From NCBI RefSeq assembly GCF_900168195.1, contig NZ_FUYX01000002.1, forward strand, positions 69,501 to 133,500: a stretch of 64,000 nucleotides of DNA. Direction: 5' to 3'. The position numbers and the translations under genes are program-made. How positions within the stretch are numbered: the stretch's first letter is position 1; every line of letters starts with the position of its first letter. This stretch comes from Allobosea thiooxidans. Lineage in GTDB: Bacteria; Pseudomonadota; Alphaproteobacteria; Rhizobiales; Beijerinckiaceae. Positions 1-64,000 of the stretch are shown in pieces. The notes below the pieces were generated by a model. That model worked only from the letters and a program-made list of their open reading frames with translations. It was not told the DNA's origin and made no database searches.

Positions 1-1
1 C

Positions 2-232
2 ACTGCGCCGCAGGCTCCCTATACGCAGATGCTGATGGCGGCGACGCTCGGTTCGGTGGCCTGGCCGGTTCCGGCTGGCACCAGCAAGGGGTGCGATTTC
101 GAATGCCCCATTCCCGGCATCGAGCCAATGTCTGGAGGTGGCGCAAACGCTCGGTCCTTACGGCCCATCAAAGACGAAGACGTTCTCAGCCATGCCACGG
201 CCGCAGCCGTCGATGGCGAAGACGCCGCCTGA
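2..232 (+). CDS. possible 3' end of a gene entering from the left edge (very uncertain)
   Basis: A frame is open from base 2 to a TGA at 230-232. Its first residues (PQAPYTQMLMAATL) faintly resemble the PYT-x-LL-x-A segment near the C-terminus of oligopeptide or PhnK-type ABC ATPases, but the rest shows no family signature. It would overlap the end of the convergent IclR-SMP-30 gene by 75 bases, which argues against it. The opposite strand of bases 1-157 has no sustained frame. I see nothing else in this edge segment. Confidence 0.18.
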   Translation, partial: TAPQAPYTQMLMAATLGSVAWPVPAGTSKGCDFECPIPGIEPMSGGGANARSLRPIKDEDVLSHATAAAVDGEDAA

Positions 233-1864
233 AAGCGGCGCCTCCGCCAGTTGCTGGGCCGAGAGACGGATGCGTGCCGATGTCACATAGAGTGTTTCGC
301 GGTTCGGGCCGCCGAAGGTGCAACTCGTTGGGCGCGGCACCGGCAGGCTGATCGTCTGGTCGATCCGCCCGTCCGGGTCGAAGCGGATCAGCTGCCAGCC
401 GTCCCATTGCGCGCTCCAGACATGACCTTCGCTGTCGACGGCCAGCCCGTCGGGAACACCCATGTGGTCGAGGGTCTGGGCGAAGACGCGCCGGTTCGCG
501 ATCGTCCCGCTCTCGGCGTCGAAATCGTAGACGAAGATCGTCCGGGCCAGCGAGTCGGTGAAATACATGCGCCGGTCATCGGGGCTCCAGCCCAATCCGT
601 TGGAAATGCCGATACCGCGCTCGAGGCAATGCACCGAGCCGTCGCGATCGAGCCGGTAGAGGCTGCCGGCCCCCGGAGCGACGCCCATATCCATGGTGCC
701 GGCCCAGAAACGCCCGCGCGAGTCGCATTTGCCGTCGTTGAAGCGGTTGTTCGGCTTATCGACTTCGGGGTCTACCAGCTGCGTGGTCTGGCGCGTCTCG
801 GGATGGAACAGGGCGAAGCCGGATTGGGTGGCGAGCACCAGGCCGCCGGTCGAGCAGGGCGCGAAGGCTCCGACGAGCTCTCCAAGCTCGACGACGTGGT
901 CCGTCCCTTCTGCCGGGTCGGAGCGATGCAGGGCAGGCGCGAGGATGTCCACCCAGTCGAGCCGCTCCTGCGCCTCGTTCCAGACCGGTCCCTCGCCGAG
1001 GAAAGCCTGGGTTTGGATCACGCAGCGGGCTCTCGTCGTCGTCATGGCAGAGCGTCTCGTTTCCGGTTGTGAGAAGGCCGCCTGGCCGGTGATGCGCGCC
1101 GCCGCCTTCAGGAGGTCGGCGCCGATCTCGTGGAGGCGATCGGCCGTCAGGCGAAAGGCGGGCGCGACGACCGCCAGCGCCCCGATCGCGCGCCCGCCAT
1201 GATCGAGGATCGGCGCGGCGACGGAGCGCTGCCCCATGGCGAATTCCTCGTCCTCGATGGCATAGCGGCGCGCCTTGGCGATATCGAGCTGGGCGTCGAG
1301 CAGGGGCAGTTCGGTCAGGCTGCGCGCAGTGTGCGGGACGAGCTTGAGCCGGGCCAACATGGCAGGTCGCAGCGCGCGTTCGGCGAAGGCGAGGATCGCC
1401 TTGCCGGCGGCGGTGCAGTAGCCGGGCAGGATGCTCCCTTCCGCAAGGGCGATGCCCCCGACCGCGCGCGTCTCCAGCACTTTCGAGCAGACGATGTCGG
1501 GGCCGTGCGGCAGAGCGACGAAGACCGTCTCGCCGGTCTGGACCTGCAGGCGGACGAGTTCGGGCTCGATCAGGGTCGGCAGGTCGAGGTCGGCCTGGGC
1601 GAAGCGCGCGAACTCGATCAGCTTCCAGCCGAAGCGATAGCGGTCGTCGCGCCGTTCGAAGCGGATCAGTCCGCGCTCCAGCAGGGCGGCAAGGATGCGG
1701 TGCACGGTCGCCTTCGGCAGGGCGGATGCACGCACGAGCTCGCTGAAGCTGGCGCTGCCGCCCGCCTCCGACAAGGCTTCCAGCAGCCCGATGCCCTTCT
1801 GCAGCGCCGCTGTGCCGCGCGCCGGGTCGCCGTCCCGCGATGCCTCTCCGGCCGTCTCGATCAT
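158..1864 (-). CDS. IclR-type regulator fused to an SMP-30/gluconolactonase domain
   Basis: One uninterrupted 568-residue chain. Residues about 20-80 are an IclR winged helix (ALPKATVHRILAALLERGL), and about 90-265 are the IclR effector domain. From Met274 a complete SMP-30/regucalcin lactonase follows, opening with FLGEGPVW, whose Glu291 is the usual metal ligand; later come FNDGKCD, ISNGLGWSPDD and PDGLAVDSEG, supplying the expected Asn, Asn and Asp ligands. An earlier in-frame ATG at 1918 lies inside the operator palindrome; ATG 1864 is chosen because GGAGG sits 10 bases before it. No stop separates the halves. It is divergent from a sugar ABC importer, so it probably senses the sugar or its lactone and may hydrolyse the lactone too. 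The domains are clear; dual function is inference. Internal initiation at Met274 could also release a free lactonase. Confidence 0.9.
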   Translation of the reverse strand: MIETAGEASRDGDPARGTAALQKGIGLLEALSEAGGSASFSELVRASALPKATVHRILAALLERGLIRFERRDDRYRFGWKLIEFARFAQADLDLPTLIEPELVRLQVQTGETVFVALPHGPDIVCSKVLETRAVGGIALAEGSILPGYCTAAGKAILAFAERALRPAMLARLKLVPHTARSLTELPLLDAQLDIAKARRYAIEDEEFAMGQRSVAAPILDHGGRAIGALAVVAPAFRLTADRLHEIGADLLKAAARITGQAAFSQPETRRSAMTTTRARCVIQTQAFLGEGPVWNEAQERLDWVDILAPALHRSDPAEGTDHVVELGELVGAFAPCSTGGLVLATQSGFALFHPETRQTTQLVDPEVDKPNNRFNDGKCDSRGRFWAGTMDMGVAPGAGSLYRLDRDGSVHCLERGIGISNGLGWSPDDRRMYFTDSLARTIFVYDFDAESGTIANRRVFAQTLDHMGVPDGLAVDSEGHVWSAQWDGWQLIRFDPDGRIDQTISLPVPRPTSCTFGGPNRETLYVTSARIRLSAQQLAEAPLSGGVFAIDGCGRGMAENVFVFDGP

Positions 1865-1870
1865 CGCTTC

Positions 1871-1899
1871 TTGACCTCCGCAAGCCCCGACCCTACGAT
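1871..1899 (+). promoter_or_regulatory. possible sigma70-type promoter for the sugar ABC operon
   Basis: TTGACC at 1871-1876 and TACGAT at 1894-1899 are separated by 17 bases, and transcription would start just inside the tandem operator that follows. It overlaps the 5' end of the divergent regulator. This is a consensus guess only. Confidence 0.28.
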
Positions 1900-1916
1900 G
1901 TTCTACATTATAAAAC
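1900..1916. promoter_or_regulatory. upstream, imperfect copy of the IclR-type operator
   Basis: GTTCTACATTATAAAAC is a degenerate copy of the perfect palindrome that starts 19 bases further on: the left arm is identical and the right arm has two changes. Paired operators about two helical turns apart are usual for IclR proteins, which bind as dimers of dimers. Confidence 0.5.
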
Positions 1917-1918
1917 AA

Positions 1919-1935
1919 GTTCTACGATGTAGAAC
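1919..1935. promoter_or_regulatory. 17-bp IclR-type operator palindrome
   Basis: GTTCTAC-GAT-GTAGAAC is a perfect inverted repeat with 7-base arms. It lies 14 bases before the ABC binding-protein start and 55 bases before the regulator start, in the divergent promoter. The same GTTC-N9-GAAC layout recurs at 48477, 48649 and 54720. The palindrome is seen directly; that the fused IclR protein binds it is inference from position. Confidence 0.72.
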
Positions 1936-1949
1936 TAAGGGAGGGCGAG

Positions 1950-3209
1950 ATGACGATGTTCGATCGACGCGCCGTTCTGGCGGGGATGGCCGCCACGGCT
2001 GCGATGCCGGCAGGCGGGAGTGCGCAAGCCCGCACCAAGATCACCTACTGGGCCTGGACCGAGCATGTTGCCGCCGCCAATGCGGTGAAGGGCGAGTTCG
2101 AGAAGCAGAACCCCGGCATCACAGTCGAGGTTGCCAACCTCAACCCCTTCGATCTGCAGGACAAGTTCCTGGTCGCGCTCGCGGCGGGCGCCGGTGGCCC
2201 CGATGTCGCGCTGATCCTGCAGCGCCGCTTCGACGGCTACCTGCCGACGGGCGGCCTGCTCGACACCACGGCTGCGATGGCACCGCTCAAGGACAGCTTC
2301 CCGGCCAGCGTCTACGCCTCGCTCGGTACCGGCGGAAAGACCTTCGCCGTTCCGTACGACCAAAATCCAGCCCTCTACTTCTACCGGGCGGACATCTTCG
2401 AAGCGAACGGCATCAAGGCGCCGCTCGAAACCTGGGAGGACGTGGTCGCTGCCGGCCGAGTCCTGGCGGCGAAGGGCATCTTCATCGGCCACGTCTCGAG
2501 CCCGAGCGGGGTGCCGGGCGTCGCCAATTTCGTGCAGTACCTGCAGTCGCGCAATGCGCAGATCTTTGCGGCGGATGGCAAGGTGATCCGCGACAACAAG
2601 CTCGCGCGCGAGACGCTGCAGTTCTATTTCGACCTCGCCCGCAAGGAGAAGGTCGCCTTCGAGTCGCGCAACAATGCGCCCGAGTTCTTCCAGGCGATCA
2701 AGGACAGCAGGATTGCCGGCTACGCCGTGCCCGCCTGGGCGGTCTTCCGCCTGCAGAAGGAGGCGCCGGAGCACGCTGGCAAGTGGCGCGTCATGCCCTG
2801 GCCGAAATGGAGCAAGGATCAGCCGGCGACGACCGGGGCCTGGGGCGGCAACGTGCTCGCCATTCCGAAATCCTCCCGCAACAAGGAGGCGGCGCTGAAA
2901 TGGGCGATGTTCATCGGGGCCAATGAGCTGACGCAGGTGAAGATCTGGCAGGAGGGCCATCTCGTTCCGGCCTTCGCGCCGGCGCTGCGCTCGCCCGAAC
3001 TGCTCAAGGGCGAGGCCTATCTCGGCGGCCAGTCGATCTACGAGGCCGGCCTCAAGGACCGCACGCTCAACGGCTTCAACTATTTCGACTGGGCCAAGGC
3101 CGAGGTGATCATCGGCAACGAGCTCGACCTGATGTTCGGCGGCAAGAAGTCGCCTGCCGACGCCTGGGCCGAGGTCGAGAAGCAGCTCGCCGGCCAGCTC
3201 GGCCGCTGA
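1950..3209 (+). CDS. ABC sugar-importer solute-binding protein (family 1)
   Basis: A 419-residue periplasmic binding protein of the MalE/UgpB type. The N-terminus has a twin arginine (DRRAVLAG) followed by a short hydrophobic stretch ending in alanines, suggesting Tat export. The mature part opens ITYWAWTEH and later has FAVPYDQNPALYFYR and KWAMFIGA segments typical of carbohydrate-binding lobes. ATG 1950 follows a GGGAGGGCGAG ribosome site. The two permease genes start 14 bases downstream. It delivers the sugar of the divergent lactonase/dehydratase pathway; the exact sugar cannot be read from the sequence. Confidence 0.9.
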   Translation: MTMFDRRAVLAGMAATAAMPAGGSAQARTKITYWAWTEHVAAANAVKGEFEKQNPGITVEVANLNPFDLQDKFLVALAAGAGGPDVALILQRRFDGYLPTGGLLDTTAAMAPLKDSFPASVYASLGTGGKTFAVPYDQNPALYFYRADIFEANGIKAPLETWEDVVAAGRVLAAKGIFIGHVSSPSGVPGVANFVQYLQSRNAQIFAADGKVIRDNKLARETLQFYFDLARKEKVAFESRNNAPEFFQAIKDSRIAGYAVPAWAVFRLQKEAPEHAGKWRVMPWPKWSKDQPATTGAWGGNVLAIPKSSRNKEAALKWAMFIGANELTQVKIWQEGHLVPAFAPALRSPELLKGEAYLGGQSIYEAGLKDRTLNGFNYFDWAKAEVIIGNELDLMFGGKKSPADAWAEVEKQLAGQLGR

Positions 3210-3223
3210 CCGGTGAGCCGCCG

Positions 3224-4135
3224 ATGAGCACGACGACGGCCATGAAAACGGGAAGGGCAGCGTTCGGGCCGCGGCTGCGCCGCGGGCTGGTCCCCTATCT
3301 CTTCCTCGCGCCCTTCTTCCTGACCTTCATCGCCTTCTGGCTCGGGCCGATCATCGCCTCGCTGGTCTATTCCTTCACCGACTGGCGGGGCTTCGCCTCG
3401 CCGCGCTTCATCGGGCTCGGCAACTACACCAAGCTGTTCGCCGACCCGCGCTTCTGGGTGGCGCTGAAGAACACGCTGTTCTACGGGCTCGCCTATGTCA
3501 CGATCCTGAATGTCTCGGCCCTGGCGCTGGCGCTCTGCCTCGACAGCGCGTGGCTGCGCTTCAAGAACGCGGTCAAGGTCGGCTTCTTCCTGCCGGTGAC
3601 GATCAGCCTCGTCGTCGCGGCGGTGATCTTCGAGATGATCTTCGCCAAGGGCGTCGGCCTCCTGAACATCGTGCAGAAGGGCCTCGGTCTCGGCGAGATC
3701 GACTGGCTCGGCGACCCGCGTTTCGCGATCTGGGCGATCATCATCCTGCGGGTCTGGCGGGCGCTCGGCTACTACGCCGTGATCTATTTCGCTGGGCTCC
3801 AGGGCATTCCGAACGACGTCAAGGAAGCGGCGCGCCTCGACGGCTGCAGCCCCTGGCAGGTGACGCGCTACGTCACCTTGCCGCTGCTCAAGCCGGTCAT
3901 CCTCTTCGGCGTGATCATGTCGACGATCTGGGCCCTGGAGCTCTTCGACGAACCCTGGGTGCTGACCAAGGGGGGGCCCGCCGACAGCACGTTGACCATC
4001 GTGATCTATCTCTACCAGGCCGGCTTCCAATACGTCGAACTCGGCTATGCGGCGGCGGTCTCCTATGTGCTGACCCTGATGATCGTGGCGATCGCGATCG
4101 TCCAGAAGCTCCTCTCCGGGCGGGAGGTCGCATGA
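3224..4135 (+). CDS. sugar ABC transporter permease (MalF/UgpA type)
   Basis: A 303-residue inner-membrane permease with about six hydrophobic segments. The cytoplasmic coupling loop reads EAARLDGCSPWQVTRYVTLP, a good match to the EAA motif that docks on the ATPase. The N-terminus (GLVPYLFLAPFF) is typical of the UgpA/MalF branch. The stop overlaps the next permease's start in ATGA, so the two are translationally coupled. It forms the channel with the downstream permease and receives sugar from the preceding binding protein. Confidence 0.92.
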   Translation: MSTTTAMKTGRAAFGPRLRRGLVPYLFLAPFFLTFIAFWLGPIIASLVYSFTDWRGFASPRFIGLGNYTKLFADPRFWVALKNTLFYGLAYVTILNVSALALALCLDSAWLRFKNAVKVGFFLPVTISLVVAAVIFEMIFAKGVGLLNIVQKGLGLGEIDWLGDPRFAIWAIIILRVWRALGYYAVIYFAGLQGIPNDVKEAARLDGCSPWQVTRYVTLPLLKPVILFGVIMSTIWALELFDEPWVLTKGGPADSTLTIVIYLYQAGFQYVELGYAAAVSYVLTLMIVAIAIVQKLLSGREVA

Positions 4136-4971
4136 GCGAACCATCTCGGGACGACGCGCCCACACCGGGCCTTGCCGCCTATCTCGGCACACTGCTCGTG
4201 CTGGCCTTGCTCGCGCTCGTGCTGACGCCGGTGCTGTGGGCGGTGCTCTCCGCCTTCAAGTCTCGCGCCGATATCTTCGCCGGCGATGTCTGGCCGCGGC
4301 GCTGGTCGCTGGAGAATTTCGACGATCTTCTGGCGAAGACGCTCTATCTGCGCTGGATGCTGAACAGCCTGGTGGTGGCGCTCGCCAGTACGGCGCTCGG
4401 GCTGCTGTTCTGCTCGCTCGGGGGCTATGCCTTCGCCAAGTTCGACTTCCCGGGCAAGACGGTCATGTTCTGGATCGTGATCGCTTCGGTCTCGATCCCG
4501 GCCTTCACCACCGTTATCCCGCTTTTCGGCTGGCTCGCCCGGCTCGGACTGCTCGACACTTATATTGTCCTGATCCTGCCCTTCGCCGCCAATGCCTTCG
4601 GCATCTTCCTGATGCGGCAATATGCGGTCGCGATCCCCACCGAGCTGCTCGATGCCGGGAGGATCGACGGCGCCGGCGAGTTCCGCCTGTACTGGAGCGT
4701 CGTGCTGCCCCTGCTGCGCCCGGCGCTCGGCACCGTCGGCGTGCTGATCTTCATCGCCTCCTGGAACAGCTACATCTGGCCGCTGGTGATGATGCGCACC
4801 GACGAGATGCTGACCTTGCCGGTCGGCGTCGCGACGCTGAAGGGCGACCAGCTGCCCGAATACGGGATGCTGATGGCGGCGTCGGTGCTGTCGAGCGTGC
4901 CGATCATCATCGCCTTCCTGATCATGCAGCGCCAGTTCATCGCGGGCCTGACCCAGGGCGCGGTCAAGTAG
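4132..4971 (+). CDS. sugar ABC transporter permease (MalG/UgpE type)
   Basis: A 279-residue partner permease starting at the ATGA overlap with the preceding gene. It has about six membrane segments and the EAA-like loop DAGRIDGAGEFRLYWSVVLP. The N-terminal PVLWAVLSAFKSRADIF and the WNSYIWPLVMM segment are characteristic of MalG/UgpE proteins. No ATP-binding subunit follows: the next genes are metabolic enzymes. The importer must borrow an ATPase encoded elsewhere, as happens with shared UgpC/MsmX-type subunits. Confidence 0.92.
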   Translation: MSEPSRDDAPTPGLAAYLGTLLVLALLALVLTPVLWAVLSAFKSRADIFAGDVWPRRWSLENFDDLLAKTLYLRWMLNSLVVALASTALGLLFCSLGGYAFAKFDFPGKTVMFWIVIASVSIPAFTTVIPLFGWLARLGLLDTYIVLILPFAANAFGIFLMRQYAVAIPTELLDAGRIDGAGEFRLYWSVVLPLLRPALGTVGVLIFIASWNSYIWPLVMMRTDEMLTLPVGVATLKGDQLPEYGMLMAASVLSSVPIIIAFLIMQRQFIAGLTQGAVK

Positions 4972-4989
4972 TCATCGGAGCACAGGTTC

Positions 4990-5730
4990 ATGGACCTCGA
5001 ACTGAATGGGAAGGTCGTGATGGTGACGGGCGCGGCGCGCGGCATCGGGCTGACCAGCGCGCGCCGCTTCGCCGCCGAGGGCGCGCTGGTCATGCTCGCC
5101 GACCGCGACGCCGGCACGCTGACCGAGGCGGCCGCTACCGTGCCGGGCTCGCGGACGGTCGCGGCCGATCTCACCGCGGACGGCGCCGCCGATCGGGTGC
5201 TGGACGCGACACTTTCCGCCTTCGGTCGCCTCGACGTGCTCGTCAACAATGCCGGCATCAGCGAACCGGCACCGATCGCCACGACCACCCCGGAATCCTG
5301 GCGCCGGGTGCTCGCGGTCAATCTCGACGCCGTCTACCTGCTGTCGCGGGCGGCGATGCCGGCTCTCGCGCAGAGCAAGGGTGCGATCGTCTCGCTCGCC
5401 TCCTTCGCCGGCAAGCGCGGCACGCTGTTCGGCGACAACACCTCCTATTCGACCTCCAAGGCCGGCGTCATCGGCTTTACCCGCGCGCTCGCCATCGAGG
5501 CGGCCAAGGTCGGCGTGCGCGTCAATGCCGTTGCGCCCGGCCCGGTCGCGACCGAACTGATCAAGGCACTGACGCCCGAACAGCTCAAGCGCGTCACCGA
5601 TTTTGTGCCGCTCGGCCGCATGGCCGAGACCGACGAAATTGCCGATCTCCTGCTTTTCCTGTCGTCGTCGCGTTCGAGCTACATCACCGGCGAGGTGGTG
5701 AACGTGAACGGCGGGCTCTACATGGATTGA
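4990..5730 (+). CDS. SDR-family oxidoreductase
   Basis: A 246-residue classical short-chain dehydrogenase. The cofactor motif TGAARGIG is at residues 13-20, NNAG near 87, and the catalytic YSTSK has Tyr153 and Lys157. The C-terminus ends with the usual [11 protein letters not shown] segment. It lies 18 bases after the permease and 8 bases before the dehydratase. In a non-phosphorylative sugar pathway an SDR of this kind oxidises the sugar to its lactone, or a later hydroxy-acid. Which of the two SDRs in this operon does which step is unknown. Confidence 0.9.
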
Positions 5731-5738
5731 AGGCCGCC

Positions 5739-6911
5739 ATGGCACTCCCCGACGACCCGCTCACCATCATCGCGACCCGGCACTGGCTGGTCTACATCCC
5801 CTTCGACAGTCCGATCGTCTGGGGCTCCGGCAAGCGTGCCGGCTCGACCCGTCTGGTCGTCGAGGTGACGACCGCCTCCGGCATCAAGGGCTATGGCGAG
5901 ACGATCGCGCTGCTCGATTTCGTCCCGGTCGTTCTGGAGAAGGTCGTGCTGCCGCTCGCGCTTGGCCGCAGTGTCGCCGATGTCGAGCGGCTCCACCGGC
6001 ACGTACTCGGCGCCGGCTATTACCATCATGAGCGGGCCGCGGTGATGGCGCTCGCCGCGGTCGAGATGGCGATGTGGGATGCGCTCGGCAAAAATGCCCG
6101 CCTGCCGCTGCATGCCCTGCTCGGCGGCGCCTATCGCCGCGAGATCGAGCTCGCGGCCTATCTGTTCGTCGCCGATCCCAAACCCTGTGCCGAGACGGCC
6201 CTCCGCTTCCGCGACGAGGGTTACACCACCTTCAAGGTCAAGATCGGCCATGACGAGAAGAGCGACATCGCCTTGATGGAAGCCGTGCGCCGGGTCGTCG
6301 GCGACGCGCCGCTGCGGGCCGACGTGAATGGTGCCTGGTCGCCAGGCACAGCACGGCGCCAGCTGGAGAAGCTGAAGGGGCTGGATCTCGCCTATGTCGA
6401 GCAGCCGCTCGTCCTGCACGACATTGCCGGTCATGCCGAGCTGCGGCAGGCCCAGACGGTGCCGATCGCGATCGACGAAGGCGCCTATACGCTCGGCGAT
6501 GTCGGCAATGTCGTGCGCGCCGCCGCTGCCGACGTGATCCTGCTCGATCCGCATGAGGAGGGGGGCATCTGGCAATGCGTCAAGGCTGCGGGCGTGGCGG
6601 AGGCGGCGGGTATTCCCGTGACGCTGCATTCCGGCGGCGAGCTCGGCCTGTCGCAGGCGGCCTATCTGCATCTCGCGGCCTCGATCCCGAATATGAACAT
6701 CGCGATCGACACCGAATATTACTATCACAGCGTCGACATCATCACCGAAGCCTTCGTGATCCGTGACGGGCGTCTCGACGCTCCGCAGGAGCCCGGTCTC
6801 GGCGTGTTGCCCGATCTCGACGCGCTCGAACGCTTCCGCTCCAGCAAGGTGATCGGGGCCTATCTCGACCCTGACCGGCCCGGCTGGTTCGCCGAGAAGC
6901 CGAAATACTGA
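5739..6911 (+). CDS. enolase-superfamily (mandelate racemase/muconate lactonizing enzyme) protein
   Basis: A 390-residue protein with the N-terminal capping domain and TIM barrel of the MR/MLE family. The second-strand base motif KVK is at Lys166/Lys168 and metal ligands are Asp195 (ADVNGAW), Glu221 (YVEQPL) and Asp246 (IAIDEG). At the sixth strand, where MLE-type enzymes usually carry a lysine, it has Asp270-Pro-His272 instead, so chemistry may differ from canonical MLE. With a lactonase, two SDRs and a sugar importer around it, an aldonic-acid dehydratase is the likeliest role. A cycloisomerase or epimerase is possible. ATG 5739 is chosen because it opens the capping domain and sits just after the SDR stop. 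Confidence 0.85.
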   Translation: MALPDDPLTIIATRHWLVYIPFDSPIVWGSGKRAGSTRLVVEVTTASGIKGYGETIALLDFVPVVLEKVVLPLALGRSVADVERLHRHVLGAGYYHHERAAVMALAAVEMAMWDALGKNARLPLHALLGGAYRREIELAAYLFVADPKPCAETALRFRDEGYTTFKVKIGHDEKSDIALMEAVRRVVGDAPLRADVNGAWSPGTARRQLEKLKGLDLAYVEQPLVLHDIAGHAELRQAQTVPIAIDEGAYTLGDVGNVVRAAAADVILLDPHEEGGIWQCVKAAGVAEAAGIPVTLHSGGELGLSQAAYLHLAASIPNMNIAIDTEYYYHSVDIITEAFVIRDGRLDAPQEPGLGVLPDLDALERFRSSKVIGAYLDPDRPGWFAEKPKY

Positions 6912-6921
6912 GGACATCGCC

Positions 6922-7647
6922 ATGCGCTTCCACGATCGTGAAGTGGTCGTCACCGGCGCCGGGCGCGGCATCGGACGGGCGGTGGTGGCGCGCTTCCTCG
7001 TCGAGGGCGCCCGCGTCGCTGCAATCGATCTGGAGCCGCCGGCTGACGCGAGCGATACCGAACAGCTGTCCTGGCACGGTTTCGACATTACGGATGAAGG
7101 CGCCGTGGCGGCCTTCTTCGCGGGACGCAATCGCTGTGACGTGCTCGTCAACAATGCCGGCATTCCGGGCGAGGGCGCGCTTGCTGCGCTGACCACGGCC
7201 CATTGGAACCGCGTCTTCGCCGTCAATGTCACGGCCCAGATGCTGATGGCGCAGGCGGCCTTGCCGCTGATGCGGGCTGGGGCCAGCATCGTCAATCTCG
7301 CCTCGGTCGCGGCCCATATCGGCTTTGCCGAGCGAGCCGCCTATTGCGCCTCGAAATCGGCCGTTCTCGGACTGACGCGTGCGCTCGCCATCGAATTCGC
7401 GGGCAGGGTGCGGATCAACTGCATCTGCCCCGGTACCGTCGATACGCCCTGGATCGCCCGCCTCGTCGGTGACGGCGCCGACCGTGACGAACGCATGGCG
7501 GCGATGGCGGGCCGTCAGGCAATCGGCCGCCTCGGTGCACCCGGTGAGATCGCCGCGGCAGTGGCCTTCCTGGCATCCGAGGACGCAAGTTTCATCACCG
7601 GGGCGATCCTCACCGCCGATGGCGGCATGACCATCGCCCCGACGTGA
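6922..7647 (+). CDS. SDR-family oxidoreductase (second in operon)
   Basis: A 241-residue short-chain dehydrogenase beginning 10 bases after the dehydratase stop. TGAGRGIG is at residues 11-18, NNAG near 77, and Tyr141/Lys145 form the YCASK active site. It is clearly distinct from the first SDR of the operon. Co-transcription with a dehydratase suggests it oxidises a 2-keto-3-deoxy intermediate or the starting sugar, as in oxidative L-rhamnose/L-fucose-type routes. A hairpin at 7722 probably ends the operon. Confidence 0.9.
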   Translation: MRFHDREVVVTGAGRGIGRAVVARFLVEGARVAAIDLEPPADASDTEQLSWHGFDITDEGAVAAFFAGRNRCDVLVNNAGIPGEGALAALTTAHWNRVFAVNVTAQMLMAQAALPLMRAGASIVNLASVAAHIGFAERAAYCASKSAVLGLTRALAIEFAGRVRINCICPGTVDTPWIARLVGDGADRDERMAAMAGRQAIGRLGAPGEIAAAVAFLASEDASFITGAILTADGGMTIAPT

Positions 7648-7970
7648 TGCGATAGGAATTTCTGTCTTTGAATGCGTCCGCTTTTGGCGCGACGCGGTTT
7701 CAGTCACCGCAACCAAACAATAGCCCATCTTCCCACGAGACGGGCTTTCTGCGTTCAGAACGGATCGCCAGAAGCCGCCCCATCTCGCCGTGCAGCGCCG
7801 TCACGCCCTTGCGCAGTCGCGGATGCGCCAGCCATCGGGCGCCCCCGGGCCGTGCGCCTTGCCTTCGACCAGCTGTGCACGATATTTGATCTGCCGACCG
7901 CCGCCGGCCCGGCGCCGTTGCGATGGGCCATGATCGTTGGCGGTGTCATCGCGCTCAAGCCGGCAAATCA
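7648..7970. other. 323-base intergenic segment
   Basis: Short frames here have no family resemblance. The only structure I see is the hairpin at 7722-7750. The right end presumably holds the promoter of the MFS gene, but no convincing -35/-10 pair stands out. Confidence 0.5.
7722..7750 (+). terminator. probable terminator of the sugar operon
   Basis: AGCCCATCT and AGACGGGCT form a 9-position stem with one mismatch around a 7-base loop, followed by TTTCT. It lies 75 bases after the last SDR of the operon. Confidence 0.45.
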
Positions 7971-9152
7971 ATGACCTCTCATGACGTGATCGAGCCGATC
8001 GATGCCGGCGCCCGTGGCAGGCGCTGGCCCCTGCTGCGCTGGTTCGCCTCCTCAGCCACTCTGAGCGTTCCACAAGCGGCCGGACCGGTGGCGTTTTCCC
8101 TGCTCGCATTGGGCCTCACGGGTGATCCCAGCCAGGGGGCCGCCATCATGGTGGCGATGACGCTAGCCCAGGTGCTGGGCGCGATCCCGATCACGCGCGT
8201 CGGAAAGAACCTGCCGACCACGCGTTTCCTGCGATTGCTGATCGGCATCCGCACCGTCGCGCTGGTCGTCGTCGCGCTTCTCGCGGCCTATGGGGCCTCG
8301 ATGGCATGGCTGATCGCCTTCGCGGCGATCGCCGGCTCGGTGAATGGCGCTGCGTTCGGCTATCTGCGTTCGCTGCTGAACGCTCTGACGCCCATTTCGC
8401 AATTGCCGCGTGCGCTCGGGATCTCGGCCACGCTGGGCGAGGTCACCTTCGTCCTGGCTCCGGTGCTGGCGTCCGGCCTCGGCGTGATCTCGCCGGTCTT
8501 CGCCATCCTCGTGGTCGCGGTCCTTGGAGCCTTCCCCGCATTGCTGGTGCCGGATGTCGGCGCGTCTCATCTCCCAGATGCTCCCCAGGCCTCCGGGTCT
8601 GTCCTGAGCCCTGCGATTGCCCTCTGGCTCGCCTGTGCGGCGGCCGGCGGCGCGACGGTCGCGGCGGTCGAGATCGGTTCGGTCGCTCTGGCGCTCAGCT
8701 TCGGCTACCAGCCCGCATTGGCGATCATCTTTACGGTCCCTCTGTGCCTGGCGTCGGTCGCAGGCGGGGTCTGGGTCAGCTTCCGGAACAGGAGCTCATC
8801 GCGAAGGGCCGTCGTGATCCAACTCGCCGTCATGGCAGGCGGCGCCGCTCTGGCGGCATGCGAGATATCCGTCACGACGACGGTGGCCGGCGCCGTGCTC
8901 ATCGGCGGTGTCCTGGCCCCTCTGAGCACCCATTACTCGCTGGTTCTGGACAGCCTCGCGCCCCCGCACCACAGGGCGGAGGTCTTCGCGCTCCTGCGAA
9001 CTGCGAACGCGGTTGGCGTCATCCTGGCGGGCATCTCGCTGACGGCCCTGTCGCTGACAACGGCATTGGCGACCGTCACCGGGCTGATGCTCGCGGCAAC
9101 CCTCGCCGTTGCCGTGGCGCGCTGGTCGGGCGGCTCCGCAAAGGGTGGGTGA
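7971..9152 (+). CDS. MFS transporter
   Basis: A 393-residue, strongly hydrophobic protein with about 12 predicted membrane segments and short charged loops (VGKNLPTTRFLRLL after the third segment), the layout of a major facilitator. An upstream in-frame ATG at 7923 would add 16 polar residues with no family character; ATG 7971 is preferred. It stands alone between two operons on the same strand. I cannot assign a substrate, and the family also contains non-transporting relatives. Confidence 0.75.
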   Translation: MTSHDVIEPIDAGARGRRWPLLRWFASSATLSVPQAAGPVAFSLLALGLTGDPSQGAAIMVAMTLAQVLGAIPITRVGKNLPTTRFLRLLIGIRTVALVVVALLAAYGASMAWLIAFAAIAGSVNGAAFGYLRSLLNALTPISQLPRALGISATLGEVTFVLAPVLASGLGVISPVFAILVVAVLGAFPALLVPDVGASHLPDAPQASGSVLSPAIALWLACAAAGGATVAAVEIGSVALALSFGYQPALAIIFTVPLCLASVAGGVWVSFRNRSSSRRAVVIQLAVMAGGAALAACEISVTTTVAGAVLIGGVLAPLSTHYSLVLDSLAPPHHRAEVFALLRTANAVGVILAGISLTALSLTTALATVTGLMLAATLAVAVARWSGGSAKGG

Positions 9153-9481
9153 AGCGCCGGCGGGTGTTTGCCGCCAAAGGGGCGATCGCAGCCAGGTCGG
9201 TGGTCTCGGCCCGCCGGACGCCAGAGGCGGCGCCGTGAATCGGCGCGCCATCCGAAACCGGCATGAGCAAACGGTGTCTTGCGACGTCCATCGGCAGCCG
9301 GACTCTCGCCGAGCTGCAGGCCGGGGGCGCGCGCGTCTGCGACAGGCCGCGCATTCCAGACTTGTCAGCGCGCCCTCAATCGCTAGCTTTGATCCGATGG
9401 TTGTCACTCCGGCCGTGCCGGCGTTGCCCGACCGCCCATAAGAGGCGGCGAGGTTCAATCGTTTCAAAGGGAGGAAAACCG
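9153..9481. other. 329-base intergenic segment
   Basis: I find no credible gene. A small hairpin (GGCGG, 7-base loop, CCGCC at 9159-9175) follows the MFS stop and may be a weak terminator. The right end holds the strong ribosome site of the TAXI gene. Confidence 0.45.
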
Positions 9482-10429
9482 ATGACGAGACTGAGCAGTG
9501 CAACCTTGTGTCTTGCAGTCGCGACGGCATTTTCCGCGCCGGTCGCCGCTGCCGAGATCCGCCTGATGACGGGCCCCCAGGGCGGCATCTGGGTGCCCTT
9601 GGGCGGACAGCTCAAGGACATGTGGGAGAAGGCGGTTCCGGGGCTTGCCGTGCAGTCGCTGCCAGGCGCCGGCATCGCCAATGTGCGCGCCATCGAGGAC
9701 GGCAAGGCCGAGGTCGGCTTCGGCAACTCGATTTCCACGGTCGACGGGCTGGCCGGCAACGCGCCGTTCCCGAAGAAGCACGAGAACATCTGCAACATCG
9801 CCTCGCTCTACCCGCAATACTTCCAGATGCTGGTGCCGGCGGATTCCGGGATCAAGACCGTCAAGGACCTGAAGGGCAAGGCGATCACCACCCAGCCGCG
9901 CGGCAATACCGGCGAGCTCATCACCGGCCAGCTGCTGAAGGTGCATGGGATGAGCTACGGCGACGTCAAGGTCTCGTTCGTCTCCTATACGGACTCGGTC
10001 GAACAGGTGAAGGACGGCCATGCCCAGGCCTTCTCGCTCGGCACGGCCATTCCCTCGGGCGCGGTGATGGACCTCGCCTCGGCGCGGGACATCAAGCTGC
10101 TCGACCTCTCGGCCGACCTCGACGGCATGAAGAAGCTCAATCCCGGCTACACGCTGGTGACCGTGCCGAAGGGCACCTATCCGAAGCAGGCCGAGGACGT
10201 GAAGGTGATCGGCTATGCCACCCACATCGTCGCCTCCTGCAAGCTGCCGGCGGACCAAGTCTATGCGATGACCAAGGCTATCGCGGAGAATGTCCCGGCG
10301 CTGGCGGCGACCAGCAAGACGATGGCCAGCCTCACGCCGCAGATCATGGCGGAGGATGTCGGCGTGCCGTTCCATCCCGGTGCGGCGCGATTCTACAAGG
10401 AAAAGGGCATCGCCGTCGCCGCGAAGTGA
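9482..10429 (+). CDS. TAXI-family TRAP transporter solute-binding protein
   Basis: A 315-residue periplasmic protein with a Sec signal peptide ending near AAAEIR. The mature start IRLMTGPQGGIWVPLGG is the signature opening of TAXI proteins, followed by NVRAIEDGKAEVGFGNS and the PHPGAARFYKEKG-like C-terminal tail (here FHPGAARFYKEKG). ATG 9482 follows AAAGGGAGGAAAACCG; longer in-frame starts upstream lack family similarity. It feeds the fused DctQM-type permease that follows. TAXI systems are usually sodium- or proton-driven importers of carboxylates, but the substrate here is not evident. A strong hairpin lies between the two genes. Confidence 0.92.
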   Translation: MTRLSSATLCLAVATAFSAPVAAAEIRLMTGPQGGIWVPLGGQLKDMWEKAVPGLAVQSLPGAGIANVRAIEDGKAEVGFGNSISTVDGLAGNAPFPKKHENICNIASLYPQYFQMLVPADSGIKTVKDLKGKAITTQPRGNTGELITGQLLKVHGMSYGDVKVSFVSYTDSVEQVKDGHAQAFSLGTAIPSGAVMDLASARDIKLLDLSADLDGMKKLNPGYTLVTVPKGTYPKQAEDVKVIGYATHIVASCKLPADQVYAMTKAIAENVPALAATSKTMASLTPQIMAEDVGVPFHPGAARFYKEKGIAVAAK

Positions 10430-10466
10430 GCGGCCGATGGCTCCCCTGAGATCCGATTGATCCCTG

Positions 10467-10490
10467 GCGCGCCGGGCATCCCCGGCGCGC
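10467..10490 (+). promoter_or_regulatory. intercistronic hairpin after the TAXI binding-protein gene
   Basis: GCGCGCCGGG and CCCGGCGCGC form a perfect 10-bp stem with a CATC loop, 37 bases after the binding-protein stop. Such hairpins commonly protect the upstream mRNA end or partly terminate transcription, giving more binding protein than permease. Its position also argues that the permease starts downstream of it. Confidence 0.6.
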
Positions 10491-10573
10491 GCTCCAGAAG
10501 CCTCCGGTCCGCCTGCGAGGCGCGCGAGCGCGCCGTGCCAGCCGACGATCGGTTCCAGCGCCGGGACATTCCA

Positions 10574-12478
10574 GTGGATATCAGCGTTCCAAAGCCCGAA
10601 TTCAGGTTCGATTTCAGCCATGCCGGGGTTGTCCGGCTCGTCACCGCCGTGATCGCGGTCGCGATGGCGCTCTACCATATGTGGGTGATCCTGCCGCCGG
10701 CCCTGGGCGGGCAGGGCACGCCGGAAGCGATCATCTTCCGTGGCACGCATCTTCTGTTCGCGTTGACGCTGACCTTCCTGATCTATCGGCGGGCCGGGAG
10801 CGATGCGGCCCCTTCGTTGCTGGACTATGCGCTGCTCGCACTCGCGATGGCGCCGATCATCTACCTGTTCTGGAACTACGACTACATCGTCAACCGTATC
10901 TACTACGTCGACGACATGACGCCGACCGACATGGCGATGGCGGTCATCCTCATCGTTCTGCTGCTCGAGGCGACGCGGCGACTGATCGGCTGGGCGCTGC
11001 CGCTCACCGCGATCGCCTTCCTCGCCTATGGACTCCTGTTCGCGCGGGTCGAGCCGATGCGGCTGCTCGACCAATTGTTCATGACGACGGAAGGCATCTT
11101 CGGCGCGCCGCTCGGCGTCTCCGCTGCCTATGTGATGATCTTCGTCCTGTTCGGCTCCTTCATGGAGCGGACCGGCACGGGCCAGCTCTTCATGGATTTC
11201 GCGCTGTCGCTGACCGGGCATACGGCCGGCGGGCCGGGCAAGGTCTCGGTGGTGTCGTCGAGCCTGTTCGGCACGATCTCCGGCAGCGCCGTCGCCAATG
11301 TCATGGTCGACGGGCCGATCTCGATCCCGCTGATGAAACGGACGGGATTCAAGCCGCATTTCGCCGCCGGCGTCGAGGCGGTGGCCTCGACAGGCGGCCA
11401 GATCATGCCGCCGATCATGGGGGCCGCCGCCTTCGTCATGGCCGAGTTCCTGTCGGTGTCCTACGGCCAGGTGGTGGTCTGGGCGCTGATCCCGGCGGTC
11501 CTCTATTACGTCGCCTGCTTCGCTGCGGTGCATTTCGAAGCCAAGCGCCACGGCATCCTGGGCGTGCCGCGCAGCGAATTGCCGAGGCTCGGCACGACCC
11601 TGCGCGAGCGTGGCCATCTCTTCCTGCCGGTGCTGACCATCCTGACCGTATTGTATTCCGGCTACAGCGCCCCGCTTGCGGCGCTGGCGGGAACGCTGCT
11701 CTGCTTTCCGGTCGCGGCGCTACGGGCTTCGACGCGCGGCAATGTCCGCATCCCGATCATCATCGACGCGATGATCGACGGTGCCCGCAACGCGCTCGCG
11801 GTGGCGCTCGCCTGCGCCTGCGCCGGCATCGTCATCGGCGTGGTGGCCCTGACCGGCGCGGGCATCGTCTTCACCCAGGCCGTGATCGGACTGTCGCAGA
11901 ACTATCTGCTGCTGGCGCTGCTGCTGACCGGCATTGCCGGCATCGTGCTCGGCATGGGCATGCCGACGACACCGGCCTACATCGTCATGACCTCGCTGCT
12001 CGTGCCGGCGCTGGTCAAGCTCGGGGTGATGATGCCGGCAGCGCACATGTTCGCCTTCTACTTCGCCATCCTGTCGGCGATCACGCCGCCGGTCGCGCTC
12101 GCCGTCTATGCCGCGGCGGGGTTGGCGAAGGCGGATCTCTGGACCAGCGGCTGGGCGGCGATGAAGATCGGCGCCGCCGGCTTCATCGTGCCCTTCATGT
12201 TCGTCTACGAGCCCGCGCTGCTGATGATCGGCGACTGGCCGACGATCATCTGGCGCTTCGTCGCCTCCTGTGTCGGCATCACGCTGCTCGCCGCCGGGCT
12301 GCACGGCTATCTCCTGCGCCGGATGGTGCCCTGGGAGCGCGCGCTGCTGATCGCGGCGGCGTTCTGCCTGGTGAAGCCGGACTGGCTGACGGATATGCTC
12401 GGGCTCGGGTTGGCGGCAGCGATGCTCGCACTGCAGTGGCGCGTCACGCGGCTGGCCGCTTCCGGCGAAGGGCGCTGA
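10574..12478 (+). CDS. TRAP transporter fused permease (DctQ+DctM, TAXI type)
   Basis: A large integral-membrane protein of about 634 residues. The N-terminal third has four or so membrane segments equivalent to DctQ, with the family landmark RGTHLLFALTLTFL. The rest is DctM-like, with GSFMERTGTG, FGTISGSAVANVM and GMGMPTTPAYIVM. The start is unclear: the frame is open back to TTG 10457 and includes GTG 10535 and GTG 10574. I chose 10574 because relatives have only a short leader before the RFDF-x-GVVRL segment and because a hairpin precedes it. It works with the TAXI protein just upstream. Confidence 0.9.
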   Translation: MDISVPKPEFRFDFSHAGVVRLVTAVIAVAMALYHMWVILPPALGGQGTPEAIIFRGTHLLFALTLTFLIYRRAGSDAAPSLLDYALLALAMAPIIYLFWNYDYIVNRIYYVDDMTPTDMAMAVILIVLLLEATRRLIGWALPLTAIAFLAYGLLFARVEPMRLLDQLFMTTEGIFGAPLGVSAAYVMIFVLFGSFMERTGTGQLFMDFALSLTGHTAGGPGKVSVVSSSLFGTISGSAVANVMVDGPISIPLMKRTGFKPHFAAGVEAVASTGGQIMPPIMGAAAFVMAEFLSVSYGQVVVWALIPAVLYYVACFAAVHFEAKRHGILGVPRSELPRLGTTLRERGHLFLPVLTILTVLYSGYSAPLAALAGTLLCFPVAALRASTRGNVRIPIIIDAMIDGARNALAVALACACAGIVIGVVALTGAGIVFTQAVIGLSQNYLLLALLLTGIAGIVLGMGMPTTPAYIVMTSLLVPALVKLGVMMPAAHMFAFYFAILSAITPPVALAVYAAAGLAKADLWTSGWAAMKIGAAGFIVPFMFVYEPALLMIGDWPTIIWRFVASCVGITLLAAGLHGYLLRRMVPWERALLIAAAFCLVKPDWLTDMLGLGLAAAMLALQWRVTRLAASGEGR

Positions 12479-12628
12479 GGCGATGACGGGACGAGCCTGA
12501 CGCAGCAAGGCAGGCGCGATGCCCGGTGCGGCGACAGGCGCCGCCTTCGGAGATGTCGAGCCGAGTCGGCGCCGGCCGGGGCAACATGGTGGCAGACTAC
12601 CGGTCCATATCCCTGGAAGCTCCAGGTT

Positions 12629-13354
12629 TCAGACCGCGAGGGGACGCTTCGCGAGCATGTAAATCTGGGCGTAGCCTTCCTTGATCGCCGCCGTGATCTG
12701 GTCGAGGCGGCGGTCGATGTGCTTTTCGAGCAGCTCGATGCAGGCCGCTTCGTCGCGGGCCTTGAGGCTCGTCAGCACCGCGCGGTGTTCGGCCTGGGTC
12801 TTCGAGCGGTTGATGCGGTCCATGTCGATCCAGCGCACGAAACGGATGCGCGCATTGACGTTGCGCAGCACGCGCAGCATCTCGGCATTGTCGGACATCG
12901 CCATGAGTCCCTCATGGAAGGCCTCGTCGAGCTCGACGAGCTCGACCGCGCTGCGTTCGCCGGGGTCGGGGCCGGTCCGGTCGAGGAAGGCGATCAGCGC
13001 GTCGATGTCGGCGTCCTTGGCGCGGCCGATGGCCAGCCGCGCCGCCGACACCTCGAGCGCCTTGCGCAGCTCGTAGAGGTCGAAGATCTCGTGCGCGTCG
13101 AGTTCGCGGCAGAAGAAGCCCTTCCCCGGCGCGAAGCGCAGGAAGCCCTCGGTCTTCAGCCGGTTCAGCGCCTCGCGCAGCGGCGTCCGGCTGACGCCGA
13201 GGCGCTTGGCGATGTCGCCCTCGTTGAGGCGTTCGCCCGGCTTGAACTCGTAGCTCACGGCCATCGCCTTGAGCTGTTCGTAGACGCGGTCGACGACGCT
13301 ATCGGAACTGCTCTCCACGACCACTCCCGTCGATGCATGCAAGCCGGAACACAT
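12629..13354 (-). CDS. GntR-family regulator, FCD subfamily
   Basis: A DNA-binding protein of about 241 residues. The winged helix has the FCD-family signature GVSRTPLREALNRL; the helical C-terminal domain has the metal-binding Asp/His set (ELDEAFHE, EHRAVLTSL, EKHIDRRL). It is the last gene of the minus-strand amino-acid operon and 40 bases after the racemase. ATG 13354 is one candidate start; GTG 13318 has a better-spaced GGGAG and would shorten the N-terminus by 12 residues. It probably controls this operon and the divergent ABC importer in response to a carboxylate or amino acid. Confidence 0.88.
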   Translation of the reverse strand: MCSGLHASTGVVVESSSDSVVDRVYEQLKAMAVSYEFKPGERLNEGDIAKRLGVSRTPLREALNRLKTEGFLRFAPGKGFFCRELDAHEIFDLYELRKALEVSAARLAIGRAKDADIDALIAFLDRTGPDPGERSAVELVELDEAFHEGLMAMSDNAEMLRVLRNVNARIRFVRWIDMDRINRSKTQAEHRAVLTSLKARDEAACIELLEKHIDRRLDQITAAIKEGYAQIYMLAKRPLAV

Positions 13355-13394
13355 CTCCCTATACGGCCAGGGAGAACCCTCTGGCAACGCGCCG

Positions 13395-14141
13395 TCAGCC
13401 GAAGCTGCGCGGGCGCAGGCCGGCATGAAACCAGGTGATCATCGAATAGATGTCGTAGACCGGCAGCCCCACCGCGGCCTGCAGCGCGGCGGCGTAGGGC
13501 GGCATGTTCGTGCATTCGAGCACGATCGCGTCGATGTCCGGGTTGCTGGCGACCAGGGCCTTGCCGGCTTCGACGACGTCCTGCTCGGCGAGCGCCACGT
13601 CCATGTCGTCCTTCTCGGCCTTGATCAGCACGCGGAAGAACTCGCGGCCGTTCTCGGTGCCGATGGTCGGGGTATCCAGCGGCACGCCGGCGCCTTCGAG
13701 ATGGGCCGGCGTCAGCGTCGAGCCCGACACGGTGACGAGCCCGACGCGCTTGCCCGGCGGCAGCGTGGCCTGCACCCACGGCACCTGCATCAGCGAGGAG
13801 GTCGCGACCGGCACGCCGACCGCTGCGGCGATCTCCTTCTGGAAGATCGACAGGAAGCCGCAATTGGTGGTGATCGCCTCGGCACCGAAGCGCACGAGTT
13901 CCTTCGCGGCGTCGATGAAATCAGGCAGCAGGCCGGCCGCCCCCTTGAGGACGACCTTCTCCGGGCTCGCTCCGGTCACGACCTTGTAGAGGACCGGGAA
14001 GGGCCAGGTTCCGGCATTGCCCATGTCGCCATGGATGCGGGGAAAGCGGGCTTCCAGCATCAGGATGCCGAGCGGGGCGCCGTAAAGGGCCTTGCCGCCC
14101 TTGGCGATCCGGGCTGCGGGCGCTGCGATATGGGCTGTCAT
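13395..14141 (-). CDS. aspartate/glutamate/hydantoin racemase-family protein
   Basis: A 248-residue protein of the two-cysteine Asp/Glu racemase superfamily. The two catalytic cysteines expected of cofactor-independent racemases are at Cys94 (TTNCGF) and Cys210 (LECTNMPPY). ATG 14141 is preceded by CAGGAGATCGCC, a well-placed ribosome site; a further Met 18 bases upstream lacks one. It lies 24 bases after the DadA-like gene in the same operon. A racemase next to a D-amino-acid oxidising flavoprotein suggests conversion of an imported L-amino acid (or hydantoin-like compound) to the D form. The family also includes decarboxylases and isomerases, so the reaction is inferred. Confidence 0.82.
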   Translation of the reverse strand: MTAHIAAPAARIAKGGKALYGAPLGILMLEARFPRIHGDMGNAGTWPFPVLYKVVTGASPEKVVLKGAAGLLPDFIDAAKELVRFGAEAITTNCGFLSIFQKEIAAAVGVPVATSSLMQVPWVQATLPPGKRVGLVTVSGSTLTPAHLEGAGVPLDTPTIGTENGREFFRVLIKAEKDDMDVALAEQDVVEAGKALVASNPDIDAIVLECTNMPPYAAALQAAVGLPVYDIYSMITWFHAGLRPRSFG

Positions 14142-14165
14142 GGCGATCTCCTGGAGCAAGCGGTT

Positions 14166-15440
14166 TTAGAGATAGCGGCGCGGGTCGAAGGGCGCGAGGT
14201 CGATCTCGGGCTCGCGGCGCGCAAGCAGCTGGGCGACGAGGCGGCCGGTCCGGGCGGACCCGACCAGGCCGACATGGCCATGCCCGAAGGCATAGATCAC
14301 ATCGCCCGTGGCACGCGCCGTGCCGATGCAGGGCCGTCCGTCCGGCATGCTCGGCCGGTGGCCGAGCCAGACCTTGATCCGCTCCGGCGCGATGGAGCGG
14401 GGCAGCTCGGGGAACAGGCCGATGAGATGATCGCGCAGGATCTCGGCCCGCCGCCAGTCCGGAGCGGCCTCGAGCCCGGCGATCTCGACCTGCCCGGCGG
14501 CGCGCAGGCCGCCATCCATCGGGTTGACCACCATCTTGACGTCGGAGGCGAGGAAGCTGCCACGCGGCGCAACCTCGGGATCCTCGATGACGACGTGATA
14601 GCCGCGCTCGGTTTCGAGTGGCAGCCGGTCGCCGATCGTGGCGCAGAGCGCGGCCGAATGAGCGCCGGCCGCGACCACGGCCCGGTCGCAGGCGATGTCT
14701 CCGGCGGCGGTGCGCACGGCCTTCAGGCGACCGCCCTCGACGACGAAGGCGCGGGCCGGCGTTGCGACGAAGCGCGCTCCGCACGCCGCCGCATGGGCCG
14801 CCAGCGCGGTGACATAGGCACCCGGGTCGCGGCAGCGGCCGGCTTCCTCGACCAGTATCCCGAAGCCGTAGCGCGGATGGAGATGCGGCTCGCGTTGGCG
14901 CAGCTCTTCGGCCGACAGCTCCAGCCAGTCGATGCCGACGCGCCGGCGGATGGCCCAGGCGAGGCTGTCGGCCTCGAAGACGGCGCGCGAGGTGTAGACC
15001 TGGAGCAGCCCCTGGCGCTCGATCAGTTGCGGGCAGCCGGCTTCGGCGGCGAGCCGCGCATGCAGGGCGGGAGCATTCTCGAGCAGGCTGCGGAGCGCGA
15101 TGGCCGTCCGCTCCAGCTTGGCCGGTGTCCATCCCGACCAGAGATAGCGCAGCAGCCATGACCATACGCGCGGCAGATAGCGCCAGCGCAGGGCCAGAGG
15201 TCCGAGCGGGTCGCGCAGATAGCCCGGCACCTTCCGCCATGCGCCCGGCTCCGCCGGCGGAATGACCGAATGCGACGACAGCCAGCCGGCGTTGCCGTAG
15301 CTTGCGGCCTGCTTGCCGCCGCTCGGCTCGGGGTCGATCACAGTGACCCCATGGCCGTCGCGCAGCGCTTCGAGCGCACAGGCGATGCCGACGGCGCCAC
15401 CGCCGATGACGGCGACGTGCAGGGGGGAGACCCCGCTCAT
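14166..15440 (-). CDS. FAD-dependent D-amino-acid dehydrogenase-like oxidoreductase (DadA family)
   Basis: A 424-residue flavoprotein of the DAO superfamily. The N-terminal dinucleotide fold VIGGGAVGIACALEA (about residues 11-25) is followed by the DadA-like segment QAASYGNAGWLSSHSVIPPA, and the C-terminus has the FAD-contacting GHRPSMPDGRPCIG and GHGHVGLVGSARTG segments. Its start overlaps the ThDP-enzyme stop in ATGA, so translation is coupled. It likely deaminates a D-amino acid to an imino/2-oxo acid at the membrane, passing electrons to quinone. The RidA protein in the operon would help hydrolyse the imine. Substrate unknown. Confidence 0.88.
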   Translation of the reverse strand: MSGVSPLHVAVIGGGAVGIACALEALRDGHGVTVIDPEPSGGKQAASYGNAGWLSSHSVIPPAEPGAWRKVPGYLRDPLGPLALRWRYLPRVWSWLLRYLWSGWTPAKLERTAIALRSLLENAPALHARLAAEAGCPQLIERQGLLQVYTSRAVFEADSLAWAIRRRVGIDWLELSAEELRQREPHLHPRYGFGILVEEAGRCRDPGAYVTALAAHAAACGARFVATPARAFVVEGGRLKAVRTAAGDIACDRAVVAAGAHSAALCATIGDRLPLETERGYHVVIEDPEVAPRGSFLASDVKMVVNPMDGGLRAAGQVEIAGLEAAPDWRRAEILRDHLIGLFPELPRSIAPERIKVWLGHRPSMPDGRPCIGTARATGDVIYAFGHGHVGLVGSARTGRLVAQLLARREPEIDLAPFDPRRYL

Positions 15441-17104
15441 TCCGCCGCGACCGCTGCGGGCAGGAAATCCCGGGCATGCGACTGGGCGCGCGGATCGAGC
15501 AGGCAGTGCAGGATCGCGGGCTTGCCCGAGGCGACGGCGCGCTCGAAGGCCGGCGCGAACTCCTCGGTGCGCTCGACGCGCTCGCCGTGGCCGCCGAAGG
15601 CGCGGGCATAGAGCGCGAAATCCGGATTGACGAGCTGCGTGCCGACGACGCGGCCCGGATAATCGCGTTCCTGATGCATGCGGATCGTGCCGTACTGGCC
15701 GTTGTCGAGGACGATCACCACGATCGCCGCGCCGTATTGGACGGCGGTGGCGAATTCCTGCCCGTTCATCAGGAAGCAGCCGTCGCCGGCGAAGGCGAGG
15801 ACCGTCCGGCCGGGGTGCTGGCGCTTGGCCAGGACGGCCGCCGGAATGCCGTAGCCCATCGAGCCCGAAGTCGGGGCGAGCTGCGCGGCGAAGGCGTGGA
15901 AGCGATGGTGGCGATGCAGCCAGCCGGCGTAATTGCCGGCGCCGTTGCAGATGATCGCGTCCTGCGGGAGCCGGTCGCGCAGCCAGGCGATGAGCTGGCC
16001 GTACTGGAAATCGCCGGGCAGCTGCCGCGGATCCTGCGTCCAGGCGAGATAGTCGCGATGCGCCTGCGCGGCTGCGCCCTGCCATGCGATCGCGGGGGGC
16101 GTGGCGAGGCTCTCCAGCGCCGCGACGAAGGCTGAGGGGGCGGCCTGGATGGCGAGCGTCGGCTGATAGACCCGCCCGAGCTCTTCGGAACCCGGATGGA
16201 CATGGATCAGCTTCTGACGCGGCACCGGAATGTCGAGCAGCGTGTAGGAGCTGGACGGAATCTCGGACAGGCGCCCGCCCAGCAGAAGCACGAGGTCGGC
16301 CTCGGCAATGCGGGCCTTGAGCCTGGGATCCGGCCCGATCCCGAGATCGCCGGCATAGTTGGGATGGTCGGCATCGAACAGGGCGGCGCGCCGGAAGGAG
16401 GTCGCGACCGGCAGGTCGAAGCGCTCTGCGAAGCGCGCGAAGGAGGCCGTCGCCGCCGCGTCCCAGCCAGAGCCGCCGATGATCGCGACGGGCCGCTTCG
16501 CGTCGGCGAGCAGCATCGAGAGCCGCTCCATGTCGGCAGGTGCGGGCCAGGCCCGCGCCGGCTCCACGCGCGGCGCGTCGGCCACCGCTGCCGTCTCCGT
16601 CAGCATGTTTTCCGGCAGCGCGATCACCACCGGCCCCGGTCGACCTTGCATGGCGACACGGAAGGCGCGCGCGACGAGCTCGGGAATACGGGCGGGGTCG
16701 TCGATCTCGACCGTCCATTTGGTGATCGAACCGAAAACGGCGCGATAATCGAGCTCCTGAAAGGCCTCGCGCTCGCGCATGGCGGTGTCGACCTGCCCGA
16801 CGAAGAGGATCATCGGTGTCGAATCCTGCATGGCGATGTGGACGCCATGCGCCGCGTTGGTGGCGCCGGGGCCGCGCGTCACGAAGCAGATGCCGGGCCG
16901 GCCGGTCAGCTTGCCATAGGCCTCGGCCATCATCGCAGCGCCGCCCTCGGCCCGGCAGATGACGACGTCGATCGCCGCATCGTGCAGGGCGTCGAGCGCC
17001 GCGAGATAGCTCTCGCCGGGGACGCAGGTGATGCGCTCGACCCCCTGGCGCAGGAGCTGGTCGACGAGGATCTGGCCGCCGGTGCGGCTGTTCTGAAGGG
17101 TCAT
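15437..17104 (-). CDS. thiamine-diphosphate-dependent enzyme, acetolactate-synthase-like
   Basis: A 555-residue ThDP enzyme with the three classical domains. The cofactor-activating glutamate is Glu53 (CRAEGGAAMMAEAYG). The central domain has GGRLSEIPSSSY, and the ThDP/Mg motif starts at Gly440-Asp-Gly and continues to DNGQYG. It is coupled by ATGA overlaps to the aminotransferase before it and the flavoprotein after it. No small regulatory subunit follows, so a catabolic 2-oxo-acid decarboxylase or carboligase is more likely than branched-chain acetolactate synthase. It probably consumes the 2-oxo acid made by the aminotransferase or flavoprotein. Confidence 0.85.
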   Translation of the reverse strand: MTLQNSRTGGQILVDQLLRQGVERITCVPGESYLAALDALHDAAIDVVICRAEGGAAMMAEAYGKLTGRPGICFVTRGPGATNAAHGVHIAMQDSTPMILFVGQVDTAMREREAFQELDYRAVFGSITKWTVEIDDPARIPELVARAFRVAMQGRPGPVVIALPENMLTETAAVADAPRVEPARAWPAPADMERLSMLLADAKRPVAIIGGSGWDAAATASFARFAERFDLPVATSFRRAALFDADHPNYAGDLGIGPDPRLKARIAEADLVLLLGGRLSEIPSSSYTLLDIPVPRQKLIHVHPGSEELGRVYQPTLAIQAAPSAFVAALESLATPPAIAWQGAAAQAHRDYLAWTQDPRQLPGDFQYGQLIAWLRDRLPQDAIICNGAGNYAGWLHRHHRFHAFAAQLAPTSGSMGYGIPAAVLAKRQHPGRTVLAFAGDGCFLMNGQEFATAVQYGAAIVVIVLDNGQYGTIRMHQERDYPGRVVGTQLVNPDFALYARAFGGHGERVERTEEFAPAFERAVASGKPAILHCLLDPRAQSHARDFLPAAVAAE

Positions 17105-18324
17105 GACAGAATCTCGCAGGCGCGGGTGATGTGCGCGCAGGCCTCGCGCAGGCTGTCCTCGGAGGCGGCATAGGAAATGCGGAAATAGGGCGCGAGGCCG
17201 AAGCAGCTGCCGGGAACGACGGCAACGTCGTGCTGCTCCAGCAGATAGCGGCAGAAGGCGGCGTCGCTATCGATCAGCGTGCCATCCGGAGCCCTGCGGC
17301 CGATCAGCCCGGCGCAGCTCGCGAAGGTGTAGAAAGCCCCTTCCGGCTTGCGGCAGGTGATGCCGTCGATCGCGTTCAGGGCGTCGACGACAAGGTCGCG
17401 GCGGGCCTGAAAGGCGAGGCGGCGCTCGGCCAGGATTTCCTGGGGGCCGTTGAGGGCCTCTACGGCTGCAGCCTGGCTGACGGAGCAGGCCATGGAGATC
17501 TGGCTCTGGACCACGGCCATCGCGGCGATCAGCGATTTCGGGCCGCCGGCATAGCCGATGCGCCAGCCCGTCATCGCGTAAGCCTTGGAAACGCCGTTGA
17601 CGGTGAGGGTGCGCGCCTTGAGCGAGGGCTCGATCTGCGCCGCCGTGACGAAAGCCAGCCCGTCATAGACGAGGTGTTCGTAGATGTCGTCCGACATCAG
17701 CCAGACATGCGGGTGGCGCAGCAGAACCTCGGTGATCGGCCGCAGATTCGCCTCCGAATAGGCGGCGCCGGAGGGGTTCGACGGCGAGTTCAGCAGCAGC
17801 CAGCGCGTGCGCGGCGTGATGGCGCGCTCCAGATCCTCCGCTGCGAGGCGGAAACCGTTCTCCTCCCGGCAGACCACGTCCACGGGCGTCCCGCCGGCGA
17901 TGCGGACGATGTCGGCATAGGTCGTCCAGTAGGGCGCGGCGAGGATGACCTCGTCGCCCGGGTCGAGGCTCGCCATGAAGGCGTTGTAGAGAATGGCCTT
18001 GGCGCCGGAGCTGACCGTGACCTCGTCCGGCGCGTAGGAAAGCCCGTTCTCGCGGCGGAATTTCTCGACGATCGCGGCCTTCAGCTCGGGCGTGCCTTCG
18101 AGTGGCGGATACTTCGTCTTGCCAGCGCGGATCGCCTGCTCGGCGGCCTGCTTGACGTTGTCGGGGGTGTCGAAATCGGGCTCGCCGGCGCCGAGCACGA
18201 TGACGGGCCGGCCCTCGCGCTTCAGCCGCGCCGCCGCGGCCCCGATCTTCAGGATCTCGGAAACGCCGATCGATCCGAGCCGCCCGGCGGGGCGAAAATC
18301 GCTCTGCTGCGTGGTTCCGTCCAT
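17101..18324 (-). CDS. PLP-dependent class I aminotransferase (AspC/AatA-like)
   Basis: A 407-residue fold-type I aminotransferase. Lys247 in NGVSKAYAMTGWRIGY is the Schiff-base lysine; Asp212 (SDDIYEHLVY) binds the pyridine nitrogen; LNSPSNPSG and the C-terminal YFRISYAASE arginine motif are in place. The GAGEPDFDTP and TKYPPLEG segments point to the prokaryotic aspartate/prephenate (I-gamma) branch. It lies 29 bases after ridA and overlaps the ThDP gene by four bases. It presumably transaminates the amino acid taken up by the divergent importer, giving a 2-oxo acid. Confidence 0.92.
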   Translation of the reverse strand: MDGTTQQSDFRPAGRLGSIGVSEILKIGAAAARLKREGRPVIVLGAGEPDFDTPDNVKQAAEQAIRAGKTKYPPLEGTPELKAAIVEKFRRENGLSYAPDEVTVSSGAKAILYNAFMASLDPGDEVILAAPYWTTYADIVRIAGGTPVDVVCREENGFRLAAEDLERAITPRTRWLLLNSPSNPSGAAYSEANLRPITEVLLRHPHVWLMSDDIYEHLVYDGLAFVTAAQIEPSLKARTLTVNGVSKAYAMTGWRIGYAGGPKSLIAAMAVVQSQISMACSVSQAAAVEALNGPQEILAERRLAFQARRDLVVDALNAIDGITCRKPEGAFYTFASCAGLIGRRAPDGTLIDSDAAFCRYLLEQHDVAVVPGSCFGLAPYFRISYAASEDSLREACAHITRACEILS

Positions 18325-18353
18325 GAAAGCCTCCCCTGCGAATGCGCCCGCCG

Positions 18354-18704
18354 CTAGGCCAGCGCGACCGCGATCACCTCGATGCGATGTGCCGGATCGG
18401 CGAGCTCGACCTTGCCGCAGGCGCGGGCCGGCGTCTGGCCAGGGACGACCCAGGCGTCGTAGACGCGGTTCATCGCATCGAAATCCTCCATGGATTTCAG
18501 CCAGATCTGGACGCTGACCAGCCGGGATTTGTCGGTCCCGGCCCGGCTAAGCATGTCGTCGACCTTCGCCAGGGCCTCGCGGGTCTGCTGGGCGATGTCG
18601 CCGGCCTTGTCGTCGGCGACCTGGCCGGCCAGGAAGACGAGCCCGCCGGCGGCGACGGCGCGGCTGCGGCGGGCGTTCTGATCGATGCGGGTGATGGCGG
18701 TCAT
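18354..18704 (-). CDS. RidA-family enamine/imine deaminase
   Basis: A compact 116-residue YjgF/YER057c/UK114 protein. Arg94 (PARACGKVE) and Glu109 (HRIEVIAVA) match the substrate-binding arginine and glutamate of active RidA enzymes; LVFLAGQVADD is the family's early glycine-rich strand. RidA proteins hydrolyse reactive enamines and imines to keto-acids, protecting PLP enzymes. Placement between a hydroxyacid dehydrogenase and an aminotransferase, in an operon with an imine-producing flavoprotein, fits that role. Confidence 0.9.
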   Translation of the reverse strand: MTAITRIDQNARRSRAVAAGGLVFLAGQVADDKAGDIAQQTREALAKVDDMLSRAGTDKSRLVSVQIWLKSMEDFDAMNRVYDAWVVPGQTPARACGKVELADPAHRIEVIAVALA

Positions 18705-18727
18705 GGCAGTTTCGTCTCCAGGGCGGG

Positions 18728-19645
18728 TCAGCGGCCGGTCGCCGCGATGCGGCGGCAGTGATCGAGTGCGGCGCCGATCAGATTGTCGCTCGCCTCGGGC
18801 GTCCGGAACGCGGAATGGGCGGAAAGCGTGACGTTCTCCAGCGTGGTCAGCACATGGCCTTCCGGCATGGGCTCGATCGCGTAGACGTCGAGGCCGGCGT
18901 GCCGGATCTGGCCGGACCGCAGCGCCTCGACCATGGCATCCTCGTCGACGAGGGCGCCGCGCGCCGTGTTGACGAGGATCGCTCCGGGCTTCATCGCCGC
19001 AATCCGTTCGCGCGTGATCAGGCCGCGGGTCTCATCCGTCAGCAGGAGATGCAGCGAGACGACGTCGCTCTCCGCCAGCACGGTCTCGAGCGACACGAAC
19101 GAGACGCCGTCATGGCTGCGCGGCGTCCGGTTCCAGGCGATGACCTTCATCCCCGCCCCGCGCGCCAGCCGCGCCACCTCGGCCGCGATGCCGCCGAAGC
19201 CGACGAGGCCGAGCGTCTTGCCGGTGAGCTGCACGCCGTCGGTGCGCAGCCACTGCCCGGCGCGCATGCCCCGGTCCATCCGCGCAAATCCCTTGGCGGC
19301 GGCCCACATCAGAGCGAAGGCGCATTCGGCGACGGCCGTGTCGCCATAGCCCTTGACGATATGCACGGTGATGCCGTGCTCCGCGAGCTCGTCCGGGTTC
19401 ATGTAGCTGCGCGGACCGGTACCCAGGAAGACGACGTGCTTGAGGCTGCGGCACTGCCTCGCAATCTCCGTCGGGAGATGGGTGTGGTCGATGATCGCGA
19501 GCTCCGCGTCGCCGAGCAGGCCGGGCAGCTCCTGCGAGGTGACTGACGGGTTGCGGTTGATCGTGAGATCGGGATCGCCAGCCCGGCTGAGCTTCTCGGT
19601 GACGGCGCTCAGCGTCTCGTTCGCATCGACAAAGACCGCACGCAA
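18728..19645 (-). CDS. D-isomer-specific 2-hydroxyacid dehydrogenase
   Basis: A 305-residue NAD-dependent dehydrogenase. The Rossmann motif is GLVGFGGIAAEVARLA; the catalytic trio is present as Arg in NTARGALVDE, Glu in DVYAIEPMP and His in SAHSAFRTPEA. The coding frame begins with a TTG codon at 19645, placed six bases after GGGAGAA; no better start is available. This leader gene of the seven-enzyme/regulator operon would interconvert a 2-oxo acid and its D-2-hydroxy acid. The substrate-binding domain is too divergent to name one. Confidence 0.9.
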   Translation of the reverse strand: MRAVFVDANETLSAVTEKLSRAGDPDLTINRNPSVTSQELPGLLGDAELAIIDHTHLPTEIARQCRSLKHVVFLGTGPRSYMNPDELAEHGITVHIVKGYGDTAVAECAFALMWAAAKGFARMDRGMRAGQWLRTDGVQLTGKTLGLVGFGGIAAEVARLARGAGMKVIAWNRTPRSHDGVSFVSLETVLAESDVVSLHLLLTDETRGLITRERIAAMKPGAILVNTARGALVDEDAMVEALRSGQIRHAGLDVYAIEPMPEGHVLTTLENVTLSAHSAFRTPEASDNLIGAALDHCRRIAATGR

Positions 19646-19707
19646 ATTGGTTCTCCCTCAAAAATGACAACCGCGCCGCCATACGGGCGCAGGATAGAGT
19701 GCAGATT

Positions 19708-19795
19708 TGTATTCAGGTTTGAATTTGCGGCGCAAGCCGAGGCGGGCGCGGGGCGGTCATGCTAAAATGCGGCCTTGCATGTCGATCTGAATACA
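19708..19795. promoter_or_regulatory. widely spaced inverted repeat in the divergent promoter
   Basis: TGTATTCAG at 19708-19716 and its exact reverse complement CTGAATACA at 19787-19795 flank the centre of the intergenic region. The left copy is also part of a local palindrome, ATTCA-GGTT-TGAAT, at 19711-19724. These are candidate operators for the operon's GntR regulator, which could loop the DNA and control both directions. Seen in sequence; the binding protein is inferred. Confidence 0.5.
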
Positions 19796-19861
19796 GAAAT
19801 AGTCCCCGAGCGTGCCGGTCAGCGTGCCGGCCGAAAACCGGAAAAAAGCAGGGGATTGGCC

Positions 19862-20701
19862 ATGAATCGCAGGGATGCCTTCGTCGTCGCATTCGCAGGT
19901 GCCGCGCTCGCCGCGAATGCAGCGCCCGCGCAGGCCCAGGCGCAACCGTCCGAATCGACGCTCGACAGGATCAAGCGCAGCGGGGTGATCCGCGTCGCCG
20001 TGATCGTCGGCCAGGAGCCCTACTTCCATAAGGATCTCGCCAGCGGCAGCTGGTCCGGCGCCTGCATCGACATGGCCAACGACATCGCCGCCAAGCTTTC
20101 CGCCAAGGTCGAATATGTCGAATCGACCTGGGGCAACCAGATCCTCGACCTGCAGGGCGGCAAGGTCGATCTCGCCTTCGCGGTGAACCCGACGCCGGAG
20201 CGGGCGCTCGTGATCGACTTCTCGACGCCGATCCTGGTGCATTCGTTCACGGTCATCACCAAGAAGGGCTTCGCGAAGCCGGAAAGCTGGGCCGAGCTCG
20301 ACAAGCCGGAGGTCAAGATCGCGGTCGATATCGGCTCGACGCATGAGCTGATCGCACGGCGCTACTGCCCGAAGGCCACCATCCTCGGCTTCAAGAGCCG
20401 CGACGAGGCGATCCTCGCCGTGGCGACCGGGCGCGCCGATTGCAACGTCTCGCTTGCCGTGCTCGCGGTCTCGACGCTGAAGAAGAACCCCAATCTCGGC
20501 GCGCTCGCGATCCCGCGGCCGCTGCTGACGCTGCCGACGAATATGGGCATCCGGGCCGAGGCGGACCGGCGCTACCGGGACTTTCTCAGCGCCTGGGCCG
20601 ACTACAACCGCGCCATGGGGCAGACGCGCGAATGGATGCTCGCCGGCTTCAAGCCGCTCGGGCTGACGGCCGAGGATATTCCCGCCGAAGTGCAGTTCTG
20701 A
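19862..20701 (+). CDS. polar amino-acid ABC transporter solute-binding protein
   Basis: A 279-residue family 3 binding protein. The N-terminus MNRRDAFVVAFAGAALAANA has a twin arginine and hydrophobic stretch, cleaved probably after AQA. The mature protein has the family's opening LDRIKRSGVIRVAV, the GACIDMANDIAAKL segment and DLAFAVNPTPERALVIDFS, which mark amino-acid binders. ATG 19862 starts the signal peptide; a longer in-frame start at 19775 adds only polar residues. The permease gene follows after 13 bases. Expression probably opposes the minus-strand catabolic operon from a shared promoter region. Confidence 0.92.
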   Translation: MNRRDAFVVAFAGAALAANAAPAQAQAQPSESTLDRIKRSGVIRVAVIVGQEPYFHKDLASGSWSGACIDMANDIAAKLSAKVEYVESTWGNQILDLQGGKVDLAFAVNPTPERALVIDFSTPILVHSFTVITKKGFAKPESWAELDKPEVKIAVDIGSTHELIARRYCPKATILGFKSRDEAILAVATGRADCNVSLAVLAVSTLKKNPNLGALAIPRPLLTLPTNMGIRAEADRRYRDFLSAWADYNRAMGQTREWMLAGFKPLGLTAEDIPAEVQF

Positions 20702-20714
20702 GCGGTTCCCGGCG

Positions 20715-21377
20715 ATGTATGTTTGGGATTTCTCGGCGCTCGGCCCCTATTGGGGGCTGATCGGCCAGGGACTCGGCATCACGGTGCTCTACACCGTGAC
20801 CACCGTGGTGGCGGGGCTCGTCGTCGGGCTGGTTATCGGCATCGCGCGGACGGCAGGGCCGCGCTGGCTGTCGCCGCCCTTGCGGGCCTTCATCGAGATC
20901 TTCCGCTGCACGCCGCTGCTCGTCCAGCTGGTCTGGATGTACTACGCCCTGCCGGTCCTGATCGGGGTCGACATGTCGGCCTCGATGGCCTGCTTCATCA
21001 CGCTGTCGCTCTATGCCGGCTCGTTCTACGCGGAGATCTTCCGCGGCGGCATCGAGGCGGTGGATCGCGGGCAGTGGGAGGCGGGCCGGGCGATCGGCAT
21101 GCGGCAAGGGCGGATCTTCCGCCGCATCGTCCTGCCGCAGGCGATCCAGGTGATGATCCCGTCCTTCATCAACCAGACGATCCTCCAGCTCAAGAACACC
21201 TCGCTGGTCTCGGTCGTCGCGGTCGGCGACCTGCTCTATCAGGGTACCGTCATCACCGCGGCGAGCTATCGCCCGCTCGAGGTCTACACGGTCATCGCCC
21301 TGGTCTATTTCGTGGTTCTTTTCCCGCTGACCCTGGTCGCCGACCGGGTCGAGCAGAAGATGGGGGCGCATCGATGA
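20715..21377 (+). CDS. amino-acid ABC transporter permease (HisM/GlnP type)
   Basis: A 220-residue permease with about five membrane segments. The [20 protein letters not shown] segment and the EAA loop ([20 protein letters not shown]) are diagnostic of polar amino-acid permeases, as is [17 protein letters not shown]. Only one permease is encoded, so it likely works as a homodimer. Its stop overlaps the ATPase start in ATGA. Confidence 0.93.
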
Positions 21378-22147
21378 ACGCTCGACCCGCTACCCTTTCC
21401 GCGACCGGGATCCATAAATCATACGGCTCGTTCCAGGTGCTCAAGGGCGCTTCGCTCACTGTCGAGCGCGGCGACGTGGTGACGCTGATCGGTGCGTCCG
21501 GCTCCGGCAAGTCGACCTTCCTGCGCTGCATGAACCTGCTCGAGTTGCCCCAGGAGGGGACGCTCGTGGCAGGCCGCCACAGCTTCGCCTTCGGCAAGGG
21601 GCAGAAGGCGCCGAACGATGCCGCGCTCGCGCCCCTGCGCCGCGACGTCGGCATGGTCTTCCAGCACTTCAACCTGTTCCCGCACATGACGGCGCTGCGG
21701 AACATCATGGAAGGCCCGCTGCAGGTGAACGGCATGACGCCGGCCGAGGCCGCCGAACTCGGCCGCGACCTGCTCGCCAAGGTCGGGCTCGCCGACAAGG
21801 CGGACGCCTTTCCCGCCAAGCTGTCCGGCGGCCAGAAGCAGCGCGTCGCCATTGCCCGCGCGCTGGCGATGAAGCCCGATGTGATGCTCTTCGACGAGGT
21901 CACCTCGGCGCTCGATCCGGAGCTCGTCGGGGAGGTGCTGAACGTGGTGCGCAACCTGGCGGTCGAAGGCATGACGATGATCCTCGTCACCCATGAGATG
22001 GCCTTCGCCGCGGATGTATCGCATCGCGTCGGCTTCATGAACGACGGCGTTCTGGCGGAGATCGGCCCGGCGGAAGAGATCTTCCGCCGGCCGCAACATC
22101 CGCGCCTCGTCAGCTTCCTCGAACGCTTCAACAGGCCGGCGGGCTGA
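21374..22147 (+). CDS. amino-acid ABC transporter ATP-binding protein (HisP/GlnQ type)
   Basis: A 257-residue ATPase. Walker A is GASGSGKST, the signature [15 protein letters not shown], Walker [15 protein letters not shown], and the switch histidine is in LVTHEMAFA. The [16 protein letters not shown] string is typical of the polar amino-acid subfamily. It is the last gene of the three-gene importer operon, closed by a hairpin at 22170. Confidence 0.95.
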
Positions 22148-22169
22148 CGCTTCGCCTAGCGCTACCGAA

Positions 22170-22204
22170 CCGTCGCCTCGTCCTTCCGGCGGCGACGGCG
22201 ATTT
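22170..22204 (+). terminator. terminator-like hairpin after the amino-acid importer
   Basis: CCGTCGCC (22170-22177) and GGCGACGG (22191-22198) form a perfect 8-bp stem around a 13-base loop, followed by CGATTT. It lies 22 bases after the ATPase stop. The T-run is weak. Confidence 0.5.
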
Positions 22205-22217
22205 CGAACGCTGGCCG

Positions 22218-22382
22218 TCACACCCAGGCGGCCAGCAGGCCCTTGAAGGCGTGGTCCCGGGCGGTCTCGGCGATCAGCCTCGCCGTATCGTCGCGGAACG
22301 AGAAACAGCATCGCGGGCTCGGGACGTCCGCATTCGGGCCGAGGACCAGAGCCTTGCTGCCGGACGGAAGCGAACCGCTCAT
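22218..22382 (-). CDS. possible small protein, 54 residues
   Basis: An ATG-to-TGA frame divergent from phhA. Codon use looks native: most third positions are G or C. The sequence has an arginine/alanine-rich amphipathic end (RLIAETARDHAFKGLLAAWV) and a CC pair at the middle, and GCGGAG stands just before the start. I do not recognise a family. It could be a remnant of a larger gene or chance in GC-rich DNA. The opposite strand in this segment is open too but shows no better protein. Confidence 0.33.
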   Translation of the reverse strand: MSGSLPSGSKALVLGPNADVPSPRCCFSFRDDTARLIAETARDHAFKGLLAAWV

Positions 22383-22512
22383 TCGCTCCGCAGCCGAAAC
22401 GCGCTATTCTGACTTCGCTCGCGGCGCTGCCGGACCTGCGAGGCCCTGTCGCGCGTTGTCGTGATGCGGACCGCGCAGCCGGAGTTAGGGCCGGCTCTCA
22501 GGAGCGAAAGCG

Positions 22513-23388
22513 ATGCCCGGACATGCTCTTTTGACCGCGCAGACGGTCGAGGACTGCATCATCGACCAGGGCTGGGAGCGTTATACAGCCGAGGATCACG
22601 CCATCTGGCGTGTGCTGTTCGAGCGCCAGCAGCGGACCCTGAGGGGCCATGTCTGCCAGGAATATCTCGACGGCCTTGCGGCGCTGGGCATCGGCCCCGA
22701 AGGCGTGCCGGATTTCGCAGGGATGAACGCGCGGCTGCGGCGGCTGACCGGCTGGGAGGTGGTGGCGGTGCCGGGGCTCATCCCGTCACGCCCCTTCTTC
22801 CAGATGCTGGCCAACCGCCAGTTTCCGGCCGGCACCTTCATCCGCAGCCGCGAGCAGCTCGACTATCTCGAGGAGCCTGACATCTTCCACGATGTCTTCG
22901 GCCATGTGCCGCTGCTGACCAACCCCGCCTATGCCGATTACATGAACGAATATGGCCGGATCGGGCTGGTCGCCGTCGAGACCAGGGGCGTGAAGTTCCT
23001 CGCCCGCCTCAACTGGTACACCATCGAATTCGGTCTGATCCGCAAGCCCGAGGGCATCCGCATCTACGGCGCCGGCATCGTCTCGTCCTTCGGCGAGGCA
23101 AGCTATGTGGTGCAGGATCCTTCCGCCCACCACCTGGCCTTCGATCTCGAGCGCGTGCTGCGCACCGGCTATTACATCGACGATTTCCAGGCGAGCTATT
23201 TCGTCATCGACCGCTTCGAGGACCTGTTCGACCTGCTCAGGGGCACCGATTTCACCACCCGTTTCGACGAACTGCGCGCCCTGCCGGGCCACACGCCCTT
23301 CGAGATCCTGCCGCAGGACGTGGTCATCCGGAAAGGCACCGGCCATTACTGGCGTGACTTGCCGGCAGCGAAGACGAAACTGAAGTGA
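22513..23388 (+). CDS. phhA: phenylalanine 4-monooxygenase
   Basis: A 291-residue pterin-dependent aromatic amino-acid hydroxylase, the usual length for bacterial single-domain enzymes. The iron ligands are His126 and His131 in FHDVFGHVPLL and Glu172 in WYTIEFGLI; upstream, GLIPSRPFFQMLANRQFP is the family's pterin-side signature. ATG 22513 follows CAGGAGCGAAAGCG. It converts phenylalanine to tyrosine with oxygen and tetrahydropterin. No pterin-4a-carbinolamine dehydratase (phhB) is nearby. The preceding amino-acid importer may or may not serve it; a hairpin separates them. Confidence 0.96.
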   Translation: MPGHALLTAQTVEDCIIDQGWERYTAEDHAIWRVLFERQQRTLRGHVCQEYLDGLAALGIGPEGVPDFAGMNARLRRLTGWEVVAVPGLIPSRPFFQMLANRQFPAGTFIRSREQLDYLEEPDIFHDVFGHVPLLTNPAYADYMNEYGRIGLVAVETRGVKFLARLNWYTIEFGLIRKPEGIRIYGAGIVSSFGEASYVVQDPSAHHLAFDLERVLRTGYYIDDFQASYFVIDRFEDLFDLLRGTDFTTRFDELRALPGHTPFEILPQDVVIRKGTGHYWRDLPAAKTKLK

Positions 23389-23423
23389 GGCCCATCCGGC
23401 GCCGGCGGCTTCCCGCGGGCCCC

Positions 23424-24317
23424 TTACATCTTCTCCCGGTGCGGCATGCCGGTCTGCGCGCCCGGTGCAAGGCAGGCCAGAGCGGCTGCGCGGCAACCGA
23501 GATCGAGCGCCTGGGCAAGAGAGAGCCCCTCGTCCAATGCAACTGCGAGGGCGCCCACGAAGGTGTCGCCGGCGCCGGTCGTATCGACCGGCTCGATGCG
23601 CGGCGCGGCGACGTGGAAGGTCTCGCCGGCGGGCGTGTAGGCGAAGGCGCCCTCGGCCCCGGCCGTGACGACGCAACTCGTGGTGGTGCCCCTGATCAGA
23701 CCGGCGATACCGGCCTCTGGCTGCCCGAGGATGGCGGCGATATCGGCCGCCTCGTGCTCGTTGACAATGAGGACGTCGCTGGCGCCGAGCAGCGCGGAAG
23801 CGTCGGCTGCGCCGAACCCGTCCGGTACCGGCGCGCAGTTCCAGACGACGCGGCCGCCCGCCTGCCGGACGCGTTGCGCCAGCGCCAGCGACTGCGCGAA
23901 GGGTACCTCCATCTGCAGCACCAGCGTCGTGCCGGAGGTCAGCAGCGCTTCCGGGACGTCGGCGGCTTTCGGTTCGAGATTGGCACCGCTGGCGACCGTG
24001 ATCGCGTTCTCCGCCTGCGCATCGACCGTGATGAAGGCGCAGCCGGTCGGGGTCGTGCCGAAGCGGATCAGATCGGCTGCGGCGCCGTTGGCGACGAGGT
24101 TGTCGATCGATTCCCGGCCGAAACCGTCATCGCCGACGCAGGCCGCCATGGCGACCCGGCCGGGTGCTGCGAGGCGTGCGGCGGCCACGGCCTGGTTCGC
24201 GCCCTTGCCGCCGAAATGGCGGTCATAGGACGGCGCGAGCACCGTCTTGCCCGGCCCCGGAATGGTCGCGACCCGCGCGACCAGATCGACATTGATCGAT
24301 CCGAAGACCAGGATCAT
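23424..24317 (-). CDS. ribokinase-like PfkB-family sugar kinase
   Basis: A 297-residue kinase. FGSINVDLVARV at the start, HFGGKGANQAVAAARL near residue 35, and the C-terminal DTTGAGDTFVGALA anion-hole/base motif match ribokinase. Length is normal. It is the last gene of the minus-strand operon and follows the RpiB-like gene by 18 bases. With an isomerase beside it, a pentose or similar sugar is likely phosphorylated. The ABC importer in the same operon is, however, of the amino-acid class, so the true substrate may be unusual. Confidence 0.88.
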   Translation of the reverse strand: MILVFGSINVDLVARVATIPGPGKTVLAPSYDRHFGGKGANQAVAAARLAAPGRVAMAACVGDDGFGRESIDNLVANGAAADLIRFGTTPTGCAFITVDAQAENAITVASGANLEPKAADVPEALLTSGTTLVLQMEVPFAQSLALAQRVRQAGGRVVWNCAPVPDGFGAADASALLGASDVLIVNEHEAADIAAILGQPEAGIAGLIRGTTTSCVVTAGAEGAFAYTPAGETFHVAAPRIEPVDTTGAGDTFVGALAVALDEGLSLAQALDLGCRAAALACLAPGAQTGMPHREKM

Positions 24318-24335
24318 CGGTGCTCTAGCTCCGCT

Positions 24336-24782
24336 TCAGCCTTCGGCGTCCATCTGGTGCAGCTTCTCGACCCGGCGACGGAAATCCTCGTCGGTCGAGA
24401 ACTCGGCCGAGAGATAGGACGAAATCAGGTCGCTGGCGAGCCAGGGGCCGACGATCTTGGCGCCGATACACATCACGTTGACGTCGTCATGCTCGACGCT
24501 CTGATGGGCGGAGTGGATGTCGTGGCAGACGGCGGCGCGGATGCCCTTCATCTTGTTGGCGGCGATCGAGGCGCCGACGCCGGTGCCGCAGACCATGATG
24601 CCGCGCTCGGCCTCGCCTGACGTCACCTTGCGGGCGACCTCGCGGGCGATGTCGGGGAAGTCGACCGGCTTGTCGTCATGGGAGCCGACATCGATGACCT
24701 CGTGGCCCAGCGATCTAATGTGGTCGATGACGTGCTGCTTCAGGGACCAGCCGGCATGGTCGGAGCCGATGACGAGGCGCAT
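24336..24782 (-). CDS. RpiB/LacAB-family sugar-phosphate isomerase
   Basis: A 148-residue protein with the RpiB active-site layout: IGSDHAG (Asp8-His9), MVCGTGVGASIAANK with Cys65, and AHQSVEHDDVNVM with His98. ATG 24782 is preceded by TAGGAAAACCC; an upstream in-frame Met is less well placed. The family covers ribose-5-phosphate isomerase B and tetrose/hexose-phosphate isomerases such as those of erythritol catabolism. It probably acts on the product of the neighbouring kinase. Confidence 0.9.
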   Translation of the reverse strand: MRLVIGSDHAGWSLKQHVIDHIRSLGHEVIDVGSHDDKPVDFPDIAREVARKVTSGEAERGIMVCGTGVGASIAANKMKGIRAAVCHDIHSAHQSVEHDDVNVMCIGAKIVGPWLASDLISSYLSAEFSTDEDFRRRVEKLHQMDAEG

Positions 24783-24812
24783 GGGTTTTCCTATGTGCAA
24801 TTGGAACGAGGG

Positions 24813-24837
24813 GCCGGCGCCCTTGGCGAGCGCCGGC
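24813..24837 (-). promoter_or_regulatory. intercistronic hairpin after the binding-protein gene
   Basis: GCCGGCGC and GCGCCGGC form a perfect 8-bp stem with a 9-base loop between the solute-binding-protein stop and the isomerase start. It probably stabilises the upstream message or reduces read-through into the kinase/isomerase pair. Confidence 0.55.
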
Positions 24838-24848
24838 TTTGGGAGGGA

Positions 24849-25637
24849 TCAGCCGCGCATCTCCGCGGGCAGTTCGGTGCCGTGGAACTTCTTGTAGATC
24901 GCGTTGAGCTTGCCGTTCTTCAGGTTCTGCCCGATCCAGGCATCGAGCTTCTCGAGCAGCTTGGGTTCGCCCTTCTTCACGCCGATGGCGAGGTCGAAAT
25001 TGGTGATCGTGACCTTGGGCTCGAAGGGGCGCGACGGCGCCTTGACGCCGATCTGCGAGACGATCGTCGCCGAGGTCGCGACGCAGTCCGCCTGGCCGGA
25101 GACAGCGGCGGTGACCATCGTCGCGTCATCCTCGTAGCGGGCGAGCTTGAGGTCGCGCTCCTTCATGTTGGTCAGCGTCGTGTCTTGGGTGGTGCCGCGC
25201 GAGACGGCGATCGTCTTGCCCTTCAGATCCTCCCAGCTCTTCGCCTCGACCGACTTCAGGCAGCCCACGACCGACTGCAGCGCGGCATAGGGCTTGGAGA
25301 AGTCGATGACCTTGGCGCGCTCGGGCGTGACCGACAGCGTCGAGATGATGATGTCGGCCTTGTTGGTCTGGACGTTGGGGATGCGGGTCGCACCGGTGGT
25401 CTGGACGAATTCGAGCTGCAGGCCCCAGTCCTTGGCGAGCAGCTCGGCCGTCTCGACATCCGAGCCGGTCGGCTTCATGGCGCTGTCGATCATGCCCGAG
25501 GGCGGGATCGCGAGATCGGTCGCGATGCGGATCTTGCCGGCCTTCGTGATGTCGTCGAGCATGTCGGCGCGGGCGGCCTGGCCGGCGCAGGCGAGCGCCG
25601 TCGTGCCGAGCAGGGCAAGCGTGAGAAAGCGTTTCAT
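24849..25637 (-). CDS. amino-acid-type ABC transporter solute-binding protein
   Basis: A 262-residue family 3 binding protein with a clear Sec signal peptide (MKRFLTLALLGTTALACAGQ, cleaved about ARA-DM). The mature part has ITKAGKIRIATDLAIPP, ADIIISTLSVTPERAKVIDFS and a closing NAIYKKFHG, all standard for polar amino-acid binders. It lies in an operon with two permeases, an ATPase, a dehydrogenase and sugar-type enzymes. The ligand could therefore be an amino acid, an amino-sugar derivative or a small hydroxy acid. Confidence 0.92.
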   Translation of the reverse strand: MKRFLTLALLGTTALACAGQAARADMLDDITKAGKIRIATDLAIPPSGMIDSAMKPTGSDVETAELLAKDWGLQLEFVQTTGATRIPNVQTNKADIIISTLSVTPERAKVIDFSKPYAALQSVVGCLKSVEAKSWEDLKGKTIAVSRGTTQDTTLTNMKERDLKLARYEDDATMVTAAVSGQADCVATSATIVSQIGVKAPSRPFEPKVTITNFDLAIGVKKGEPKLLEKLDAWIGQNLKNGKLNAIYKKFHGTELPAEMRG

Positions 25638-25664
25638 CCTTGGGTCTCCTTCCCGTTTTGGTCG

Positions 25665-26414
25665 TTAGAGCCCGGTTCCGACGAACTGGGCGAGTTCCGG
25701 CGTGGCCGGGTTCGACAGGATCGAGGCACTTCCGGCCTCGTGGACCCTGCCGGCGTGCATGAACACCACCTGATCGGCGATGCCCCGTGCGAACCCCATC
25801 TCATGGGTGACCATGACCATGGTCATGCCGTCGGCGGCGAGCTGCTCGATGACCTTGAGCACCTCGCCCGTCAGCTCCGGGTCGAGCGCGGAGGTGACCT
25901 CGTCGAACAGCATCACCTTGGGCTGCATGGCGAGCGAGCGGGCGATCGCCGCGCGCTGCTGCTGGCCGCCGGAGAGCTGTTCCGGATAGGCGTCGAGCTT
26001 CTCGGACAGGCCGACCTTGGCCAGCATCGCCTTGGCGAGCTCGCGGGCCTCGGCCTTCCTCACGCCCTTCACCGAGACCGGCGCCAGCGTGATGTTCTGC
26101 TCGATGGTGAGATGCGGGAACAGGTTGTAGCTCTGGAAGACGATGCCGACATCCTGGCGCAGGGCCCGCAGGTCGATATCAGCGGCGTCGACGCGGTGTT
26201 CGCAGACGCGGATCTCGCCTGAATCGATCCTCTCGAAGCGGTCGATGCAGCGCAGCGCCGTGCTCTTGCCTGAGCCGGAGCGCCCGATCAGCGCCAGCAC
26301 CTCGCCGCGCGCGACGGTGAAGCTGACGCCGTCGAGCACCTTCAGCGGGCCGAAGCTCTTATGGACCTTGTCGAGGGCGACGATGGGGCGTTGGTTGAGG
26401 CGTTCCTGGCTCAT
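25665..26414 (-). CDS. amino-acid-type ABC transporter ATP-binding protein
   Basis: A 249-residue ATPase: Walker [11 protein letters not shown]-loop [13 protein letters not shown], signature [15 protein letters not shown], Walker [15 protein letters not shown] and switch His in MVTHEMGFA. The first serine of the usual G-x-SG-x-GKST loop is preceded by Arg, a common variant. The frame extends to a GTG at 26423, three codons upstream; ATG 26414 is chosen for spacing. It energises the two permeases encoded just upstream. Confidence 0.94.
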
Positions 26415-26429
26415 GGGTTTCACATCTCG

Positions 26430-27098
26430 TCAGGCCGGCATCAGCTTCGCGCGGCCGACGCCCATGCGGCGCTCGAGGCGCCGGCTGAGGAGCGAGATCG
26501 GGAAGCAGAGCGCGAAATAGATCAAGGCGATGATCGCGTAGATCAGGAAGGGCTCGAACAGCGAGTTGTTGATGATCTGGCCGGAGCGGGCGAGCTCGAC
26601 GAAGCCGACCACCGAGGCCAGCGAGGTGTTCTTGATGATCTGCACCATGAAGCCGACGGTCGGCGGCGTGGCGATGCGCACGGCCTGGGGCAGGATGACC
26701 TTGATCATGCGCTGGGTGCGGCTGAGCCCCAGCCCTTCGGCCGCCTCCCATTGCGGGCGCGGCACGGCCTGGATGCAGCCGCGCCAGATTTCGCCGAAAT
26801 AGGCGCCGACATAGATCGTCAGCGAGGCGCCGGCCGCCCAGAGCGGCGTGATCGCGAGGCCGAGCGCCGAGAGTCCGAAATAGCCGAGGAACATGATCAC
26901 CAGCAGCGGCGTGCCCTGCACGAGCTGGACATAGGCACCGCTGGCGAGCCGCACGGCCTTGTTCGGCGAGACGCGGGCGAGCGCGATCAGGAAGCCGACG
27001 ATCCCGCCGCCGATCAGGGCGATGGTCGAGAGCCCGATGGTCCAGAGCGCGCCCTGGCCGAGGAAGAAGAGATGGTTCGCGTTGAGTGAGCCGCCCAT
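26430..27098 (-). CDS. amino-acid-type ABC transporter permease
   Basis: A 222-residue permease of the HisQM family. The segment VQGTPLLVIMFLGYFGLSAL and the EAA loop QWEAAEGLGLSRTQRMIKVI are clear, as is NTSLASVVGFVELARSGQ. It follows the other permease by 9 bases, and the pair probably forms a heterodimeric channel. Confidence 0.94.
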   Translation of the reverse strand: MGGSLNANHLFFLGQGALWTIGLSTIALIGGGIVGFLIALARVSPNKAVRLASGAYVQLVQGTPLLVIMFLGYFGLSALGLAITPLWAAGASLTIYVGAYFGEIWRGCIQAVPRPQWEAAEGLGLSRTQRMIKVILPQAVRIATPPTVGFMVQIIKNTSLASVVGFVELARSGQIINNSLFEPFLIYAIIALIYFALCFPISLLSRRLERRMGVGRAKLMPA

Positions 27099-27107
27099 GA
27101 CCGACCT

Positions 27108-27791
27108 CTAGAGCGGCGTGCCGAGGCGCCGGCGGCGCGGGAAGAGGACGAGCCCCAGCGCCCAGAAGGCGGCGCGCAGGACGAGCGAGAGCGCGATGTA
27201 GCCGAGTGCGACGAGGATATAGGTCTCGAAGGCGCGGTAGGTGTCGGACTGGACGTAGTTGGCGACCGCGGTGAGCTCCTCCGCCGAGATTTGCGAGGTG
27301 ATGGAGGAGGCGAGCATCAGCAGCACGAACTGGCTGGTCAGCGACGGATAGACCTTCTCGATCGCCGGCAGCAGGATGACGTGCCAGTAGATCTGGAAGC
27401 GCGACAGCGCGAGGCCTTCCGCCGCCTCGATCTGGCCGGGCGGGATCGACTCGAAGCCGGCCCTCATGATCTCCGCGGTATAGGCGCCGACATTGATGGC
27501 GAGTGCTGCCGCGGCCACCGAGAAGGCCGAGAATTTGAAGCCGATGCTCGCCAGCCCGAAATAGACCAGGAAGATCTGGACGAGCAGCGGCGTGTTGCGG
27601 ATCGTCTCGACGTAAGCAGCGCAGAGCCCGGCGATGAGGCGGTTGCGGCTGCCGCGGCCGACCGCGCAGAGCGTGCCGACCGCACCGCCGACCAGGATCG
27701 CCAGGAAGGCGAGCTCCAGCGTCATCACTGCGCCGTCGAGGAAGAGCGGCCAGCGCTCGAGAACGACGGAGAAGTCGAGGTCGAGACCCAT
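27108..27791 (-). CDS. amino-acid-type ABC transporter permease
   Basis: A 227-residue HisQM-type permease with the segment IRNTPLLVQIFLVYFGL and the EAA loop QIEAAEGLALSRFQIYWHVI. It begins 8 bases after the dehydrogenase stop, so importer and dehydrogenase are expressed together. It pairs with the following permease, which is only moderately similar. Confidence 0.94.
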   Translation of the reverse strand: MGLDLDFSVVLERWPLFLDGAVMTLELAFLAILVGGAVGTLCAVGRGSRNRLIAGLCAAYVETIRNTPLLVQIFLVYFGLASIGFKFSAFSVAAAALAINVGAYTAEIMRAGFESIPPGQIEAAEGLALSRFQIYWHVILLPAIEKVYPSLTSQFVLLMLASSITSQISAEELTAVANYVQSDTYRAFETYILVALGYIALSLVLRAAFWALGLVLFPRRRRLGTPL

Positions 27792-27799
27792 CGCCGCCG

Positions 27800-28693
27800 T
27801 CAGGCCCGGTTCGTCATGCGGTCATAGACGCGGAAGAGCGCCTGGTTGCCGTTGCCGCCCTCGCCATGGGCGCGCGCCTCGATGTACTGGCTGGTGACCA
27901 GCGCAGTGCCCGGCAGCGGCACCGAGAGCGCCTGCGCCTGCTCCTGCACGAGCCGAAGGTCCTTGAGCATCAGGTCGATGCGGAAGCCTGCGTCGGCGTC
28001 GCCGGCGATCATCGCCGGGCCGAGCTTGTCGAGCATCCAGGACGCGGCCGAGCCGCCGAGCAGCACGCTGCGCATCTGCTCCAGATCGACGCCGGAGGCG
28101 CGGCCGAGCGCGATCGCCTCGCAGACAGCCTGGATATTGATGCCGCAGATCAGCTGGTTGCAGAGCTTGACCGCCTGGCCTGCACCCGGCGCGCCGACAT
28201 GAGTGATGGTCGTGCCCATGCCGCGGAAGAACGGCTCGGCCCTGGCGAAGGCAGCGGCCTCGCCGCCGGCCATGATCGTCAGCGTCGCGTTCTTGGCGCC
28301 GATCGGCCCGCCGGAGACGGGAGCGTCGATGAAGTCGGTGCCGGCTGCCTTGAGATCGGCATGCATCCTGCGGACGGCGACCGGCGAGATCGTGCTCATG
28401 TCGACGATGAGGCGGCCGCGCGGCGGCGAGGCCAGCAGGCCGCCTTCGCCATAGATCACCTCCTCGACCTGCGGCGTGTCGGGCAGCATGGTGATCGCGA
28501 TATCGGCGTTGGCCGCCGCTTCGGCCGGGCTCTTTGCCGGCTTGGCTCCCGCGGCGACCGCTGCGGCAACAGCATCGCCGACGATGTCGAAGGCGGTCAC
28601 CGTGTGCCCGGCCTCGATCAGGTTGCGCGCCATTTCCCGGCCCATCGTGCCGAGGCCGATGAAGCCGACGCTGCCCGTCTGGTTCTGTCCCAT
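27800..28693 (-). CDS. 3-hydroxyisobutyrate-dehydrogenase-family oxidoreductase (GarR/HIBADH type)
   Basis: A 297-residue beta-hydroxyacid dehydrogenase. VGFIGLGTMGREMARNL is the NAD(P) motif, DAPVSGGPIGAKNATL the substrate loop, and Lys176 (GQAVKLCNQL) the catalytic lysine. Candidates in this family include tartronate-semialdehyde reductase, 3-hydroxyisobutyrate dehydrogenase and L-threonate dehydrogenase (LtnD). The presence of an isomerase and kinase in the same operon loosely recalls four-carbon sugar-acid pathways. ATG 28693 or the Met six codons upstream could be the start. Confidence 0.88.
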   Translation of the reverse strand: MGQNQTGSVGFIGLGTMGREMARNLIEAGHTVTAFDIVGDAVAAAVAAGAKPAKSPAEAAANADIAITMLPDTPQVEEVIYGEGGLLASPPRGRLIVDMSTISPVAVRRMHADLKAAGTDFIDAPVSGGPIGAKNATLTIMAGGEAAAFARAEPFFRGMGTTITHVGAPGAGQAVKLCNQLICGINIQAVCEAIALGRASGVDLEQMRSVLLGGSAASWMLDKLGPAMIAGDADAGFRIDLMLKDLRLVQEQAQALSVPLPGTALVTSQYIEARAHGEGGNGNQALFRVYDRMTNRA

Positions 28694-28730
28694 GTTCCGT
28701 TCTTTCGGCATTGTCTCTGGAATCGGAGCC

Positions 28731-29480
28731 TCAGGCCCCCTGCGCGCTGCGTGTCTCGGGCCTGTCGCCTTCGCCGGTGACGGCGCGGCGTCGATACTCG
28801 TCGCCGATCGCGAAATGTCGCCGCAGCGTCACCTCGGCGCGGTCGGGATCACGGGCGACGATGGTGTCGAAGACGCGCTTGTGATCGTCGATCAGGTAGC
28901 TCTTCATCGAGCTGAACTGCTGGACGAGCTCGCGGCGGCTACGATGCGAGCGCGCGAGCAGCGTCGACATGGATTCATGCAGTACCGCGAGCGTCGGCGA
29001 GCGCGATGCCAGCACGATGGCGCGGTGGAAATCGAAGTCGGCCGCGCCGCCCGCATCCGCATCGTCGATCGTCTCGCCGATGCGGATGAGCGCGCGCTGC
29101 AGCCGCTCGAAATCGGCGATCGTGGCGCGCTCGCAAGCCAGGCGCACGGCCTGGCACTCGATCGCGATGCGCGCCTCCATCACGTCGTCGATGAGGTCGG
29201 CCTGCTGGGCGAGCGCGAGCGTGAAGAAGTCCTTCAGCATCGAGGCGTCGGGCCGCTTCACGATGGTGCCGACGCGCTCGCGGATCTCGACGATGCCGAG
29301 CACGTGCAACGCCCGCAGCGCCTCGCGCACGATCGGCCGGCTCACGCCGAGCTGGGCGGCCAATTCACGTTCGGCCATGAGCCGCTCGCCTTGCTTCAGC
29401 GTGCCGTCGAGCAGCCGCTCCTGCAGATAGGCGAAGACGCGCTCGAACCCCGACGCGCTGTCGGCATCTTGAGCATCCAT
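28731..29480 (-). CDS. GntR-family regulator, FadR/FCD type
   Basis: A 249-residue regulator. The winged helix has ELAAQLGVSRPIVREALRAL; the C-terminal FCD domain carries FDFHRAIVL, DDHKRVFDTI and LRRHFAIGDEY, the usual metal-ligand helices. The frame is open to 29723, but that would place the palindrome at 29505 inside the gene. ATG 29480 starts the recognisable fold. As first gene of the minus-strand operon it probably represses itself and the importer/catabolic genes. Confidence 0.9.
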   Translation of the reverse strand: MDAQDADSASGFERVFAYLQERLLDGTLKQGERLMAERELAAQLGVSRPIVREALRALHVLGIVEIRERVGTIVKRPDASMLKDFFTLALAQQADLIDDVMEARIAIECQAVRLACERATIADFERLQRALIRIGETIDDADAGGAADFDFHRAIVLASRSPTLAVLHESMSTLLARSHRSRRELVQQFSSMKSYLIDDHKRVFDTIVARDPDRAEVTLRRHFAIGDEYRRRAVTGEGDRPETRSAQGA

Positions 29481-29504
29481 CCCTGAAACCACTTCTTTTT
29501 CGTT

Positions 29505-29517
29505 CTGGTAAGACCAG
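29505..29517. promoter_or_regulatory. GntR/FadR-type operator
   Basis: CTGGT-AAG-ACCAG is a perfect palindrome containing TGGTNNNACCA, close to the FadR-subfamily consensus. It sits 25 bases upstream of the GntR gene, the position expected for autoregulation of the whole operon. Confidence 0.7.
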
Positions 29518-29700
29518 TAGGATGACCAGAGATAAAGATCAAGTGCACCATCCCTCGCGCCTGCCGGGTCGGCGGTTGTCAGGGGTGTGGAGGATCGCCG
29601 AAGCCCGGCGCCTTCGGCGGCAGGCCGGTGGCTGGCACTTTTCCTGTCTGGGAGGCGCGATGCCGGACAAGTCGTGGCTTTCCGCGTATAGCTAGGAGCG

Positions 29701-31173
29701 ATGATCGCGATCGACTTCGACAATTCCTATGCGCGCTTGCCGCAGCGCTTCTACGCAGAGGTCGCCCCGACTCCTGTTCCTGCGCCCCGGCTGATCCGGC
29801 TGAACACCCCACTTGCAACGCAGCTCGGGCTGGACCCCGACTGGCTGGAGGGTCCGGAAGGCGTGGCGATGCTGTCCGGCAATGGCGTGCCGGTCGGCGC
29901 AGCGCCGATCGCGACCGCCTATGCCGGCCATCAGTTTGGCGGCTTCAGCCCCCAGCTCGGTGACGGTCGCGCCATCCTGCTCGGCGAGCTCGTCGACCGA
30001 CGCGGCCGGCGTCATGATCTCCAGCTCAAAGGTGCGGGCCCGACCCCGTTCTCGCGCCGTGGCGATGGCCGGGCCGCCCTGGGGCCGGTCCTGCGCGAAT
30101 ACCTCCTCAGCGAGGCGATGGCGGCTCTGGGCATCCCGACGACGCGCGCCCTCGCTGCAGTCCTGACGGGCGAAGCGGTCAGGCGTGAGACGTTGCTGCC
30201 CGGCGCCGTGCTGACCCGCGTCGCCTCCAGCCATATCCGGATCGGCACCTTCCAGTTCTTCGCTGCGCGCGGCGATGTCGAGGCCTTGCGCCTGCTCGCC
30301 GACCACGTCATCGCGCGCCATTACCCGGCCTGCGCCGGCGAGGGGCGCTACCTCGCCCTGCTCGAGGCCGTGATCGCCGCGCAGGCCGCTCTCGTCGCGC
30401 AATGGATGGCGATCGGCTTCATCCACGGCGTGATGAACACGGACAATATGTCGGTCGCCGGCGAAACCATCGATTATGGGCCCTGCGCCTTCATGGACGC
30501 CTACCATCCGACGACCGTGTTCAGCTCGATCGACGAGCATGGGCGCTATGCCTTCGGCAACCAGCCCCCGATCGCGCGCTGGAATCTCGCCCGCTTCGCC
30601 GAGGCGCTGCTGCCGCTGCTGGAAGACGACCGGGACAGGGCCGTGTCGATCGCGCAGGAGGCCCTCGGCCAGTTCGACCCGCAATTTCAAGCAGGATTGG
30701 TCGCGGGGTTCCGCCGCAAGCTCGGCCTCGCCACGGAGGAAGCGGAAGATGTCGTGCTCATCGGCTCGCTGCTCGAGACGATGCAACACGGCGAAGCCGA
30801 TTTCACCCTGGTCTTCAGGCGCCTGAGCGAGGCGGCCGGGCCGCCGGAAGGCGCGGGAGACTGCCGCAGCCTTTTCGGCAACCCGGCCGAGTTCGACGCC
30901 TGGGAGTTCCGCTGGCGCCAGCGCCTTGCGCGCGAGCCCGTATCGGCAGAGGCGCGCCAGGATGCGATGCTGCGCGTCAACCCGCTGTTCATCCCGCGAA
31001 ACCACCTGGTCGAGGCGGTGATCCAGGCTGCCGTCGAAGGTGATGATCTTGCCCCGTTCGAGGTTCTCCTCGGCGTCCTCGCCAGGCCCTTCGACGCACA
31101 GCCGGGCCATGAGGACTATGCGCGGCCACCGGCTGCGCATGAGCGAGTGTTGGCGACGTTCTGCGGGACCTAG
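29701..31173 (+). CDS. selO: SelO/YdiU-family protein adenylyltransferase (pseudokinase)
   Basis: A 490-residue SelO protein, which transfers AMP from ATP to Ser/Thr/Tyr of target proteins in redox stress. Signature stretches are [36 protein letters not shown] (with the ATP-contacting lysine), [13 protein letters not shown] and [19 protein letters not shown], the pseudokinase equivalents of catalytic and DFG loops. The protein ends FCGT, so a cysteine is third from the C-terminus, where selenocysteine stands in some relatives. There is no in-frame TGA. It is monocistronic, divergent from the GntR operon. Confidence 0.95.
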
Positions 31174-31236
31174 CTCCCCGGATCGAAGAACCGGCACGGG
31201 GTCGGCGGCGGACGTCGTGACCGGCGAAAGAGGGTC

Positions 31237-31710
31237 ATGCGTCAGGGAATGACAGATCTCACCATTCGGGCTGCGGGGCAGGCTGATCTGCCGGCGCTGC
31301 TCGATTTGTACCGCCACCTCGATGCTGGGGACATGCGTTGCCCGGCCGACAAGGCCGCGACTATCCTGGAGCGCTTTCTCAGCTATGCGGGCAGCGCCAT
31401 CCTTGTCGGGCACATCGGTGCCGATGTGGTGGCGAGCTGCACCGTCGTCGTGATACCAAACCTGACCCGCGGGGGCACGCCCTACGCGCTGATCGAAAAC
31501 GTCGTCACCGACGCCGGCTATCGAAACCGGGGATTGGGCAAGGCGATCTTGAGGGCGGCCGTCGAGCACGCCTGGAGTGCTGGCTGCTACAAGGCGATGC
31601 TGATTACGGGGTCGAAGAAGCCCTCGACGCTGGCGTTCTACGAAGCCGCCGGTTTCGAGCAATCCAAGACAGGCTTTCAGATCAGGCGGCTTCCGGTCCG
31701 GGCCGAGTAA
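31237..31710 (+). CDS. GNAT-family N-acetyltransferase
   Basis: A 157-residue acetyltransferase. The acetyl-CoA motif is YRNRGLGKAILRAAVEHA, followed by CYKAMLITG and FYEAAGFEQ, typical of the third and fourth GNAT motifs. The fold starts at LTIRAAGQADLPAL. ATG 31237 follows AGAGGGTC; a second ATG at 31249 also has a close CAGGGA and would remove four residues. No substrate can be inferred. It lies 63 bases after selO. Confidence 0.88.
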   Translation: MRQGMTDLTIRAAGQADLPALLDLYRHLDAGDMRCPADKAATILERFLSYAGSAILVGHIGADVVASCTVVVIPNLTRGGTPYALIENVVTDAGYRNRGLGKAILRAAVEHAWSAGCYKAMLITGSKKPSTLAFYEAAGFEQSKTGFQIRRLPVRAE

Positions 31711-31874
31711 GAACATCGCCCTGCCGCCTGCGTTTGCCGTTGCAACGGCCCCGTCGGAGCGCCATCGATCAGCGGGCCGATACCGGTCCCTTTTCCTTGG
31801 CCGACAAAAAATGTCTCGCCGCCCGGCGATCCATACGCGGCATGCCGCGTTGTGCCGGAAAAGGAGGGTTGATC

Positions 31875-32390
31875 GTGAGGCATCCTTTCCTTCCGACGAC
31901 GCTGACCGCGATGCTCGCCATCGCGGGACCGGCGCTGGCTCAGAAGACTGGCGACGACGACGTGCGTTTTCTCGAGAATTTCGACGGCCGCTTCACCGGC
32001 ACCGGGCGACTGCAGAAGGCCGGCGGAACGAGCCATAATCTGAACTGCCGGTTCGACGGTGAGCGGCAAGGAACGCGGATCAGCCTCACCGGGCGGTGTT
32101 CGACGGCTCTCGTCTTCAGCACGACGGTGAGCATCGTTCTCGCCTTCAACCCCGCGACACAGCGCTATGGCGGCTCGTTCCGCGACGGGCGGGGCACGGT
32201 GGCGGAGCTTTCCGGCGCGCGGCGCGGCGACAGCCTGTCGCTCACCTACACGGAAACAGCGGAAAGCACTCGCCCAGGCCCGCCCGCGACCCTGACGATC
32301 AGACGCAGCGATAACGGGCTGGCCCTGAGCCTGCGCAGCAGCCACCCTGCCCGCGGACAGAATATCGATCTCGCCTTGAACGAGGTTTGA
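31875..32390 (+). CDS. small exported protein of unknown function
   Basis: A 171-residue protein starting at GTG 31875, eight bases after an excellent AAGGAGG. The first 23 residues (LPTTLTAMLAIAGPALAQ at the end) are a Sec signal peptide. The remainder is beta-rich, with two cysteines (NCRFDGE and GRCSTAL) that could form a periplasmic disulfide, and repeated short polar strands. The frame is open far upstream, but there the reading is arginine-rich and non-coding in character. I do not recognise the family. Confidence 0.7.
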   Translation: MRHPFLPTTLTAMLAIAGPALAQKTGDDDVRFLENFDGRFTGTGRLQKAGGTSHNLNCRFDGERQGTRISLTGRCSTALVFSTTVSIVLAFNPATQRYGGSFRDGRGTVAELSGARRGDSLSLTYTETAESTRPGPPATLTIRRSDNGLALSLRSSHPARGQNIDLALNEV

Positions 32391-32492
32391 AGCGGCTTCA
32401 GCGAGGCGTTTGGGGGGACGACAGCTTCGGCGTATCGTGGCGGCTCAGCCCCCTAGATGCGCGTCAAATCCATGAGCAGAAGGGAGACGGAC

Positions 32493-32939
32493 ATGAAGAT
32501 CGTGACCAGCCTTAGCTTCCGGGGCCAGTGCCGCGAGGCGTTCGAGTTCTACGCCAAGGTCCTGGGTGGAAGGATCACCGCGGCGATACCCTATGGCGAT
32601 GCGCCGCCCGGCATGCCGATCACCGACGAGAAATACAAGAGCTGGCTGATGCATTGCTGGCTCGAGGCCGGCGATCAGGCGCTGATGGGCGCCGACATGG
32701 ACGTCGGCTGGGCGGCAAACATCGACAAGCCGAAGAACGGCTTCGACGTGACCCTGCATACCAATGACAAGGCGCAGGGCCAGCGCTGGTTCGAACAGCT
32801 GGCCGAAGGCGGCAGGACGGTCATGCCGTTCAGCGAAACCTTCTGGTCGCCCGGCTTCGGCTCGCTGGTGGACAGGTTCGGCGTGCCGTGGATGGTCAAC
32901 GTCATTCCGTCGGCCGATTGGAAGCCGCCGCAGGGGTGA
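32493..32939 (+). CDS. VOC-family (PhnB/glyoxalase-like) protein
   Basis: A 148-residue vicinal-oxygen-chelate protein of the PhnB-like group: FRGQCREAFEFYAKVLGG at the start, a central NGFDVTLHTNDK strand and the closing FGSLVDRFGVPWMVNV. ATG 32493 has AAGGGAGACGGAC before it and begins the fold; an in-frame ATG 12 codons upstream adds only polar residues. VOC proteins of this type are often annotated PhnB but have no proven phosphonate function. Nearness to the phosphonate-type importer is probably coincidental, as it faces the LysR gene. Confidence 0.88.
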   Translation: MKIVTSLSFRGQCREAFEFYAKVLGGRITAAIPYGDAPPGMPITDEKYKSWLMHCWLEAGDQALMGADMDVGWAANIDKPKNGFDVTLHTNDKAQGQRWFEQLAEGGRTVMPFSETFWSPGFGSLVDRFGVPWMVNVIPSADWKPPQG

Positions 32940-32967
32940 CACCGGCTACCGGCCGTCGGGATCCGCT

Positions 32968-33861
32968 TCAGCTGTCCGGCGGCTCGGCCTCGAACGCCTC
33001 CCTCATGCGGCGCACGACTGTGAGGAAGGCGGCGATCACGCGGCTGGCTTCGCGCTGCCTCAGCACGACCACATGGGCGTAGGTGTAGACCTCTGCGCCC
33101 GCGATCGGGATCAGCCGCAGCTCCTCGTCCGGGACGAATTCCGCGTCCGACACATAGCTGATCCCGAGGCCGCGGATGACCGCCTCGCGAATGGCTTCGC
33201 GGCTGCCGATCTCCATGACGGTGCGCGGCCGGGTGCCGGTTCTCGCCAGCGCCTCCTCGAAAGCGCGGCGCGTCGTCGAGCCCTGTTCGCGCACGATCAT
33301 CGGCTCTCCTTCGAGTTCCGGCAGCCCAACGCTCTCGCGGCCGGCGAAGCGATGATCGCGACGCACGAAGATCGCGACGGGATGGCGCCGGTAGGGAACG
33401 GTCAGTAGCCGGTCGTCCTGGTCGATATAGGCGAGGACAGCGACGTCGGACCGGTAGCTGGCGAGATCATCGAGAACCTCGGTGGAGTTGCCGAGTTTCA
33501 CGGCGAGCTCGATGCCGGGATAGGCCTGGTTGAAGGCCGCCAGCATCTCCGTGACGTGGAACGGCCCGACGGCGCTGATCGAAAGGCGGCCGGTCCGTAA
33601 TTCCCGCGTTTCCGACAGGAAGGCGAGCGCTTCCGCCTCCTCGGCGAAGAGTCGGGTGGTGATGGCGAGGAGCTGTCGGCCGGTATCGCTCAGCTCGCGT
33701 CGCCGCCCGCGCTTGATGAAGAGCTCGACGCCGAATTCCTGCTCCAGGGATCCGATCTGCGCCGTCAATGTCGGCTGGCTGATGTTGAAGGTCTCCGCCG
33801 CGGCATTGAAGCCGCCGGCGAGCGCGACATTGTGAAACGATCGGAGCTGGGTATATCGCAT
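32968..33861 (-). CDS. LysR-family regulator of the phosphonate-type operon
   Basis: A 297-residue LysR protein. Residues 1-60 form the HTH (FNISQPTLTAQIGSLEQEFG) and the rest the two-lobed effector domain. It is divergent from an iron alcohol dehydrogenase and PhnDCE-type genes, the classic layout for a LysR activator of its neighbour. A long inverted repeat (33881-33914) lies between the two starts. The effector is probably a phosphonate or its aldehyde, by context only. Confidence 0.9.
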   Translation of the reverse strand: MRYTQLRSFHNVALAGGFNAAAETFNISQPTLTAQIGSLEQEFGVELFIKRGRRRELSDTGRQLLAITTRLFAEEAEALAFLSETRELRTGRLSISAVGPFHVTEMLAAFNQAYPGIELAVKLGNSTEVLDDLASYRSDVAVLAYIDQDDRLLTVPYRRHPVAIFVRRDHRFAGRESVGLPELEGEPMIVREQGSTTRRAFEEALARTGTRPRTVMEIGSREAIREAVIRGLGISYVSDAEFVPDEELRLIPIAGAEVYTYAHVVVLRQREASRVIAAFLTVVRRMREAFEAEPPDS

Positions 33862-33880
33862 AGGAAAAAACTATCTATCT

Positions 33881-33914
33881 GGATCAAAAAATCAATTTGT
33901 TTGAGGTTTGATCC
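33881..33914. promoter_or_regulatory. LysR-type inverted repeat in the divergent promoter
   Basis: GGATCAAA (33881-33888) and TTTGATCC (33907-33914) are exact reverse complements with 18 bases between them, inside an AT-rich island that contrasts with its surroundings. It lies 20 bases from the LysR start and 57 from the dehydrogenase start, matching usual LysR binding positions. Confidence 0.62.
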
Positions 33915-33970
33915 TCTGTGAGCATCCTCGCAACGATGCCGGCAAGGCGCGCGCAGCGAGGATGGAACGC

Positions 33971-35062
33971 ATGAACTGGGCGTACTGGAATCCCGTCAAA
34001 GTCCGTTTCGGCACGGGGTTGTTCAACGAGCTCGCGGGCATGATCGACGGGCGGCGCTGGGCGCTTGTGACCTATGACCAGCCGATCTTCAGGGAACTGG
34101 CCGCCCGCCTCACGGAGGCCGCAGGCGCGCCCCTCGTCACGATCAGCAATATCGAGACGAATCCGGATTGCGCCGACCTGTCCGAGTCCTGCCGGCAGTT
34201 CGGAGCGGCGGCCGAGCGGCCGGAGGTGATCGTCGCGCTCGGCGGCGGCTCGATGATCGATGCCGCGAAGGTGCTGGCGGCGAGCGGCGGCGACTTCGAG
34301 ACGGTGCGGCGCCACCTCGTCGAGAAGCGGCCGCTCGATGCGGCCGCGATCATCCCGATCATCGCCGTGCCGACCACGGCGGGCACCGGCAGCGAGGTCA
34401 CCTCCTGGGCGACGGTCTGGGATTCGGCCAATGGCAGCAAGTACTCGCTGGCCCATCCGAGGCTCTATCCGGAGACGGCGGTGCTCGATCCGGCGCTGAC
34501 GGTCGGCGCACCCCGCGGCCTGACGCTGGCGACCGGGCTCGACGCGCTGTCGCACGCGCTCGAGAGCATCTGGAACGTCAACGGCAACCCGGTCTCCGCC
34601 AATTACGCGATCGAGGCGGCGCGCGAGATCATCGATACCTTGCCGCGGTTGCTCGAACGGCTCGACGACGAGGAGCTGCGCGCCCGCCAGATGCGCGCGA
34701 GCCTGCTCGCGGGCCTCGCCTTCTCGAACACCAAGACGGCGCTGGCCCACAACATCTCCTACGACATCACGTTGAAGAGCGGCACGATCCACGGCATCGC
34801 CTGCTCCTTCTCGCTGCCGATCGTGATGCGCTGGGCGATGGGCGTGAAACCCCAATGCGATGCGGCGCTGCGCCGGGTTTTCGGCCCCGACCTCGAGGCC
34901 GGCGCCGAACGGCTCGAGACCTTCCTGCAGAATCTCGGCGTCAAGACCGACCCGGCCGCCTATGGCGTCTCGCCGGTCGAATGGGACCGCCTGGTCGACA
35001 AGGCCATGCAGGGCGAGCGCGGGCGCAACTTCATCGGGAGGCTGCCGGCCAAAGCAGCCTAA
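33971..35062 (+). CDS. iron-containing (group III) alcohol dehydrogenase
   Basis: A 363-residue Fe-ADH. The NAD loop ALGGGSMIDAAK and PTTAGTGSEVT segments are present, and all four metal ligands are in place: Asp191 and His195 (GLDALSHALES), His260 (TALAHNISY) and His274 (GTIHGIACS). ATG 33971 begins the fold; ATG 33962 is also possible. It is the first gene before a PhnDCE-type importer, so it may interconvert phosphonoacetaldehyde and 2-hydroxyethylphosphonate, as known phosphonate-linked members do. That is inference; no C-P bond-cleaving enzyme is encoded in the window. Confidence 0.88.
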   Translation: MNWAYWNPVKVRFGTGLFNELAGMIDGRRWALVTYDQPIFRELAARLTEAAGAPLVTISNIETNPDCADLSESCRQFGAAAERPEVIVALGGGSMIDAAKVLAASGGDFETVRRHLVEKRPLDAAAIIPIIAVPTTAGTGSEVTSWATVWDSANGSKYSLAHPRLYPETAVLDPALTVGAPRGLTLATGLDALSHALESIWNVNGNPVSANYAIEAAREIIDTLPRLLERLDDEELRARQMRASLLAGLAFSNTKTALAHNISYDITLKSGTIHGIACSFSLPIVMRWAMGVKPQCDAALRRVFGPDLEAGAERLETFLQNLGVKTDPAAYGVSPVEWDRLVDKAMQGERGRNFIGRLPAKAA

Positions 35063-35139
35063 TATCTCGCGAATCCGGGCAATTCCGCCCTTCGTTCACC
35101 GGCAAGGTCAAAGACCACCGGATCATCTGGGAGGATGAC

Positions 35140-36018
35140 ATGAACCTATCGCGTCGGAAGATCATCACCGGGGCTCTCGCCGGGGCGGGCGCGGCGCTTG
35201 CCCTGCCGCAGATCGGGCGTGCTCAGACCAAGCTGGTCAAGGTCGGGCTGATCCCGTCCGAGGATTCGCGCGCGATGCTCGAATCCAGCCAGCAACTGCT
35301 CGATGCGTTGGAGAAGAACCTCGGCATCAAGGTCCAGGGCTTCGTCGCGGCGGACTATAACGGCGTGATCGAGGCGATGCGCTCGGGCCATGTCGACGTC
35401 GCCTATCTCGGCCCGTTCTCCTATGTGCTGGGCACGACGGTGGCGCCGATCGAGGCCTTCGCCACGGCCGAGACGGCGAAATCCGGACGGACCTTCTACC
35501 ACAGCCAGATCATCGCCCGGAAAGACAGCGGCATCAAAGAGGTCAAGGACCTCAAGGGCCGCACCTTCGCCTTCGTCGATCCGTCCTCGACCTCCGGTCA
35601 TCTTTTCCCGAAGGCGGGGTTGATGAAGCTGGGCTTCGATCCGGAGAAGGATTTCAGCCGCGTGCTCTTCACCGGCTCGCATGACGCGAACGCGCTCGCC
35701 GTCGCCAACAAGCGCGTCGACGCGGCGACGATCGCGGACCGGATCTTCGATGCCGCCGTGCAGAAGAAGCTGGTCGACCCGGCCGACATCCAGGTGGTCT
35801 GGCGTTCCGACCCGATCCCGGAATCCCCGACCTGCTGGCGCAAGAACCTGCCCGACGAGCTGAAGAAGCAGATCAAGAGCGCCTTCCTCAACATCAGGGA
35901 CATCACCTGGGCCGATCAGGGCAAGCTCAATCGCTTCGTCGAGACCAACGACCAAGCCTACGACATCATCCGCGAGACGGCGAAGACGCTCAATCTCGAC
36001 CTCGGCAAGATGAAGTAG
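35140..36018 (+). CDS. phnD: phosphonate-type ABC transporter solute-binding protein
   Basis: A 292-residue PhnD-family protein with a Tat-type leader (LSRRKIITGALAGAGAALAL, cleaved after GRA). The mature protein has the family ligand segments VAYLGPFSYV and DPSSTSGHLFPKA, which bind the phosphonate group, and LFTGSHDANALAVANKRVDA. ATG 35140 follows GGGAGGATGAC. It lies 77 bases after the dehydrogenase. PhnD relatives bind aminoethylphosphonate, methylphosphonate, phosphite or related oxyanions; which one is not evident. Confidence 0.92.
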   Translation: MNLSRRKIITGALAGAGAALALPQIGRAQTKLVKVGLIPSEDSRAMLESSQQLLDALEKNLGIKVQGFVAADYNGVIEAMRSGHVDVAYLGPFSYVLGTTVAPIEAFATAETAKSGRTFYHSQIIARKDSGIKEVKDLKGRTFAFVDPSSTSGHLFPKAGLMKLGFDPEKDFSRVLFTGSHDANALAVANKRVDAATIADRIFDAAVQKKLVDPADIQVVWRSDPIPESPTCWRKNLPDELKKQIKSAFLNIRDITWADQGKLNRFVETNDQAYDIIRETAKTLNLDLGKMK

Positions 36019-36036
36019 CCGTCGACGCTGCGACGG
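36019..36036 (+). promoter_or_regulatory. short hairpin directly after phnD
   Basis: CCGTCG and CGACGG form a perfect 6-bp stem with a 6-base loop beginning at the first base after the phnD stop. It is smaller than, but placed like, the other hairpins behind binding-protein genes in this window. Confidence 0.4.
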
Positions 36037-36046
36037 AGACATCGAG

Positions 36047-36862
36047 ATGATCACGATCGAAGGCTTGAAGAAGTCGTATGCCGGCCGTCCCGTCCTCCAG
36101 GGCATCGACCTCACCGTGAAGGCCGGTGAGTTCCTGGTCGTGCTCGGGCCGAGCGGCGCCGGCAAGTCGACGCTGCTGCGCTGCATCAACGGTCTCGCAC
36201 AGCCCGATGCCGGGCGCACGGTGATCGACGGCACCGTGTTCGACGCGAAGCGCAGCACGCGCGGCCCCCGGCCGGTCGCGATGATCTTCCAGCACCATAA
36301 TCTGGTGAAGCGCCTGTCGGTGCTCAAGAACGTCCTGGTCGGCCGCATGGCCGGCCTGTCCTCCTTCCTCTCGATGCTCCAGCTCTTCCCCGCGCGCGAC
36401 GTCGCGATCGCGATGGAGGCGCTGGCGCGGGTGGAACTGCCGCACAAGGCGAATTCGCGCGGCGACCAGCTCTCGGGCGGCGAGCAGCAGCGCGTCGGCA
36501 TCGCCCGCGCGCTGGCGCAGCAGCCGGCCGTGATCCTCTGCGACGAACCCGTCGCGAGCCTCGATCCGAAGACCTCGCGCGTGGTGCTCGGCTATCTCAA
36601 GGCGATCTGCAAGGAGGAGGGGATCGCGGTGATCTGCAACCTCCACCAGGTCGACTATGCCGTCGAGTTCGGCGAGCGCATCGTCGGCCTGAGCGGCGGC
36701 AAGGTGATCTTCGACGATACGCCGGACCATCTGACGGCGGAGATCGTCCACAAGATCTATCCGGGCCTCGAGGATCCCGGCATCGCGCGCGTGCTGAAGC
36801 CGCGGCCGGCCGGCCAGCCTGTCCCCGCCGCCGCTCCCATGATCGCCGTTGCGACGGCCTGA
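36047..36862 (+). CDS. phnC: phosphonate-type ABC transporter ATP-binding protein
   Basis: A 271-residue ATPase: Walker A GPSGAGKST, FQHHNLVKRLSVLKNVL (the PhnC-type Q-loop region), signature LSGGEQQRVGIARAL, Walker B VILCDEPVASLDP and NLHQVDYA at the switch, where PhnC proteins have His-Gln. ATG 36047 follows GGAGACATCGAG. The C-terminal 20 or so residues are alanine/proline-rich and beyond the usual PhnC end. Confidence 0.94.
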   Translation: MITIEGLKKSYAGRPVLQGIDLTVKAGEFLVVLGPSGAGKSTLLRCINGLAQPDAGRTVIDGTVFDAKRSTRGPRPVAMIFQHHNLVKRLSVLKNVLVGRMAGLSSFLSMLQLFPARDVAIAMEALARVELPHKANSRGDQLSGGEQQRVGIARALAQQPAVILCDEPVASLDPKTSRVVLGYLKAICKEEGIAVICNLHQVDYAVEFGERIVGLSGGKVIFDDTPDHLTAEIVHKIYPGLEDPGIARVLKPRPAGQPVPAAAPMIAVATA

Positions 36863-36880
36863 ACGAGACTGGATCCGGAC

Positions 36881-37684
36881 ATGTCATTCGGTCACTTGCA
36901 ACTCGTCATCCGTCCGCCGCAGGGCCGCTTCGGCTGGTGGGGCGTCGCGGGCATCTCGCTGGCGCTCGCGGTCTTCCTCTGGTGGGCCGCGCTCGGCTCG
37001 CAGATCAACGCAGCCAATCTCTGGAACGGCATCCCCTATATGTGGGACTTCCTGGTCCGGATGATGCCACCCAATCCGGAGTTCCTCGACCGGCTGTGGA
37101 AGCCGGCCCTGGAAAGCCTGCAGGTCGCGGTCTGGGGGACGCTGCTGGGCGTCGTCATCGCGCTGCCGATCTGCTTCTTCGCGGCGCGCAACCTGAGTCC
37201 GAGCCCGGTCGTCTTCCATGCGACGCGGCAACTGCTCAACTGCATGCGCGGCATCAACGAGATCATCCTGGCGCTGATCTTCGTCGCTGCCATCGGGCTC
37301 GGCCCCTTCGCCGGCGTGCTGGCGCTCGCGATCCATGGGGCCGGCATGCTCGGCAAGTTCTTCGCCGAGGCGATGGAGGACATCGACGAGGGGCCGCTGG
37401 AAGCCTTCCGTTCGGCCGGGGTCGGGCCGTTCAAGACCTTCTTCTTCGGCGTCCTGCCGCAGGTCCTGCCGACCTGGCTGGGGACGATCTTCTACCGGCT
37501 GGAGACCAATGTCCGGCAGTCGACGGTGCTCGGCATGGTCGGTGCCGGCGGCATCGGCTTCGAGCTCGTCTCCTCGATGAAGCTCTTCAAGTACCAGGAC
37601 ACGGCGACCTGCATCCTGGTGATCCTCGCCATGGTCCTGATCGCCGATCTGGTCTCGTCCCGCGTCAGGGCGCTGATCCGCTGA
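36881..37684 (+). CDS. phnE: phosphonate-type ABC transporter permease
   Basis: A 267-residue permease with about five or six membrane segments. The PhnE landmarks are LNCMRGINEIILALIFVAA, the coupling loop around FRSAGVGPFKTFFFGVLPQV and YRLETNVRQSTVLGMVGAGG. It is the single permease of the system and probably dimerises. A strong bidirectional terminator follows 20 bases later. Confidence 0.94.
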   Translation: MSFGHLQLVIRPPQGRFGWWGVAGISLALAVFLWWAALGSQINAANLWNGIPYMWDFLVRMMPPNPEFLDRLWKPALESLQVAVWGTLLGVVIALPICFFAARNLSPSPVVFHATRQLLNCMRGINEIILALIFVAAIGLGPFAGVLALAIHGAGMLGKFFAEAMEDIDEGPLEAFRSAGVGPFKTFFFGVLPQVLPTWLGTIFYRLETNVRQSTVLGMVGAGGIGFELVSSMKLFKYQDTATCILVILAMVLIADLVSSRVRALIR

Positions 37685-37704
37685 CCGGCCCGGCCCGAGC
37701 CGGT

Positions 37705-37746
37705 GAAACGACCCCGCGGCGGCGCCGTCGCCTGCGGGGTCGTTTC
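37705..37746. terminator. bidirectional terminator between phnE and the DapA-family gene
   Basis: GAAACGACCCCGC (37705-37717) and GCGGGGTCGTTTC (37734-37746) are perfect 13-base complements. The stem's AAAC/GTTT ends give a short U-run on both strands. It lies between two convergent genes, serving both. Confidence 0.78.
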
Positions 37747-37757
37747 GCTGTTTCCGA

Positions 37758-38660
37758 CTAGCTCGCGCGGGAAGAGAAGCGGCCGAGCCTGGTGACGTGA
37801 TCCGCGACGAGCTTCTCGCCGAAGGCGGTCGGGCGCATGGCGGGCGCGCGATCGTGGATCGTGATACCCGCGCGGGCGCCGAAGACGCGCTTGCCGTAGC
37901 AGATCAGGCTTTCCAGCGACTGCATGATGAAGACGATGGCGGGCAGCGCGTCGCGATAGGCGCGTTCCGCCGCCGGCTCGTCGCCGGCGATGAAGTTCTC
38001 ATAGGCGCGGAGCATGAGGTCGATGACGTCCGGCGCCAGGATCATGCCGCCGCAGCCGGCCCGCAGATTGTCGATCAGCTCGAGGCCGCCGCGGCCGTTC
38101 ATCACCGGCAGCCGGTTCTCGGTGATCTCGATCAACTGCCGGATCTCGGTGGCGGGCCCTTCGCCCTTGACCAGGACGATGTTGGGATGCTGCGCGACGA
38201 GGCTGCGGATGTCCTCGGCCGACAGGCCGCGCCCCATATAGGCCGGTGCGTTCTGGATCGCGACCGGCAGGCTCGTCGCCGCCGCGACGCGCCCGAAGAA
38301 GCGGATATACTCGGCCGCCCCGAAGCTGCCGGCCATCGGCGGCTGCAGGATGACCCAGTCGGCCTTCACGTTCTCCGCCGCCCGGACCAGCTCGATCTGC
38401 TCGCCGACCGAGGCGCCATAGATGGTGAAGGCGAGGGGCTTTCGACCTGCGACATCCTCGGAGGTCCATTCCATCACGGCCCGGCGCTCCGCCACGGTCA
38501 GCTTGGCGACTTCCGTGGCGAGACCGAGCGCGGCGATGCCGTGAACGCCGAGATCCAGACAGGTCTCGACCTGCCGCCGCATGGCCTGACGGTCGAGGCG
38601 CTCATCGGCGTCGAACAGCGCGTAGAGGATGGCATGGATGCCTGAAATCGCGGTCTGCAT
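37758..38660 (-). CDS. DapA/N-acetylneuraminate-lyase-family protein
   Basis: A 300-residue (beta/alpha)8 lyase. Lys165 (IVLVKGEGPA) is the Schiff-base lysine and Tyr141 (NAPAYMGRG) the catalytic tyrosine. The pyruvate-binding GTTGE motif of true dihydrodipicolinate synthase is GLATE here (46-50), so the usual Thr-Thr pair is lost and lysine biosynthesis is unlikely. It is divergent from a GntR regulator and TctCBA importer. It therefore probably cleaves or dehydrates a 2-oxo acid derived from the imported carboxylate. ATG 38660 excludes an unrelated N-terminal extension. Confidence 0.88.
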   Translation of the reverse strand: MQTAISGIHAILYALFDADERLDRQAMRRQVETCLDLGVHGIAALGLATEVAKLTVAERRAVMEWTSEDVAGRKPLAFTIYGASVGEQIELVRAAENVKADWVILQPPMAGSFGAAEYIRFFGRVAAATSLPVAIQNAPAYMGRGLSAEDIRSLVAQHPNIVLVKGEGPATEIRQLIEITENRLPVMNGRGGLELIDNLRAGCGGMILAPDVIDLMLRAYENFIAGDEPAAERAYRDALPAIVFIMQSLESLICYGKRVFGARAGITIHDRAPAMRPTAFGEKLVADHVTRLGRFSSRAS

Positions 38661-38687
38661 GGTCGTCGGCCTCGCCTTCAATGGTCT

Positions 38688-38700
38688 GATGTTAAACATC
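38688..38700. promoter_or_regulatory. GntR-type operator in the divergent promoter
   Basis: GATGTT-A-AACATC is a perfect 13-bp palindrome, with outer TC/GA pairing beyond one mismatch. It lies 28 bases from the lyase start and 64 from the GntR start, so a single regulator could control both directions. Confidence 0.66.
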
Positions 38701-38763
38701 GGATGAATGCTTGCCTGCAAGCCCCGGACATGAGAATGTCCGCGCCAAGGAAGGGCGTTGGGC

Positions 38764-39510
38764 ATGCAGCGGGGCAGCAAGCCAGGAAAGATCGGCGCGA
38801 TGGTCTCGGCTCTCGGGGCCGCGATCGTGCGTGGCGAGATCGCCTCCGGCACCGTGCTGCCGCCCGAGCCGGATCTGGCCGAACGCTATGGCGCGGGGCG
38901 CAGCGTCGTCCGCGAGGCCGTGAAGATCCTCGTGGCGAAGGGGTTGCTCAGCGTGAGGCCGCGCCATGGCACCCAGGTCCGCCCCCTGCATGAATGGACC
39001 CTGCTCGACCGCGACGTGCTCGGCTGGATGCGCCGCGAGGATGGGCTCGACCGCAGCCTGCTGCTCGCGCTGGAGGAAACGCGTTCCGTCATCGAGCCGG
39101 AAGCGGCGGCGTTGGCCGCCGCGCGCGCGACGCCCGAAGAACTCGGGCGCATTCGCGATGCGCTGAAGGCCATGGAGGCCGGCCAGAACGATCCGGACGC
39201 GGCCATAGAGGCTGACAAGCGCTTCCATCTCGCGATCCTGGACGCCACGAACAATCCGATCCTGCGCAGCTTTCGTGGCGCCATCGATACGATCCTGAGC
39301 GCGATGTTCGATTTCACCGTCGATGTCTTCGCCGGAAACCTCGCCAACCATGTCGCGGTCGTCGATGCGATCGCCGCCGGCGACGCCGATGGCGCGCGGG
39401 AGGCGATGCGGCAGGTGCTCGGCTACACGCGCGGCCACATGCTTTCGAACCCGGCCGTTGCCGGCGAAGCTCTTCCAAAAAGACAAGCAGGACTGGGAGA
39501 AACGCCATGA
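38764..39510 (+). CDS. GntR-family regulator, FCD type
   Basis: A 248-residue regulator. The winged helix contains PPEPDLAERYGAGRSVVREA and the FCD domain has DKRFHLAILDATNNP. ATG 38764 follows AAGGAAGGG by eight bases; a TTG two codons earlier is also open. Its stop overlaps the tctC start in ATGA, so regulator and binding protein are translationally coupled. It probably represses both the lyase and the Tct operon through the palindrome at 38688. Confidence 0.9.
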   Translation: MQRGSKPGKIGAMVSALGAAIVRGEIASGTVLPPEPDLAERYGAGRSVVREAVKILVAKGLLSVRPRHGTQVRPLHEWTLLDRDVLGWMRREDGLDRSLLLALEETRSVIEPEAAALAAARATPEELGRIRDALKAMEAGQNDPDAAIEADKRFHLAILDATNNPILRSFRGAIDTILSAMFDFTVDVFAGNLANHVAVVDAIAAGDADGAREAMRQVLGYTRGHMLSNPAVAGEALPKRQAGLGETP

Positions 39511-40475
39511 AAATCAAGATGATGCTTCTTGCCGCCGCGGCCGTCGTGGCCGCAGTCCCGGCCTTCGCCGCCTGGCCCGAGCGCCCGATCACGCTGGTCG
39601 TGCCCTGGGCCGCCGGCGGCGGCACCGACGCGGTCGCGCGCATCCTTGCGGCGGGGCTGGAGAAGGAGCTGGGCAAGCCGGTGAACGTCGTCAACCGCAC
39701 CGGCGGCGGCGGCGTGGTCGGCCATACCGAGATCGCCAACGGCAAGCCGGACGGCTACACGATCGGCCTCGCGACCGCGGAGGTGACCACCTATTACTGG
39801 TCCAATACTGCGCCCTTCACCTACGAGAAGCTGACGCCGCTCGCGCTGGTGAACTTCGACTCGGCCGCGTTCAACGTCGCCGCGAATTCGCCCTGGGCCG
39901 ATCTGCGGGCCGCGCTGGACGACATCAAGAAGCAGCCGGTCGGGCACTACAAGCTCTCGGGCATGGCTGCCGGCGCCGCCTATCACCTCGCCTTCGCCGG
40001 GCTGCTCCAGCTCGAAGGCATCAACCCCAAGAGCGTCGCCGTGGTGCCGAGCCAGGGTGCCGCTCCCGGTTTCCAGGAACTGGCTTCGGGCGGCGTGCAG
40101 ATCGTCCCGTCGTCGCTGCCGGAGGGCAAGCCGATGTTCGATGCCGGGCGCGTCAAGTCGCTCGCGGTGATGTCGAAGGAGAAGATCTCGGCCTTCCCGA
40201 GCGTGCCGACGGTGAAGGATGCCATCGGCAAGGACTATGAGGGCGGCACCTGGCGCGGCCTCGCCGCTCCGGCCGGCCTGCCGCCGGATGTCGCGGCGCG
40301 CCTCGTCGAGGCGACGGAGAAGGTCGCGACCTCGGAAGCCTACAAGGCCTTCCTGGCCGAGCGCGGCTTCGGCTACGCCTTCGCCAAGGGGCCGGCCTTC
40401 GGCACCTTCCTGGCGACGCAGCACAAGAACAACGGCGAGATCATGGAAGCGCTCGGCCTGCGCCTGCGCAAATAA
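39507..40475 (+). CDS. tctC: tripartite tricarboxylate transporter solute-binding protein
   Basis: A 322-residue Bug/TctC protein. The Sec leader ends PAFA-AWP. The mature start WPERPITLVVPWAAGGGTD is the family signature, followed by NRTGGGGVVGH and PDGYTIG, which form the carboxylate-binding loops. It overlaps the regulator by four bases. Substrates of this class are mostly di/tricarboxylates or aromatic acids; none can be named here. Confidence 0.95.
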   Translation: MKIKMMLLAAAAVVAAVPAFAAWPERPITLVVPWAAGGGTDAVARILAAGLEKELGKPVNVVNRTGGGGVVGHTEIANGKPDGYTIGLATAEVTTYYWSNTAPFTYEKLTPLALVNFDSAAFNVAANSPWADLRAALDDIKKQPVGHYKLSGMAAGAAYHLAFAGLLQLEGINPKSVAVVPSQGAAPGFQELASGGVQIVPSSLPEGKPMFDAGRVKSLAVMSKEKISAFPSVPTVKDAIGKDYEGGTWRGLAAPAGLPPDVAARLVEATEKVATSEAYKAFLAERGFGYAFAKGPAFGTFLATQHKNNGEIMEALGLRLRK

Positions 40476-40498
40476 CCGGGCTCCCTTCCGAACCGGAA

Positions 40499-40521
40499 GC
40501 GCGGCGGTGGTTCCGCCGCGC
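40499..40521 (+). promoter_or_regulatory. intercistronic hairpin between tctC and tctB
   Basis: GCGCGGCGG and CCGCCGCGC form a perfect 9-bp stem around TGGTT, 23 bases after the tctC stop. It likely raises the amount of binding protein over membrane subunits by protecting the message end or partly terminating. Confidence 0.58.
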
Positions 40522-40550
40522 CCTCAGCCCTTCGCAGCACCGGGCGAAAC

Positions 40551-41048
40551 ATGAAATTCAACGATCTTTTCGCCGGGCTCGTCGTCCTCGCCCTGTCGGG
40601 GCTGGTGGCGTCGGCGTCCTGGAACCTGCCGAACCCCTCCGAGCAGCCGCTCGGCCCCTCGGCCTTTCCGCTCATCCTCGCGGGGCTGCTCGGCTTCTGC
40701 GCGCTGATCCTGGCCGTGAACGGCGCCCGCGCGACCGATGCCGGCCCGCTGGTCGGCCTCGCCGACTGGACGCGCAATCGCGGCGCGGTGCTGCGCCTGC
40801 TGCTCGTGCCGGCGGCGGTAATCTTCTACATGCTCTTCGCCGAGACGCTCGGCTTCCTGATTTGCGCGACGGCGATCCTCGTCGTCCTGTTCCTGGTCGG
40901 TGGCACCAGGTCGCTGCACGCCGTCGCCATGGCCCTCGCCGCCGCGCTCGTCATCCATTCGATCTTCTATCTCGGCCTCGGCGTGCAATTGCCCTGGGGC
41001 CGCTCGAACCCTTGCGCTGGTAAGCCGCCATGCTCGACGCCTATGTGA
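40551..41048 (+). CDS. tctB: tripartite tricarboxylate transporter small membrane subunit
   Basis: A 165-residue membrane protein with four hydrophobic segments: DLFAGLVVLALSGLVASAS, the LGPSAFPLILAGLLG landmark (with the conserved Gly-Pro), LLLVPAAVIFYMLF and FLICATAILVVLFLVGG. Its last 19 bases overlap the tctA start. It assists TctA in the transport complex. Confidence 0.92.
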   Translation: MKFNDLFAGLVVLALSGLVASASWNLPNPSEQPLGPSAFPLILAGLLGFCALILAVNGARATDAGPLVGLADWTRNRGAVLRLLLVPAAVIFYMLFAETLGFLICATAILVVLFLVGGTRSLHAVAMALAAALVIHSIFYLGLGVQLPWGRSNPCAGKPPCSTPM

Positions 41049-42535
41049 CCGCGCTGGGGATGGTGCTCGATCCCTATGTGCTCTTCGTCATCACCGCCTC
41101 GGCGATCTACGGCCTCGTCGTCGGCTGCATCCCGGGCCTGTCCGCGACGATGGCGACGGCCCTGCTCGTGCCGCTGACCTTCTTCATGCCGCCGGTCCCG
41201 CCGATCGCCGCGATCGTGACGACCAGCACGATGGCGATCTTCTCCGGCGACATCCCGGGCTGCCTGCTGCGCATTCCCGGCACGCCGGCCTCGGCCGCCT
41301 ATGTCGACGATTCCTACCGGATGACGCAGCAGGGCAAGCCGGAGCTGGCGCTGGGCATCGGCCTCTGGTTCTCGGTGCTGGGCGGGCTCTTCGGCACTGC
41401 GGTGATGATGGTGGCCTCGCCGGCGATCGCCGATTTCGCGCTCGGCTTCGGCTCGGTCGAATTCTTCTGGATCGTCATGCTGGGCCTCGGCGGGGCCGTC
41501 TTCATCGGCTCGTCGACGCCGCTCAAGGCCTGCATCTCGCTGCTGATCGGCCTGATGATCGCGATGATCGGCATGAACAATCCAGCCGGCCAGCCGCGCT
41601 TCACCTTCGACTCGACCGAGATGCTCGGTGGCGTCTCGCTGATCCCGATGATGGTCGGCATGTTCGCCTGCTCGGAGGTCATGCGCCACATGATCTCGGA
41701 CGGTGGCGCGCCCCAGGTTGTGGTCAAGAAAATCGGCCCGATCTTCGCCAATATGTGGCGGCTGACCAAGCAGTATCCCTGGCAGCTGATCCGCGGCAGC
41801 GCGATGGGCACCGTCATCGGCATCCAGCCTGGCAGCGGCGCCGACATGGCCGCCTGGATGTCCTATGCGATGAGCAAGCGCTTCTCGAAGGAGCCGGAGA
41901 AGTTCGGCACCGGTCACCCCGAGGGCCTGATCGAGGCCGGCGCTTCCAACAACTCCTCGCTGGCCGGCGCCTGGATCCCGGCGCTCGTCTTCGGCATCCC
42001 CGGCGACTCGATCACGGCGATCGCGATCGGCGTGCTGATGATGAAGAACATGTCGCCGGGGCCGACGATCTTCGTGAACAACCCGGAGAACGTCTACGCG
42101 CTCTTCCTCGTCTTCGTGATCGCCAACCTGCTGATGCTGCCGCTGGGCTGGGCGATCATCAAGATCGCCACGCGGGTGCTGTCGGTGCCGCGGCGGATCC
42201 TGATGCCGATCATCCTGCTCTTCGCCATCGTCGGCTCCTACGCGATCAACAACTCACTCTTCGATGTCGGCGTCATGCTCGCCTTCGGCGTGCTGGCTTT
42301 CGTGCTCGAGGAAAACGACTTCCCGGTCGCGCCGGTGATCCTCGGCGTCGTGCTCGGGCCGCTGCTCGAGGAGTATTTCATCAATTCGATGATCAAGTCG
42401 GATGGCAGCCTGATCGGGCTGGTCAACCGGCCGATCGCCGCCGTCCTGGCCGCCATCACGGTCGGCATCATCGGCTGGACCATCTTGGTCTCGATCAGGG
42501 GCTCCAAGGCGGGCAAGCCGGCGGCGCAGGAGTGA
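41030..42535 (+). CDS. tctA: tripartite tricarboxylate transporter large permease
   Basis: A 501-residue, 11-12-segment permease. Family landmarks are GCIPGLSATMATALLVPLTF, IPGTPASAA, NPAGQPRFTF, and in the second half GASNNSSLAGAWIPALVFGI with PGDSITAI. It completes the TctCBA set and ends directly at a GAAA-loop hairpin. Uptake is probably driven by an ion gradient. Confidence 0.95.
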   Translation: MLDAYVTALGMVLDPYVLFVITASAIYGLVVGCIPGLSATMATALLVPLTFFMPPVPPIAAIVTTSTMAIFSGDIPGCLLRIPGTPASAAYVDDSYRMTQQGKPELALGIGLWFSVLGGLFGTAVMMVASPAIADFALGFGSVEFFWIVMLGLGGAVFIGSSTPLKACISLLIGLMIAMIGMNNPAGQPRFTFDSTEMLGGVSLIPMMVGMFACSEVMRHMISDGGAPQVVVKKIGPIFANMWRLTKQYPWQLIRGSAMGTVIGIQPGSGADMAAWMSYAMSKRFSKEPEKFGTGHPEGLIEAGASNNSSLAGAWIPALVFGIPGDSITAIAIGVLMMKNMSPGPTIFVNNPENVYALFLVFVIANLLMLPLGWAIIKIATRVLSVPRRILMPIILLFAIVGSYAINNSLFDVGVMLAFGVLAFVLEENDFPVAPVILGVVLGPLLEEYFINSMIKSDGSLIGLVNRPIAAVLAAITVGIIGWTILVSIRGSKAGKPAAQE

Positions 42536-42561
42536 TTCAGGCCGGAGAAATCCGGCCTGAA
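42536..42561 (+). terminator. GNRA-loop hairpin terminating the tct operon
   Basis: TTCAGGCCGGA and TCCGGCCTGAA form a perfect 11-bp stem closed by a GAAA tetraloop, starting at the base after the tctA stop. The following TTCAATG is only mildly T-rich, so it may act as a 3' end stabiliser as much as a terminator. Confidence 0.62.
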
Positions 42562-42626
42562 TTCAATGCGTTATGATGGTCACCCGGCAAAGCTAAGCCG
42601 GCGAATGATGCCTCGGGCGCGGGCGC

Positions 42627-43196
42627 TCAGCGCCCCATCGCGTAGAACTCGTCGTTCGGGCGCATGCTCGTCACATTGGCGAGGCGGTTCGACATGCCGA
42701 AGAAGGCCGCGATCGCGGCGATGTCCCAGATGTCGTCCTCGCTGAACCCGTGCTCCTGCAAGGCGGCGACGTCCTCATCCCCGACCTCGTAGGCGCGCGC
42801 CGAGACCTTCATGGCGAAGTCGAGCATCGCCTTCTGCCGGGGCGTGATGTCGGCCTTGCGGTAGTTGACCGCCACCTGGTCGGCGATCAGCGGGTTCTTG
42901 GCCCGCACGCGCAGGATCGCGCCATGGGCGACGACGCAATACTGGCACTGGTTGGCGTTGCTCGTCGCGACCACGATCATCTCGCGCTCGGCCTTGGTCA
43001 GCCCCTCCGCCTTGTTCATCAGGGCATCGTGATAGGCGAAGAAGGCGCGGAATTCGTCAGGGCGGTGCGCGAGCGTCAGGAAGACGTTCGGCACGAAGCC
43101 GGATTTTTCCTGCACGGCGAGGATGCGTTCGCGGATGTCGTCTGGCAACGCGTCGATCGCGGGGATCGGAAAGCGGCTGATGGCGGGCTGCGTCAT
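42627..43196 (-). CDS. AhpD/carboxymuconolactone-decarboxylase-like (peroxidase-related) protein
   Basis: A 189-residue alkylhydroperoxidase-like protein. The redox centre is Cys84-x-x-Cys87 followed by His91 (QCQYCVVAHG). ATG 43196 follows AAGGAACCGATGAC; a Met 13 codons upstream is less likely. It lies 78 bases downstream of the molybdoenzyme on the same strand and may be the tail of that operon, perhaps handling peroxides or recycling a thiol. Family function is poorly defined. Confidence 0.85.
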   Translation of the reverse strand: MTQPAISRFPIPAIDALPDDIRERILAVQEKSGFVPNVFLTLAHRPDEFRAFFAYHDALMNKAEGLTKAEREMIVVATSNANQCQYCVVAHGAILRVRAKNPLIADQVAVNYRKADITPRQKAMLDFAMKVSARAYEVGDEDVAALQEHGFSEDDIWDIAAIAAFFGMSNRLANVTSMRPNDEFYAMGR

Positions 43197-43274
43197 GTCA
43201 TCGGTTCCTTCTTGCGCGGACTTGGGGAAGGCCATCAGGGAGTGCGGCTCTTCCCTGCCTGGCGAAGGGCGGAG

Positions 43275-45587
43275 CTAGACGGCAACCAGCCGCTCCATCT
43301 GCTCGCGATAGTGTTCGATCGCATCGCCGGCCTCGCCTTCATAGGGCTCGATCCTGACCAGGCAGGTATGGGCCGAGCAGCCCTGGCCGAAGCGGGAGGT
43401 GCCGATGTCGACCGTCAGGACGTTCGGGTTGCCGGCGATGTCGAGGCCGCTATTGCCGGTTGGCGTGAACCAGGCGCCGGTCGGCAGGACGACGACCCTG
43501 CGCCGGACATCGTCGGTGAGCCGGGCGGTGGCCAGGCAGGCGCCACGCTCGTTCCAGAGCCGGATCGTCTGGCCGTCTGCGATGCCGAGCACGGCGGCGT
43601 CCTGCGGATGCAGGCGCGCCTGCTCGCGGCCGCCGCGTTTGGCGGCCAGGCTGGCGGGGCTCGTCTCGAGCTGGCTGTGCAGCCGGCCCTCCGGCTGATG
43701 CGAGATCAGGTGAAACTGATCGATCGCATCGGCCGCACCGAGCCATTCGACCGGCTCGATCCAGGCCGGGTGAGCCGGGCAGTCGTCGTAGCCGAGCGCG
43801 TCGAGGGTCTGGCTGCCGAGGACGATGCGCCCGCTCTCGGTGCCCAGTGCATTGTCCTCGGGCCGCTCGCGGAACTCCGACAGATAGGTGTGTTCGGCCT
43901 CTGTCGGGCAACGGGCATAGCCCTGGGTCCAGAAGGTGTCGAAATCCGGCATCGCGAAGCCGAGGCGCGCGGCGGCGTCCGCCCGGGTCGCCTCGTAGAG
44001 ATGGCGCAGCCAGCCCATTTCGTCGCGGCCCTCGTCGAAGGCCGGCCCGACGCCGAGCTTCTCGGCGATGGCGCGGAAGATCGCGAAATCGGAACGGGAA
44101 TCGCCGACGGGCCCGATCGCCTTGTGCATGGCGATGACGCAGTCCGAGCGCTTGTTGCCGGCGATGTCGTTGCGCTCGATCGAGGTGTTGGCCGGCAGCA
44201 CGATGTCGGCGCGCTGCGCGGTCGCCGTGAACATCGGGTCCTGGACGATGATCGTCTCGGGCCGCGTCCAGGCCTCGGCGAGACGGTTGAGGTCCTGATG
44301 ATGATGATAGGGGTTGCCGCCGGCCCAGTAGACCAGCCGCGCATCCGGATAGGTCCGGGTTTCGCCCTCGTAGCTGTATTCGCCGCCGGGGTTGAGCAGC
44401 ATGTCGCTGATCCGGGCGACGGGGATGAAGCTCTCCAGCGGCTTGCGCAGCTGCGGGAGCGCCGGCGATTTCGCGAGGTTGATCGGGGCCCCGACCCCGC
44501 CGAGCGAGGCATAGCCATAGCCGACGCCGCCGCCGGGAAGGCCGATCTGGCCGGTCATCGCCGCCAGCGCCAGCGCCGCCCAGAAGGGCTGCTCGCCATG
44601 ATGGGCCCGCTGCAGGCTCCAGCTCACCGTCAGCATGGAGCGGGTCTCGACCAGCCGCTGCGCCAGATCGGCGATCCATGCGGCATCGAGCCCGGTGATG
44701 CCGGCCGCCCAGGCTGCATCCTTGACCGCTCCGTCCCGGCTGCCGTCGAGATAGCAGATCAGCCGCTCGGAGCCGCTGGTGCAGCGTTCGAGGAAGGAGC
44801 GGTCATGCCGGCCCCGCTTCAGGATTTCGCCGGCGAGCCCGAGCATCAGGGCGGTGTCGGTGTTCGGCCGGATCGGCCACCATTCGGCAGCGACCCAGTC
44901 CGGGATGTCGTCGCGCAGCGGCGAAACCAGGATGACCTTCACGCCGCGCGCCGCGATCCTGTGCAGATGGGTCTCGAGCGCGTGGCTCGCGATGCCGCCG
45001 GCCTCGTTCTGCGCGGTCCGCGGCGAGAGCGCGCCGAAGACGACCAGCGTCTCGGTATGCTCGGCGACGGTGTCGAGGGTGTTGGCCTGGCCGCCGCAGG
45101 CGCCGTCATCGCCCAGCGTGTGGCGCAGGATCACCGGGCCGGCCGCGATCGAATAGGTGTCGACATGGCCGGTATAGCCGCCGACCAGGTTCAGCATGCG
45201 CTTCAACTGCGAGGGGGCGTGGTGGAAGCGCCCGCAGCTCGTCCAGCCATAGGAGCCGGCGAAGATCGAGGCGTTGCCGAAGCTTTCCGAGACGCGCCGG
45301 ATCTCGCCGGCGACGAGCGAGGTGGCCTCGTCCCAGCTCACCGGCACGAAACGGTCGCTTCCCCGGCCGCGGCGGTCGCTGTTCTCGCGGTTTTCCAGCC
45401 AGCCCGAGCGAACCAGCGGCGTCAGGACGCGGCGCTCCGTGCTCGCCCAGTCGCGCACCGACTGGTTGATCGGCGACGGCGAGGGATCGTGCTCGAAGGG
45501 CTCGATCCCGACGATCCGGCCGTCCTCGACCAGGATCGTGTAGGCGCCCCAGTGACTGCAATGCGGGAAGCGCCGGACCTTGCTCAT
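43275..45587 (-). CDS. molybdopterin S-/N-oxide reductase (BisC/DMSO-reductase family)
   Basis: A 770-residue bis-MGD enzyme. It lacks an iron-sulfur N-terminus and any signal peptide, so it is cytoplasmic like biotin sulfoxide reductase BisC. Ser117 in SYGWTSCGRFHH is the expected molybdenum-ligand serine of this branch. GGYTGHVDTYS, VYWAGGNPYHHHQDLNRL and ANTSIERNDIAGNKRS match the cofactor-binding regions. The start ATG overlaps the CoA-transferase stop in ATGA. Being coupled to three CoA-transferase genes is unusual: it may reduce an S- or N-oxide group on a carboxylate handled as a CoA ester. A broader methionine/biotin sulfoxide role is also possible. Confidence 0.9.
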   Translation of the reverse strand: MSKVRRFPHCSHWGAYTILVEDGRIVGIEPFEHDPSPSPINQSVRDWASTERRVLTPLVRSGWLENRENSDRRGRGSDRFVPVSWDEATSLVAGEIRRVSESFGNASIFAGSYGWTSCGRFHHAPSQLKRMLNLVGGYTGHVDTYSIAAGPVILRHTLGDDGACGGQANTLDTVAEHTETLVVFGALSPRTAQNEAGGIASHALETHLHRIAARGVKVILVSPLRDDIPDWVAAEWWPIRPNTDTALMLGLAGEILKRGRHDRSFLERCTSGSERLICYLDGSRDGAVKDAAWAAGITGLDAAWIADLAQRLVETRSMLTVSWSLQRAHHGEQPFWAALALAAMTGQIGLPGGGVGYGYASLGGVGAPINLAKSPALPQLRKPLESFIPVARISDMLLNPGGEYSYEGETRTYPDARLVYWAGGNPYHHHQDLNRLAEAWTRPETIIVQDPMFTATAQRADIVLPANTSIERNDIAGNKRSDCVIAMHKAIGPVGDSRSDFAIFRAIAEKLGVGPAFDEGRDEMGWLRHLYEATRADAAARLGFAMPDFDTFWTQGYARCPTEAEHTYLSEFRERPEDNALGTESGRIVLGSQTLDALGYDDCPAHPAWIEPVEWLGAADAIDQFHLISHQPEGRLHSQLETSPASLAAKRGGREQARLHPQDAAVLGIADGQTIRLWNERGACLATARLTDDVRRRVVVLPTGAWFTPTGNSGLDIAGNPNVLTVDIGTSRFGQGCSAHTCLVRIEPYEGEAGDAIEHYREQMERLVAV

Positions 45588-46825
45588 CCGTGCACCTTCT
45601 GTCGGTCGGCCGCCTTCGCGTCCGTTTCGGGGTCTTGCGCCTCGTCTGCCGGCGCGAAGCCCGGCAAGGCATCGGCGAAGAGATCGCCCTGCACGCCGGC
45701 CTCGGCGAGGATCGCGGCGGTGTGCTCGCCGAAGCGCGGCGGCGCCATGCGGTAGCTGGCCGGAGTCCGCGACAGCTTGATCGGGCTGCCGGTGCCGCGA
45801 TAGGCCCCGATATCGACCACCATCCCGCGGTGATGCGTATGCGGATCGGCCATCACCTGGTCGATGTTGCGGACGGCGCCGCAGGGCACGCCGGACTTGA
45901 TCAGGCGCTCGGCCAGCGGGGCGCAATCGAAGCCCGCCATCGCGGTCTCGAGATCGAGCTTGAGCGCATCGCGGTTGATGTTGCGGTCCTTGTTGGTGGC
46001 GTAGCGTGGGTCCTCCGCCAGTTCCGGCCGGCCGATGACCTTGCAGAGCGTGGCGAATTGCCGGTTGTTGCCGACGGCCAGGAAGAGCGGCGCATCGCGC
46101 GTGGCGAAGACGTCGTAGGGGGTGATGTTGGGATGGGCGTTGCCGGAACGCCCGGCGACCTTCCCCGACAGATAGTAGTTCGGCAGGTGCGGATGCAGCA
46201 GGGAGACCCCGCAATCATAGAGCGTCGTCTCGACGAACTGCCCCTTGCCGCTCGTAGCCCGTTCCTGCAGCGCCATCAGGATGCCGATCACGGCATTGAG
46301 GCCCGTCACCATGTCGACGACGGGCAGCCCCACCCGCAGCGGCTCGCCGCCGAGCTCGCCATTGACGCTCATGATGCCGGCGGACGCCTGGATCGCGGCG
46401 TCGTAGCCGGGCAGGCCGCCGAGCGGGCCGTCCGCGCCGAAGCCCGAGACGCGGCAATGGACGAGGCGCGGGAAGCGTCGTTCCAGCTCCTCGCGCCCGA
46501 GGCCCCAGCGCTCGAGCGTGCCGGTCTTGAAGTTCTCGATGAAGACGTCGGCGCTCTCCAGCAGGCGCAGCAGCAGCTCGCGGCCGGCCTCCTGCGTCAG
46601 GTCGAGCGCCATGCCGCGCTTGTTGCGGTTGAGGCCGAGGAAATAGCTCGCCGCGCCGTCGAGGAAGGGCGGGCCCCAGCCGCGCGTCTCGTCGCCCGCG
46701 GGCGGCTCGATCTTGATGACGTCGGCGCCATGGTCGCCGAGGATCTGGCCGGCATAGGGGCCGCCGAGAACGCGGCTGGCATCGATCACCTTGATGTCGG
46801 CGAGGGAGCCGGTGCGAGAAGTCAT
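45584..46825 (-). CDS. family III CoA-transferase (CaiB/BaiF type)
   Basis: A 413-residue class III CoA-transferase. LADIKVIDASRVLGGPYAGQ opens the fold, and ENFKTGTLERWGLG and GFGADGPLGGLPGYDAAIQA follow. The nucleophilic aspartate is Asp171 (LPVVDMVTG). ATG 46825 has AGGACAGGAC before it; an upstream open stretch is arginine-rich and not part of the protein. It lies 37 bases after gctB-like gene. Such enzymes move CoA between carboxylic acids. The substrate is unknown. Confidence 0.93.
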   Translation of the reverse strand: MTSRTGSLADIKVIDASRVLGGPYAGQILGDHGADVIKIEPPAGDETRGWGPPFLDGAASYFLGLNRNKRGMALDLTQEAGRELLLRLLESADVFIENFKTGTLERWGLGREELERRFPRLVHCRVSGFGADGPLGGLPGYDAAIQASAGIMSVNGELGGEPLRVGLPVVDMVTGLNAVIGILMALQERATSGKGQFVETTLYDCGVSLLHPHLPNYYLSGKVAGRSGNAHPNITPYDVFATRDAPLFLAVGNNRQFATLCKVIGRPELAEDPRYATNKDRNINRDALKLDLETAMAGFDCAPLAERLIKSGVPCGAVRNIDQVMADPHTHHRGMVVDIGAYRGTGSPIKLSRTPASYRMAPPRFGEHTAAILAEAGVQGDLFADALPGFAPADEAQDPETDAKAADRQKVHG

Positions 46826-46862
46826 GTCCTGTCCTGCTGGCTGTCTCGGGCGGATCGGCGCG

Positions 46863-47612
46863 TCACGCATGGATCTCGCGCCGCATCTGGCTTGCGAATT
46901 CGGGATAGGTTTCCGAGAGCTCGTGCATGACCTGTCCGCGCAGGAGGTCAAGCGTCGCCCGGTCGGGCAGCTCGGTCTGCGGCGGCCGGTCGGCATGCTC
47001 GAATCTGAAGCCCGTCGCCTCCCGGACCTCGTCGAGCCCATGGCCGGGGTGGAGGCTCTCCAGCGTGAAGCCGGGGCGGGCCTTGTCGAAGCTGAACAAC
47101 GCCTTGCCGGTCAGCAGCGCCATCGGCCCGCCGGTCCGGTAGATGCCGGGCTCGCTGATGCCGGGCGCGCTGGTGAAGTCGACCTTTTCGACGAAGACGC
47201 GCGGGCTGTGCTCCTCGCGGAAGAGGATGACGCGGGGCACGACGAAATAGAGATAGGCCGAGCCGAAGGAGCCGGGCCAGCGTGGCGCCGATACCGGATA
47301 GTCGCCGATGCCGACGAGGTTGATGTTGCCGTGTCCGTCGATCTGACCGCCGCCGAGGAAGAAGGCGTCGATCCGCCCCTGGCCGGCACAGTCGAACAGT
47401 TCGACCGAGCCGTTCGTGAAGAAATTGTGCTCGACGGAGCCGAGGATCGAGATCCGGACCGGCGGTGCGCCGGCGCGCTGCTTCAGGGCGCGCAGCAGCA
47501 TGGCGCCGGCGGCCGGAATCGGCGAGGAGGCGCCGACCGCGACATGCCGGACGCCGTCGAGCAGGCGCGCGATCGTCGTGATCAGAATCTCGCGGGGATG
47601 GATGTCCGTCAT
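46863..47612 (-). CDS. two-component CoA-transferase, beta subunit (GctB-like)
   Basis: A 249-residue family I CoA-transferase subunit. Segments VAVGASSPIPAAGAMLL, ILGSVEHNFFTNGSVELFD (with the candidate catalytic glutamate) and FFLGGGQIDGHGNINLVGIG match the glutaconate/ketoacid CoA-transferase B fold. Its start overlaps the alpha-subunit stop by four bases (ATGA), so the pair is made in equal amounts. Relatives act on glutaconate, 3-oxoadipate or steroid-ring acids. Confidence 0.88.
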   Translation of the reverse strand: MTDIHPREILITTIARLLDGVRHVAVGASSPIPAAGAMLLRALKQRAGAPPVRISILGSVEHNFFTNGSVELFDCAGQGRIDAFFLGGGQIDGHGNINLVGIGDYPVSAPRWPGSFGSAYLYFVVPRVILFREEHSPRVFVEKVDFTSAPGISEPGIYRTGGPMALLTGKALFSFDKARPGFTLESLHPGHGLDEVREATGFRFEHADRPPQTELPDRATLDLLRGQVMHELSETYPEFASQMRREIHA

Positions 47613-48424
47613 CGACCGGATTCCTGCAACTGCCCGGCCGGTGCCGCGGCCATGTACTCGGCGAAACCCTCCGCCGTGCGCGCGGCCTTGGCGTAGCGCA
47701 GGATCTCGGCGGTATCGGTCGCATACTCGCCCCAGAGACCATAGGGCCAGGCGCCGCGGGGGGCGACCGCGACTTCCGTCACATAGAGCGCGGGCAGGGT
47801 TCCGGCGGCGCTCATCTCGTTGCCGAGCAGGTTCTCCTCGACGATGCGCTCGACCGTGACCAGGGTCTGCTGCGCGGCATAGGCCATCGCGGCGAGCTCG
47901 CGCCGCCGCCCGATCCAGACATTGCCGTGGCGATCCGCCATCGGCGCATGGAAGATCGCGATGTCCGGCCTTGCGGCGGGGATCAGCACGATCGGGTCGC
48001 TATCCTCGGCGAAGGGATTGTCGATGACCCGCCAATCCGGCCGGAAGCGGAGGATGTCGCTGCCGATGATGCCGCGCAGGGGCTGGAAGGGATTGCCCTT
48101 CTGCGCGGCCATGAGCGCGGCATGGATCGCCGGGCAGGTCGCGTCCCTGACGACGATGCAGCCTTCCGCGATCGCCTGGTTGAAGCGCGGCGCGCCGCCG
48201 GCTTCGCCGAGCGAGACCGCGCTGGTCTCGACCGACCGGACGAGCCCGGCGCCGACCAGCTGGTCGACCTGCAGGCCGCCGGTGGGGACGCAGAAAAGGT
48301 CGAGGTCGCCGGCGCCATGCGCGATCAGGGCCTGGGTCATCGCCATCGAGACTCCGGCGTAATCGACCGGCAAAGCCAGCTGCATCCCCGCCTCGACACG
48401 GCGCGCCATGCCCTGCAGGTCCAT
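47609..48424 (-). CDS. two-component CoA-transferase, alpha subunit (GctA-like)
   Basis: A 271-residue subunit with DLDLFCVPTGGLQVDQLVGA near residue 40, FNQAIAEG, GIIGSDIL and ADRHGNVWIGRRRELAAMA, all typical of GctA. ATG 48424 follows GGAGGGACGCG. It is the first gene of the five-gene minus-strand operon. The GTTC-N9-GAAC operator at 48477 lies 52 bases upstream. Confidence 0.88.
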   Translation of the reverse strand: MDLQGMARRVEAGMQLALPVDYAGVSMAMTQALIAHGAGDLDLFCVPTGGLQVDQLVGAGLVRSVETSAVSLGEAGGAPRFNQAIAEGCIVVRDATCPAIHAALMAAQKGNPFQPLRGIIGSDILRFRPDWRVIDNPFAEDSDPIVLIPAARPDIAIFHAPMADRHGNVWIGRRRELAAMAYAAQQTLVTVERIVEENLLGNEMSAAGTLPALYVTEVAVAPRGAWPYGLWGEYATDTAEILRYAKAARTAEGFAEYMAAAPAGQLQESGR

Positions 48425-48476
48425 CGCGTCCCTCCGTTTCCGCCCTGACGCCGTCAGCGAACCGTGGCGTCGTCAT

Positions 48477-48493
48477 GTTCTAAATTATAGAAC
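48477..48493. promoter_or_regulatory. IclR-type operator before the CoA-transferase operon
   Basis: GTTCTAAATTATAGAAC has perfect 6-base arms (GTTCTA/TAGAAC) and the same 17-base GTTC-N9-GAAC layout as the site at 1919. It sits in an AT-rich island of the divergent promoter. Binding by an IclR protein is inferred. Confidence 0.68.
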
Positions 48494-48648
48494 GATATTC
48501 TGAAAAATAACGTAGCGGCCTGCCAATCGCGCTGTCAATACGGCCATGGGCGGGCTCATTCGATGTCGCTCGTCATCCATCTCCGGCCCTGATGAGACAG
48601 CTTGACAGCGTCGCGATCAAGCTGATTATTGAAAGAAAACAGAATAGC

Positions 48649-48665
48649 GTTCTACATTTCAGAAC
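48649..48665. promoter_or_regulatory. IclR-type operator before the Pot-type ABC operon
   Basis: GTTCTACATTTCAGAAC has 5-base perfect arms and the identical GTTC-N9-GAAC spacing; its left arm GTTCTAC equals that at 1919. It is 15 bases before the ATPase start, a position that would block transcription or translation start. Confidence 0.66.
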
Positions 48666-48680
48666 ACTGGGAGAAACGCG

Positions 48681-49819
<1,139 letters not shown>

Positions 49820-49823
<4 letters not shown>

Positions 49824-51610
49824 GCGCCGCCGCGACCAGCTTCGCCGACCAGAGACACGGCAGCCTCCGCGGCAGGCTTTCGAACCCCGCGCTGCTCCTG
49901 CTGCCGGCCGGGCTCTTCCTCGGCTTCATCTACCTGCTGCCGGTCATCGACCTCGTCCGCCTCAGCGTCGGCGGGCCGACATGGTCGACCTTCTTCGAGC
50001 GGGTTTTCTCGGTGCCGCTCTACTGGGATTCGCTCGTTCGGACGATGCAGATATCCCTGACGGTCGCGACCCTGTGCCTGCTGCTGGGCTATCCGACGGC
50101 GCTCCTTATCCGGCGCACCTCCGGCATCACCCAGATCTTGATCACCGCGGCGGTGATCCTGCCCTATTTCATCGCGATTCTGATCCGCACCTATGCCTGG
50201 ATGGTGCTGCTTGGCCGGAACGGCCCAGTGAACAAGCTTCTGGTCGGGCTCGGCCTCCTCAGCGAGCCGGCCCAGCTGCTGTTCAATCGCGGCACGGTCC
50301 TGCTCGGCATGACGGCGGTGCTGCTGCCGATCATGGTGCTCAGCATCTATTCCAGCGTGTCGCGCCTCGATGCGGCCCTGCCACGCGCCGCCCAGGCTTC
50401 CGGCGCCGGGCCGATCGCCACCTTCTGGCGCATCATGCTGCCGCTCACCCTGCCAGGGATGGGGGCGGGCTTCCTGCTCGTCTTCGTGGCCGCGCTCGGC
50501 TTCTTCATCACGCCGACCCTGCTGGGCGGGCCGGGCGACCAGATGTTCGCCATGCACATCGTCCAGCAGGCCGATTTCATCAACAGCGAGGGCTTCCTTC
50601 AGGCGCTTGCCGTCGTGCTGCTGGTCATCACCCTGCTCTTCGTCGGCGTCGCCGGCCACTTCCTCGGCTTCGAATTCATCTGGGGCGGCAGCAGGGCCGC
50701 CGGCGCGGCGGGGCAGGCGAGCGCCGCCGACGCCGGCGAGGGCGGCGCGCCGCGGCGCAGCCTCCTGAGCGGCCTCGCCGACCGGGTCGGCTGGCCCGTC
50801 CTGCGGCTGCTCGGCCGGCTCAGCCCCGCCTGGGGCAGCTGGACCGTCTTCATCCTGGCCGGGGCGGTGATCGCGACGCTGATCCTGCCGATCCTGGTGG
50901 TGATGGTGATCTCGTTCAGCAGCGCCTCCTACCTCACCTTCCCGCCACCAGGCTTCTCGCTGCGCTGGTACGAGAAATTCTTCTCCGATCCGAACTGGAT
51001 GGACGCCTTCTGGCATTCCACGGTGATCGCCGCCGCCTCGGCCGTGATCTCGGTGGTGCTCGGCGCCTGCGCCGCGATGGGGATCGTGCGCAGCGAGATC
51101 CGCGGCAAGTCGGTGATCATGCTCCTGCTGGTGAGCCCGGTCATCGTGCCGCCGGTCGTGCTCGGCCTCTCGCTCTACAGCCTGTTCCTGCGCTTCGATC
51201 TGGTGGGGTCGATCTGGGGCCTGGCCTCGGCCCATGCGATCGGCGGCATCCCGCTCGTCGTGATCATCGTCTCGGCCGCGCTCCAGGGCGTCGACCGACG
51301 CCTCGAGCAGGCGGCGGCCCTGCATGGCGCGTCCCCGCTCACCGTCTTCCGCACGGTGACGCTGCCGGCGATCGCACCCGGCCTGGCGGCGGCGACCTTC
51401 TTCGCCTTCCTGCACTCGTTCGACGAGCTGGTGCTGTCGCTGTTCCTGTCGAGCGCGCAGCTCAAGACGCTGCCGCTGATGCTCTGGGCCGACATCAACT
51501 ACCAGCTCAACCCGGTCCTCGCGGTGGTCTCCTCGCTTGAGGTCCTGCTGGTCGTGATCGGGCTCGCGCTCGCGGGCCCGGTGCTGGCGCGCACCCGCGC
51601 CGGCGCCTGA
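49820..51610 (+). CDS. fused ABC permease (PotB-PotC type)
   Basis: A 596-residue protein joining two permeases normally made separately. The N-terminal half (about 25-290) has PotB-like segments and the EAA loop AAQASGAGPIATFWRIMLPL. A charged, alanine/glycine-rich linker at about 290-320 follows. The C-terminal half (about 335-590) is PotC-like with the loop AAALHGASPLTVFRTVTLPA. GTG 49820 in a GTGA overlap with the ATPase is the likely start. It forms the whole membrane channel in one chain; fused Pot-type permeases occur in other proteobacteria. Confidence 0.9.
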
Positions 51611-51648
51611 TGCGCACACAACGAAAGAAAGAGAGAGGGAGGAAAGAC

Positions 51649-52740
51649 ATGGTGCAACGCATGACGATCTGGCGGGTGCTGCCCGCCCTGGCCGCGATGG
51701 CGCTGCCGCTCGGCCTGGCGCAGGGCGCGCAGGCCCAGAGCAAGGAGGTGATCGTGCAGGATCCGGGCGGCGCCTATGGCGAAGCCCTGCGCAAGATCAT
51801 GTACGGGCCGTTCGAGAAGGAGACGGGCATCAAGGTCGTGACCGTCCAGGAGGCGCGCAGCGGCCCGCGGCTGAAGGCCCAGGCCGAAGCCGGCAAGGCC
51901 TCCTGGGACCTCGCTTTCATCTTCGACCAGGAAACCAAGATCCTCGGCGACTGCTGCCTGGCGGAGATCGACTACAAGAAGCTCTCCGAATCCGCGCAGA
52001 AGACGCTCGCCGCGATGCCGGACAACCTCAAGCGGCCCAAGGGCGTGGCGCTGCAGGTCATCGGCGTCGGCCTCGCCTGGAACAAGGACAAGTACAAGGC
52101 CGGTGCCGAGCCGCAGAACTGGGCCGATTTCTGGGATGTGAAGAAGTTCCCGGGGCGGCGCTGCATGCCGGCCTGGTCGCGCTTCACCTTCGAGGCGGCG
52201 CTGATGGCGGACGGCGTGCCGAAGGACAAACTCTATCCGATCGACATGGAGCGGGCGCTGAAGAAGCTCGCCGAGATCAAGCCGCATGTGACGAAATGGT
52301 GGACCACCGCCGCCCAGCCGCCGCAGCTCCTGCTCGATGGCGAGGCCGACATGTGCATGGCCTATACCGGTTCGATGAGCAAATTCGCGCTCGAGGGCGC
52401 GCCGGTGGCGATCTCCTGGAACCAGGGCTTCGTCTATTACGACTTCTTCTCGATCCCGAAGGGCGCGCCGAACTACGAGAACGCGCTGAAGGTGCTGTCC
52501 TGGCGGCTCGACCCCAAGCGCGCGGCGACGCTCACCTCGAACTTCCCGGTCGCGCTGCCTTCCTCCGTCGTCTTCGACGCGGCGGACCCGAAGATCAGCG
52601 GCTCCTGGGCGAACAACCCCAAGAATCTCGCCCAGGCGATCGAGTGGAGCCCGGATTATTGGGGGGCGACCTCTCCCGACGGCCGCTCGACCAATGAGGA
52701 GCACGGCCAGGAAAAGCTCAACGCGCTCTTGGCGAAGTAG
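51649..52740 (+). CDS. Pot-type ABC transporter solute-binding protein
   Basis: A 363-residue extracellular solute-binding protein. The leader ends QGAQAQ, then SKEVIVQDPGGAYGEALRKI opens the mature lobe. VGLAWNKDKYKAG, MAYTGSMSKFALEGAPVAIS and YYDFFSIPKGAPN are PotD/FbpA-like. ATG 51649 follows GGGAGGAAAGAC. The final gene of the importer, it is followed by a hairpin. Relatives bind polyamines, iron, thiamine or aminocarboxylates, so the ligand is open. Confidence 0.92.
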   Translation: MVQRMTIWRVLPALAAMALPLGLAQGAQAQSKEVIVQDPGGAYGEALRKIMYGPFEKETGIKVVTVQEARSGPRLKAQAEAGKASWDLAFIFDQETKILGDCCLAEIDYKKLSESAQKTLAAMPDNLKRPKGVALQVIGVGLAWNKDKYKAGAEPQNWADFWDVKKFPGRRCMPAWSRFTFEAALMADGVPKDKLYPIDMERALKKLAEIKPHVTKWWTTAAQPPQLLLDGEADMCMAYTGSMSKFALEGAPVAISWNQGFVYYDFFSIPKGAPNYENALKVLSWRLDPKRAATLTSNFPVALPSSVVFDAADPKISGSWANNPKNLAQAIEWSPDYWGATSPDGRSTNEEHGQEKLNALLAK

Positions 52741-52750
52741 CCGTTCGCGG

Positions 52751-52777
52751 AGGCGGCCGCCGGCAGGCGGCCGTCTT
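52751..52777 (+). terminator. hairpin after the Pot-type binding protein
   Basis: GGCCGCC (52755-52761) and GGCGGCC (52766-52772) pair around GGCA, extended by AGGC with GTCT, and followed by TCTT. It lies 10 bases after the stop and probably ends or attenuates the importer message before the IclR gene. Confidence 0.5.
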
Positions 52778-52835
52778 CCCGCGGAGCGCGGCCGGGAATA
52801 GAGATTAGCCAGGTTCAGGAGACCGGGTTTACACG

Positions 52836-53594
52836 ATGGACAAGGCGTTCACGAAGGGGCTGCGGCTCCTCGAGGTCCTGGCGCGCAGCGACAAGCCTCG
52901 CGGGATCACCGATCTCGCGAAGGAACTGGAATTCACCAAGAGCAATGTGCACCGCCTGCTGGCGACCTTGCAGGCGCAGGGCTTCGTCCGGCAGATGCCG
53001 CCGCCGAGCAGCACCTATGAGCTGACGCTGAAGATCTGGGAGCTTGGAAGCAAAGTCGTCCGGCGCCTCGACCTCGTCTCCATCGCGCGGCCGGCCATGG
53101 AGAAACTGGCCCAGGCGACGGGCGAAACGGTTCATCTCTCCGTGCTCGACGACACCGACGTGGTCTATGTCGACAAGATCGAGAGCAAGCATCAGATCAG
53201 GGCCCATACCAGCGTCGGCATGCGCGCGCCGGCCTTTGCGATGGCGACCGGCAAGGCGATGCTGGCGCATGAGCCAGACGAGGCGCTCGACCGCTTCCGG
53301 CCGCTCTTCAAGCGCTACACCGCGACGACGCGGGTGACGCCCGAGGAACTCATGGCCGATATCCGGCAGATCCGGCAGCAGGGCTACGCGACGGTGCTGC
53401 AGGGCGAGTGGCGTGACGGGATCGCGGCCTGTGCCTGCGCGATCCTCGGCCAGGCCGGTGAAGTCGCCGGTGCGATCGGCATATCGGGCCCGGACTCCCG
53501 GCTGAAGCGGAAGGAACTGAAGCAGTTCTCGGAAGACGTCCGGGAGGCGGCGCGCTCGATCAGTGCGGCGCTCGGCCATCTGCCACGGCATTGA
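52836..53594 (+). CDS. IclR-family regulator
   Basis: A 252-residue regulator of standard IclR layout: winged helix with FTKSNVHRLLATLQAQGFV (residues about 33-51), then the effector domain with ETVHLSVLDDTDVVYVDKIE and AFAMATGKAMLAH. Unlike the fused IclR at 158-1864 it ends after the effector domain. It lies downstream of the Pot-type operon and before the AcuI-like gene. It most likely controls the two divergent operons and the aldolase operon through the shared palindromes. Confidence 0.93.
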   Translation: MDKAFTKGLRLLEVLARSDKPRGITDLAKELEFTKSNVHRLLATLQAQGFVRQMPPPSSTYELTLKIWELGSKVVRRLDLVSIARPAMEKLAQATGETVHLSVLDDTDVVYVDKIESKHQIRAHTSVGMRAPAFAMATGKAMLAHEPDEALDRFRPLFKRYTATTRVTPEELMADIRQIRQQGYATVLQGEWRDGIAACACAILGQAGEVAGAIGISGPDSRLKRKELKQFSEDVREAARSISAALGHLPRH

Positions 53595-53663
53595 GAACAG
53601 CGGCATGCGCGGGCCGGCGCATCCGGCAAAACGAAATCATCGCAACAGCGAGAAGGTCGAACC

Positions 53664-54659
53664 ATGAACGATAGCTTCCGGGCCATGATGATCGTCGATC
53701 ACGAGGGGCGCCCGCGCGCGGAGTTCCGCGATCTCACAGTGGCGGAGCTGCCCGACCATGACGTGCTCGTCGAAATCTCCTTCTCGACGCTGAACTACAA
53801 GGACGGCCTCGCGATCAGCGGCAAGGGGCGGATCGCGCGCCGGCTGCCGATGGTGGCGGGGATCGATCTTGCCGGAACCGTGGTCGAGAGCCGCTCGCCC
53901 GACTGGAAGCCGGGCGACAAGGTCCTGGTCAATGGCTGGGGCCTGTCCGAGACGGAGTGGGGCGGCTATGCGCGCTTCCAGAAGCTGAAGCCGCAATGGC
54001 TGACGCGGCTGCCCGACGCCTTCACCTTCGAGCAGGCCATGGGCATCGGCACCGCCGGCTACACGGCGGCGCTCTGCGTCGACGCGCTGGAGGATTGGGG
54101 GGCGATCGCGCCCGGCGGCCGCGAGGTGCTGGTGACGGGCGCCGCCGGCGGCGTCGGCTCGACCGCGATCAGCCTGCTCGCCCGCAAGGGCTACACCGTC
54201 ACCGCGGCGACGGGCCGGCCGGAGACGCATGCCTATCTGTCGGAACTCGGCGCTACCGCCTTCGTCGACCGGGCCGCGCTGGCGGAGAAGGGCGGCGCGC
54301 TGCAGAAGGAGCGCTGGGGCGGTGCGGTCGATTCCGTCGGCTCGACCACCCTGGCCAATGTGCTGGCGCAGACGGCTTATGGCGGGGCGGTCGCCGCCTG
54401 CGGACTGGCGGGCGGCATGGACCTTCCGGCGACCGTCGCGCCGCATATCCTGCGCGGCGTGAGCCTTCTCGGCATCGACAGCGTGATGGCGCCGGCCGGC
54501 AAGCGCGAACGCGCCTGGAAGACGCTGGCCGATCACCTCGACAAGGCGCAGCTCGGCCGCATCGCCCGCGTCGAGCCGATGTCGGCCCTGCCGGCCCTGG
54601 CGGAGGAGATCGTCGCCGGCAGGATCCGCGGCCGCGTGGTCATCGACGTCAGCCGCTGA
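53664..54659 (+). CDS. acrylyl-CoA reductase-type (AcuI/YhdH) NADPH oxidoreductase
   Basis: A 331-residue medium-chain reductase without zinc. FSTLNYKDGLAISGKG, VAGIDLAGTVVES and VNGWGLSETEWGGYA are hallmarks of the AcuI/YhdH branch; VTGAAGGVGSTAISLLARKG binds NADPH. AcuI reduces acryloyl-CoA to propionyl-CoA. With three CoA-transferase genes close by, reduction of an enoyl-CoA is a reasonable role, though YhdH-like quinone reduction cannot be excluded. Confidence 0.9.
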   Translation: MNDSFRAMMIVDHEGRPRAEFRDLTVAELPDHDVLVEISFSTLNYKDGLAISGKGRIARRLPMVAGIDLAGTVVESRSPDWKPGDKVLVNGWGLSETEWGGYARFQKLKPQWLTRLPDAFTFEQAMGIGTAGYTAALCVDALEDWGAIAPGGREVLVTGAAGGVGSTAISLLARKGYTVTAATGRPETHAYLSELGATAFVDRAALAEKGGALQKERWGGAVDSVGSTTLANVLAQTAYGGAVAACGLAGGMDLPATVAPHILRGVSLLGIDSVMAPAGKRERAWKTLADHLDKAQLGRIARVEPMSALPALAEEIVAGRIRGRVVIDVSR

Positions 54660-54719
54660 TCGAGGCCCGCGGCGTGCGTCGGCACGGGCGGGCGCGCCTC
54701 GTCGCGATTATGGAATGTT

Positions 54720-54736
54720 GTTCTGACATAGGGAAC
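54720..54736. promoter_or_regulatory. IclR-type operator before the aldolase operon
   Basis: GTTCTGACATAGGGAAC keeps GTTC-N9-GAAC and, with the flanking T and A, has perfect 5-base arms TGTTC/GAACA. The inner arm is degenerate. It lies 8 bases before the aldolase ATG and suggests a third unit of the same regulon. Confidence 0.5.
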
Positions 54737-54744
54737 ACGATGCA

Positions 54745-55434
54745 ATGAGCAGCCGGGACGACCGCGCGTTGCGGCAATCCATCGTCACGGCCTGCCGCGA
54801 GATGACCGCGGCGGGCATCAACCAGGGCACCTCCGGCAATATCAGCGTGCGTGTCGAGGACGGCATCCTGCTGACGCCTTCCGGCCTGGCCTATGACCAG
54901 ATGACGCCCGACGACATCGTCTTCATGGACTGGGATGGCGGCTGGACGGCGCGGGAGGGCAATGTGCCCTCCACGGAATGGCGCTTCCATCTCGACATCC
55001 TGAAGGCGAAGCCGGAGGCGGGCGCGGTCGTCCATGCCCACCCGACCTACTGCACGACCCTGGCGATCATGCATCGCGGCATCCCCGCGATCCACTACAT
55101 GATCGCCGCCGCCGGCGGTAACGACATCCCCTGCGCGCCCTATGCCCAATACGGCACGGCCGAGCTGTCGCGGCTGGCGCTGGAGGCGCTGGCCGATCGC
55201 CGCGCCTGCCTGCTCGCCCATCACGGCCTGATCGCGACCGGGGTCAGCCTGCGCAAGGCGCTGTGGCTCGCCGTCGAGGTCGAGACCCTGGCGCGGCAAT
55301 ATCACGGCTGTCTCCAGATCGGCACGCCGCCGCTGCTGCCGGACGAGGAGATCGACAGCATCCTCAAGCGCTGGGGCCAGTACGGCCTGCGCGAGCGCAA
55401 GCCGCAGGTCTCCGCACCGGCCGCCGGCGGCTGA
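54745..55434 (+). CDS. class II aldolase/adducin-family (FucA-like) protein
   Basis: A 229-residue zinc aldolase. The ligands and base are in place: Glu78 (STEWRFHLDI), His97 and His99 (VVHAHPTYC) and His160 (LAHHGLIATG). N-terminal INQGTSGNISVRV binds the phosphate. L-fuculose-1-phosphate aldolase and 5-deoxyribulose-1-phosphate aldolase are relatives. The kinase and SDR that follow suggest a sugar is oxidised, phosphorylated and cleaved. Confidence 0.9.
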   Translation: MSSRDDRALRQSIVTACREMTAAGINQGTSGNISVRVEDGILLTPSGLAYDQMTPDDIVFMDWDGGWTAREGNVPSTEWRFHLDILKAKPEAGAVVHAHPTYCTTLAIMHRGIPAIHYMIAAAGGNDIPCAPYAQYGTAELSRLALEALADRRACLLAHHGLIATGVSLRKALWLAVEVETLARQYHGCLQIGTPPLLPDEEIDSILKRWGQYGLRERKPQVSAPAAGG

Positions 55435-55494
55435 GGCGGCGCTGTCGCCCCGCCTTTGCCACCATCCACCCACTTCGATCCCGAGAAACCTGCC

Positions 55495-56451
55495 ATGTCG
55501 CCCTCCCATGATGTCAGCGTCTGCGGCTCCTACATCCTCGATATCCTTGGCGTGCCGGTGAGCGACATTCCGCCGGGCGGCACGCGCTACCTGATTGACG
55601 AAATCCGCCTCACCGTGGCGGGCACGGCAGGCGGAACCGTCGTTCCCTGCGCACGGCTCGGCCTGAAGGCGCTCGCGGTCGGTGCGGTCGGCGAGGACGA
55701 GAAGGCCGATTGGGTGCTCGACGCGCTGCGCCGCGACGGCATCGACGTCTCGGTGATGGAGCGCATCGCCGATAGCCCGACCTCGGCCACGATCCTGCCG
55801 ATCCGGCCGGACGGGTCGCGCCCCGCCCTCCATGCCCGCGGCGCTTCCGCCCGCTGGCGCATTTCCGCCGCGGCGCAGGCTCGCGCCTGCCAGGGGCGGA
55901 TCGTCCATCTCGGCGGCGTCGGCTCGCTGCTGGCGATGGATGGCGAGCCCTCCCGCGCGCTCCTCGCCGATGCGCGCAAGGCCGGCCGCACCACGACGCT
56001 CGACCTGATCTCGGCCCGCGCCGAGACGCTGGCGCTGCTGGAGCCGCTCCTGCCCGAGGTCGATTTCTTCATGCCCAGCATCGACGAGACGGCGGTGATG
56101 GTCGGGACGGATGATCCGGCGGCCTGCGCCCGCTTCTTCCTCGAGCGGGGCGCGGGGGCCTGCGCGATCTCGCTCGGCGGCGAGGGCTCCTTCGTGATGA
56201 CGCGGGACGGCCAGAACTTCACCATGCCGGCTTTCGAGGTCCCGGTGCGCGACACGACCGGCTGCGGCGACGCCTATTCCGGCGGCTTCATCGCCGGCCT
56301 CGTGCGGGGCTGGGAGCTCAGCGAATGCGCAAGGCTCGCGACCGCGACGGCCGCGCTGGTCGCTACCGGCCTGGGTTCCGGCGCCAACCTCGTTTCCTTC
56401 GACGAGACCGTGCAGGCGATGAACAGCCTGCCGGTCCGCAAGCCCGCCTGA
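55495..56451 (+). CDS. PfkB-family carbohydrate kinase
   Basis: A 318-residue ribokinase-superfamily protein. Two-Gly segment VAGTAGGTVVPCARLG is near residue 37 and DTTGCGDAYSGGFIAG supplies the base Asp259. ATG 55495 is chosen because it begins VSVCGSYILDILGVP; a Met 13 codons before adds no fold. It is distinct from the ribokinase at 23424. In this cluster it could phosphorylate the aldolase substrate. Confidence 0.9.
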   Translation: MSPSHDVSVCGSYILDILGVPVSDIPPGGTRYLIDEIRLTVAGTAGGTVVPCARLGLKALAVGAVGEDEKADWVLDALRRDGIDVSVMERIADSPTSATILPIRPDGSRPALHARGASARWRISAAAQARACQGRIVHLGGVGSLLAMDGEPSRALLADARKAGRTTTLDLISARAETLALLEPLLPEVDFFMPSIDETAVMVGTDDPAACARFFLERGAGACAISLGGEGSFVMTRDGQNFTMPAFEVPVRDTTGCGDAYSGGFIAGLVRGWELSECARLATATAALVATGLGSGANLVSFDETVQAMNSLPVRKPA

Positions 56452-56492
56452 GCGCGACCGCTATCTCTTTCTCATCTGAAGCGAGAACCGAC

Positions 56493-57239
56493 ATGACCAG
56501 ACACGCCATCGTGACGGGGGCCAGCCGCGGCATCGGCCGGGCCATCGCGCTTGGACTCGCCGAGCGCGGCTACGACCTCGCGCTCACCGATATCGGCCCG
56601 CAACAGGCGACGCTTGCGTCGGTCGCGGGCGAGGTCGCCGAGCGGGGTCGACGCTGTGTCACCATCCTGGCCGATGTCAGCAATCCCGAGGATTGCCGCC
56701 GCTCGGCCGCCGAGGCGGTGCGCGGGCTCGGCCATGTCGATGCCCTCGTCAACAATGCCGGCATCCTGAAGCTCGCCTCGATCGAGGAGCTGACGCCCGA
56801 GCTCTGGGACACCACGCTCGCCGTCAATGCACGCGGCGTGTTCCAGATGACGCAGGCGCTGATCCCGCATATGCGCGAGCGGCGCTACGGCCGCATCGTC
56901 AACATCGCCTCGCTCGCCGCGCGGACCGGGGGGCCGGGCCAGTCGCACTACGCGGCGTCGAAGTCGGCGGTGGTCGGCTTCACGCGCGTCTCGTCGATGG
57001 AGCTCGGCCAGCACGGCATCACCGTGAACGCGGTCTGCCCCGGCATCATCCAGACCGAGATGGGGATGAACAATCTGCGCGATCCCGAGCGCGTGGCCTA
57101 TTTCGAGAAGGTCACGGACCTGCATCGGCTCGGCAATCCCGAGGACGTGGTCGGGCCGGTCGCCTTCTTCGCCTCGGACGATTCCGCCTTCGTGACCGGC
57201 CAGGCGCTGAACGTGGATGGCGGCATCTTCTACAGCTGA
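56493..57239 (+). CDS. SDR-family oxidoreductase (FabG-like)
   Basis: A 248-residue short-chain dehydrogenase. TGASRGIG is at residues 8-15, NNAG near 90, and Tyr153/Lys157 form YAASK. ATG 56493 is the first Met of the fold. It is the last gene of the aldolase-kinase-SDR unit, closed by a hairpin at 57247. It may oxidise a polyol or reduce a sugar aldehyde. Confidence 0.92.
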   Translation: MTRHAIVTGASRGIGRAIALGLAERGYDLALTDIGPQQATLASVAGEVAERGRRCVTILADVSNPEDCRRSAAEAVRGLGHVDALVNNAGILKLASIEELTPELWDTTLAVNARGVFQMTQALIPHMRERRYGRIVNIASLAARTGGPGQSHYAASKSAVVGFTRVSSMELGQHGITVNAVCPGIIQTEMGMNNLRDPERVAYFEKVTDLHRLGNPEDVVGPVAFFASDDSAFVTGQALNVDGGIFYS

Positions 57240-57246
57240 GGATGCC

Positions 57247-57284
57247 CGCCGGTCCGGCCCTTCCCGAGGAGGGGCGGACCGGCG
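57247..57284. terminator. hairpin between convergent SDR and amidohydrolase genes
   Basis: CGCCGGTCCG (57247-57256) and CGGACCGGCG (57275-57284) pair perfectly, with further inner pairing of CCCTTCC and GGAGGGG. No T-run follows, but the location between two convergent genes fits a bidirectional terminator. Confidence 0.58.
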
Positions 57285-57355
57285 ACCTTCCGAAGCGCGA
57301 TGTCGGATCGCTGCGCACCTTGCCGGGGCAGCGACCCGCCTTCTTTGTCGATACC

Positions 57356-59107
57356 CTAGCCGACGTGGCGCTGGACGCCGTCCATCCAGGTCTCGCTGAC
57401 CTTGATCTTGCCGATCTTGACCTGCGGGGCGGTCGGGTCCTGCTCGAGGATGGCGAAATCGGCGAGCTTTCCGGTTTCGAGCGTGCCGATCTGGTCGTCC
57501 ATAAGGCACTGCCAGGCGGCGTCGATCGTCACGGCGCGCAATGCGGCCTCGACCGGGATGCGCTCCTCGGGGAAGAAGACGTCGCCACCCTCGTGCATCA
57601 CCCGCGTCACGGCATCCTCGACGCAGCGCAGCGGCTCGATCGGCGTGACGTTCCAGTCGGAATGCAGCGAGATCCGCAGATTCGCGGCGAGTGCCGAGGC
57701 GCAGGGGTCGTAGAAGCGTGCGCGCTCCGGCCCCAGCAGCCGGTCCCTGAACGCCTTGCCCCACCAGCGGACATGGCCGATCAGGAAGGACGGCGACAGG
57801 CCGAGCTGCTTCATCCTTGCCATCTGCTCGGGGTGGAGGACGCTGCAATGCTCGATGCGGTGGCGCAAATCGTGCTTGGGCGCCGAGCTGAGCGCGGCCT
57901 CATAGGCGTCCAGCGTCATGTCGATCGCGGCGTCGCCATTGGCGTGCACGCCGACCTGCCAGCCGCCGGCATGGGCCCGGCGGATGACGTCCGTGACATG
58001 CTCCTTGGTGTAGTTCAGCGCGCCGCGCCCGTTCGTGCCGAGATAGTTCTCGCGCTGATAGCCGGTCCGGGCCTGGTTCGAGCCGTCGGCCCAGGCCTTG
58101 ATGCCGTCGACGCGGAAGAAGTCGTTGCCGCGGCCGGGCTTGATGCCCTGCTTCTCCCATTCGTCCATCAGGGTCGAGATCAGCATGCCCCGGTAGCGCA
58201 GCGGCGAGTTGGCGTTGCCGGCCACGGCATCGAGAAGCGCCAGGTCCTGCATGCCGGCCATCAGGCCGATGCCGTTGTCATGCACCATCGTGCAGCCTAC
58301 CGAGGCGCAGCGCGCGATCAGGCGCCGCGCGCGCCCGGCCATCTCGGCGGCGCTCGGGGCCGGCATCTTGTCGATGATCATCTCCTGCGCGGCCATCTCC
58401 TCGATCCGGCCGGTCAGGTTTCCGTTGGAATCGCGGACGAAGCGCGCGCCTGACGGGTCAGGGGTGTCGCGGGTGATGCCGGCCGCCTTGAAGCCGAGGC
58501 TGTTGGCATAGGCGATGTGGCCGTTGCTCTCCTGCATGAAGAACGGATTGTTCGGCGCGAGGACGTCCAGCTCGGCGATCGTCGGGATCTTGGCGTCGCG
58601 GGTGATGCTGGCGTCGAATTGCTGGGCGCGCACCCACTCGCCCGGCTTGGCCTTGGCCACCCCGTCCTTGAGCTTGGCGATCACGGTCGCATAGTCGGGC
58701 GTCGTGATCGGGCTGACGTCGATCCAGTCCTCGAAGACCGTGAAGACGAAATGCATGTGCGGGTCGATGAGGCCCGGCATCAGGGTCCGGCCCTGAAGGT
58801 CGATCACCCGCGTCTTCGGGCCGCCGCGCGCCTGCACCTCGTCGAGCTTGCCGACCGCCAGGATCCGGTTGCCGCGGATGGCAAGCGCCTCGGCGCGCGG
58901 CGCCTTGCCGTCCATGGTCAGGACGGGGCCGCCCTTGAAGATGATGTCGGCCAGGTCCGATGCTGCCGCAGGCTGCGCCAGGGCCGGGAAGGGGTCTGTG
59001 CAGAGGAAGGCCGCCCCGGTGGCCGCGCCGAGATATTTCATGAAATCGCGGCGGGAGGCGGCGCTGCGCAGCACGGCCATCTGTCCAGGATTACAAGCCA
59101 GGCACAT
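57356..59107 (-). CDS. Tat-exported YtcJ-like amidohydrolase
   Basis: A 583-residue metal-dependent hydrolase. The leader contains a full twin-arginine motif SRRDFMK after MCLACNPGQM. The barrel carries DPHMHF, the strand-five and six residues in VGVHANGDAAID and HRIEHCSVLH, and Asp in LHSDWNVTP. ATG 59107 follows GGGAGGCATCGC and begins the conserved MCLAC start of related proteins. The frame extends upstream without similarity. It probably hydrolyses an amide or imide in the periplasm; the substrate is not apparent. Confidence 0.92.
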   Translation of the reverse strand: MCLACNPGQMAVLRSAASRRDFMKYLGAATGAAFLCTDPFPALAQPAAASDLADIIFKGGPVLTMDGKAPRAEALAIRGNRILAVGKLDEVQARGGPKTRVIDLQGRTLMPGLIDPHMHFVFTVFEDWIDVSPITTPDYATVIAKLKDGVAKAKPGEWVRAQQFDASITRDAKIPTIAELDVLAPNNPFFMQESNGHIAYANSLGFKAAGITRDTPDPSGARFVRDSNGNLTGRIEEMAAQEMIIDKMPAPSAAEMAGRARRLIARCASVGCTMVHDNGIGLMAGMQDLALLDAVAGNANSPLRYRGMLISTLMDEWEKQGIKPGRGNDFFRVDGIKAWADGSNQARTGYQRENYLGTNGRGALNYTKEHVTDVIRRAHAGGWQVGVHANGDAAIDMTLDAYEAALSSAPKHDLRHRIEHCSVLHPEQMARMKQLGLSPSFLIGHVRWWGKAFRDRLLGPERARFYDPCASALAANLRISLHSDWNVTPIEPLRCVEDAVTRVMHEGGDVFFPEERIPVEAALRAVTIDAAWQCLMDDQIGTLETGKLADFAILEQDPTAPQVKIGKIKVSETWMDGVQRHVG

Positions 59108-59187
59108 GCGATGCCTCCCTCGGTCACGACAATGGAAATGGAACTGGATCGGGCGCGGCGCGGGGGCCGTCACGCCCGGGAAACGCG

Positions 59188-60015
59188 CTAGAACTGGAAG
59201 GTGGCGCCGATGATCGGCCCGTGCTGCGTCACCTTCCACTGGAAGCTGCCGTCGCGATAATCCTGGTACAGCGCGCGATAGCCGGCGCGCAGGATGGTCG
59301 GGCGGCCGAGGAGCTCGGTGCGATAGCCGAGATAGGCCTGGCCGTTGAGGCTCAGCCGCGTGCCCGCGCCGAAGCCGCCGACATCGCCCTCCAGCATCAG
59401 GTTCCAGCGATCGGTCAGGTCGAGCTGGGCCCGCATGCCGAGATAGGGGTCGAGCCAGCCCTCGCTGTGGGAAATGTGGAAGCTGCCGAAGCCGAGGCGG
59501 CCGGTCATGCGCGACCAGCGAACGCCGGCGGTCGGCTCGAGTGCGAAGATCCGCGGCGTGCCGTTGACCGTGCTGCCGCCGAGCGCGGCCTCGTAGACGC
59601 GGTAATAGGCACCGACGGCCACCAGGGTGGAGCGCATGCCGACGCCGAAATCGTACCGGCCCAGGCGTTCGTCGCTGGAGACGTCGACATATTGCCCGTT
59701 GAGATAGGCGCCGAAGACGCCGTTGCCGATCTCGATGTTACCCATCACGCCGGCATTGAGGTTCTTCAGCGTGTCGCGGAAGGGCACGTCGACACTGCGC
59801 TGGAAGCCGAATGCACCGGCATCGCCGTTAAGCGAGGCGGCCCAGAGATAGGGGCTGACGCTGAGGGTCCATTCGCGCGGTACGGCTGGGCTGGCCTGGT
59901 CAGTCTTGGGTGCGGAGAGGTCGGCCGCGCTTGCCGGGAGCGTCGTGGTGGATGCCAGGAGGCCGAAGGAAGCGGCGGCCGCGACTCGGCGAAGGAAGGG
60001 AAAGGCAGGAATCAT
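59188..60015 (-). CDS. outer-membrane beta-barrel protein
   Basis: A 275-residue protein with a Sec signal peptide (VAAAASFGLLASTTTLPASA) and alternating hydrophobic/aromatic beta-strands ending in FQF, the terminal Phe expected of outer-membrane barrels. Strand-like repeats such as WTLSVSPYLWAASLNGDAG and VFGAYLNGQYVDVSSD support this. ATG 60015 opens the signal peptide. It lies 80 bases before the amidohydrolase on the same strand, so the two may be an exported pair. No specific family name is clear. Confidence 0.75.
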   Translation of the reverse strand: MIPAFPFLRRVAAAASFGLLASTTTLPASAADLSAPKTDQASPAVPREWTLSVSPYLWAASLNGDAGAFGFQRSVDVPFRDTLKNLNAGVMGNIEIGNGVFGAYLNGQYVDVSSDERLGRYDFGVGMRSTLVAVGAYYRVYEAALGGSTVNGTPRIFALEPTAGVRWSRMTGRLGFGSFHISHSEGWLDPYLGMRAQLDLTDRWNLMLEGDVGGFGAGTRLSLNGQAYLGYRTELLGRPTILRAGYRALYQDYRDGSFQWKVTQHGPIIGATFQF

Positions 60016-60359
60016 GTATCCGGGTCCGGCATCTGTCGTCTGTGCAGCGTCGATATCGAGAAACTGGGGCATCGCGCGTGGAGCGCCCTGAGGAGCTTTT
60101 GATTTCGCCTGTGCATCACCTCGGACGATGAGGGCGTCGTCGCTGGGCGAACACCGCCATCTTGAACGGGCATACTCCCATGCGGGGGCCGATTCGGATG
60201 CAGCGTCACGTCTCATATTCCATGGCGTCGCGTCTCAGTGCCGAGCATGGTGAACCGGCCGGAGCGTGCGGTTACGCGCCATCAACCAATTCGCCCGCAT
60301 TCTGCATCCCAGAACCGGGTTTCGCATGAGAGATCGGTAAACCGGCTGGGGGCGGCTCG
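60016..60359. other. 344-base divergent intergenic segment
   Basis: It separates the barrel and AraC genes. Apart from the direct repeat at 60203-60237 I see no gene and no convincing promoter consensus. Confidence 0.5.
60203..60237. promoter_or_regulatory. direct repeat suggestive of an AraC-type binding site
   Basis: GCGTCACGTCTCA (60203-60215) recurs as GCGTCGCGTCTCA (60225-60237), 12 of 13 identical and 22 bases apart, about two helical turns. AraC-family regulators typically bind such direct repeats on one DNA face. It lies between the barrel gene and the araC-type gene. Confidence 0.5.
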
Positions 60360-61373
60360 GTGGCAAACGAAATCATCCTGTCGACCGATATGGTCGAGCC
60401 AGCCGCGCGGACCGACCTGTGCCGCGAGATGTCACGGCACTTCTTCGAGCCGAGAGCGCTGTCCGAAGGCGCCGAACCGCTCGAATTGTCGCTGCGCTCG
60501 CGCCTCGTCGGGCGCATGGCGGTCGTCGCATCCCGGCACGGGCCGCAGCGCTATCGCCGTGAGCGCCGCCATATCGCCGCGGGGATGGACCAGTACTTCA
60601 TCCGCCTGCTCCTGAATGGCCGGCACGAAGGCGCCTGCGGGGAGCGTCCGACCGCGATCACGGCCGGCGATATCTGCGTCTTCGATCTGAGCCGACCCTT
60701 CTGCGGCGAGGTCGACCGCGGCGCGATGCTGTCGCTGATGCTGCCGCGAAGCGCCGTCGAGAAAGCGGCCCCGGGGCGCGATCTGCACGGCCTCGTTCTC
60801 GAGCGGGGCGCACCGGTTACGGTGTTCCTGACCGACTTCATGGCGAGCTTCGCCAAATTGTCGGAAACCCTGGATGAAAGCGAGACGCTCGCCATCGAGG
60901 ACGCCGCGATCGGGCTCCTTGGCGCTTGTCTGTCGCGGCAGGCGCCGCCGCGGGATCCGGCGCTCGGGCTCGTGCTGCGCCACCGCCTGCTCGATTTCAT
61001 CGAAAGCCACCTGGCGGCTCCGGATCTCGGCCCGGCCTTGCTGATGCAACGCTTCCAGGTCTCGCGCGCCCATCTCTATCGGATGTTCGTGGCGGAGGGT
61101 GGCGTCGCGGCCCTCATCCGCGACAAGCGGCTCGATGCGGCCTTCCACGCCCTGGCCTCCGTCAATGGCGGCCACTGGTCGATCGCGAAGATCGCCCACA
61201 GCTTCGGCTTCTCCAGCGCGACGCAGTTCCATCGCGCCTTCCGGGCGCGGTTCGGCGTCACCCCGAGCGAGGCGCGACACGAAACCCGACCCGGCACGGC
61301 CGGCCTCCAGGCCGCGATCGTCGGCTGGCACGAGCACTGTGTGCAGAGACCCCGCATGGCGGCGAGAGACTGA
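60360..61373 (+). CDS. AraC-family regulator
   Basis: A 337-residue regulator. The N-terminal part is an AraC-binding-type domain (RRHIAAGMDQYFIRLLLNGR, then TAITAGDICVFDLSRPF), and residues about 220-320 hold two HTH motifs, including FQVSRAHLYRMFVAEGGVAA and FGFSSATQFHRAFRARFG. The start is GTG 60360. It is divergent from the barrel/amidohydrolase pair and probably controls it. Confidence 0.9.
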   Translation: MANEIILSTDMVEPAARTDLCREMSRHFFEPRALSEGAEPLELSLRSRLVGRMAVVASRHGPQRYRRERRHIAAGMDQYFIRLLLNGRHEGACGERPTAITAGDICVFDLSRPFCGEVDRGAMLSLMLPRSAVEKAAPGRDLHGLVLERGAPVTVFLTDFMASFAKLSETLDESETLAIEDAAIGLLGACLSRQAPPRDPALGLVLRHRLLDFIESHLAAPDLGPALLMQRFQVSRAHLYRMFVAEGGVAALIRDKRLDAAFHALASVNGGHWSIAKIAHSFGFSSATQFHRAFRARFGVTPSEARHETRPGTAGLQAAIVGWHEHCVQRPRMAARD

Positions 61374-61534
61374 ACGATGCGCTCCGTGCGGTCGCATCCC
61401 GCTATGCGTCGCCCATCCTGACACATCCCACCCGCGCCTCGCGCTAGGTTCGCGGCGATCTCGTTGGAATCGGGTGGCGGGGCGCGGTCGCCGGAGGCAC
61501 TATCGCGCGCGTCATCGAACAGGAAGGCAGCGCC

Positions 61535-62338
61535 ATGGCGGCCAGGACGGGCAGGATTCGTATCGGCATCGGCGGCTGGGTGTTCGAGCCCTGGCGCGGC
61601 GCCTTCTATCCGGGCGGCCTGCCGCAGAAGCGCGAGCTCGAATATGCCTCGGGCAAGCTGACCTCGATCGAGATCAACGGCACCTATTACGGCTCGCAGA
61701 AGCCCGAGAGCTTCGCGAAATGGCGCGAAGAGACGCCGGACGACTTCGTCTTCGCGCTGAAGGGTTCGCGCTTCTGCACGAACCGCCGCGTTCTGGCGGA
61801 GGCCGGGCCCTCGGTCGAGAAGTTCCTGACCAGCGGCCTGACCGAACTCAGGCACAAGCTCGGTCCGATCAACTGGCAGTTCGCGCCGACGAAGAAGTTC
61901 GATCCCGCGGATTTCGAGGCGTTCCTCAAGCTCTTGCCGAAGGAGCTGGACGGTATCGCGCTGCGTCATGCCGTCGAGGTCCGGCATGACAGTTTCCGCG
62001 TGCCGGACTTCGTCGCGCTGCTGCGCGGCTATGGCGTCGCGGCGATCACCTCGGCCGATGCGGATTATCCGCAGATCGCCGATGTGACGGCGCCCTTCGT
62101 CTATGCGCGCATCATGGGGACGCAGGAGGCGGAGCCGAAGGGCTATTCCGAGGCCGGTCTCGGACGCTGGGCCAAGGCGGCGCAGGCCTGGGCCGAGGGC
62201 GGCGTTCCGGAAGGGCTGGAGACGGTGGCGCCGGCCGCTCCCCGGGAGAAGCGCGACGTCTTCCTCTATGTCATCAGCGGCGGCAAGGTGCGCAATCCGG
62301 CTGCCGCGATGGAACTGATCGCCCGGACGGCAGGCTGA
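61535..62338 (+). CDS. DUF72-family protein
   Basis: A 267-residue TIM-barrel-like DUF72 protein. IGIGGWVFEPWRGAFYP opens it, followed by EINGTYYGSQ and ALRHAVEVRHDSF, the conserved segments of the family. ATG 61535 follows AGGAAGGCAGCGCC. The function is unknown; a nuclease or sugar-binding role has been suggested for the family but not established. It ends three bases from the convergent YbaK gene, with no room for a terminator. Confidence 0.92.
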   Translation: MAARTGRIRIGIGGWVFEPWRGAFYPGGLPQKRELEYASGKLTSIEINGTYYGSQKPESFAKWREETPDDFVFALKGSRFCTNRRVLAEAGPSVEKFLTSGLTELRHKLGPINWQFAPTKKFDPADFEAFLKLLPKELDGIALRHAVEVRHDSFRVPDFVALLRGYGVAAITSADADYPQIADVTAPFVYARIMGTQEAEPKGYSEAGLGRWAKAAQAWAEGGVPEGLETVAPAAPREKRDVFLYVISGGKVRNPAAAMELIARTAG

Positions 62339-62341
62339 GCG

Positions 62342-62830
62342 TCACTCCGCCGCCGCTGTCTCCGGCAGCGCTTCCTGGCAGACGTCGACCCATTCCGCCT
62401 GTGTCAGCTCCGCCATGCGCGCCGGCCCGATGCGCAGCGCGCTATGCGTCGAGCCGGCCGCCGGCACGACGATGTCGTAGGCCTTCAGCGAGAGGTCGCA
62501 ATAGATCTTGAGCGGCGTGGCGAGCCCGAAGGGGCAGACGCCGCCGACGGGGTGGCCGGTCAGGGCCTCGACCTCTTCCTGGCCGAGCATGCGCGGCTTG
62601 CCGCCGAGCGCGGCCTTGGCCTTGCGGTTGTCGAGCCGGGCGTCGCCGCGGGTGACGACGAGCACCACCTCCTCGCCGATGCGCAGCGACAGGGTTTTTG
62701 CGATCTGGCCCGGCTCGACGCCATGGGCCGCCGCGGCGAGCGGCACGGTGGCGCTGCTCTGCTCGGTGACGATCACGGCGATGTCGGGGGCGTGCTCGGC
62801 GAAGAAGGCGCGGACGGATTCGAGGCTCAT
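62342..62830 (-). CDS. YbaK/EbsC-family aminoacyl-tRNA deacylase-like protein
   Basis: A 162-residue trans-editing domain protein. SATVPLAAAAHGVEPGQIAKTL with the central lysine, VTRGDARLDNRKAKAAL and VGGVCPFGL are conserved in YbaK/ProX-type deacylases, which clear mischarged tRNA. ATG 62830 overlaps the preceding small membrane gene's stop (ATGA) and is preferred over an upstream GTG. Confidence 0.92.
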   Translation of the reverse strand: MSLESVRAFFAEHAPDIAVIVTEQSSATVPLAAAAHGVEPGQIAKTLSLRIGEEVVLVVTRGDARLDNRKAKAALGGKPRMLGQEEVEALTGHPVGGVCPFGLATPLKIYCDLSLKAYDIVVPAAGSTHSALRIGPARMAELTQAEWVDVCQEALPETAAAE

Positions 62831-63105
62831 CGGACGATTCGGGAAGTCAGCCACAGGATCAGCAGGCCGGCGAGAGCCGGGACGCCGAAGACGAGGAGGA
62901 AGATCGGAGCTTCCTCCATCACAGTATAGCCTGCCCGGCTGACGCCGATCCAGAGGTTGATCAGCGCGCCGACGAACCAGAGCGGCAGGAAGAGCCTGAT
63001 CGCGAAGGGAATGGGCCGGCCGGCGGATACGGCCAGACGGGGCGCGGCCACGAGCAGAATGCCGAGCAGGGCGAAGCCGATGCCGATGACCTTGATCGTG
63101 TGCAC
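62827..63105 (-). CDS. small integral-membrane protein of unknown function
   Basis: A 92-residue protein with three hydrophobic segments ([54 protein letters not shown]). It overlaps the YbaK-type gene by four bases. I do not recognise a named family; similar small proteins occur beside many alphaproteobacterial genes. Confidence 0.72.
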
Positions 63106-63162
63106 GTCGTCCTCCGCGTCAGTCGTCTCGCCGCGGAGGCTGGCGCGCCACCGAGGCCGCCG

Positions 63163-64000
63163 TCAATGGCGGAAGTGGCGGTGCCCGGTGAAGACCATGG
63201 CGAGGCCGGCTTCGTCGGCCGCCTTGATGACCTCGTCGTCGCGCATCGAGCCGCCCGGCTGGATCACCGCGGTGGCGCCGGCCTCGGCCGCCGCCAGCAG
63301 GCCGTCGGCAAAGGGGAAGAAGGCGTCGGAGGCGACGACCGAGCCCTTGGCCAGGCTTTCCGCCACGCCAGCCGCCTTCGCGGCCTCGGCGGCCTTCCAG
63401 GCGGCGATACGCGAGGAATCGACCCGGCTCATCTGGCCGGCGCCGATGCCGACGGTGGCAAGGTCCCTGGCATAGACGATGGCGTTCGACTTGACGTGCT
63501 TGGCGACGCGGAAGGCGAAGCGCAGATCGGCGAGCTCGCGCTCGCTCGGCTGGCGCTTGGTCACGACCTTGAGTTCCATGTCGTCGACGACGGCGTTGTC
63601 GCGCGACTGGGCGAGGAAGCCGCCGGAAACGGTGCGCAGCGCGAGACCGGGCGCGCGGACATCCGGGAGGCCGCCGGTCAGCAGCAGGCGCAGGTTCTTC
63701 TTGGCGGCGATCATGGCGATCGCCTCCTCGTCGGCATCCGGCGCGATGATGACCTCGGTGAAGACCTCGACGATCTTCTTCGCGGCCTCGGCGTCGAGCT
63801 TGCGGTTGAGCGCAACGATGCCGCCGAAGGCCGAGACGGGGTCGCAGGCGAGCGCGCGCTCATAGGCCTCGAGCAGCGAGCCGCCGGCGGCGACGCCGCA
63901 GGGATTGGCGTGCTTGACGATGACGCAGGCGGCGGACGCCTCGGGCGCGAACTCGGCGACGCATTCGAAGGCGGCGTCGGTGTCGTTGATGTTGTTGTAG
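63163..64000 (-). CDS. purH: bifunctional AICAR transformylase/IMP cyclohydrolase, C-terminal part (5' end outside window)
   Basis: The frame runs from TGA at 63163 to the right edge, covering about 278 residues of a roughly 530-residue protein. It starts with [13 protein letters not shown] and has [11 protein letters not shown], whose Lys-His pair is essential for AICAR transformylase, and ends with [23 protein letters not shown] and FTGHRHFRH. These are invariant in PurH. It carries out the last two steps of IMP synthesis. The inosinicase domain lies beyond base 64000. Confidence 0.97.

What the first reader, a model, noticed from the sequence alone, without database searches (positions are those of the whole stretch)
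12629..22147. Racemase, D-amino-acid oxidase-like, RidA, aminotransferase, ThDP enzyme and hydroxyacid dehydrogenase in one operon, divergent from an amino-acid importer
The seven minus-strand genes are separated by at most 40 bases and three are joined by ATGA overlaps. Together they could import an amino acid, convert it to a 2-oxo acid by two routes (transamination, or racemisation plus oxidation with RidA clearing imines), then decarboxylate or carboligate it, or reduce it to a D-hydroxy acid. I cannot match this to a named pathway.
Basis: inference. Interest (0 to 1): 0.66.

Follow-up and report, generated by a model that had tools for sequence, protein, structure and literature searches.

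The report
Regulated operon for acidic amino-acid breakdown
A real bacterial gene cluster appears to import an amino acid, turn both of its mirror-image forms into the same keto acid and then decarboxylate that keto acid; related bacteria share parts of it and a matching DNA switch, but its exact food molecule is still unproven.

Summary
Six enzyme genes and a GntR regulator lie on the minus strand (12629-19645), divergent from an ABC importer (19862-22147). The set is conserved: 19 of 80 racemase-centred loci carry all ten genes; FAD oxidase plus racemase occur in 80 of 80. The thiamine enzyme is not acetolactate synthase (312 bits, cut-off 538) but a PRK08199 protein (903, cut-off 539).

New here: (1) a conserved operator, TGTATTCAGnnnnnAATG, in two inverted copies (one base off in each) in the divergent promoter; its core lies near the dehydrogenase in 40 of 42 loci that have that gene, and a related site lies beside the regulator gene in distant clusters. 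(2) The thiamine enzyme nests among chromosomal paralogues that co-occur with, and often adjoin, a glutarate CoA-transferase-like gene. I infer decarboxylation of a dicarboxylic 2-oxo acid; 2-oxoadipate is the leading guess.

Against a fixed pathway: the aminotransferase is missing from most loci, the enzyme's very nearest chromosomal kin do not adjoin the transferase, racemase orthologues stand alone in the same genus, and the importer's home paralogue sits beside hydroxyproline-type genes. Substrate unproven. New variant of a known kind.

The parts
18728..19645 (-). D-isomer-specific 2-hydroxyacid dehydrogenase (305 aa, TTG start); NADPH preference inferred from AWNR after strand 2 of the cofactor fold
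   Evidence: Pfam 2-Hacid_dh_C 3e-59; NTARGA.VDE and LSAHSAFRTPEA in 41 of 41 relatives read without a stop (of 42 with the gene), AWNR[TS]P in 39 of 41; cofactor reading is recalled knowledge
18354..18704 (-). Rid-family imine deaminase; best PDB matches include the Rid2 members PSPTO_0102 and PA5083
   Evidence: arginine after the TPxR motif in 31 of 31 relatives (30 by pattern, L079 by eye)
17101..18324 (-). Class I aminotransferase, AatB-like
   Evidence: best PDB match 6f35 'Aspartate aminotransferase B', 623.9 bits; NF004769 aspartate transaminase 533.7 bits, below its cut-off of 617
15437..17104 (-). ThDP enzyme of subfamily PRK08199, inferred 2-oxo-dicarboxylate decarboxylase
   Evidence: NF006052 903 bits, cut-off 539; tree and column comparison
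14166..15440 (-). FAD-dependent D-amino-acid dehydrogenase/oxidase (DadA-like)
   Evidence: Pfam DAO 4.8e-54; NF001933 193 bits, below its cut-off of 383
13395..14141 (-). Two-cysteine Asp/Glu/hydantoin racemase-fold protein, subfamily PRK07475
   Evidence: NF005679 322 bits, cut-off 231; TTNCGF and LECTNM in 80 of 80 relatives; fold search
12629..13324 (-). GntR-family regulator with FCD domain (start at GTG 13324 inferred; ORF opens at ATG 13426)
   Evidence: Pfam GntR 4.9e-18, FCD 1.7e-24
19707..19725 (+). Operator copy 1, TTGTATTCAG + 5 + AATT (consensus ends AATG)
   Evidence: the only exact match of TTGTATTCAGNNNNGAAT in the genome
19778..19796 (-). Operator copy 2, inverted, CTGTATTCAG + 5 + CATG on the minus strand (consensus ends AATG)
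19862..20701 (+). Periplasmic amino-acid-binding protein of the importer
   Evidence: best PDB matches are reconstructed ancestors of cyclohexadienyl dehydratase, then amino-acid-binding proteins; Arg of TPER and Asp of GRAD in 40 of 40 relatives, 39 by pattern and L039 by eye (their role in holding the alpha-carboxylate and alpha-amine is recalled)
20715..21377 (+). Importer permease
   Evidence: Pfam BPD_transp_1; TIGR01726 88.3 bits, cut-off 42.2
21374..22147 (+). Importer ATPase
   Evidence: Pfam ABC_tran

Best explanation
A substrate-inducible module for using an acidic (dicarboxylic) alpha-amino acid, best guess 2-aminoadipate, in both mirror forms. The divergent ABC importer brings the amino acid in. 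The AatB-like aminotransferase converts the L form to the 2-oxo acid. The DadA-like flavoenzyme oxidises the D form to an imino acid, which the Rid protein hydrolyses to the same 2-oxo acid, and the two-cysteine racemase links the two pools. The PRK08199 thiamine enzyme decarboxylates the 2-oxo acid (2-oxoadipate to glutarate semialdehyde), feeding the cell's glutarate/lysine pathway encoded elsewhere. The 2-hydroxyacid dehydrogenase reduces surplus 2-oxo acid. The GntR/FCD regulator binds paired TGTATTCAGnnnnnAATG-like sites between the two divergent operons. Shown by sequence: gene families, order, conservation, operator conservation, kinship of the ThDP enzyme with glutarate-linked enzymes. 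Inferred: every reaction, the substrate, which protein binds the operator, the sense of regulation. My confidence by layer: import plus amino-acid catabolism 0.8; ThDP enzyme is a decarboxylase of a dicarboxylic 2-oxo acid 0.47; substrate is 2-aminoadipate 0.22.
For: Families. Closest structures of the aminotransferase are aspartate aminotransferases B and A. Rid near Rid2 proteins; Rid2 and Rid3 proteins used iminoarginine released by the FAD D-arginine dehydrogenase DauA in vitro (PMC5619798, passages). ThDP: the operon clade sits inside chromosomal PRK08199-like enzymes. Of nine loci looked at, L172, L176 and L177 hold an aldehyde dehydrogenase and a CaiB-type transferase beside the ThDP gene, and L170, L172 and L176 an acyl-CoA dehydrogenase; in L172 the aldehyde dehydrogenase scores 810 for L-piperidine-6-carboxylate dehydrogenase (cut-off 730) and the transferase's best NCBIfam match is succinate--glutarate CoA-transferase (581, cut-off 750). 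Across 149 genomes of the family the ThDP enzyme (E <= 1e-150, 105 genomes) and that transferase (E <= 1e-120, 102 genomes) co-occur in 91 (Fisher p 5e-13, not corrected for kinship), with starts within 4 kb in 56 of the 91. 226 of 231 columns conserved at 90% or more in both 16 operon and 17 chromosomal enzymes are the same residue; positions 43, 166, 305, 539 and 542 differ. HglS, the known 2-oxoadipate enzyme (function recalled), is absent from the window's genome. In L116 the ThDP slot of the enzyme operon is empty but a 59% relative follows the importer ATPase. Operator.
Against: The operon enzyme's nearest chromosomal kin in the tree (L010, L013, L018, L012) do not start within 4 kb of the transferase gene, though their genomes hold one; of the 17 chromosomal rows 12 do (read). 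No semialdehyde dehydrogenase in the operon. HglS does not exclude the ThDP gene: 7 of 12 HglS-bearing genomes also have it. The transferase is below its family cut-off in all 149 genomes, so the glutarate reading is itself inferred. L117 has dehydrogenase, oxidase and racemase without a ThDP match. The racemase model is closer to hydantoin and allantoin racemases (Z 17.8, 17.3) than to Asp/Glu racemases (15.8). The importer's home paralogue lies with hydroxyproline-type genes. Distant clusters use a different ThDP branch, 24-30% identical.
Confidence: 0.4

Rival explanations
1. A D-glutamate/D-aspartate utilisation system like dgu of Pseudomonas aeruginosa (recalled), with the ThDP enzyme acting on 2-oxoglutarate as an extra branch.
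For: Oxidase, Rid protein near PA5083, AatB-like aminotransferase, racemase fold family. Peptidoglycan makes D-Glu common (recalled).
Against: 2-oxoglutarate and oxaloacetate need no dedicated decarboxylase or reductase (recalled metabolism); the ThDP gene is kept in 77 of 80 loci, and of the other three L061 is cut by its contig end and L116 has a 59% relative in the importer operon.
Confidence: 0.2
2. Same logic, but for an aromatic or other neutral amino acid; the ThDP enzyme is an aryl- or alkyl-pyruvate decarboxylase, and the phenylalanine hydroxylase next door (22513-23388) is part of it.
For: Phenylalanine 4-monooxygenase passes its NCBIfam cut-off and lies 365 bases downstream of the ATPase gene on the same strand.
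Against: No phenylalanine hydroxylase match in any of the 80 relatives' loci (flanks of at most 10 kb); ThDP kinship points to the glutarate pathway.
Confidence: 0.16
3. A cyclic imino-acid or hydantoin pathway: the racemase acts on a hydantoin or imino acid and the oxidase on the D-imino acid.
For: Racemase model nearest to hydantoin/allantoin racemases; paralogous racemase and importer lie with dihydrodipicolinate-synthase-like, aldehyde dehydrogenase and FAD genes in the same genome (L175, named by eye) and on a Chelatococcus plasmid (as annotated).
Against: No hydantoinase or ring-opening family among the operon genes scanned; an aminotransferase and Rid protein suit a primary amine; fold Z-scores do not give function.
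Confidence: 0.13
4. Glycine/serine-type chemistry: oxidase makes glyoxylate or hydroxypyruvate, ThDP enzyme carboligates, dehydrogenase is a hydroxypyruvate reductase.
For: Oxidase's best PDB matches include glycine oxidases; dehydrogenase's PDB matches include phosphoglycerate dehydrogenases and glyoxylate reductases.
Against: ThDP matches glyoxylate carboligase only as one of many family members and far below PRK08199; glycine needs no racemase.
Confidence: 0.08

Closest known systems
Arginine transaminase pathway of Pseudomonas aeruginosa (AruH aminotransferase, AruI ThDP decarboxylase) with DauA D-arginine dehydrogenase (AruH/AruI recalled; DauA and Rid from PMC5619798 passages)
   Same: Aminotransferase, ThDP 2-oxo-acid decarboxylase and FAD D-amino-acid dehydrogenase with a Rid protein converge on one 2-oxo acid.
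   Different: The ThDP enzyme scores 250 against the 5-guanidino-2-oxopentanoate decarboxylase model, cut-off 500; here a racemase, a 2-hydroxyacid dehydrogenase and an importer are in the same locus.
dgu locus of P. aeruginosa, D-Glu utilisation (recalled)
   Same: FAD dehydrogenase, Rid protein of the PA5083 kind, amino-acid-binding protein.
   Different: No ThDP enzyme, dehydrogenase or aminotransferase there (recalled); a GntR/FCD regulator here.
Chromosomal PRK08199-like enzymes in the same bacterial family, 12 of the 17 compared adjoining a glutarate CoA-transferase-like gene
   Same: The operon enzyme nests among these; 226 of 231 shared conserved columns identical.
   Different: Different neighbours: an importer, oxidase, racemase and a dedicated operator. 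The nearest of these kin are among those that do not adjoin the transferase.
Distant alphaproteobacterial clusters racemase-ThDP'-oxidase (L159, L161, L163-L167), and L178 (Ruegeria pomeroyi megaplasmid: racemase, GntR and ThDP genes)
   Same: Racemase 52-64%, oxidase 29-41% in L159-L167; regulator 47-53% in L159, L161, L164, L165; (C/T)TGTATACAG between ThDP and regulator genes in these four and L178. Four read gene by gene (L161, L163, L166, L167) also carry TRAP importer genes (by eye).
   Different: ThDP of another branch (24-30% identity); no match to the 2-hydroxyacid dehydrogenase, Rid or aminotransferase in L159, L161, L163-L167; no oxidase or TRAP gene annotated in the L178 stretch.

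Membership tests
Biosynthetic acetolactate synthase (IlvB) | NCBIfam TIGR00118 at or above its cut-off of 538 | tested here: not met
   311.9 bits
Biosynthetic acetolactate synthase (IlvB) | Regulatory small-subunit gene beside it | tested here: not met
   Not among the genes called and scanned in 12629-22147
PRK08199 ThDP subfamily | NF006052 at or above its cut-off of 539 | tested here: met
   903.2 bits, residues 4-545
AruI-type 5-guanidino-2-oxopentanoate decarboxylase | NF005712 at or above its cut-off of 500 | tested here: not met
   249.8 bits
2-oxoadipate decarboxylase (proposed) | Activity on 2-oxoadipate | not testable with these tools
   Genomic company only
PRK07475 Asp/Glu-racemase-like subfamily | NF005679 at or above its cut-off of 231 | tested here: met
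   322.2 bits
Two-cysteine racemase | Both catalytic cysteine motifs | tested here: met
   TTNCGF and LECTNM in 80 of 80 relatives; that these are the catalytic cysteines is recalled from the family
Cysteate racemase CuyB | NF052483 at or above its cut-off of 190 | tested here: not met
   33.3 bits
Hydantoin/allantoin racemase | Activity or family model match | tested here: inconclusive
   Nearest by fold, Z 17.8 and 17.3, rmsd 2.9, 205 and 203 residues; no specific sequence-family match
DadA D-amino-acid dehydrogenase | NF001933 at or above its cut-off of 383 | tested here: not met
   193.2 bits; Pfam DAO met at 184.7, cut-off 27.9
Rid imine deaminase | Arginine needed for deamination (position 105 of Salmonella RidA, PMC5619798 passages) | tested here: met
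   Arginine present in the window protein and 31 of 31 relatives (one by eye); placing it at RidA position 105 is by eye, not by an alignment
AatB-type aspartate aminotransferase | NF004769 at or above its cut-off of 617 | tested here: not met
   533.7 bits; 623.9 bits to the solved AatB, 6f35
dgu-type D-Glu operon | Growth on D-Glu dependent on the oxidase | not testable with these tools
   -

The most novel reading that the evidence does not exclude
The PRK08199 enzymes are the missing thiamine-dependent, CoA-free 2-oxoadipate decarboxylases of alphaproteobacterial lysine breakdown, and this operon is a horizontally moving copy turned into a dedicated D/L-2-aminoadipate utilisation system under its own GntR operator.
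Probability: 0.2. Interest if true: 0.62.

Novelty: new variant of a known kind. Interest (0 to 1): 0.42.

Why it matters
If the ThDP enzyme decarboxylates 2-oxoadipate, it fills the step between 2-oxoadipate and glutarate in a large bacterial family in which 12 of 149 sampled genomes have HglS while 105 have a close relative of this ThDP enzyme, and it gives a name to a widespread unnamed enzyme subfamily. The conserved operator makes the regulator's ligand, and so perhaps the operon's substrate, directly testable with a reporter.

Tried and rejected
Acetolactate synthase: rejected by family score and lack of a small subunit. Cysteate/sulfopyruvate: considered because two Bradyrhizobium loci read have sulfopyruvate-decarboxylase-like genes beside the regulator (L051, L042), but both scored below cut-off in L051 (117.9 of 148; 145.7 of 221.5), and in L040 and L046 the SDR gene follows without them, so they look like part of a neighbouring unit. 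Mutual exclusion of HglS and the ThDP gene as proof of function: tested, not found (7 of 12 overlap, Fisher p 0.34). Racemase neighbours in the window's own genus as a substrate clue: 20 of the 41 other loci at 77% or more were fetched; in 20 of 20 there is no match to dehydrogenase, Rid, aminotransferase or ThDP enzyme (32% oxidase matches in 3, importer-like matches of 30-54% in several), and the genes around 15 of those 20 give no common pathway. Importer binding-protein model: mean pLDDT 53, not used. DoeA-like gene near the small-genome locus L167: 414 bits, cut-off 613, not pursued. Operator regulon in the genome: one exact site plus three two-mismatch sites, against three in the backwards control, so no wider regulon seen (the pattern was taken from copy 1 and would not find copy 2). 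Base composition as a sign of gain: operon GC reaches 0.716, but 54001-56000 reaches 0.714, so it says nothing.

Paper searches that found no description of this operon: 0 papers; 0; 1, unrelated; oxoadipate/ketoadipate decarboxylase: 1, unrelated; 117 for four short terms, 15 listed, one relevant; 3; listing and abstract starts seen; 0; 11, 8 listed. PMC5619798 and PMC11286295 were seen as passages. Any statement that something is not in print goes no further than these searches of an open-licence library.

Dropped or chosen rows: one search kept the best 80 of 239 relatives. One search counts only matches above identity limits that I chose (50-80% by gene). One search reads only relatives without a stop in the matched stretch (41 of 42 dehydrogenases, 22 of 23 aminotransferases; GHGHVG of the oxidase in 62 of 80, NGVSKAYAMTGWR of the aminotransferase in 20 of 22). 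One search leaves the long-branch row L180 out of the distant group; the label 'lys' was mine and covers 17 chromosomal rows, of which 12 adjoin the transferase. One search uses coordinates that I transcribed by hand. The 61 operator copies were picked with the pattern TGTAT.CAG, so its invariance is by construction; the AATG part and the k-mer count are not. Many of the 80 loci are Bradyrhizobium and not independent; some are cut by contig ends.

Full report
What is there. The window lies in a 5.37 Mb genome. On the minus strand, read 19645 to 12629, are a D-isomer 2-hydroxyacid dehydrogenase, a Rid protein, an aminotransferase, a ThDP enzyme, an FAD oxidase, a racemase-family protein and a GntR/FCD regulator; on the plus strand are a binding protein, permease and ATPase. 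Gaps between the six enzyme genes are 23, 29, -4, -4 and 24 bases. The regulator probably starts at GTG 13324 (70-base gap) and not at ATG 13426.

Conservation. A scan of the named genome collection with the racemase gave 239 relatives, of which the best 80 were kept as loci, mostly Bradyrhizobium. Of these 80, 19 hold all ten genes in the same order and orientation (a twentieth, L043, is cut inside the importer) and 30 hold only ThDP-oxidase-racemase. Single genes occur as follows: racemase 80, oxidase 80, ThDP 77, regulator 47, dehydrogenase 42, binding protein 40, Rid 31, aminotransferase 23, permease 22, ATPase 22 (above identity limits that I set). Of the three loci without a ThDP gene above 60%, L061 is cut by its contig end, L116 has a 59% relative directly after the importer ATPase, and L117 has none. 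The oxidase-racemase pair is the core, a ThDP enzyme nearly always joins it, and the rest are accessories. No phenylalanine hydroxylase match lies in these 80 loci.

Within the window's own genus the picture is different. A racemase orthologue at 77% identity or more is in 42 of 61 genomes, the window's own included. In 20 of 20 loci fetched out of the other 41 it stands without a match to the dehydrogenase, Rid, aminotransferase or ThDP enzyme, and among the matches listed (E <= 1e-90) no other of the 61 genomes has an oxidase above 54% identity. The operon is thus an accessory in this genus, perhaps gained as a unit from a Bradyrhizobium-like donor (inference from identity and spread; base composition gives no support). 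The racemase family has a life outside it.

A conserved operator. Counting 9-mers without a preset pattern in 40 dehydrogenase-binding protein intergenic regions (the window's and 39 relatives'), CTGAATACA or its complement is in 39. Around it, 61 copies picked with the pattern TGTAT.CAG show a second conserved block five bases on, AATG (A 55, A 61, T 61, G 56 of 61). The window has two copies in inverted, inward orientation, at 19707-19725 and 19796-19778; each departs from AATG by one base (AATT, CATG). With one mismatch allowed, TTGTATTCAG has 4 matches in the window, mean 0.44 in shuffles, and 2 of the 4 are these copies. Among the 80 loci the core motif lies within 700 bases upstream of the dehydrogenase in 40 of 42 loci that have that gene (exceptions L116, L117) and upstream of the first operon gene in 1 of 38 without it (L063, which has the binding protein); 5 further hits fall elsewhere in the 1.59 Mb searched. 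These loci are closely related, so the counts are not independent tests.

The operator reaches further. In distant alphaproteobacterial clusters a (C/T)TGTATACAG site lies between the ThDP gene and the regulator gene in 5 of 5 loci with a regulator: L159, L161, L164, L165 (regulator 47-53% identical) and L178 (annotated GntR, identity not measured). It is absent there in 3 of 3 loci without a regulator match (L163, L166, L167; L167 has a stray hit at 4511 inside another gene). Against this: the short contig L132 (regulator 344 bases from its end) has no site, L116 has regulator and divergent promoter but no site, and 5 Bradyrhizobium loci with a regulator match but neither dehydrogenase nor binding protein have none. 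I infer that the GntR protein binds these sites; no binding was tested.

The ThDP enzyme. It is a PRK08199 member by score (903, cut-off 539) and fails the acetolactate synthase and AruI-type models. Its clade nests inside chromosomal enzymes from the same bacterial family. Of nine loci looked at, which include two more distant home paralogues, L172 (the window's genome), L176 and L177 hold an aldehyde dehydrogenase and a CaiB-type CoA-transferase beside the ThDP gene, and L170, L172 and L176 an acyl-CoA dehydrogenase. In L172 the aldehyde dehydrogenase passes the L-piperidine-6-carboxylate dehydrogenase model and the transferase best matches succinate--glutarate CoA-transferase, below cut-off. 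Over 149 genomes of the family, 105 have the ThDP enzyme at E <= 1e-150, 102 the transferase at E <= 1e-120 and 91 both; in 56 of those 91 the two start within 4 kb (Fisher p 5e-13, without correction for kinship). Twelve of the 17 chromosomal rows in the tree adjoin the transferase; the operon clade's nearest kin (L010, L013, L018, L012) do not, which weakens the transfer of function. The window's genome lacks HglS; in the family 12 of 149 have it, and 7 of these also have the ThDP enzyme, so the two are not exclusive. Comparing 16 operon enzymes with the 17 chromosomal ones, 231 columns are conserved in both groups and 226 carry the same residue. The simplest reading is the same reaction, decarboxylation of a dicarboxylic 2-oxo acid; 2-oxoadipate fits the company. 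This is inference from neighbours. Elsewhere related ThDP genes adjoin aldehyde dehydrogenase genes (Azospirillum L179, Diaphorobacter L183), as a decarboxylase should; the Diaphorobacter one best matches 2,5-dioxovalerate and 2-oxoglutarate-semialdehyde dehydrogenases, below cut-off.

The other enzymes. The aminotransferase's best solved relative is aspartate aminotransferase B (623.9 bits), then A; an AatA of Rhizobium leguminosarum takes C4 and C5 dicarboxylates and also pyruvate (PMC11286295, passages), so such enzymes need not be narrow. The Rid protein's nearest solved proteins include Rid2 members PSPTO_0102 and PA5083, which used iminoarginine released by an FAD D-amino-acid dehydrogenase in vitro (PMC5619798, passages). 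The racemase has both cysteine motifs in 80 of 80 relatives; its model (mean pLDDT 79.6) lies in the Asp/Glu/hydantoin racemase fold, with hydantoin and allantoin racemases (Z 17.8, 17.3) ahead of Asp/Glu racemases (15.8), which speaks against taking the name 'aspartate/glutamate racemase' as a function. The binding protein keeps the arginine and aspartate that hold the alpha-carboxylate and alpha-amine in this family (roles recalled) in 40 of 40 relatives, so an alpha-amino acid is the likely cargo.

Verdict. Import plus two converging routes to a 2-oxo acid is well supported as architecture. Decarboxylation of a dicarboxylic 2-oxo acid is a reasoned inference; 2-aminoadipate as substrate is a guess that can be tested. 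The cluster resembles the AruH/AruI plus DauA arrangement for arginine in logic but is not a member of it. The facts against my reading, namely modular gene content, nearest ThDP kin away from the transferase, standalone racemases, the hydroxyproline-type company of the importer paralogue (L175) and no HglS exclusion, are why confidence stays at 0.40.

Noticed in passing
window 22513-23388: Phenylalanine 4-monooxygenase gene, over its NCBIfam cut-off, 365 bases downstream of the importer ATPase on the same strand; no match in the 80 relatives' loci, so probably not part of the module.
   Followed up: partly
L172 4023-9953: Chromosomal PRK08199-like ThDP gene beside L-piperidine-6-carboxylate dehydrogenase, acyl-CoA dehydrogenase and glutarate-CoA-transferase-like genes: a candidate 2-oxoadipate decarboxylase of lysine breakdown, independent of the operon.
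   Followed up: partly
L175 8082-16137: Second racemase (47%) and importer (43-57%) in the same genome beside a saccharopine-dehydrogenase-like gene and hydroxyproline-type catabolic genes (named by eye); a similar set is annotated on the Chelatococcus plasmid (L181).
   Followed up: partly
L047 1273-2001 (also L049, L072, L073, L092): In five Bradyrhizobium loci a second PRK07475-like racemase gene (about 41% identical) follows the importer ATPase gene.
   Followed up: no
L116 1733-3424: In Pseudochelatococcus the ThDP gene (59%) has moved: it follows the importer ATPase gene instead of sitting between aminotransferase and oxidase.
   Followed up: partly
L117 4535-7461: The Rhodomicrobium locus with dehydrogenase, oxidase and racemase is divergent from a TRAP importer that looks, by eye, like that of the distant clusters (L161, L167): a possible bridge between the two layouts.
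   Followed up: no
L051 11820-12946: Sulfopyruvate-decarboxylase-like alpha and beta genes next to the regulator in some Bradyrhizobium loci, below family cut-offs.
   Followed up: partly
L167 5191-16107: AT-rich (29% GC) small-genome locus: racemase, ThDP and oxidase with a TRAP importer, and a DoeA-like M24 hydrolase gene close by.
   Followed up: no
window 24849-28711: A second amino-acid ABC importer followed by a 2-hydroxy-3-oxopropionate-reductase-like gene.
   Followed up: no
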